From positions 1 through 20,334 of the IMG/VR virus record IMGVR_UViG_3300044491_001259: 20,334 bases of DNA, one strand, 5' to 3'. A program made the translations under genes and the position numbers. The stretch's first letter is position 1, and each line of letters begins with the position of its first letter. Below, one piece after another: positions 1 through 20,334 of the stretch. The notes under the pieces are model-generated. The model was given only the letters and a program-made list of their open reading frames with translations. It made no database searches and had not been told where the DNA came from. The DNA is from a virus.

Positions 1-689
1 TGTACTTCTACAATAATGGCACAAATACAATGCGTCTCAGTGAGAGTGCGCTAGATTTTACTAATATCGATACCATCACCACTCAAAACAGCAATTTAGA
101 TATTCAAGCAGAAACTGTTACGTTTAATAATGTTACTGCTACTATTGATGCTTCTAGTGGTAGAAATTCTACATTTATTCATACTACAAAAGATAATCTA
201 GACTTTGGATTGTCTGTTGGACTTAATGTAGATCCTTTGTTGCGATTGGATAACAATGGTGATATCTATGTTAACAAAGCATTTGGCACTGGATCATTTG
301 ATGGGTTAAAACTTATTAGTAGTTCTTTTGACTCTTTTGAACTTATTGATTTGAGAATTGATACCCAAGATATTCAATTAATTAAAGGAGGTACAAATTC
401 TGGAGCAGCAACTCTATATGATCCAACTGGTGATACTGGATCCAGAGTAACTGTTTCGATTCACAATCAAACAACTGGTGATAAAGAAATGATTGAATAT
501 CATGTTATTGATAAGGGAAGTGACATTCACCATACAGATATTAGCAACCTCAACACAGGAACTAACTTAGTGACCTCAGTATTTGATTTTGACGCTCAAA
601 ATAATGTCAGAGTTACATTTACACTCACAGATCTTACGATTGGTGATGTTGTAAATATTACAGTAGTATCAAACACATTCAAGAAGTAA
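1..689 (+). CDS. Virion-structural protein, 3' part (5' end outside window)
   Basis: The reading frame is open from the left edge (first full codon at 3) to TAA at 687-689, so the ATG at 30 is probably internal; about 229 residues are visible. I do not recognise a named family. The sequence is rich in Asn, Thr, Asp and Ser with alternating hydrophobic residues, as in beta-strand-rich phage fibre or baseplate-associated proteins. The visible part starts YFYNNGTNTMRLSES and ends in strand-like stretches (VRVTFTLTDLTIGDVVNITVV). It sits one base before the next structural gene and is on the same strand as all others, which supports a late structural role. In T4-like cyanophages this position is usually held by gp9/gp10-like or unnamed virion proteins, but the visible sequence does not let me choose. 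Confidence 0.7.
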   Translation, partial: YFYNNGTNTMRLSESALDFTNIDTITTQNSNLDIQAETVTFNNVTATIDASSGRNSTFIHTTKDNLDFGLSVGLNVDPLLRLDNNGDIYVNKAFGTGSFDGLKLISSSFDSFELIDLRIDTQDIQLIKGGTNSGAATLYDPTGDTGSRVTVSIHNQTTGDKEMIEYHVIDKGSDIHHTDISNLNTGTNLVTSVFDFDAQNNVRVTFTLTDLTIGDVVNITVVSNTFKK

Positions 690-690
690 A

Positions 691-1197
691 ATGGCAGTCA
701 ATCTAAAAACCTACGATTCAGTTGGCGGATTTTCTGTCAACAATACAACTCTCGTCAATGACCTCAAAGACGTTAAGAATGTAAACAGCTTAGAAGTAAA
801 GAATAGTTTTTTCTCTGATGCTTCCACAACAAAGTATATTTTGAGAGGAACAAACACTGCTATTCTTTCTTCTAATGATACAGGAGAACAGATCATTCTT
901 CCATCATCCACACTCAGTTTTATCACCAGTCATATTGTTGGTGTAAATGATAGTGGTGGTGGTAGTTTATCTTTGAAAATTGAAAGTGCTGTAACAACTT
1001 CATCTGCTGGAGATGTTCAAGTTTTGTCATCAATGACTACTATTATCAATGATACAATCCCAACAGGAGAAACATGGGATGCTGTAACATATGATAGTGG
1101 AGCAGCAAATAGATTTAGTTATTCTACCACAAGATCTGGAACTACAGTAGAAATTAACTGGGTAGCATCTGTAGAGGTAGTCACCGTTTATTGGTGA
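691..1197 (+). CDS. Putative virion-structural protein (168 aa)
   Basis: The ATG at 691 follows the previous stop (687-689) by one base. A purine-rich AAGAAG at the end of the upstream gene can serve as ribosome-binding site. The 168-residue product begins MAVNLKTYDSVGGFSVNN and has no signal peptide or membrane segment. It is Ser/Thr/Val-rich with alternating polar and hydrophobic residues, suggesting a beta-structured virion component. The N-terminal stretch with paired Val/Asn motifs (NDLKDVKNVNSLEVKN) looks like the oligomerising shafts of other phage fibre proteins. Neighbours on both sides are structural, and a 50-base gap with a promoter-like box separates it from the giant gene. No named family is recognised; the structural role is inferred from context. 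Confidence 0.7.
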   Translation: MAVNLKTYDSVGGFSVNNTTLVNDLKDVKNVNSLEVKNSFFSDASTTKYILRGTNTAILSSNDTGEQIILPSSTLSFITSHIVGVNDSGGGSLSLKIESAVTTSSAGDVQVLSSMTTIINDTIPTGETWDAVTYDSGAANRFSYSTTRSGTTVEINWVASVEVVTVYW

Positions 1198-1202
1198 TAT
1201 AA

Positions 1203-1209
1203 CTAAATA
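1203..1209 (+). promoter_or_regulatory. Late-promoter-like box CTAAATA before the giant fibre gene
   Basis: CTAAATA lies in the 50-base gap between two genes, 38 bases before the ATG at 1248. It resembles the T4 late promoter core (TATAAATA), and CTAAATA variants recur in this window (also at 16126). A GGGAG element between the box and the ATG could be the ribosome-binding site. The role is inferred by resemblance and position. Confidence 0.45.
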
Positions 1210-1247
1210 GATAAAGGTTATAAACTAAGGCGGGAGCACCTAGTACA

Positions 1248-4200
1248 ATGAGTTTTAAGTTCAACTCTGACAGGGAGAGAATTCACGGCGATAATACTAG
1301 AATCGTAGGAACTAATGAAACTACGTTTAGAATCGGTAGTGCCGCTAGTGAGCAAGAAGTCTTAAGGATTCAAGTAGATCCTGTTAATAACTTGCCTCGT
1401 ATTGGTGTTAATAGAACTGGAAGAAAATTAGAAACTATTACTGTTAATACAAACCAAGGTGGTAGTGGTTATACTGTTGTTCCCGATGTAACTATAAGTG
1501 CTCCTGATCTTAGTGATGGTGTCCAAGCACTAGCTAGTGCTATAATTAGCAATGGATCTGTAATTGCTATCGTTGTTGATAACGCTGGTGATGGTTATAC
1601 TTCTCCGCCTACAGTAACTATTAGTGGTGGCAATGGTGCAGGTGCTCAGGCAACCTCTAAACTTGATACTGTTGACTTTGAATTGGATGTTAATGGTGCT
1701 ATTAGAACATCAACATCTATTATTTCTGATACCGCAAAAGTCCTAAATCTGGATATTGAAAATTTAATTACTGCAGATGCTGATTTTAGAGCTCCATATT
1801 TAAAAACATTTGCTAATGGAACAGGTGTTGTTTGGGTTCCTAATGTCATTTTACAGAAAGGTGCCTATAGATATTTCAATGGCAATATCTATGAGGCGCT
1901 CAATACTGGGCAAACAGGAACCACAGGTCCGACTCACACTGGTGGCATAGCAATAAATGGTGATGTTCAGTTTGACCACATTGGTTATAGAATTAATGAT
2001 CCTAACCAAGCACATTATGGAATTACTGGGGATAGTGGAGTATTTCCAAGAGCAGTTACTCCACAACTAGGTGATAGATCAAATGCTGTTGCTACAACAG
2101 AATACGTTCTCAACCTAGCAACGAATGACGTTGGTGGTCGTATCTATGTTTCACAGCAGATTGGTAGTGACGATAATGATGGTCGTTCTGCTGTTAACCC
2201 AGTTAGAACAATTAAGAAAGCGGCACAACTAGCATGGTCAACTCCTGGCGTTAAAGAAACATTGATTGTTTCTGGTGGTGATTATGTAGAAGACAACCCA
2301 ATTTCATTACCACCAGATTGTTCTATTGTTGGTGATAACCTTCGTCTGGTAATCATTAGACCAGCGAATCCCCGCAAACACATGGTCAAGTTTGGGGACA
2401 AAAACTATCTCATTGGCGTAACATTTAGAGATGCTATTGATAGTGCTGGTGATCCAGTCCATACTTGGGACTTTGCTATGGTCTTTGACGATAAGCAAAG
2501 AATTTACTATGATTCAACTACTGGTGGAGATTTTGAAAGAAGTTTTCCAATCGGTCATCAAATTTTTGGATTACCTAAGATTAGAGTTAGTTTCCAATCT
2601 AATACTGGATTATCAAACTTAGTTAATGGATTGAGAGTTCGTGGTGTTAACACTGGTTCTGTCGCTGATATTAATGATGTTTCATTTACGACAACTACAG
2701 GAGCAAACGCATACACGTCAGGAAATATAGATGCTGATATTGTAAGTGGTTCATTCAACACGGGTGAAACATTCCAGTATGGCGGAGTTGGAGTATTAGA
2801 ATGGGAAGCTTCTACAGCGTATACTTTAGGTCAAATTGTTTGGGCAAATGATTATGTCTATACAGTAACTGCTGCTGGTACAACTGCAACGGGAGCACCA
2901 AACCATAGTAGCGGCACTGCTACAAACGGAACTGTAGATCTTGAGTATCTAAGAGATGCATATGAGTTTGTATCAACAGATATTCGTTCTATTAGAGCAG
3001 AAGGTGAAGTTGTATCTGTTGATGAAGATTTAACTACAACCTTACCAATTACAAGAATTAACTTTGCTTTACAGGGAACTACTGATGTAGTTACAGGTGG
3101 TTATCAGTCTTCTCAGTTTGGAAATGCAGAAGATTTGGGTGGTATTGTTTTCTACACAAATGCTTTGGTTGGAAGACAAAATACACACAACTTCAAAGCA
3201 GGGCAAGAAATTGTAATCTCTGGTCTACCTACATCAAACCCAGATCTTTCTGCATTGAATGGAAAGCAAAGAATTTACAAAGTATTTGAAGATGCTGACG
3301 GAAGAGCAAGGAGATTTGTTATTCCTAAAAAGTTTCCATCAATCACAGATTCTAATTTAGATCCTGGACAATTTGCTACCGTCTCTTCATTTGAGAAGTC
3401 AATTACAGTATCACTTCTCAACTCACCAAACAAATTCTCTATGGCAACTCCTACCGATAGGAGATACCAAGATGCTTGTTTGCTAATCCGCAATAATATT
3501 GATTTTATTGCGGATGAATCTTATTTACGTTTAGTATCAGAGTTTCCAAATTTAGTTGTCCCTGGTGGTCCCGATAAGTGCAAGAGAGACATTGGACATT
3601 TTATCAATTCTATTGTAAGAGACCTTCAGTTTGGAAGCAATTATAATGTAATTGAATCTGCAGAATATTATATTCAAGGAACACAAATTGGATATGTTGA
3701 TACGGAGATCATCGAAACTGTAAGAGCATTTGAATATGCTAGAGAGTTGATAATTTACGCAATGCGTAATTGGAGAACTGCCAATGGTTTAGTATCCGAT
3801 CCCATCTATACTCCACAGTATTCATCTGAAGCAAGATACTTTGATGATACTGTAATTACAACTACCGCTGGCAATCCTGCATGTGATGATGTAAGAGCTG
3901 CTATTGATAGTCTAGCATACTTGTTTGTAGATGTTCTAGCAAATAATGCTTCTGGAACGGTTTTGGATGGTGCTTATCTAATTGCTAGAAACGAAACATT
4001 TATTGCTGAGGAAGCACTGGGTCTAGCAGAAGCACAATACCCCTCTCTAGGACTCTCTGTAGACGATCAGACTAAGTGTAAGCGTGATATTGGATATATC
4101 CTAGAAGGACTCATTAGAGACCTTGTATTGGGCGGAAACGCTGGTATTGTGAATGCTGCTGAGTTTTATTTCACAGGAGCAGAACTCACAGGTATTCCAC

Positions 4201-7200
4201 AGAGCGAACTTGGACCTACTATCTACGCATTCTCTAAGGTAAAAGAGCTTGCCATCTTGGCAATGCGTAACTGGAAGACTGGTGATGGAACTGGTCCTGT
4301 ATACACACCTGTTTACTCTGGCACTTCTCTGTTCACTGATTCTACAATCTTAGTTGATGGCACTACACCAATTTGTGCTGGTGTTGAAAGTGCTATCAAC
4401 ACTGAAATGGAACTTCTAGAAGATATTCTGGATGGAACAATCATTGCTGGTGCCACTACCAGAACATATGGAACTTTATATAATACCGATTCTATTATCA
4501 GTTATCCAGATTCAACAATCTACGATGCTGATAATAAGAGAGTAACTCCAAGAGCAGATTTCGATGACTTCCCAATCATTGAGGCATCACCATACACTCA
4601 AAACTCTTCTGTTATCTCTTTCCTAGGCGGCGGTGGTGCTCTAGTTGATGGTTCCAAGGTCAAGAAACCCAACTGCCCCTTCCCTGGTCTAGAACTAGAC
4701 GGTTCGGCAACATTCCCCAATCAGGGTAAGTCGATGGTTGCCTCGGCATTCACGATCGTATCCTTTGGCGGCACTGGATATAAGGTTATCAACGATGGTT
4801 ATACTCAGTTGGTTTCGGTCTTCGTTATCTTCTGTGAAGATGGTGTACTTGCTGAGTCTGGTGGTTATTGTTCTATTACCAACTCCGCTACAAACTTTGG
4901 TACATTTGCTCTCCGTGGTACAGGATTTAGAGAGGAAGCATATACATTTGACGTTGGTACAATTACTAATGTCTCAACTACTCCAACAGGAAGAACTATC
5001 TTTACTGTCGATGGACTTGGCAGAGAACCACTAGAGCACTATGTCGTCAAGATTGATGGATATAGCAACGCAAATCCAAACATTGAGTATTTTGTTGAGA
5101 GTATCTCTGGAGTAACAGTTGGACCTCCTTTCTCAGCACAACTAACAATTGATGATGGACAAGGAAACTCTGGTGCTTTTCTTGAAAACTCTACTGGAAA
5201 TGCGGTATCCACAAACACCGCAACATTCTCTGGTAAAACTTTAAAACTACACAGACCTTCTATTGTTAACTCTTCTTCCCACACCTGGGAATTTGCTGGT
5301 TCTGGTACTAACTACAATGCTCTACCTGAGAACGGTGGCACTAAGATTGAAGCAAATGAGCAAGTATCTGAAAACTACGGTCGTGTATATGTCTCTGGTA
5401 CTGACGAACTAGGTGACTTTAAAGTTGGTACGTTTGCTAGAATTGAAAACAGAACTGGTGCTATTACCTTCACAGGTACGGTTACTATTTCGGAAGTTGA
5501 ATTCTTGAAACTGAAGGGTGGCGACGTTGTTGTTACTGGATTCTCTGCTGATAATACACTTGGTGGCGCTCAGTCTACAGATTCACAACTACCAACTCAA
5601 AAGGCAGTTAGAGACTACATCACTAACAACCTTGGACCTTACATCAACAAACCATACTCAACGAACGCTGTTCCTAGAGCACTGGTCGAACTTACCGATT
5701 CTGGTAAGATCTCGGTTGATCAAATCCCAGCACTCAGACCTTTCCAAGTCTACACTGTTGCTGACCAGGCAGCAAGAACTTCTATCGAAGGAGCACTTGC
5801 TGGAGACATCGCGATTCAACAGGATACATCAACATCGTTCATTCTTAATGATGATAATGATAGTTTGTTTTTGGCATTTGGTGTTGATACAAATTTAGCA
5901 TTTACCATTGGAGATATCTTTACTGGAGATACAACTGGTGGTCAAATCCAATCAACAGAATATAGAGAAGGTGTTTTATATCAGATTAACCTAACTTCTG
6001 GTGGTTCTGGATACACTACTCCACCCACAGTTACTATTTCTGGTGGTAATCCACAAGCAGGAGCAGTTCAAGCTGCCGCTACAACTACTATTGCTAATGG
6101 TCAAGTTGTTACAATTACTATTGTAGACTTTAATGGATACCTTGGCGGTAAAGGATATACTACAGTTCCTACTATCACAATTAGTGGTGATGGAAATGGT
6201 GCTACGGCAACTGGTTTTATTGAGAGCAGACTGTATGGCGATATTGTAAACCAAGTCAAGATTGTAAATACTGATGATATTGAAGACAGCACTGCTGCTC
6301 CAAATACAAACACTGTTGATCTAAGCAGAGTTGTTAATACTTCTTCGTTCGATAATGCTAACTGGGTATCTCTATCATCTAATCAGGTTGCTGCTTCTGA
6401 CATTACATCTGGTGTTATTGAGACAGATAGACTTGCAACGGGTGGTGCTGCTAACTCGTTCACTTTCTTGCGTGGTGACCAAAACTTCGCATTAGCAGTT
6501 CAGTCTATCAAGGGTGCTGAGACAAGATACTTTGCTATCCTTAATGCTCAGGCAAACAATGGAAGTGATCAAATGATCTTCCCGACCAATGGCGATATGC
6601 TCGTTGGTCATGATGTAGTTGCTAATGTAACTGGTATTCAAGCAAACACCACGATTACAAATATTATTTCCGCCGCTGGACAGACTACTATTACATTAAG
6701 TAATGCCTTAACAGCAGATATTACTTCTGGAAGTGTAATTCAATTCGGTAGGGGTGCCTCTCCTCTGCTTCTAGAATCAACATATACTCAAGGTAACTTC
6801 ATTGACGACGTTATTATTGTCAATGGCGGATCTGGATTTACAAACGGTCAATTCTTTGATGTTGGTTTATCTGGTGGTGCTGGAACTGGTTGTAGAGCAA
6901 ACCTTATTGTTTCTGGTGGTGCTGTAACTGATGTTGTTATAACAGACGGTGGTATTGGATACAATGCTGACTTTAATGTTACAAACGCACCAACAGAAAT
7001 TGGTGCTGGATCTTCTTTAGTCCTTGCTGCTAAAGTTTCTACTGTCAATAGACAGTATGCTAACACTTCGATTGACGTTCTAAGAGTCACCGCAAATACA
7101 ATTTCTGCAGATGACTTTGGTACAGTTGGTGTTGCTAGATTTGATAAGTCGCAATTTGATATTGGATTGCAGGGCAATGGTTCTGTAAGACTCAAGACTG

Positions 7201-9614
7201 GTGCTGACAGTGGTTTGGATGCCGACTTACTTGACGGTGCCCAAGGTTCTTTCTATCTAAACGCAGGAAACTTAAGTTCTGGCACACTACCAACAGACAG
7301 ACTTGCTGGTACGTACAATATCGCTATTTCTGGTCAGTCTGGTAATACTCTACGTTTGATTAGTGGTACTAGCAACCCAACATCAAATCCAGCGCCAAGT
7401 GCATTCGCTACTGGTGTTATTGCTGATACTAGAAATAACGCTGCAGATAGTTTGAATGATGGAGGTAGCAAGCATTTAACCTTGACCATCAGAAATGGTG
7501 GCGCTGGCACAGATGCTACTTTTGGTGGTGTAAGACAACTTGCATTTACTGATAATGATAACATGTGGATCCGTGGTTCTGGATCTGCGGTATCTACATT
7601 TGGTACATGGTATAAAGTCTTCCACTCGGGAAATGATGGTCCTGGAACAGAACTAGACGCTGACCGTTTAGATAATCGCCAAGGAGCATGGTATCAAAAT
7701 GCTCTGAATATCAACTACGGAACTCTTAGTAACAATCGTCTTCCAACATATCAGACTGCCAAAGACTTTAACAATGAGGTAAGAATCCTTACTACTACAA
7801 GTCAACAGAGAGTTGATATCTATATCATTGATCAAGTCCTTATAGCATCACCATTCTTGATTGGTCAAACAGTCAATCTTTATGAAATTGATGGTGTTAC
7901 ATCTCCTGCAACTTTATTAATTACAAATGTTGTAACTAATGTAGATGCAAATGATACTTTCAATAACTACACTATTATTAGTGGAACTTTATCTAGTGGC
8001 AACCCAGGCAATGCTGTTAAGATTGGTACTGCTAGCAATCAAATATTCTTCCAAGATTACACCATTAATGATGGAGGAACGTTTGAAACTGCATCACTAC
8101 AAAGTGATTCAGGAACAGCACGTTTAGTTCTTGGAAGATTTGATGGCATTGCATCTAATCCAACTCTTGACTTTAAGTCAAGCACCTTATCTGCTTCTGA
8201 TTACAACGTCAGACTTGAAGCCTCTGGTGGTAGTGCTACAAATGGTAGTGGTTCTTTAAATGTAACTGTTGGAACTGCCAATGACTTTAAAGTCAACAAT
8301 AACATTATTTGGAACGCAGGTAATATTACATTCCAGTCTTCTAATGTAGCAAGCACTGGTGTCATTCGTGATGCTTCTGGTAACTTCTCTGCTGGCACAA
8401 TCACTGCTGCAATTACGGGTGCTTCTTCACTCAACGTATTGAAGTCAGGAGATACCATGACAGGTACTCTAACCTTAACTGGTGGTTCTTCTAATCTGAT
8501 TGTTGGCGGCACAGGTGGATTTACTGGTGCTGTTAGTATGAGTAACAATCTAAATGTTGATAGTGGAACTCTCTTTGTAGATGCAACCAAAAATTCTGTT
8601 GGATTTGGTACTACAGCACCAGCAAATGATACACCAATTCACATTTATAAGAGTGGGGTATCATCAGGATCTACTCCAGTAATGCTGAGAATGGAAACTA
8701 CAAGATCTGATTTTGGGTCTGATCCAGGTGGTTGCTCTATTTTATTCAAAAACCAAGATGGCAACAATAGCGTCAACGAAGGTTACATTCAGGCACTTAC
8801 TGTAAATGATACTGACTTTGGCGATAATGACGAAGCAAATACCAGTTTCGTCTTTAGAATGACAAATGGAGGATCTCTCCGTGATAATGTAATCTTTACT
8901 GGCGATGGACGTGTTGGCATCAATACGATGAATCCAGGAACTTATGAATTGAATGTCGTCGGTCAGACATATCTAAGCAATACTCTCACAGTAAAAACTT
9001 CCATTACTATAAATGATGCTTCTGGTAATACAGGTGCTCCAATTATCTTTGCTGGTGCTTCTGGATATAAGAATTTCAGAATTGGTAACCAAGTAGCTGG
9101 CAATAATCTATTTGAAATTACACCATCTACTGCTAATGGTGGAACTACATTCACACTAGCAACTGTTGCTGGTCTCTTGATGGATGGTAGTGGCAACACT
9201 GCTATCGGTAAGACATCCGTTGATGCTACTTACAAACTTGAAGTCGCTGGTAACATCAACTTTACTGGAACACTCTATCAGAATGGAGCTCCATTTGTTA
9301 CTTCTCGTTGGACTGAAACTGCCAACAATACTGATATTTACAGAGGAACTAAGGTTGGTATCAACAAACCAAATAATAGTAATCTAACTTATTCTTTAGA
9401 TGTTACTGGCACTGTTGGAATGACTGGCATTCTATATGCCAACGGTGATAAGCAGTGGTTAGATACTTACGGTGTATTCAAAGCAAATAGAAATACTATC
9501 TCTCAAGATGTAACAGTTCCATCGAATACAAATGCTATGACTGCTGGACCTATCACTATAAATAATGGATATACGATCACTATTGCAGACGGATCTTCTT
9601 GGAGTATCATATAA
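1248..9614 (+). CDS. Giant mosaic tail-fibre / virion-structural protein (2788 aa)
   Basis: One uninterrupted frame of 2788 codons; the ATG at 1248 follows GGGAG. Visible modules in order: a short N-terminal region; a GGxGY...PxVTI repeat pair (about 60-148); a carbohydrate-binding-like segment (about 202-245, GAYRYFNGNIYEA with a G-T-PTHTGG tail) and a second (about 518-570); the fibre signature DRSNAVATTEYV, then a beta-helix-like start GSDDNDG near 298-325; two tandem copies around KCKRDIG (about 740-1065); a Gly/Cys-containing core (about 1124-1235); LPTQKAVRDYI near 1447; two more GGxGY-type regions; LDGAQGSFY and LDNRQGAWY fibre repeats (about 1990 and 2140); LKSGDTMTG near 2398; and C-terminal VGI/GNTAIG-type repeats. 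This is a giant structural protein, probably a long fibre or a baseplate-attached host-contact protein. No S74 autoprotease tail follows the VGI repeats. Exact assembly role unknown. Confidence 0.85.
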   Translation: MSFKFNSDRERIHGDNTRIVGTNETTFRIGSAASEQEVLRIQVDPVNNLPRIGVNRTGRKLETITVNTNQGGSGYTVVPDVTISAPDLSDGVQALASAIISNGSVIAIVVDNAGDGYTSPPTVTISGGNGAGAQATSKLDTVDFELDVNGAIRTSTSIISDTAKVLNLDIENLITADADFRAPYLKTFANGTGVVWVPNVILQKGAYRYFNGNIYEALNTGQTGTTGPTHTGGIAINGDVQFDHIGYRINDPNQAHYGITGDSGVFPRAVTPQLGDRSNAVATTEYVLNLATNDVGGRIYVSQQIGSDDNDGRSAVNPVRTIKKAAQLAWSTPGVKETLIVSGGDYVEDNPISLPPDCSIVGDNLRLVIIRPANPRKHMVKFGDKNYLIGVTFRDAIDSAGDPVHTWDFAMVFDDKQRIYYDSTTGGDFERSFPIGHQIFGLPKIRVSFQSNTGLSNLVNGLRVRGVNTGSVADINDVSFTTTTGANAYTSGNIDADIVSGSFNTGETFQYGGVGVLEWEASTAYTLGQIVWANDYVYTVTAAGTTATGAPNHSSGTATNGTVDLEYLRDAYEFVSTDIRSIRAEGEVVSVDEDLTTTLPITRINFALQGTTDVVTGGYQSSQFGNAEDLGGIVFYTNALVGRQNTHNFKAGQEIVISGLPTSNPDLSALNGKQRIYKVFEDADGRARRFVIPKKFPSITDSNLDPGQFATVSSFEKSITVSLLNSPNKFSMATPTDRRYQDACLLIRNNIDFIADESYLRLVSEFPNLVVPGGPDKCKRDIGHFINSIVRDLQFGSNYNVIESAEYYIQGTQIGYVDTEIIETVRAFEYARELIIYAMRNWRTANGLVSDPIYTPQYSSEARYFDDTVITTTAGNPACDDVRAAIDSLAYLFVDVLANNASGTVLDGAYLIARNETFIAEEALGLAEAQYPSLGLSVDDQTKCKRDIGYILEGLIRDLVLGGNAGIVNAAEFYFTGAELTGIPQSELGPTIYAFSKVKELAILAMRNWKTGDGTGPVYTPVYSGTSLFTDSTILVDGTTPICAGVESAINTEMELLEDILDGTIIAGATTRTYGTLYNTDSIISYPDSTIYDADNKRVTPRADFDDFPIIEASPYTQNSSVISFLGGGGALVDGSKVKKPNCPFPGLELDGSATFPNQGKSMVASAFTIVSFGGTGYKVINDGYTQLVSVFVIFCEDGVLAESGGYCSITNSATNFGTFALRGTGFREEAYTFDVGTITNVSTTPTGRTIFTVDGLGREPLEHYVVKIDGYSNANPNIEYFVESISGVTVGPPFSAQLTIDDGQGNSGAFLENSTGNAVSTNTATFSGKTLKLHRPSIVNSSSHTWEFAGSGTNYNALPENGGTKIEANEQVSENYGRVYVSGTDELGDFKVGTFARIENRTGAITFTGTVTISEVEFLKLKGGDVVVTGFSADNTLGGAQSTDSQLPTQKAVRDYITNNLGPYINKPYSTNAVPRALVELTDSGKISVDQIPALRPFQVYTVADQAARTSIEGALAGDIAIQQDTSTSFILNDDNDSLFLAFGVDTNLAFTIGDIFTGDTTGGQIQSTEYREGVLYQINLTSGGSGYTTPPTVTISGGNPQAGAVQAAATTTIANGQVVTITIVDFNGYLGGKGYTTVPTITISGDGNGATATGFIESRLYGDIVNQVKIVNTDDIEDSTAAPNTNTVDLSRVVNTSSFDNANWVSLSSNQVAASDITSGVIETDRLATGGAANSFTFLRGDQNFALAVQSIKGAETRYFAILNAQANNGSDQMIFPTNGDMLVGHDVVANVTGIQANTTITNIISAAGQTTITLSNALTADITSGSVIQFGRGASPLLLESTYTQGNFIDDVIIVNGGSGFTNGQFFDVGLSGGAGTGCRANLIVSGGAVTDVVITDGGIGYNADFNVTNAPTEIGAGSSLVLAAKVSTVNRQYANTSIDVLRVTANTISADDFGTVGVARFDKSQFDIGLQGNGSVRLKTGADSGLDADLLDGAQGSFYLNAGNLSSGTLPTDRLAGTYNIAISGQSGNTLRLISGTSNPTSNPAPSAFATGVIADTRNNAADSLNDGGSKHLTLTIRNGGAGTDATFGGVRQLAFTDNDNMWIRGSGSAVSTFGTWYKVFHSGNDGPGTELDADRLDNRQGAWYQNALNINYGTLSNNRLPTYQTAKDFNNEVRILTTTSQQRVDIYIIDQVLIASPFLIGQTVNLYEIDGVTSPATLLITNVVTNVDANDTFNNYTIISGTLSSGNPGNAVKIGTASNQIFFQDYTINDGGTFETASLQSDSGTARLVLGRFDGIASNPTLDFKSSTLSASDYNVRLEASGGSATNGSGSLNVTVGTANDFKVNNNIIWNAGNITFQSSNVASTGVIRDASGNFSAGTITAAITGASSLNVLKSGDTMTGTLTLTGGSSNLIVGGTGGFTGAVSMSNNLNVDSGTLFVDATKNSVGFGTTAPANDTPIHIYKSGVSSGSTPVMLRMETTRSDFGSDPGGCSILFKNQDGNNSVNEGYIQALTVNDTDFGDNDEANTSFVFRMTNGGSLRDNVIFTGDGRVGINTMNPGTYELNVVGQTYLSNTLTVKTSITINDASGNTGAPIIFAGASGYKNFRIGNQVAGNNLFEITPSTANGGTTFTLATVAGLLMDGSGNTAIGKTSVDATYKLEVAGNINFTGTLYQNGAPFVTSRWTETANNTDIYRGTKVGINKPNNSNLTYSLDVTGTVGMTGILYANGDKQWLDTYGVFKANRNTISQDVTVPSNTNAMTAGPITINNGYTITIADGSSWSII
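1430..1660 (+). repeat. GGxGY...PxVTI repeat pair 1 (giant protein N-terminus)
   Basis: Two protein repeats in the giant fibre: GGSGYTVVPDVTI, then AGDGYTSPPTVTISGG about 40 residues later, each followed by a Gly/Ala stretch. The same module recurs at 5971-6231, more divergently at 6805-7000, and inside gp14 at 17610-17810. Similar repeats are common in marine phage structural proteins; their function is not known to me. Confidence 0.7.
3465..4440 (+). repeat. Internal tandem duplication of about 160 residues in the giant protein
   Basis: Two divergent copies lie side by side, roughly 3465-3960 and 3970-4440. Both contain, in order, an Arg-Asn rich helix-like lead (IRNNIDFIA / IARNETFIA), KCKRDIG, IxxLIRDLxxGxN-like text, AEYY or AEFYF plus G, a KELAI-like helix, AMRNW, YTPxYS, and a terminal xCxxVxxAI. 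The conserved Cys, Arg, Asp and Trp positions suggest a folded, helix-containing domain set within an otherwise beta-rich fibre. Confidence 0.75.
5971..6231 (+). repeat. GGxGY...PxVTI repeat pair 2 (middle of giant protein)
   Basis: Contains GGSGYTTPPTVTISGG and GGKGYTTVPTITISGDG about 45 residues apart. At DNA level, 6018-6038 is identical over 21 bases to 17665-17685 inside gp14. Confidence 0.7.
6805..7000 (+). repeat. Divergent GGxGF/GGxGY repeat 3 (giant protein)
   Basis: Two looser copies: NGGSGFTNGQFFDVGLSGG, then DGGIGYNADFNVT after a Gly/Ala stretch. They keep the spacing and Gly-Gly-x-Gly-aromatic core of the other modules but have lost the PxVTI half. Confidence 0.5.
9557..9564 (+). 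promoter_or_regulatory. Late-promoter-like box TATAAATA at the end of the giant gene
   Basis: This is an exact match to the T4 late promoter core. It lies inside the last codons of the giant gene, about 50 bases before the ATG at 9615. It could drive the fibre gene cluster, but the octamer is not rare in AT-rich DNA. Confidence 0.4.
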
Positions 9615-10652
9615 ATGAGTATTCTTTCAGTTCACGACATCCAAGGCTTTTCTGCCTACAGCAACACAGTAAGAGTTCCTACTGGTCATACATTAAATGT
9701 AATTGGAGCTCTTACTGTTGATAATAAACTAAAAATTCCTACATGGGACGAAGCAACCAAACCAACTACCAATTTAGAAATTGGCATGATGGGTTGGAAT
9801 ACTGAGACTACTTCCATCGAAATTTATAATGGTGATGATGATGATGGAGAACCAATATGGTTATCTTCATCTGGAACTGGTGGTCCTAGCGGTGCTTTTC
9901 CAGATACTTATCAACAACTAATAAATGATTTTAGTGGAGCAAAATATTATGTAGATCCATCTGGAAGTAATGGAAATAATGGGTCCGAATCTTCACCATG
10001 GCAATCAATCAATCATGCCACGTTAAACGCTCCAACTGGTAGTATGATTGTGGTAAATCCAGGAACATATCAACAATCAGCTCCTATGTATGCTCCACAA
10101 GGAGCAAAAATTTACTGGGATCATGCCAAAAATTTGCAAGTTATTTGTGCTCCTGGACAAGTAAAATTGATCGGTTCATCTACAGATCCTGGAACTAGAG
10201 ATTTACATCATATAATTCAAACAAACTCTGCCTCCAAGTTATATGGTTGCATAATTTACAGAAATAATAATGCAAGAACAAGTAACTATAGTAATGCGGT
10301 TTTTGGATATCCAACTCCTTCAGCAAACACTGGAGAAGTTTATAATACATTCTTTAGAGAAACTGGAACAAATGGTAACTGGTCTTTGCATTATGACAAC
10401 CCAAATAATCATTCATGGAAAGCATATAATTCATCATTTATGGGATCTACATGGCAATCAAACTACACAGGAGGAAGCAGCACAACATGCACAAACTGTG
10501 CTGGCAGTGGATCTTGGGTAAGCAGCGGAACTAATACTTCTGCTCTGACAAGTGCAACTTATAATTCTGATTTTACTTGCCAGAGTCCTACTCAAGGGGT
10601 ATATTCTGGAACATATGCTTGGGATCCAGATACAGTAACGCAAACACTATAA
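9615..10652 (+). CDS. Tail-fibre/adhesin protein with beta-helix-like distal domain (345 aa)
   Basis: The ATG directly follows the giant gene's stop (9612-9614); GGAG at 9601-9604 is a plausible ribosome-binding site. Residues about 30-85 hold a module shared with three genes downstream: a hydrophobic lead, LKIPTW, KPTT, GMMGWNT, then EIYNG and a Trp-containing end. From residue 111, YYVDPSGSNGNNGSESSPW with the following SINHA is the typical opening of DUF1565/pectate-lyase-like parallel beta-helix proteins, and VVNPGTY fits a first helix rung. The end (GVYSGTYAWDPD) is nearly the same as the end of the gene at 13631, so the two are paralogues across their length. A TCTNC Cys pair sits near residue 294. 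Likely a minor fibre or receptor-contact protein; any enzymatic activity is unproven. Confidence 0.75.
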   Translation: MSILSVHDIQGFSAYSNTVRVPTGHTLNVIGALTVDNKLKIPTWDEATKPTTNLEIGMMGWNTETTSIEIYNGDDDDGEPIWLSSSGTGGPSGAFPDTYQQLINDFSGAKYYVDPSGSNGNNGSESSPWQSINHATLNAPTGSMIVVNPGTYQQSAPMYAPQGAKIYWDHAKNLQVICAPGQVKLIGSSTDPGTRDLHHIIQTNSASKLYGCIIYRNNNARTSNYSNAVFGYPTPSANTGEVYNTFFRETGTNGNWSLHYDNPNNHSWKAYNSSFMGSTWQSNYTGGSSTTCTNCAGSGSWVSSGTNTSALTSATYNSDFTCQSPTQGVYSGTYAWDPDTVTQTL

Positions 10653-10665
10653 TGTAAAAAAAATC

Positions 10666-11361
10666 ATGAATCTTTATAATTTAGATGAAATTTTTGCGGT
10701 AAATAATCAGATTGACTGCGAATTGATAAAAGAAAAGTGGGGAATTTATGTTAGAGTAAAAAATTTCTGGAAAAATCCAGATAAAGTTAGAGAGTTATTT
10801 TTCTCAACTCCATGCACTGGATTGCCTGGAGCATGTTATCAAAATGAAAATGGAAAAAAATATTTTGATGGTAGGAATATGATTCCTTTTATGAATCCTC
10901 AAAAATTCTCAGATGTGGTTTTTTATATTATCCATAAATACTTAGAGATCGATACTCAACATATCGAACTAAAGTGGAAAACGCCAACATTATTATTTGG
11001 AAACGTTTTTCAAATGTATGATAAAAAATTCAATACATACGGTACTCACTATTATGCTCCACATACAGACGGAGTAGATCAAATAGCATGTACTTGGTAT
11101 ATGAATAAAAATTATGATGAAGGAGACGGAACTTCAATATATGATAAGACAATAACAGAAACTGAAGAGTGCATGTTGAATATGATAGATTCTCCATGGA
11201 CAAATTCTGTCAACAAAATTGGACATATTCCAGCAGAATACAATAGCTTGGTAATCTATAGTGGAGATATCTCACATGGACAAGCAGTAACAAAAAGATG
11301 GTTTGAAGAAAAAAGATTGACGTTAGTACAGTTTTATAACGATAAAAGAATTTTCAAATAA
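10666..11361 (+). CDS. Putative 2OG-Fe(II) oxygenase, HxD...H...R type (231 aa)
   Basis: The product carries the full iron and co-substrate signature of the 2-oxoglutarate/Fe(II) oxygenase superfamily: H133-x-D135 (within APHTDGVDQ), a distal H204 (GDISHGQAV), and R217 thirteen residues later (EKRLTLVQFY), as expected for 2OG carboxylate binding. The arrangement resembles phage and bacterial proteins annotated DUF6445; that family assignment is from memory. Substrate is unknown. Such enzymes usually hydroxylate proteins, nucleic acids or small molecules in the cytoplasm. The ATG at 10666 lacks an obvious Shine-Dalgarno sequence and follows the upstream gene by 13 bases. It is the first of three AT-rich genes inserted between fibre paralogues, so fibre modification is an attractive but unproven role. 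Confidence 0.7.
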   Translation: MNLYNLDEIFAVNNQIDCELIKEKWGIYVRVKNFWKNPDKVRELFFSTPCTGLPGACYQNENGKKYFDGRNMIPFMNPQKFSDVVFYIIHKYLEIDTQHIELKWKTPTLLFGNVFQMYDKKFNTYGTHYYAPHTDGVDQIACTWYMNKNYDEGDGTSIYDKTITETEECMLNMIDSPWTNSVNKIGHIPAEYNSLVIYSGDISHGQAVTKRWFEEKRLTLVQFYNDKRIFK

Positions 11362-11366
11362 TTATT

Positions 11367-12032
11367 ATGACAATTGAAGTGAATTGGTGTCGCCTTACGG
11401 CAGATGCTACTTATCCATACATACACCACAAAGCAGATGGAAAATATCCTCTGATGTTTGATCCAGAGGAGGTGGTGTATCCAAACACTAAAGCAAGATA
11501 TCATGCATGTCCTTCGTTTGGATCTGTTCAGCAGTATGTTATAAGGTCTCCGTTTTATGGATCATTTTCATTCAATAAAAATGGAATAAATTTTGAAAAC
11601 TCTCCACACTTACAACAATTAGTAAGACCATCAGATGAAGATCCGTATACTTTATCAAATCCATACTTTCAATTTAATGTTACATATTTGTTCTGGTCTG
11701 AGCAAGAATGTTATTTGTGGGTAGAAGATTGTCCAGAACAATATAATGAACAGTATCGAGAATGGTTTATACTAAAAGGTATGATTCCAGTGCATGAAAT
11801 ATACAGACCAGTTCATCCAGCGATAGTGATGAAATCCTTCAATTCAAAATTTTCAATTGAAAGGGGATCTCCTTTATATGGCATTACACTTTTTAGTCCA
11901 AAAGGTAGAATAAAATTAGTTGAAAAAGAACCCTCTGATAATATTTTATCTAAAAGTATAAGCAGCACCAAAGCAATTACATTTTGTCCATATAAATGGT
12001 CAAAATCTCTATTCAAAAAATGGTATAAGTAA
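11367..12032 (+). CDS. Unrecognised protein between two oxygenases (221 aa)
   Basis: The ATG at 11367 is five bases after the previous stop, with no clear ribosome-binding site. I do not recognise the family. The 221 residues are rich in Tyr, Trp, Phe and Pro (for example SPFYGSFSF, TYLFWSEQECYLWVEDC, PVHEIYRPVHPAIV), with no membrane segment or signal peptide, and a basic end (KSLFKKWYK). The density of aromatic residues and the FSIERGSPLYGITLF segment suggest a compact globular cytoplasmic protein, not a fibre. It lies in a three-gene set with two putative 2OG-Fe(II) oxygenases and shares their A-rich composition, so it may act with them as partner, substrate adaptor or second enzyme. This is inference from position only. 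Confidence 0.6.
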   Translation: MTIEVNWCRLTADATYPYIHHKADGKYPLMFDPEEVVYPNTKARYHACPSFGSVQQYVIRSPFYGSFSFNKNGINFENSPHLQQLVRPSDEDPYTLSNPYFQFNVTYLFWSEQECYLWVEDCPEQYNEQYREWFILKGMIPVHEIYRPVHPAIVMKSFNSKFSIERGSPLYGITLFSPKGRIKLVEKEPSDNILSKSISSTKAITFCPYKWSKSLFKKWYK

Positions 12033-12049
12033 ACAACCGAGGAATCATA

Positions 12050-12682
12050 ATGTCTATATCGATAAAAAATATCCCAGCATTTCCAGTTTATATTCATGAA
12101 GTTAAAGACTTACTAAAACCAGAGCATGTAGAATCTCTCAAACAAACTTGCGATAACTTAGAATATATTGATAGCAATAATGGATTGTATCAATCTCAAG
12201 ATAGCTATTTGCAAAATGACGAGAGATTCAAAAAGATTACTTTGTACATAAGATCTGTTCTTAGAACTATAAAAATAGCAGAACTATATGATGCGGATGA
12301 TTTCGAAATTTCTCAGATGTGGGTAAATAGGGCAAGAAAAAATGCATGTCATGAGCAACACTGGCATTCGAATTCTTTTTTTAGTGGAATATTTTATCTG
12401 ACAGAAGGATCTCCAACGGTATTTTATGATCCTGTAATAGGAAGGCAAATGTCCTCTCTCAATGTATGGGCAGAAACAAATCAACCAGCAATAGTCTTAC
12501 CAGCAGAAGTTGGCACTTTACGAGTTTTTCCTTCATACTTTCAACACAAAACTCTCCCAAATGAAATGGACGAAGATAGAATTTCTATCAGTTTCAATTC
12601 AGTTCCAGTTGGAAAAGTAAATACTAGAAATCCATACACAAGACTGTCTGAACTTTCTATTTCAATTGCTGGTGATAAATAG
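12050..12682 (+). CDS. Putative 2OG-Fe(II) oxygenase, PF13759/TIGR02466-like (210 aa)
   Basis: A strong ribosome-binding site, GAGGAA at 12039-12044, sits five bases before the ATG at 12050. The protein matches the pattern I know for the PF13759 (2OG-FeII_Oxy_5) family: MWVNRA, then HWHSNSFFSGIFYL (H104, H106), FYDP, then GTLRVFPSYFQHKTLPNE (H166), and the closing DRISISFN (R177). H166 would be the distal iron ligand and R177 the 2OG-binding Arg. The acidic residue of a classical HxD is not evident at the first site, so the exact metal ligands are uncertain. It belongs to a different family from the oxygenase at 10666, so the two are unlikely to be recent duplicates. Members are common in marine cyanophages, but their substrates are unknown to me. 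Confidence 0.8.
   Translation: MSISIKNIPAFPVYIHEVKDLLKPEHVESLKQTCDNLEYIDSNNGLYQSQDSYLQNDERFKKITLYIRSVLRTIKIAELYDADDFEISQMWVNRARKNACHEQHWHSNSFFSGIFYLTEGSPTVFYDPVIGRQMSSLNVWAETNQPAIVLPAEVGTLRVFPSYFQHKTLPNEMDEDRISISFNSVPVGKVNTRNPYTRLSELSISIAGDK
12674..12681 (+). promoter_or_regulatory. Late-promoter-like box GATAAATA before the LamG-type fibre gene
   Basis: GATAAATA overlaps the stop of the oxygenase gene (TAG 12680-12682) and lies 31 bases before the ATG at 12713. It matches the NATAAATA form of the T4-type late box and would restart transcription after the oxygenase cassette. Confidence 0.45.
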
Positions 12683-12712
12683 ATCATAATGGAAAAAATC
12701 TAAGTAACTGTA

Positions 12713-13624
12713 ATGGCTAGTATACTAAAAGTAGATCAATTACAAAATGCTGCTGGTACTCCAGTTGTTCAATTTGATACCAACGGAAATGCAACATTTT
12801 CTGGTGGTGTGAGTAATAGTGGATATTTAAAGTTGCCATTATGGACTACAGAAACTAGACCATCAGTACCAGAAACTGGAATGATTGGTTACAACTCGTC
12901 AGAAGATGTTTTAACTGTAGAAATATACAACGGCGAAGAATGGATATTGATTGGATCCAGTGGAGCAAGTAAAGCATTACCAGCTGGATATAAAATTGCT
13001 ATGACATTTGAATCTTCAAATGGCGGATTGTTGCCAGCAAGTACATGGACAATTTCCAATATTGGAACTCCAGGAACTTATGTAAGTAGTGGTGGTGTCG
13101 ATAATTCTGGATACTTTAGCGATTCTGGACGTTCAGTAAATACTAATTATTTTAGAATTTCAGAAATGCCAATTACTGGTACAACTACTGACTTGACTTT
13201 CTGTATCTGGTATAAGGGAACTCAGAATGTTTCTCCACAAACGTATGGTCCTGCAGTTGGTTTGTTCGGTGATACTAGAGGATCTGTTTATGGTGGTTAT
13301 GGAATTAGTAGTGGCAAGTGTGAATTTAGAGATTCTGGAAACGCATACCAAGGACCAAATGTAAATACTGGAAACTGGGTACATATCGCATTTTCTATGA
13401 CTACTGGGAAAACGCTGAAGATATATGTAAATGGATCACTGACAAATACTTACAACAGTGTTTCTGTGACTACTGCATATACAAGATGTAGTGATATTGG
13501 AGCTCATTATCCTTACGGTGGATATGTTGCTCCATCTGCTATTGATTGTCCCGTTGTTTATGACCGTATTCTTTCTGATGCAGAAGTTTTACAGGTTTAT
13601 GAAGCAGGTCAATTCACAGAGTAA
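12713..13624 (+). CDS. Tail-fibre/adhesin protein with LamG-like domain (303 aa)
   Basis: The start MASILKVDQLQNAAGTP is a common N-terminus of phage tail-fibre proteins (KVDxxQNxAGT). Residues about 36-80 carry the module shared with the fibre genes at 9615, 13631 and 14762 (LKLPLW, TRPSVPETGMIGYN, VEIYNGEEW). From about residue 95 to the end the protein looks like a concanavalin A/laminin-G-like sandwich: MTFESS, FCIWYKG, the hallmark GNWVHIAFSM, KIYVNGSL, and the closing VVYDRILSDAEVLQVYEAG. Such domains often bind sugars, which suits recognition of host surface polysaccharide. It is the first fibre gene after the oxygenase cassette and ends six bases before the next fibre gene. Carbohydrate binding is inferred from the fold. 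Confidence 0.8.
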   Translation: MASILKVDQLQNAAGTPVVQFDTNGNATFSGGVSNSGYLKLPLWTTETRPSVPETGMIGYNSSEDVLTVEIYNGEEWILIGSSGASKALPAGYKIAMTFESSNGGLLPASTWTISNIGTPGTYVSSGGVDNSGYFSDSGRSVNTNYFRISEMPITGTTTDLTFCIWYKGTQNVSPQTYGPAVGLFGDTRGSVYGGYGISSGKCEFRDSGNAYQGPNVNTGNWVHIAFSMTTGKTLKIYVNGSLTNTYNSVSVTTAYTRCSDIGAHYPYGGYVAPSAIDCPVVYDRILSDAEVLQVYEAGQFTE

Positions 13625-13630
13625 ATACCA

Positions 13631-14683
13631 ATGTCTAGTATTATAGTTGGAACTCCAAAACCATGGAAAGGAATTAAAGTAGCTAATTTTGTTACTGCTA
13701 CAAGACCAGCATCACCATCTACGGGATTGATGATTTACAACACAGAAACAGAGCAAGTTGAGTGTTGGAATGGTACAGAATGGTTTGAAGTAGGAGTTAT
13801 TCCACCTCCCCCTCCACCACCAGATCTTCCTACTGCATACAAAACACTTGTTGATGCTGCTGAGTCTGCGGGAACATTGTTGTATGTTGATAGTGCCACT
13901 GGCAGTGATGGAAATACTGGTGGAACATATGATACTGCTTTGGGTTCCTTATCAAAAGCAGTAGAGTTAGCATCAAATGGATATACAATTTATGTGATGC
14001 CAGGAAGACATATTAATATGGACAACAGTTATTTGAAAACTGGAAGATCATATGGTCATGGTCATCTAGATGACTATGGAAAACAAATAACATTTATTGG
14101 TTATCCTGGAAGAACTATTATTGGAGACGAAGACCCATATGGATGTACTAATGGAGCAGACAGTTATTGCGGTAATGCTTCATATGGTCCATATTGTGGT
14201 GGTATGATTAATGCCAATAGTAAAGCAATTGGATTTATTGTAGAAAGAAACAGACCAGGAAATACTAATGCTGTTGCTGGACAAGCGATGTTCTCACAAG
14301 ACGCTGGTGGTTATACATCACCAACTGGTCTGAGAGGAGAATATTTGAATTGTGTATTCAGAAACATCACAAATGTTGCTGGCGATGGATCATACAATAA
14401 TGGAACTACATATGCTTTTAAGTTCAATAATGGTATTTTTGAAGCTCCATTCACAGGAAATAACTATGCAACAGGAAATAGCGGATCTACTATGGCAGCA
14501 GTTGGTTACACTAGATATGCTTTCCCGACAAGTGGTATGGGTTCAATATCACAACAATCGGTAACTCTTGACGCACAGTGGAAATCTTCTAACACCTCAT
14601 ATGGTGTTTATGTTGGTACATATGCTTGGGATGAAACTATGGTTCTTCCGTATCCTGGCGCAACTTCACCAACGACATATTAG
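13631..14683 (+). CDS. Tail-fibre/adhesin protein with polyproline hinge and beta-helix-like domain (350 aa)
   Basis: Residues about 16-55 carry the shared fibre module (VTATRPASPSTGLMIYN, then VECWNGTEWFEVG). A run of seven prolines (58-64) forms an apparent rigid hinge. Residues from about 84 (LYVDSATGSDGNTGG, then YTIYVMPGRH) open a parallel beta-helix-like domain similar to that of the gene at 9615, and the ends match (GVYVGTYAWDE versus GVYSGTYAWDP). The middle has a Cys-rich patch (GCTNGADSYCGNASYGPYCGG) absent from the paralogue. It starts six bases after the LamG-type gene. Its likely role is a receptor-contact fibre tip; enzymatic activity is not shown. The proline run is also a conceivable substrate for a hydroxylase, given the neighbouring oxygenases; this is speculation. 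Confidence 0.75.
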   Translation: MSSIIVGTPKPWKGIKVANFVTATRPASPSTGLMIYNTETEQVECWNGTEWFEVGVIPPPPPPPDLPTAYKTLVDAAESAGTLLYVDSATGSDGNTGGTYDTALGSLSKAVELASNGYTIYVMPGRHINMDNSYLKTGRSYGHGHLDDYGKQITFIGYPGRTIIGDEDPYGCTNGADSYCGNASYGPYCGGMINANSKAIGFIVERNRPGNTNAVAGQAMFSQDAGGYTSPTGLRGEYLNCVFRNITNVAGDGSYNNGTTYAFKFNNGIFEAPFTGNNYATGNSGSTMAAVGYTRYAFPTSGMGSISQQSVTLDAQWKSSNTSYGVYVGTYAWDETMVLPYPGATSPTTY

Positions 14684-14761
14684 GACTCTGATGGTAGCGG
14701 TGGCTGAAATATATAATAGAACAGAAAGCTTCTAATAAATACAAATAAACGAGTATAGAAG
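14684..14761. other. Longest non-coding gap in the window (78 bases)
   Basis: This gap lies between two fibre genes. It holds a late-promoter-like box (14734-14741) and a weak GAAG element just before the ATG at 14762. I see no terminator hairpin and no RNA gene. Confidence 0.5.
14734..14741 (+). promoter_or_regulatory. Late-promoter-like box AATAAATA before the glycine-rich adhesin
   Basis: AATAAATA fits the NATAAATA form of the T4-type late promoter core. It lies 20 bases before the ATG at 14762, in the only sizeable gap of the fibre cluster. Confidence 0.5.
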
Positions 14762-15886
14762 ATGTCATCTCTAAATGTTGGAAGTATCATAACTTCTGTT
14801 GGAGTTCAGTTACCAGTATATACTAACACTTCAAGACCAACGACTGTACCTGTTGGTTTTATGATATTCAATTCCGAGATTGGAGATGTTGAAATTTATG
14901 GTAGCACTGGTTGGAAACCAGTAGGTAAAGGTGCTTTTGGAACAGAGTTTTCTATTACTACTGCTTTACAAGGCGGATCTGGAGTTGGTAGTTACAATCT
15001 ATCAAATGGTGCAGTTCAATTCCTATCATCTGGATATTATGTAATGCAAACTCCAACATCTATGAAAATTAAAGTCCAAATGTGGGGAGCAGGCGGAGGA
15101 GGTGCTAACTCTGCTACACCAAACCGTGGATCTGCTGGTGGATATACAGAAGGAATTTTACAATTAGATGCTGGAAATTATACCTTTATTGTTGGTAAAG
15201 GTGGTCAAGGACTAGGAACTGGTAAAGTTGGTGGTTATCCAGATGGTGGTAATGGTGGCACTAGTGGAGCAAGCTCAGCTGCTGGTGGTGGATCTACAAG
15301 ATTTGGTCCAGAGGTATCAGAATCAAATAAGAACACTTCATCTACCGAATATTATTTGATTGCTGGTGGCGGTGGAGGAGGATGTAACTGGGCATACACT
15401 AGCGAAGTAAATGCCACTGATGGCGGTGGAGAAGGTGGTGGTACTACTGGTGGTCGTGGATCATATCACTATCTAAATTATGAAAATCTTTACACTTTAG
15501 GATTGGGTGGAACTCAAACTGCTGGAGGTGCTGGTGGAGGAACTTATAACTCTAGTGTTGTTGGTCGTTTAGGAAACGGTAATAACGGAGATAAGTATCA
15601 GGGAGGATCTGGCACTGGCGGCGGTGGCGGTGGCGGTTACTATGGCGGTGGCGGTGCTAGAGGTTACTATTCATCTGGTGGTGGTGGATCAGGATATGTA
15701 TCAAATACTTCTGTAGTTGAGAGTGGAACCAGTTATAGAGGTGGTACTGGATTTGGTTTACAATATTATCAAGCTGGAGCTCCAGCAGGAGTTACTGTTC
15801 CTTCTGGCGCTGGAGCTGGCGGAACAAATAGTGGCGGAAATGGTGGTGCTGGTGCTATAATTTTCAGTGATGCTACCAACTTATAA
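14762..15886 (+). CDS. Glycine-rich tail-fibre adhesin (374 aa)
   Basis: Residues about 10-55 carry the shared fibre module (VQLPVY, SRPTTVPVGFMIFN, VEIYGSTGWKPVG). From about residue 88 the protein follows the pattern of glycine-rich phage adhesin domains: a strand lead (GYYVMQTPTSMKIKVQMWGAGGG), GGYTEGILQLDAGNYTFIVG, GKGGQG, repeated Gly runs including seven in a row near 286-292, and AGAIIF at the end. Such polyglycine domains form the receptor-binding tip of gp38-type adhesins in some T-even phages; the resemblance here is compositional, not proven homology. It is the last fibre gene before the neck block and has its own promoter-like box, so it may be expressed at a different level from its paralogues. 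A role as exchangeable host-range determinant is inferred. Confidence 0.78.
   Translation: MSSLNVGSIITSVGVQLPVYTNTSRPTTVPVGFMIFNSEIGDVEIYGSTGWKPVGKGAFGTEFSITTALQGGSGVGSYNLSNGAVQFLSSGYYVMQTPTSMKIKVQMWGAGGGGANSATPNRGSAGGYTEGILQLDAGNYTFIVGKGGQGLGTGKVGGYPDGGNGGTSGASSAAGGGSTRFGPEVSESNKNTSSTEYYLIAGGGGGGCNWAYTSEVNATDGGGEGGGTTGGRGSYHYLNYENLYTLGLGGTQTAGGAGGGTYNSSVVGRLGNGNNGDKYQGGSGTGGGGGGGYYGGGGARGYYSSGGGGSGYVSNTSVVESGTSYRGGTGFGLQYYQAGAPAGVTVPSGAGAGGTNSGGNGGAGAIIFSDATNL
15617..15637 (+). repeat. GGC/GGT simple-sequence tract in the adhesin gene
   Basis: Seven consecutive Gly codons are written as GGC GGC GGT GGC GGT GGC GGT, giving a 6-base repeat in otherwise AT-rich DNA where most Gly codons are GGT or GGA. 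A similar shorter run follows at 15644-15655. In-frame slippage or recombination here would change loop length without breaking the frame. Confidence 0.7.
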
Positions 15887-15889
15887 ATA
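15882..15889 (+). promoter_or_regulatory. Late-promoter-like box TATAAATA before the coiled-coil gene
   Basis: This is an exact T4 late promoter core overlapping the adhesin stop codon (TAA 15884-15886) and 29 bases before the ATG at 15919. It is the best promoter candidate in the window by sequence and position. Confidence 0.55.
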
Positions 15890-15918
15890 GCAACAAACAC
15901 AATTTACATGTGATTACT

Positions 15919-16107
15919 ATGGATCCCACAGCACTAAAGAAAAACTTTGAAGAGCAAATTGCCACTACCGAAAAGCAAATTGCTGAACTAGAAGAAAACT
16001 TAACTAAAGCAAAAGAATATAAGATCAAACTACAAGGTGGTTTAGAAACACTAGGTCTTCTCGAAGGTGAACCTGAAGCAGCAGAAGAAGAAACACCCAC
16101 TGAATAA
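15919..16107 (+). CDS. Small coiled-coil protein upstream of gp13 (62 aa)
   Basis: The ATG at 15919 is preferred; an in-frame GTG at 15910 would add three residues, and neither has a clear Shine-Dalgarno sequence. The 62-residue product is highly charged. Residues about 5-40 show heptad-like spacing of Leu, Ile and Ala (FEEQIATTEKQIAELEENL), predicting one long coiled coil. The last 15 residues are acidic and probably disordered (EGEPEAAEEETPTE). No membrane segment is visible. It stands alone between a late-promoter-like box and a strong terminator, so it may be made as a separate short transcript. Function unknown; small coiled-coil proteins at this site could be scaffold, chaperone or minor virion components. 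Confidence 0.65.
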   Translation: MDPTALKKNFEEQIATTEKQIAELEENLTKAKEYKIKLQGGLETLGLLEGEPEAAEEETPTE

Positions 16108-16112
16108 CTACC

Positions 16113-16147
16113 AAATCCCTTCTTCCTAAATAGGTAAGAAGGGATTT
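16113..16147 (+). terminator. Rho-independent terminator after the coiled-coil gene
   Basis: A perfect 12-bp inverted repeat (16113-16124 with 16136-16147) is extended at the apex by CCTA/TAGG with one bulged base, and the right arm runs into TTTTTT (16145-16150). The core AATCCCTTCTT pairs with AAGAAGGGATT. It begins five bases after the stop of the coiled-coil gene. Confidence 0.88.
16126..16132 (+). promoter_or_regulatory. Late-promoter-like box CTAAATA in the apex of the terminator hairpin
   Basis: CTAAATA sits at the tip of the terminator stem, 25 bases before the gp13 ATG at 16158. If it acts as a T4-type late -10 element, the transcript would start within the right arm of the stem, so it would not itself carry the terminator. 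Confidence 0.5.
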
Positions 16148-16157
16148 TTTGTGTGTA

Positions 16158-16958
16158 ATGGCATCTCCAAGTTCAAGAGCTGATCTTATCACATACTGTA
16201 AGAGGCAGCTTGGTGAGCCTGTCCTCCAAGTTAATATTGACGACGAGCAGGTCAATAACGTTATTGATGACACGTTCCAGTTCTTTCAGGAGAACTGCTA
16301 CAACGGAATGGAAAGATGTTATCTTACCCACTCATTAACTGAATCTGACATTACTAGATTTAAAGCTACTGTAACAACTACAACTAATGGATCAGATTGG
16401 AATGAAGCAACAAACTACATTCCGATCCCACCTCATGTAACTGGCATCAGTAAAGTCTTTGGGTTAGTAAGTAACTCAATTCGTTCCAATCTCTTTGGTG
16501 TTGAATATCAACTATATCTAAATGATCTATATGCATTTGGATCACTTGATATCCTCAATTATTTTATGACTAAACAATATCTAGAAACTCTAGATATGGT
16601 TCTGAACAACGGTTCATTCCAGCAGTTCAGATTTACAGCACGTCGTGATCGTTTATATCTTGACGTAGATGCTGATTTCTTAGCAACAGATAAGTATTTG
16701 CTAATTGAGGCACATAGGATGATTGATCCTACAGATGCCACAGAAATGAATAATGATCCGTTTGTCAAAAAATATGCTACTGCTCTTATGAAGAAGCAGT
16801 GGGGTCAGAACTTGATTAAGTATAACAATGTTCAGTTGCCTGGTGGTATCACCCTCAACGGAAGAGAGTTATACACAGACGCACTAGCAGAAATTGAGAA
16901 AATCGAAAGCGAAGTTCTCAGTAAGTATGCAATTCCACCTATGGATATGATCGGATAA
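16158..16958 (+). CDS. gp13: Neck protein gp13
   Basis: The 266-residue protein beginning MASPSSRADLITYCKRQLGEP matches T4-like phage gp13, a head-completion/neck protein that joins the portal to the tail after DNA packaging. Recognisable features are the N-terminal helix, VNIDDEQVNNVIDDTFQFFQE, PPHVTGISKVFG, the aromatic LYLNDLYAFGSLDILNYF, and LIEAHRMIDPTDATEMNND. An upstream in-frame TTG at 16149 exists but lies in the terminator T-run, so the ATG at 16158 is the better start. The purine-rich AAGAAGGG of the hairpin right arm lies 14 bases from the ATG, farther than usual for a ribosome-binding site. gp14 begins one base after the stop, as expected for genes whose products assemble together. 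Confidence 0.9.
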   Translation: MASPSSRADLITYCKRQLGEPVLQVNIDDEQVNNVIDDTFQFFQENCYNGMERCYLTHSLTESDITRFKATVTTTTNGSDWNEATNYIPIPPHVTGISKVFGLVSNSIRSNLFGVEYQLYLNDLYAFGSLDILNYFMTKQYLETLDMVLNNGSFQQFRFTARRDRLYLDVDADFLATDKYLLIEAHRMIDPTDATEMNNDPFVKKYATALMKKQWGQNLIKYNNVQLPGGITLNGRELYTDALAEIEKIESEVLSKYAIPPMDMIG

Positions 16959-16959
16959 G

Positions 16960-18084
16960 ATGCCTACCAGTCCCTATTTTCCAACTTACTATTCAGGTCA
17001 CAGTGGCGAACAAGGTCTCGTTCAGGATCTTGTGGATGAGCAAATCAAACTGTTTGGTTCAGATATATACTATATCCCTAGAGTAGTTCTACAAGATAGC
17101 ACGCTGGATGAAGTTAGATACTCTAAGTATCAAGAACAATTCCAGATTGAAATGCTACTGCAGAACGTCATGGGTTTTGGTGACAATGCAGAGTTCATCT
17201 CCAAGTTCGGTTTAAGAATTACAGATGAAATTATTTTCCGTGTGTCTACAAGACGCTGGGATGAAGAGGTAGCAGAACATAACCCAAACCTCACGCTTAC
17301 TAGTAGACCTAATGAGGGGGACTTATTGTACTTCCCATTAACAAAAGATATTTACGAAATTAAATTTGTTGGCAAGGAAGAACCATTCTTCCAATTTGGT
17401 AAGATTCAATTTTATGCCATTACCGCTGAGATCTACGAAATCGGTAGTGATGACTTTGATACTGGAGTTGAAGAGATTGATGATGTTGAGATAGCATTTG
17501 CTAATACTATCAAACTCTTCATGGATCCTGGTGGATCTGGAGACTTTACTGTTGGAGAAGAGATTGTTGGTGATGAGTTCCTAGCGAAAGCAACAGGAAC
17601 AACTGATGGTGATGCTGTTGATAGTATTACTATTACAGATGGCGGATCACATTATAAACAAGCAACTCCACCCACAGTTACTATTACTGGAGGAGGTGGA
17701 ACAGGTGCTACAGCAACTGCTGCAGTTAGTTCTACAGGTCTTGTTAATAGTATCTTGATTACATCTGGTGGAACTGGATATACTAGTGCTCCTACTGTCA
17801 CTATTGACTACTCACCTAAGGACAATAGAGCAGAAGTTAAGTCTTGGGATAATACAACCAGAGCTCTGGAAGTATACAATAGAACAGGAACCTTTACTAC
17901 TGCTGAAGTAATTACTGGTCTAACTTCAGGTGCCAAGTGGAGTCCAGAGACATTTGACACTCTAAATAATACCAACAGCAACTACGATCAGAATAGACAG
18001 ATCGAAGATTCTGGTGATGAGATTATCGATTGGACAGAAGGTAATCCATTCGGTGAGTATGGTAACTTTACGGATAGCATCTAA
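16960..18084 (+). CDS. gp14: Neck protein gp14, with inserted repeat module
   Basis: The start MPTSPYFPTYYSGHSGEQGLVQDLVDEQIKLFG-type text (beginning MPTSPYFPTYYSGH) and the conserved DIYYIPR, GFGDNAEFISKFGLRITDE, and GDLLYFPLTKDIYEIKFV identify gp14, the second neck/head-completion protein. It partners gp13 (one base upstream) and contacts the tail terminator gp15. At 374 residues it is clearly longer than T4 gp14 (about 256). Much of the excess is a segment at about residues 211-288 carrying two GGxGY-type repeats (DGGSHYKQATPPTVTITGG and GGTGYTSAPTVTIDY). This splits a stretch that otherwise reads VGEEIVG ... AEVKSWDNTTRALEVYN. The stop overlaps the gp15 start by one base (TAATG), suggesting translational coupling. 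Confidence 0.9.
   Translation: MPTSPYFPTYYSGHSGEQGLVQDLVDEQIKLFGSDIYYIPRVVLQDSTLDEVRYSKYQEQFQIEMLLQNVMGFGDNAEFISKFGLRITDEIIFRVSTRRWDEEVAEHNPNLTLTSRPNEGDLLYFPLTKDIYEIKFVGKEEPFFQFGKIQFYAITAEIYEIGSDDFDTGVEEIDDVEIAFANTIKLFMDPGGSGDFTVGEEIVGDEFLAKATGTTDGDAVDSITITDGGSHYKQATPPTVTITGGGGTGATATAAVSSTGLVNSILITSGGTGYTSAPTVTIDYSPKDNRAEVKSWDNTTRALEVYNRTGTFTTAEVITGLTSGAKWSPETFDTLNNTNSNYDQNRQIEDSGDEIIDWTEGNPFGEYGNFTDSI
17610..17810 (+). repeat. GGxGY...PxVTI repeat pair inside gp14
   Basis: Two repeats: DGGSHYKQATPPTVTITGGGG, then SGGTGYTSAPTVTIDY, about 40 residues apart with a Gly/Ala linker, as in the giant fibre protein. DNA 17665-17685 is identical over 21 bases to 6018-6038. Confidence 0.72.
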
Positions 18085-18884
18085 TGTTAGGATCACATTT
18101 TTATAATCAAATTGTTCGCAAGAACATTATTGCGTTTGGTACGCTCTTCAATAATATTACAATGAAGAGCACTGATCCTAGCAGTGGTGAAGTTTTAGAG
18201 GAGCAAAAAGTTCCTTTAGCATACGGACCCAAGCAGAAGTTTCTTGTTCGTTTAGAAGAGAATGCTGCTTCATCAAAAGTAGCGATCACATTGCCACGTC
18301 TCTATTTTGAGATGACAGGAATTGATTACGATTCTACCCGTAAGACATCACCAATTCAAAAATACAAAACCATCATTGATGGTAATGGCGGCGAAGTCAG
18401 AGTGCAATATGTTCCTGTTCCTTATAATTTAAGTTTTGAATTAGGAGTTATTGCTAAGTCTCAAGATGATGCACTGCAAATTGTAGAACAAATCCTACCA
18501 TACTTCCAACCATCATTCTCTGTTACTCTCAACATGATCCCTGACATGAATGAGAAACGTGATGTTGCTATTGTTCTCAATAACATCTCAGGAGAAGATG
18601 AGTGGGATGATAGTTTTTTAAACCGTAGGTATATCGCATATACTTTAAACTTTACCATGAAGTCTTATCTCTACGGTCCTTACAATACTGCTGACGTTAT
18701 CAAGAAAGCAATTATTCATGAAACTATTGGCGACCTTGCTGTTAACCGTAGGACAATTACAAGAACATACACACCCAAAGCAGTTACAGATATCAATACA
18801 GATGGTGTCATCGATGTAAATGATGACGCACTGGTAGATGCTGGTGATGATTTTGGATTTAATGAAGGAATTGAATTCTTATGA
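18084..18884 (+). CDS. gp15: Tail terminator / sheath stabiliser gp15
   Basis: The start MLGSHFYNQIVRKNIIAFGTLFNNI and the conserved SPIQKYKTIIDGNGGE, VQYVPVPYNLSFELGV, QIVEQILPYFQPSFSVTLN and YIAYTLNFTMKSYLYGP identify T4-like gp15. This protein caps the completed tail tube and sheath and docks the tail to the neck (gp13/gp14). Length (266) is close to T4 gp15 (272). The ATG overlaps the gp14 TAA by one base, and its own TGA overlaps the gp16 ATG by four bases (ATGA), so all three are probably translationally coupled. The C-terminus has an acidic DINTDGVIDVND stretch that resembles an EF-hand/dockerin-type calcium loop; it may be a local embellishment. Confidence 0.92.
   Translation: MLGSHFYNQIVRKNIIAFGTLFNNITMKSTDPSSGEVLEEQKVPLAYGPKQKFLVRLEENAASSKVAITLPRLYFEMTGIDYDSTRKTSPIQKYKTIIDGNGGEVRVQYVPVPYNLSFELGVIAKSQDDALQIVEQILPYFQPSFSVTLNMIPDMNEKRDVAIVLNNISGEDEWDDSFLNRRYIAYTLNFTMKSYLYGPYNTADVIKKAIIHETIGDLAVNRRTITRTYTPKAVTDINTDGVIDVNDDALVDAGDDFGFNEGIEFL
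18789..18824 (+). other. Calcium-loop-like motif at the gp15 C-terminus
   Basis: Residues 236-247 read DINTDGVIDVND, which fits the D-x-N-x-D-G-x-I-D-x-x-D pattern of EF-hand and dockerin loops. Further acidic residues follow (DALVDAGDD). Calcium binding is inferred, not shown. Confidence 0.55.
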
Positions 18885-19291
18885 GCCTAGAAGAAAACAT
18901 GGAGGAGATCCTCAACATTAGTGCTGAACCTGTTGAGGAAAGTAAACCTTCTAAACCAAAACCACCAGAGGTCGATAGAGACGACCGTGAGAAGGATTAC
19001 CAGTATACTAGGGGTGAGTTATACTCACTCATAGATAAGGGGCAGGAGGCGGTTAACGGTGCCTTAGAGGTCGCCCAGGAGTCAGGGCACCCTAGAGCGT
19101 ATGAGGTCGCTGTAGCGGCAATGAAGCACGTTGCAGACATGACTGAGAAACTCCAAGACCTACATAAGAAAATGAAGGATCTTGACGAGGATAAGAAAGG
19201 TCCATCCAAGGTTACCAACAATGCTATGTTTGTTGGTAGCACTGCGGAACTTCAGAAGATGCTGAAGCAGATGGGTGGTGGCAAACGATAA
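18881..19291 (+). CDS. gp16: Small terminase subunit gp16
   Basis: The 136-residue protein follows gp15 with an ATGA overlap and is followed downstream by genes that normally lead to gp17. The acidic, Pro-rich N-terminus, then YTRGELYSLIDKGQEAVNGALEVAQESGHPRAYEVAVAAMKHV, an amphipathic helix (MTEKLQDLHKKMKDLDE) and a C-terminal AELQKMLKQMGGGKR fit cyanophage gp16. It assembles as a ring that recognises phage DNA and stimulates the large terminase. T4 gp16 is about 164 residues. The codon use of residues 30-81 is unusual for this window: every Glu from 30 to 75 is GAG (seven of seven), with several GGG and GCG codons, and the words GAGGTCG recur three times. The DNA may be under selection for something other than protein sequence. 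Confidence 0.88.
   Translation: MSLEENMEEILNISAEPVEESKPSKPKPPEVDRDDREKDYQYTRGELYSLIDKGQEAVNGALEVAQESGHPRAYEVAVAAMKHVADMTEKLQDLHKKMKDLDEDKKGPSKVTNNAMFVGSTAELQKMLKQMGGGKR
18968..19109 (+). promoter_or_regulatory. Candidate packaging (pac-like) DNA signal inside gp16
   Basis: GAGGTCG occurs three times, at 18968-18974, 19067-19073 and 19103-19109, always in frame as Glu-Val. Between the first two lie the palindrome AGTATACT (19002-19009) and the inverted repeat GTGAGT-TAT-ACTCAC (19014-19028), plus purine runs such as AAGGGGCAGGAGGCGG. T4 is reported to have a pac-like site within gene 16. The role here is inferred. Confidence 0.35.
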
Positions 19292-19294
19292 ATA
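19287..19294 (+). promoter_or_regulatory. Late-promoter-like box GATAAATA after gp16
   Basis: GATAAATA overlaps the gp16 stop (TAA 19289-19291) and lies 19 bases before the ATG at 19314. It fits the NATAAATA form seen elsewhere in the window. Confidence 0.4.
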
Positions 19295-19313
19295 AAAAGA
19301 AAGTGTCGGAAAA

Positions 19314-19589
19314 ATGGCAATCAAACCACTAGCAGAAGCTGTTGATTTAGCGGTAGCATCAGATGTAGGTGCCGCAAGTATTGTTTCGGTAATCAATACG
19401 AATAATACTGCCATCAGACTTTTAGTAGCAGAAGCAACTGCTGCTACTGTTTGGGTTGCTGCTGGGGAGAGAGTTTCCATTGAGAAGACACCCGCTGTCG
19501 TTATTTCTGCTGATGATGGAGCAACTCCAACTCCAGCAGCAGTTACAGCGGCAACTGTATTCGCAACCAAAATCGCATACGGAAACTAA
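19314..19589 (+). CDS. Small Ala/Val-rich probable structural protein (91 aa)
   Basis: The ATG at 19314 follows a GTCGGAAAA purine stretch and a late-promoter-like box. The 91-residue product (MAIKPLAEAVDLAVASDVG at its start) is rich in Ala, Val and Thr, with alternating strand-like segments (SIVSVINTN, AIRLLVAEA, RVSIEKTPAVVISAD), and has no Cys. The hydrophobic runs are too short and interrupted for convincing membrane spans. I do not recognise the family by name. It overlaps the next gene by one base (TAATG), so the two are likely made together, and it sits between gp16 and the region where gp17 is expected. Its composition resembles small capsid-decoration or tail proteins, but that is only an impression. 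Confidence 0.65.
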   Translation: MAIKPLAEAVDLAVASDVGAASIVSVINTNNTAIRLLVAEATAATVWVAAGERVSIEKTPAVVISADDGATPTPAAVTAATVFATKIAYGN

Positions 19590-20334
19590 TGGCACAGTGG
19601 AATAAACAGGACCAAGCATATAGGGTTCAGGACACAACAAACTTTGAAGTAGTGATGATTGCCGATGAAGACGGCAACCCCATCAACTCGTTTGGTGCTG
19701 CTTCTAATATCCCTATTGCTGGCGGACAGATTGAAGGATACAATTACGTTCATAAGTTTGGTGCTAATACAGACCTAGCAAACGGATCTTACGAAGCTAT
19801 TTGGGATGGTAATAGTGCTTATCCTTGGGCGACTTTAGATACTGCTGCTACTACTCTCACTACAAATGCTGCTGCTCTAAACAACGGAGCAGAAGTTACC
19901 ATCCAAGGTCTCAACGAAAACTGGGAACTAACGACAGAAGTTCTTACCCTTGACGGCACAGCACAAACGACACAGAATTCTTACAAGCGTGTATTCAGGG
20001 CATTCTGTTCTGGATCACAAGCATTGGGTGCTGACTTTACTTTATCAAAGGGTGCTGTCGTAGTTCTAAAAATTCAGATTGCTCACCAGCAAACTTTGAT
20101 GGCTGTTTATACTGTTCCCGCTGGCAAGTCTGGATATCTATTCAATATGAATGTATCCACTCTAAAGAATGAAGAGATTACCGTAAGAGTTTCGTTTAGA
20201 CAAGAAGGAAAGGTATTCAGGACACAGCACATCGCTCAAGTTGCTGGTGTAAATTACGATCACACCTTTACAGTTCCATTGTATATGCCAGAGAAGACTG
20301 ATGTTCAGTTAGAAGCAACAGCAGGATCTTCTGG
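19589..20334 (+). CDS. Probable virion-structural protein, 5' part (runs off the window)
   Basis: The ATG at 19589 overlaps the stop of the small gene upstream by one base, and the frame stays open to the right edge, giving 248 full residues. The protein starts MAQWNKQDQAYRVQDTTNFEVV. It contains a loop-rich first half (NGSYEAIWDGNSAYPW, VTIQGLNENWELTTEVLTLDG) and a second half with KRVFRAFCSG, MAVYTVPAGKSGYLFNMNVST, VRVSFRQEGKVFRTQH and VPLYMPEKTDVQLEA. This text reads as beta-sandwich segments, as in virion proteins widespread among marine phages. No catalytic motif is visible. Its coupling to the preceding gene and its position between gp16 and the expected gp17 support a structural or packaging-linked role. 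Function is not established. Confidence 0.75.
   Translation, partial: MAQWNKQDQAYRVQDTTNFEVVMIADEDGNPINSFGAASNIPIAGGQIEGYNYVHKFGANTDLANGSYEAIWDGNSAYPWATLDTAATTLTTNAAALNNGAEVTIQGLNENWELTTEVLTLDGTAQTTQNSYKRVFRAFCSGSQALGADFTLSKGAVVVLKIQIAHQQTLMAVYTVPAGKSGYLFNMNVSTLKNEEITVRVSFRQEGKVFRTQHIAQVAGVNYDHTFTVPLYMPEKTDVQLEATAGSS

Follow-up and report, generated by a model that had tools for sequence, protein, structure and literature searches.

Four genes lying between the giant tail fibre gene and gp13 in the viral DNA studied here (hereafter the window, the whole stretch of 20,334 bases) are, in our reading, accessory virion-fibre cassettes that are expressed together, that carry exchangeable tips and whose N-terminal blocks (N-blocks) are individual to each position in the array; we put the probability of this reading at roughly two in three. 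In each protein a short leader would be followed by a small module folded as a beta-meander and then by an exchangeable tip, which may be lectin-like, a beta-helix or rich in glycine. The four proteins would be produced at the same time late in infection and appear together on the virion, their N-blocks would be related by descent and specific to each array position, serving as separate addresses or necks, and their tips would move by recombination between N-blocks and between phages.

The window's genes, identified from PHROG and ORF matches and by comparison with annotated relatives, run in the order of a virion protein end, a phrog_5449 protein, the giant tail fibre, the slot that holds the four genes, a 65-aa ORF, gp13, gp14, gp15 and gp16 (Table 1). 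Near DNA matches to the window come from 49 phage records, every one of a Synechococcus or Prochlorococcus phage or a cyanophage, the family is Kyanoviridae wherever the opened records of relatives state one, and the gp13-gp14-gp15-gp16 series is collinear with that of Kyanoviridae (T4-like cyanophage) records. Judged by this gene content and order, the window is a Kyanoviridae-like fragment of a T4-like cyanophage, a virus of marine Synechococcus-type cyanobacteria.

Table 1. Features of the window and stand-alone module ORFs of related loci (L numbers); positions without a locus number are those of the window.
Feature	Position	Strand	Description
Window	1..20334		IMG/VR virus record IMGVR_UViG_3300044491_001259, positions 1 to 20,334
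Giant tail fibre gene	1248..9614	+	2788 aa, phrog_5342; left slot border
TATAAATA, late-promoter-like	9557..9564	+	Inside 3' end of giant fibre gene, 57 nt before gene 1
Fibre gene 1	9615..10652	+	345 aa; 37-residue leader, module, DUF1565/beta-helix-type tip
Module of gene 1	9726..9860	+	Residues 38-82; profile match
Three genes between fibre genes 1 and 2	10666..12682	+	2OG-Fe(II) oxygenase-like (phrog_1644), phrog_17480 protein, 2OG-Fe(II) oxygenase (PF13759)
ATAAATA, late-promoter-like	12675..12681	+	38 nt before gene 2
Fibre gene 2	12713..13624	+	303 aa; 36-residue leader, module, LamG/ConA-like tip (Laminin_G_3 E 2.9e-14)
Module of gene 2	12821..12955	+	Residues 37-81; profile match; borderline DUF7360
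Fibre gene 3	13631..14683	+	350 aa; 13-residue leader, module, polyproline stretch, beta-helix-type tip
Module of gene 3	13670..13795	+	Residues 14-55; profile match, structure model
ATAAATA, late-promoter-like	14735..14741	+	27 nt before gene 4
Fibre gene 4	14762..15886	+	374 aa; 13-residue leader, module, glycine-rich tip (Pfam ALK_LTK_GRD E 1.1e-14)
Module of gene 4	14801..14926	+	Residues 14-55; profile match
Conserved 65-aa ORF	15910..16107	+	Right slot border; followed by gp13 at 16149
Stand-alone module ORFs	L014:7486-7701, L016:1352-1567, L017:6896-7126, L019:7501-7716, L024:7598-7771		
Stand-alone module ORFs, continued	L033:7487-7705, L057:6909-7133, L077:6912-7136, L086:1862-2068		

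An initial annotation of this DNA had proposed that the four genes, whose ORFs start exactly at the positions tabulated, have one N-terminal block in common, and this proposal stands. Profiles built from any three of the blocks recover the fourth (E 6.8e-11, 2.1e-13, 4e-10 and 4.9e-9), which is in each case the only further significant ORF in a six-frame translation of the window, the best chance match reaching E 0.12. An iterated profile, run over the window and 90 loci, matched 86 of 4139 ORFs, every one on the plus strand, and no reversed protein; the leave-one-out recovery and the specificity of the iterated profile together establish that the shared block is real. The common layout claimed for the block survives in part: a module of about 45 residues is indeed shared, but the leader ahead of it was incompletely described: genes 3 and 4 have a short one of about 13 residues, and genes 1 and 2 a long one of about 37. 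Genes 2 and 3 were modelled with AlphaFold2, and although overall confidence is low (mean pLDDT 58.8 and 62.0), the module regions score well (about 78-94 by ten-residue blocks); there both proteins are predicted to form a strand, a one-turn helix and a three-stranded meander; in other words, the two blocks modelled as single chains adopt the same predicted fold and not unrelated ones. As for named families, PF24059 (DUF7360, curated cut-off 27.6 bits) scores gene 2 at 26.6 and 29.4 bits in two runs and gene 3 at 13.6 and 17.2 bits, has no match in genes 1 and 4, and is matched by 7 of 49 modules; DUF7360 is an uncharacterised family, so the name conveys no function. The first ~90 positions of phrog_1325, a family of unknown function, match genes 1, 2 and 3 (E 8e-13, 4e-10 and 3e-9), the match stopping where the N-block ends and leaving the tips of the window outside it. 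A profile search of the PDB with the module returned only repeat artefacts, every stretch scoring under 5 bits.

Beyond the module, four unrelated distal domains had been described. The LamG-like tip of gene 2 and the glycine-rich tip of gene 4 bear this out, but gene 1 and gene 3 have homologous tips (BLASTP E 2e-13, 27% identity over 274 columns), with the C-terminus GVYxGTYAWD common to both, and there are thus three tip families and not four. This older relationship is the sole one between tips within the array of the window. When annotated phages were searched with tips only, those of genes 2, 3 and 4 found no relatives at E 1e-5, and that of gene 1 found a single match, the pectate lyase of Bacillus phage SP-15. 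Structural comparison, made with low-confidence AlphaFold2 models of the gene 2 and gene 3 tips, gave a resemblance of the gene 2 tip to jelly-roll lectin-like domains (Foldseek, E 2e-6); toxin binding domains were also among these matches and were set aside as ordinary resemblance within the jelly-roll superfamily. The gene 3 tip matched beta-helix proteins weakly in the PDB (E 4e-3) and, better, the pectate lyase of phage SP-15 among viral models (E 8e-7). Binding of glycans by such tips would fit the reading proposed here.

The slot that these genes occupy is a hotspot of variation. With gp13 as the anchor, 80 IMG/VR loci were collected. The 53 complete slots measure 1.4-9.8 kb between the giant fibre and gp13 and differ in their contents. 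Module genes number zero in 8, one in 5, two in 15, three in 5 and four in 2 of the 35 distinct complete slots, so that 27 of the 35 hold at least one and 22 at least two. The slot is without any gene in S-TIM4 and S-SM1, which makes the slot genes accessory. As a hypervariable island with fibre genes ahead of the neck genes, the slot corresponds to a host recognition cluster (HRC), the accessible text of PMC7029224 placing such a cluster at this position in pelagimyophages and cyanomyophages, and the earlier description of a fibre and host-recognition locus is borne out. The nearest relative, L010, has a slot largely collinear with that of the window, except that the gene 2 position is taken by a different module gene together with sulfotransferase-like and oxygenase-like genes, and that gene 3 has an extra C-terminal LamG domain which the window gene 3 does not have. 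About 720 bp of L010 (12100-12823, the LamG extension) are absent at window positions 14683-14761, with flanking DNA ~86% identical, and we read this difference as a natural loss or gain of a tip.

Tips have been exchanged in both directions; that is, a kept N-block is found with different tips, and the same tip is found on different N-blocks, as the idea of modular, exchanged tips had anticipated. For example, at the gene 1 position the window/L010 pair, L095 and L096 have the MSILSVxDxQG leader and the module in common, and the tips of these three are non-homologous. Conversely, L095, L096 and L097 all have the gene 2 tip, attached to N-blocks that have diverged, the one in L097 being about 40 residues longer. 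Within single arrays the pattern is sharper: in L056 and L059, the tips at positions 1 and 3 are 88% and 91% identical and the N-blocks 23% and 25%, whereas N-blocks at the same position of these two loci are 97-98% identical; at the border between N-block and tip, DNA identity climbs from ~0.4 to ~0.9. Two slot genes each of L027 and L040 likewise have tips that are 75% and 76% identical and N-blocks that are 24% and 22% identical. Tip data reject grouping by N-block position (AU p 0.005); N-block data favour grouping by position, the tip grouping not being rejected with the 72 columns available (AU p 0.108). At least one transfer of a tip between N-blocks is therefore well supported, and recurrent homogenisation of tips is likely but not proven. 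A further suggestion, which we offer tentatively, is that the N-blocks are position-specific virion addresses and that tips are homogenised across these addresses within one phage by concerted evolution. If so, the same tip would stand at several different places on one virion, and a specificity newly gained at one address could spread to others.

Do the four N-blocks instead dock on one and the same virion protein, so that the fibres are mixed at equivalent sites, as the initial annotation had it with its common adaptor? The blocks are homologous, have the same predicted fold and are N-terminal in short fibre proteins, as such an adaptor would have them. However, in the best-sampled lineage the N-blocks of one array are only 19-38% alike, as against 97-98% when one position is compared with its counterpart in a close relative, and this individuality makes separate addresses or necks more likely than copies competing for a single adaptor. 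The two leader lengths also speak against a shared dock, as do copies of the module elsewhere. Module matches outside the slot occur in all eight complete genomes searched: S-CAM4, ACG-2014e, S-WAM2 and S-PM2 have two copies of the module within a large structural protein of the virion, whose gene precedes that of the giant fibre (L091:11404-16509, L005:148-4641, L007:1782-5396 and L103:9180-12935), and other genomes have paired module matches in ORFs that resemble it in size and position. The window probably begins inside the same large gene, without its module-bearing part. Additionally, nine loci have stand-alone ORFs of 57-76 aa that comprise little beyond leader and module, with no tip, just 3' of the giant fibre gene (Table 1). 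These internal and stand-alone copies argue against the module as an exclusively N-terminal dock, and because of them the module may be structural filler rather than an address. We consider the single shared adaptor unlikely, and position-specific N-blocks remain our preferred account. Two further relatives of the module may be recorded here. In a 139-aa ORF (L097:6443-6862) the module is joined to a C-terminal segment that resembles the one in the window's giant fibre (E 4e-7 for the match to the giant). Additional cyanophage proteins emerged from structure comparison, with matches some 54 columns long and about 30% identical that we take to be the module. One of them, BFVD entry A0A1D7SXD8 of cyanophage S-RIM12, is named receptor protein-tyrosine kinase, probably an error that stems from the glycine-rich domain which ALK/LTK receptors also have.

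The genes also have a recurrent expression signal. The late promoter reported for S-PM2, NATAAATA (PMC2984593), has ATAAATA as its core. Of 74 distinct module genes, 48 have this motif in the 70 bp ahead of the start codon, in most cases at a distance of 27-42 nt; shuffled upstream sequences predict about 3.4 (for 77 genes), and the antisense motif is found at none. Inside module genes ATAAATA appears twice in 74 kb, and it is missing upstream of gp14 (0/39), gp15 (0/36) and gp16 (0/35; 0/110 together). At the right slot border it precedes the 65-aa ORF in 32 of 49 cases and gp13 in 24 of 51, the window having a site at 15882-15889. Over the whole window neither TATAAATA nor ATAAATA is in excess, their counts being no more than chance; what carries information is only where the motif stands relative to gene starts when many loci are considered. 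With a motif ahead of genes 1, 2 and 4 and with gene 3 starting 6 nt behind gene 2, joint late production and display of the four proteins would be expected. A locus that stores alternative tips, one of the four being used at a time and the rest serving as spares swapped in by recombination or switching, had been put forward as another possibility; tips have clearly been exchanged over evolution, and the gene 2 cassette was swapped between L010 and the window. Such a store is nonetheless very unlikely given four complete frames with their own starts, a late promoter motif for each cassette, and three out of three S-PM2 array genes annotated as virion structural. An invertible, phase-variable arrangement was rejected, because window positions 9000-16400 contain no inverted repeats and all 86 module ORFs lie on the plus strand. 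The upstream motifs, the complete frames on one strand and the lack of inverted repeats in this region together favour simultaneous late expression.

Are the products parts of the virion? The slot of S-PM2 holds p092, p093 and p094, all of which have the module (E 1.3e-5, 1.3e-9 and 8.7e-6) and are annotated as virion structural protein, a label that was probably taken from the S-PM2 virion proteome, as the gene-cluster numbers of these proteins look specific to S-PM2. For S-CREM2, the virion mass spectrometry of PMC10665884 includes 6 peptides of gp126, a protein encoded in the slot whose module repeats are weak (E 4e-8 for the whole protein). The literature on S-SZBM1, S-SCSM1, S-N03/S-H34 and S-TIM4 did not provide a usable inventory of virion-borne slot proteins. 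The presence of the four window proteins in virions would be in keeping with the S-PM2 and S-CREM2 evidence, and the expectation that a single virion carries several tips gains from the late promoter motifs and the S-PM2 annotations, making co-display probable. One might suppose instead that these late-made proteins work inside the infected cell or on it, at its surface for instance, since the slot also contains genes unlike those of virion parts, namely 2OG oxygenases in the window and a sulfotransferase in L010; the location within the tail gene block, the module held in common with conserved virion proteins, the S-PM2 annotation and the S-CREM2 mass spectrometry leave this supposition scarcely credible. 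Virion fibres thus remain the preferred identity of the four products. The enzymes deserve mention in their own right: the window has 2OG-Fe(II) oxygenase genes among its fibre genes at 10666-11361 and 12050-12682, and L010 has an oxygenase gene and a sulfotransferase gene added amid fibre genes (9646-10428 and 10425-10997). Modification of fibres or of the host surface is a possible role for them.

Modular multi-fibre host-recognition loci are already known, and the slot itself is known as the HRC. The likeness to the HRC as set out in the accessible text of PMC7029224 is close, with the same neighbourhood (VrlC to the neck genes), hypervariability, and several tail fibre genes alongside unrelated enzymes; the difference is that the shared N-terminal module, the late promoter per fibre gene and the occurrence of one tip on different N-blocks go unreported in that text. 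In the searchable literature we did not find the combination of a small DUF7360-like block, a late promoter for each fibre and one tip on several blocks, which is weak evidence that this cassette logic is novel. The rule of late promoter, N-block and tip provides a sequence signature by which candidate accessory adhesins can be listed, and the presence of one tip on two N-blocks makes the idea of N-blocks as addresses, dictating where on the virion each fibre sits, directly testable.

In the gene order of T4, the short tail fibre gp12 and the fibritin wac come just before gp13, and the slot of the window lies at the same place. The likeness ends there, for a Pfam search (E 0.1) found no collar or fibritin domain in the four window proteins, which on that account are not classed with gp12 or wac. 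T4-like cyanophages are without recognisable homologues of T4 tail fibre genes including wac, g12, g34 and g37 (PMC2984593), and the slot cassettes bear on which proteins are candidates for fibre roles in these phages. The cassettes may also be likened, by description, to another arrangement. Multi-tailspike phages (Kuttervirus, Vi01-like) have several receptor-binding proteins whose N-terminal regions are related and whose distal parts differ; the window has the same plan of several proteins per phage, built on a much smaller block of ~45 aa.
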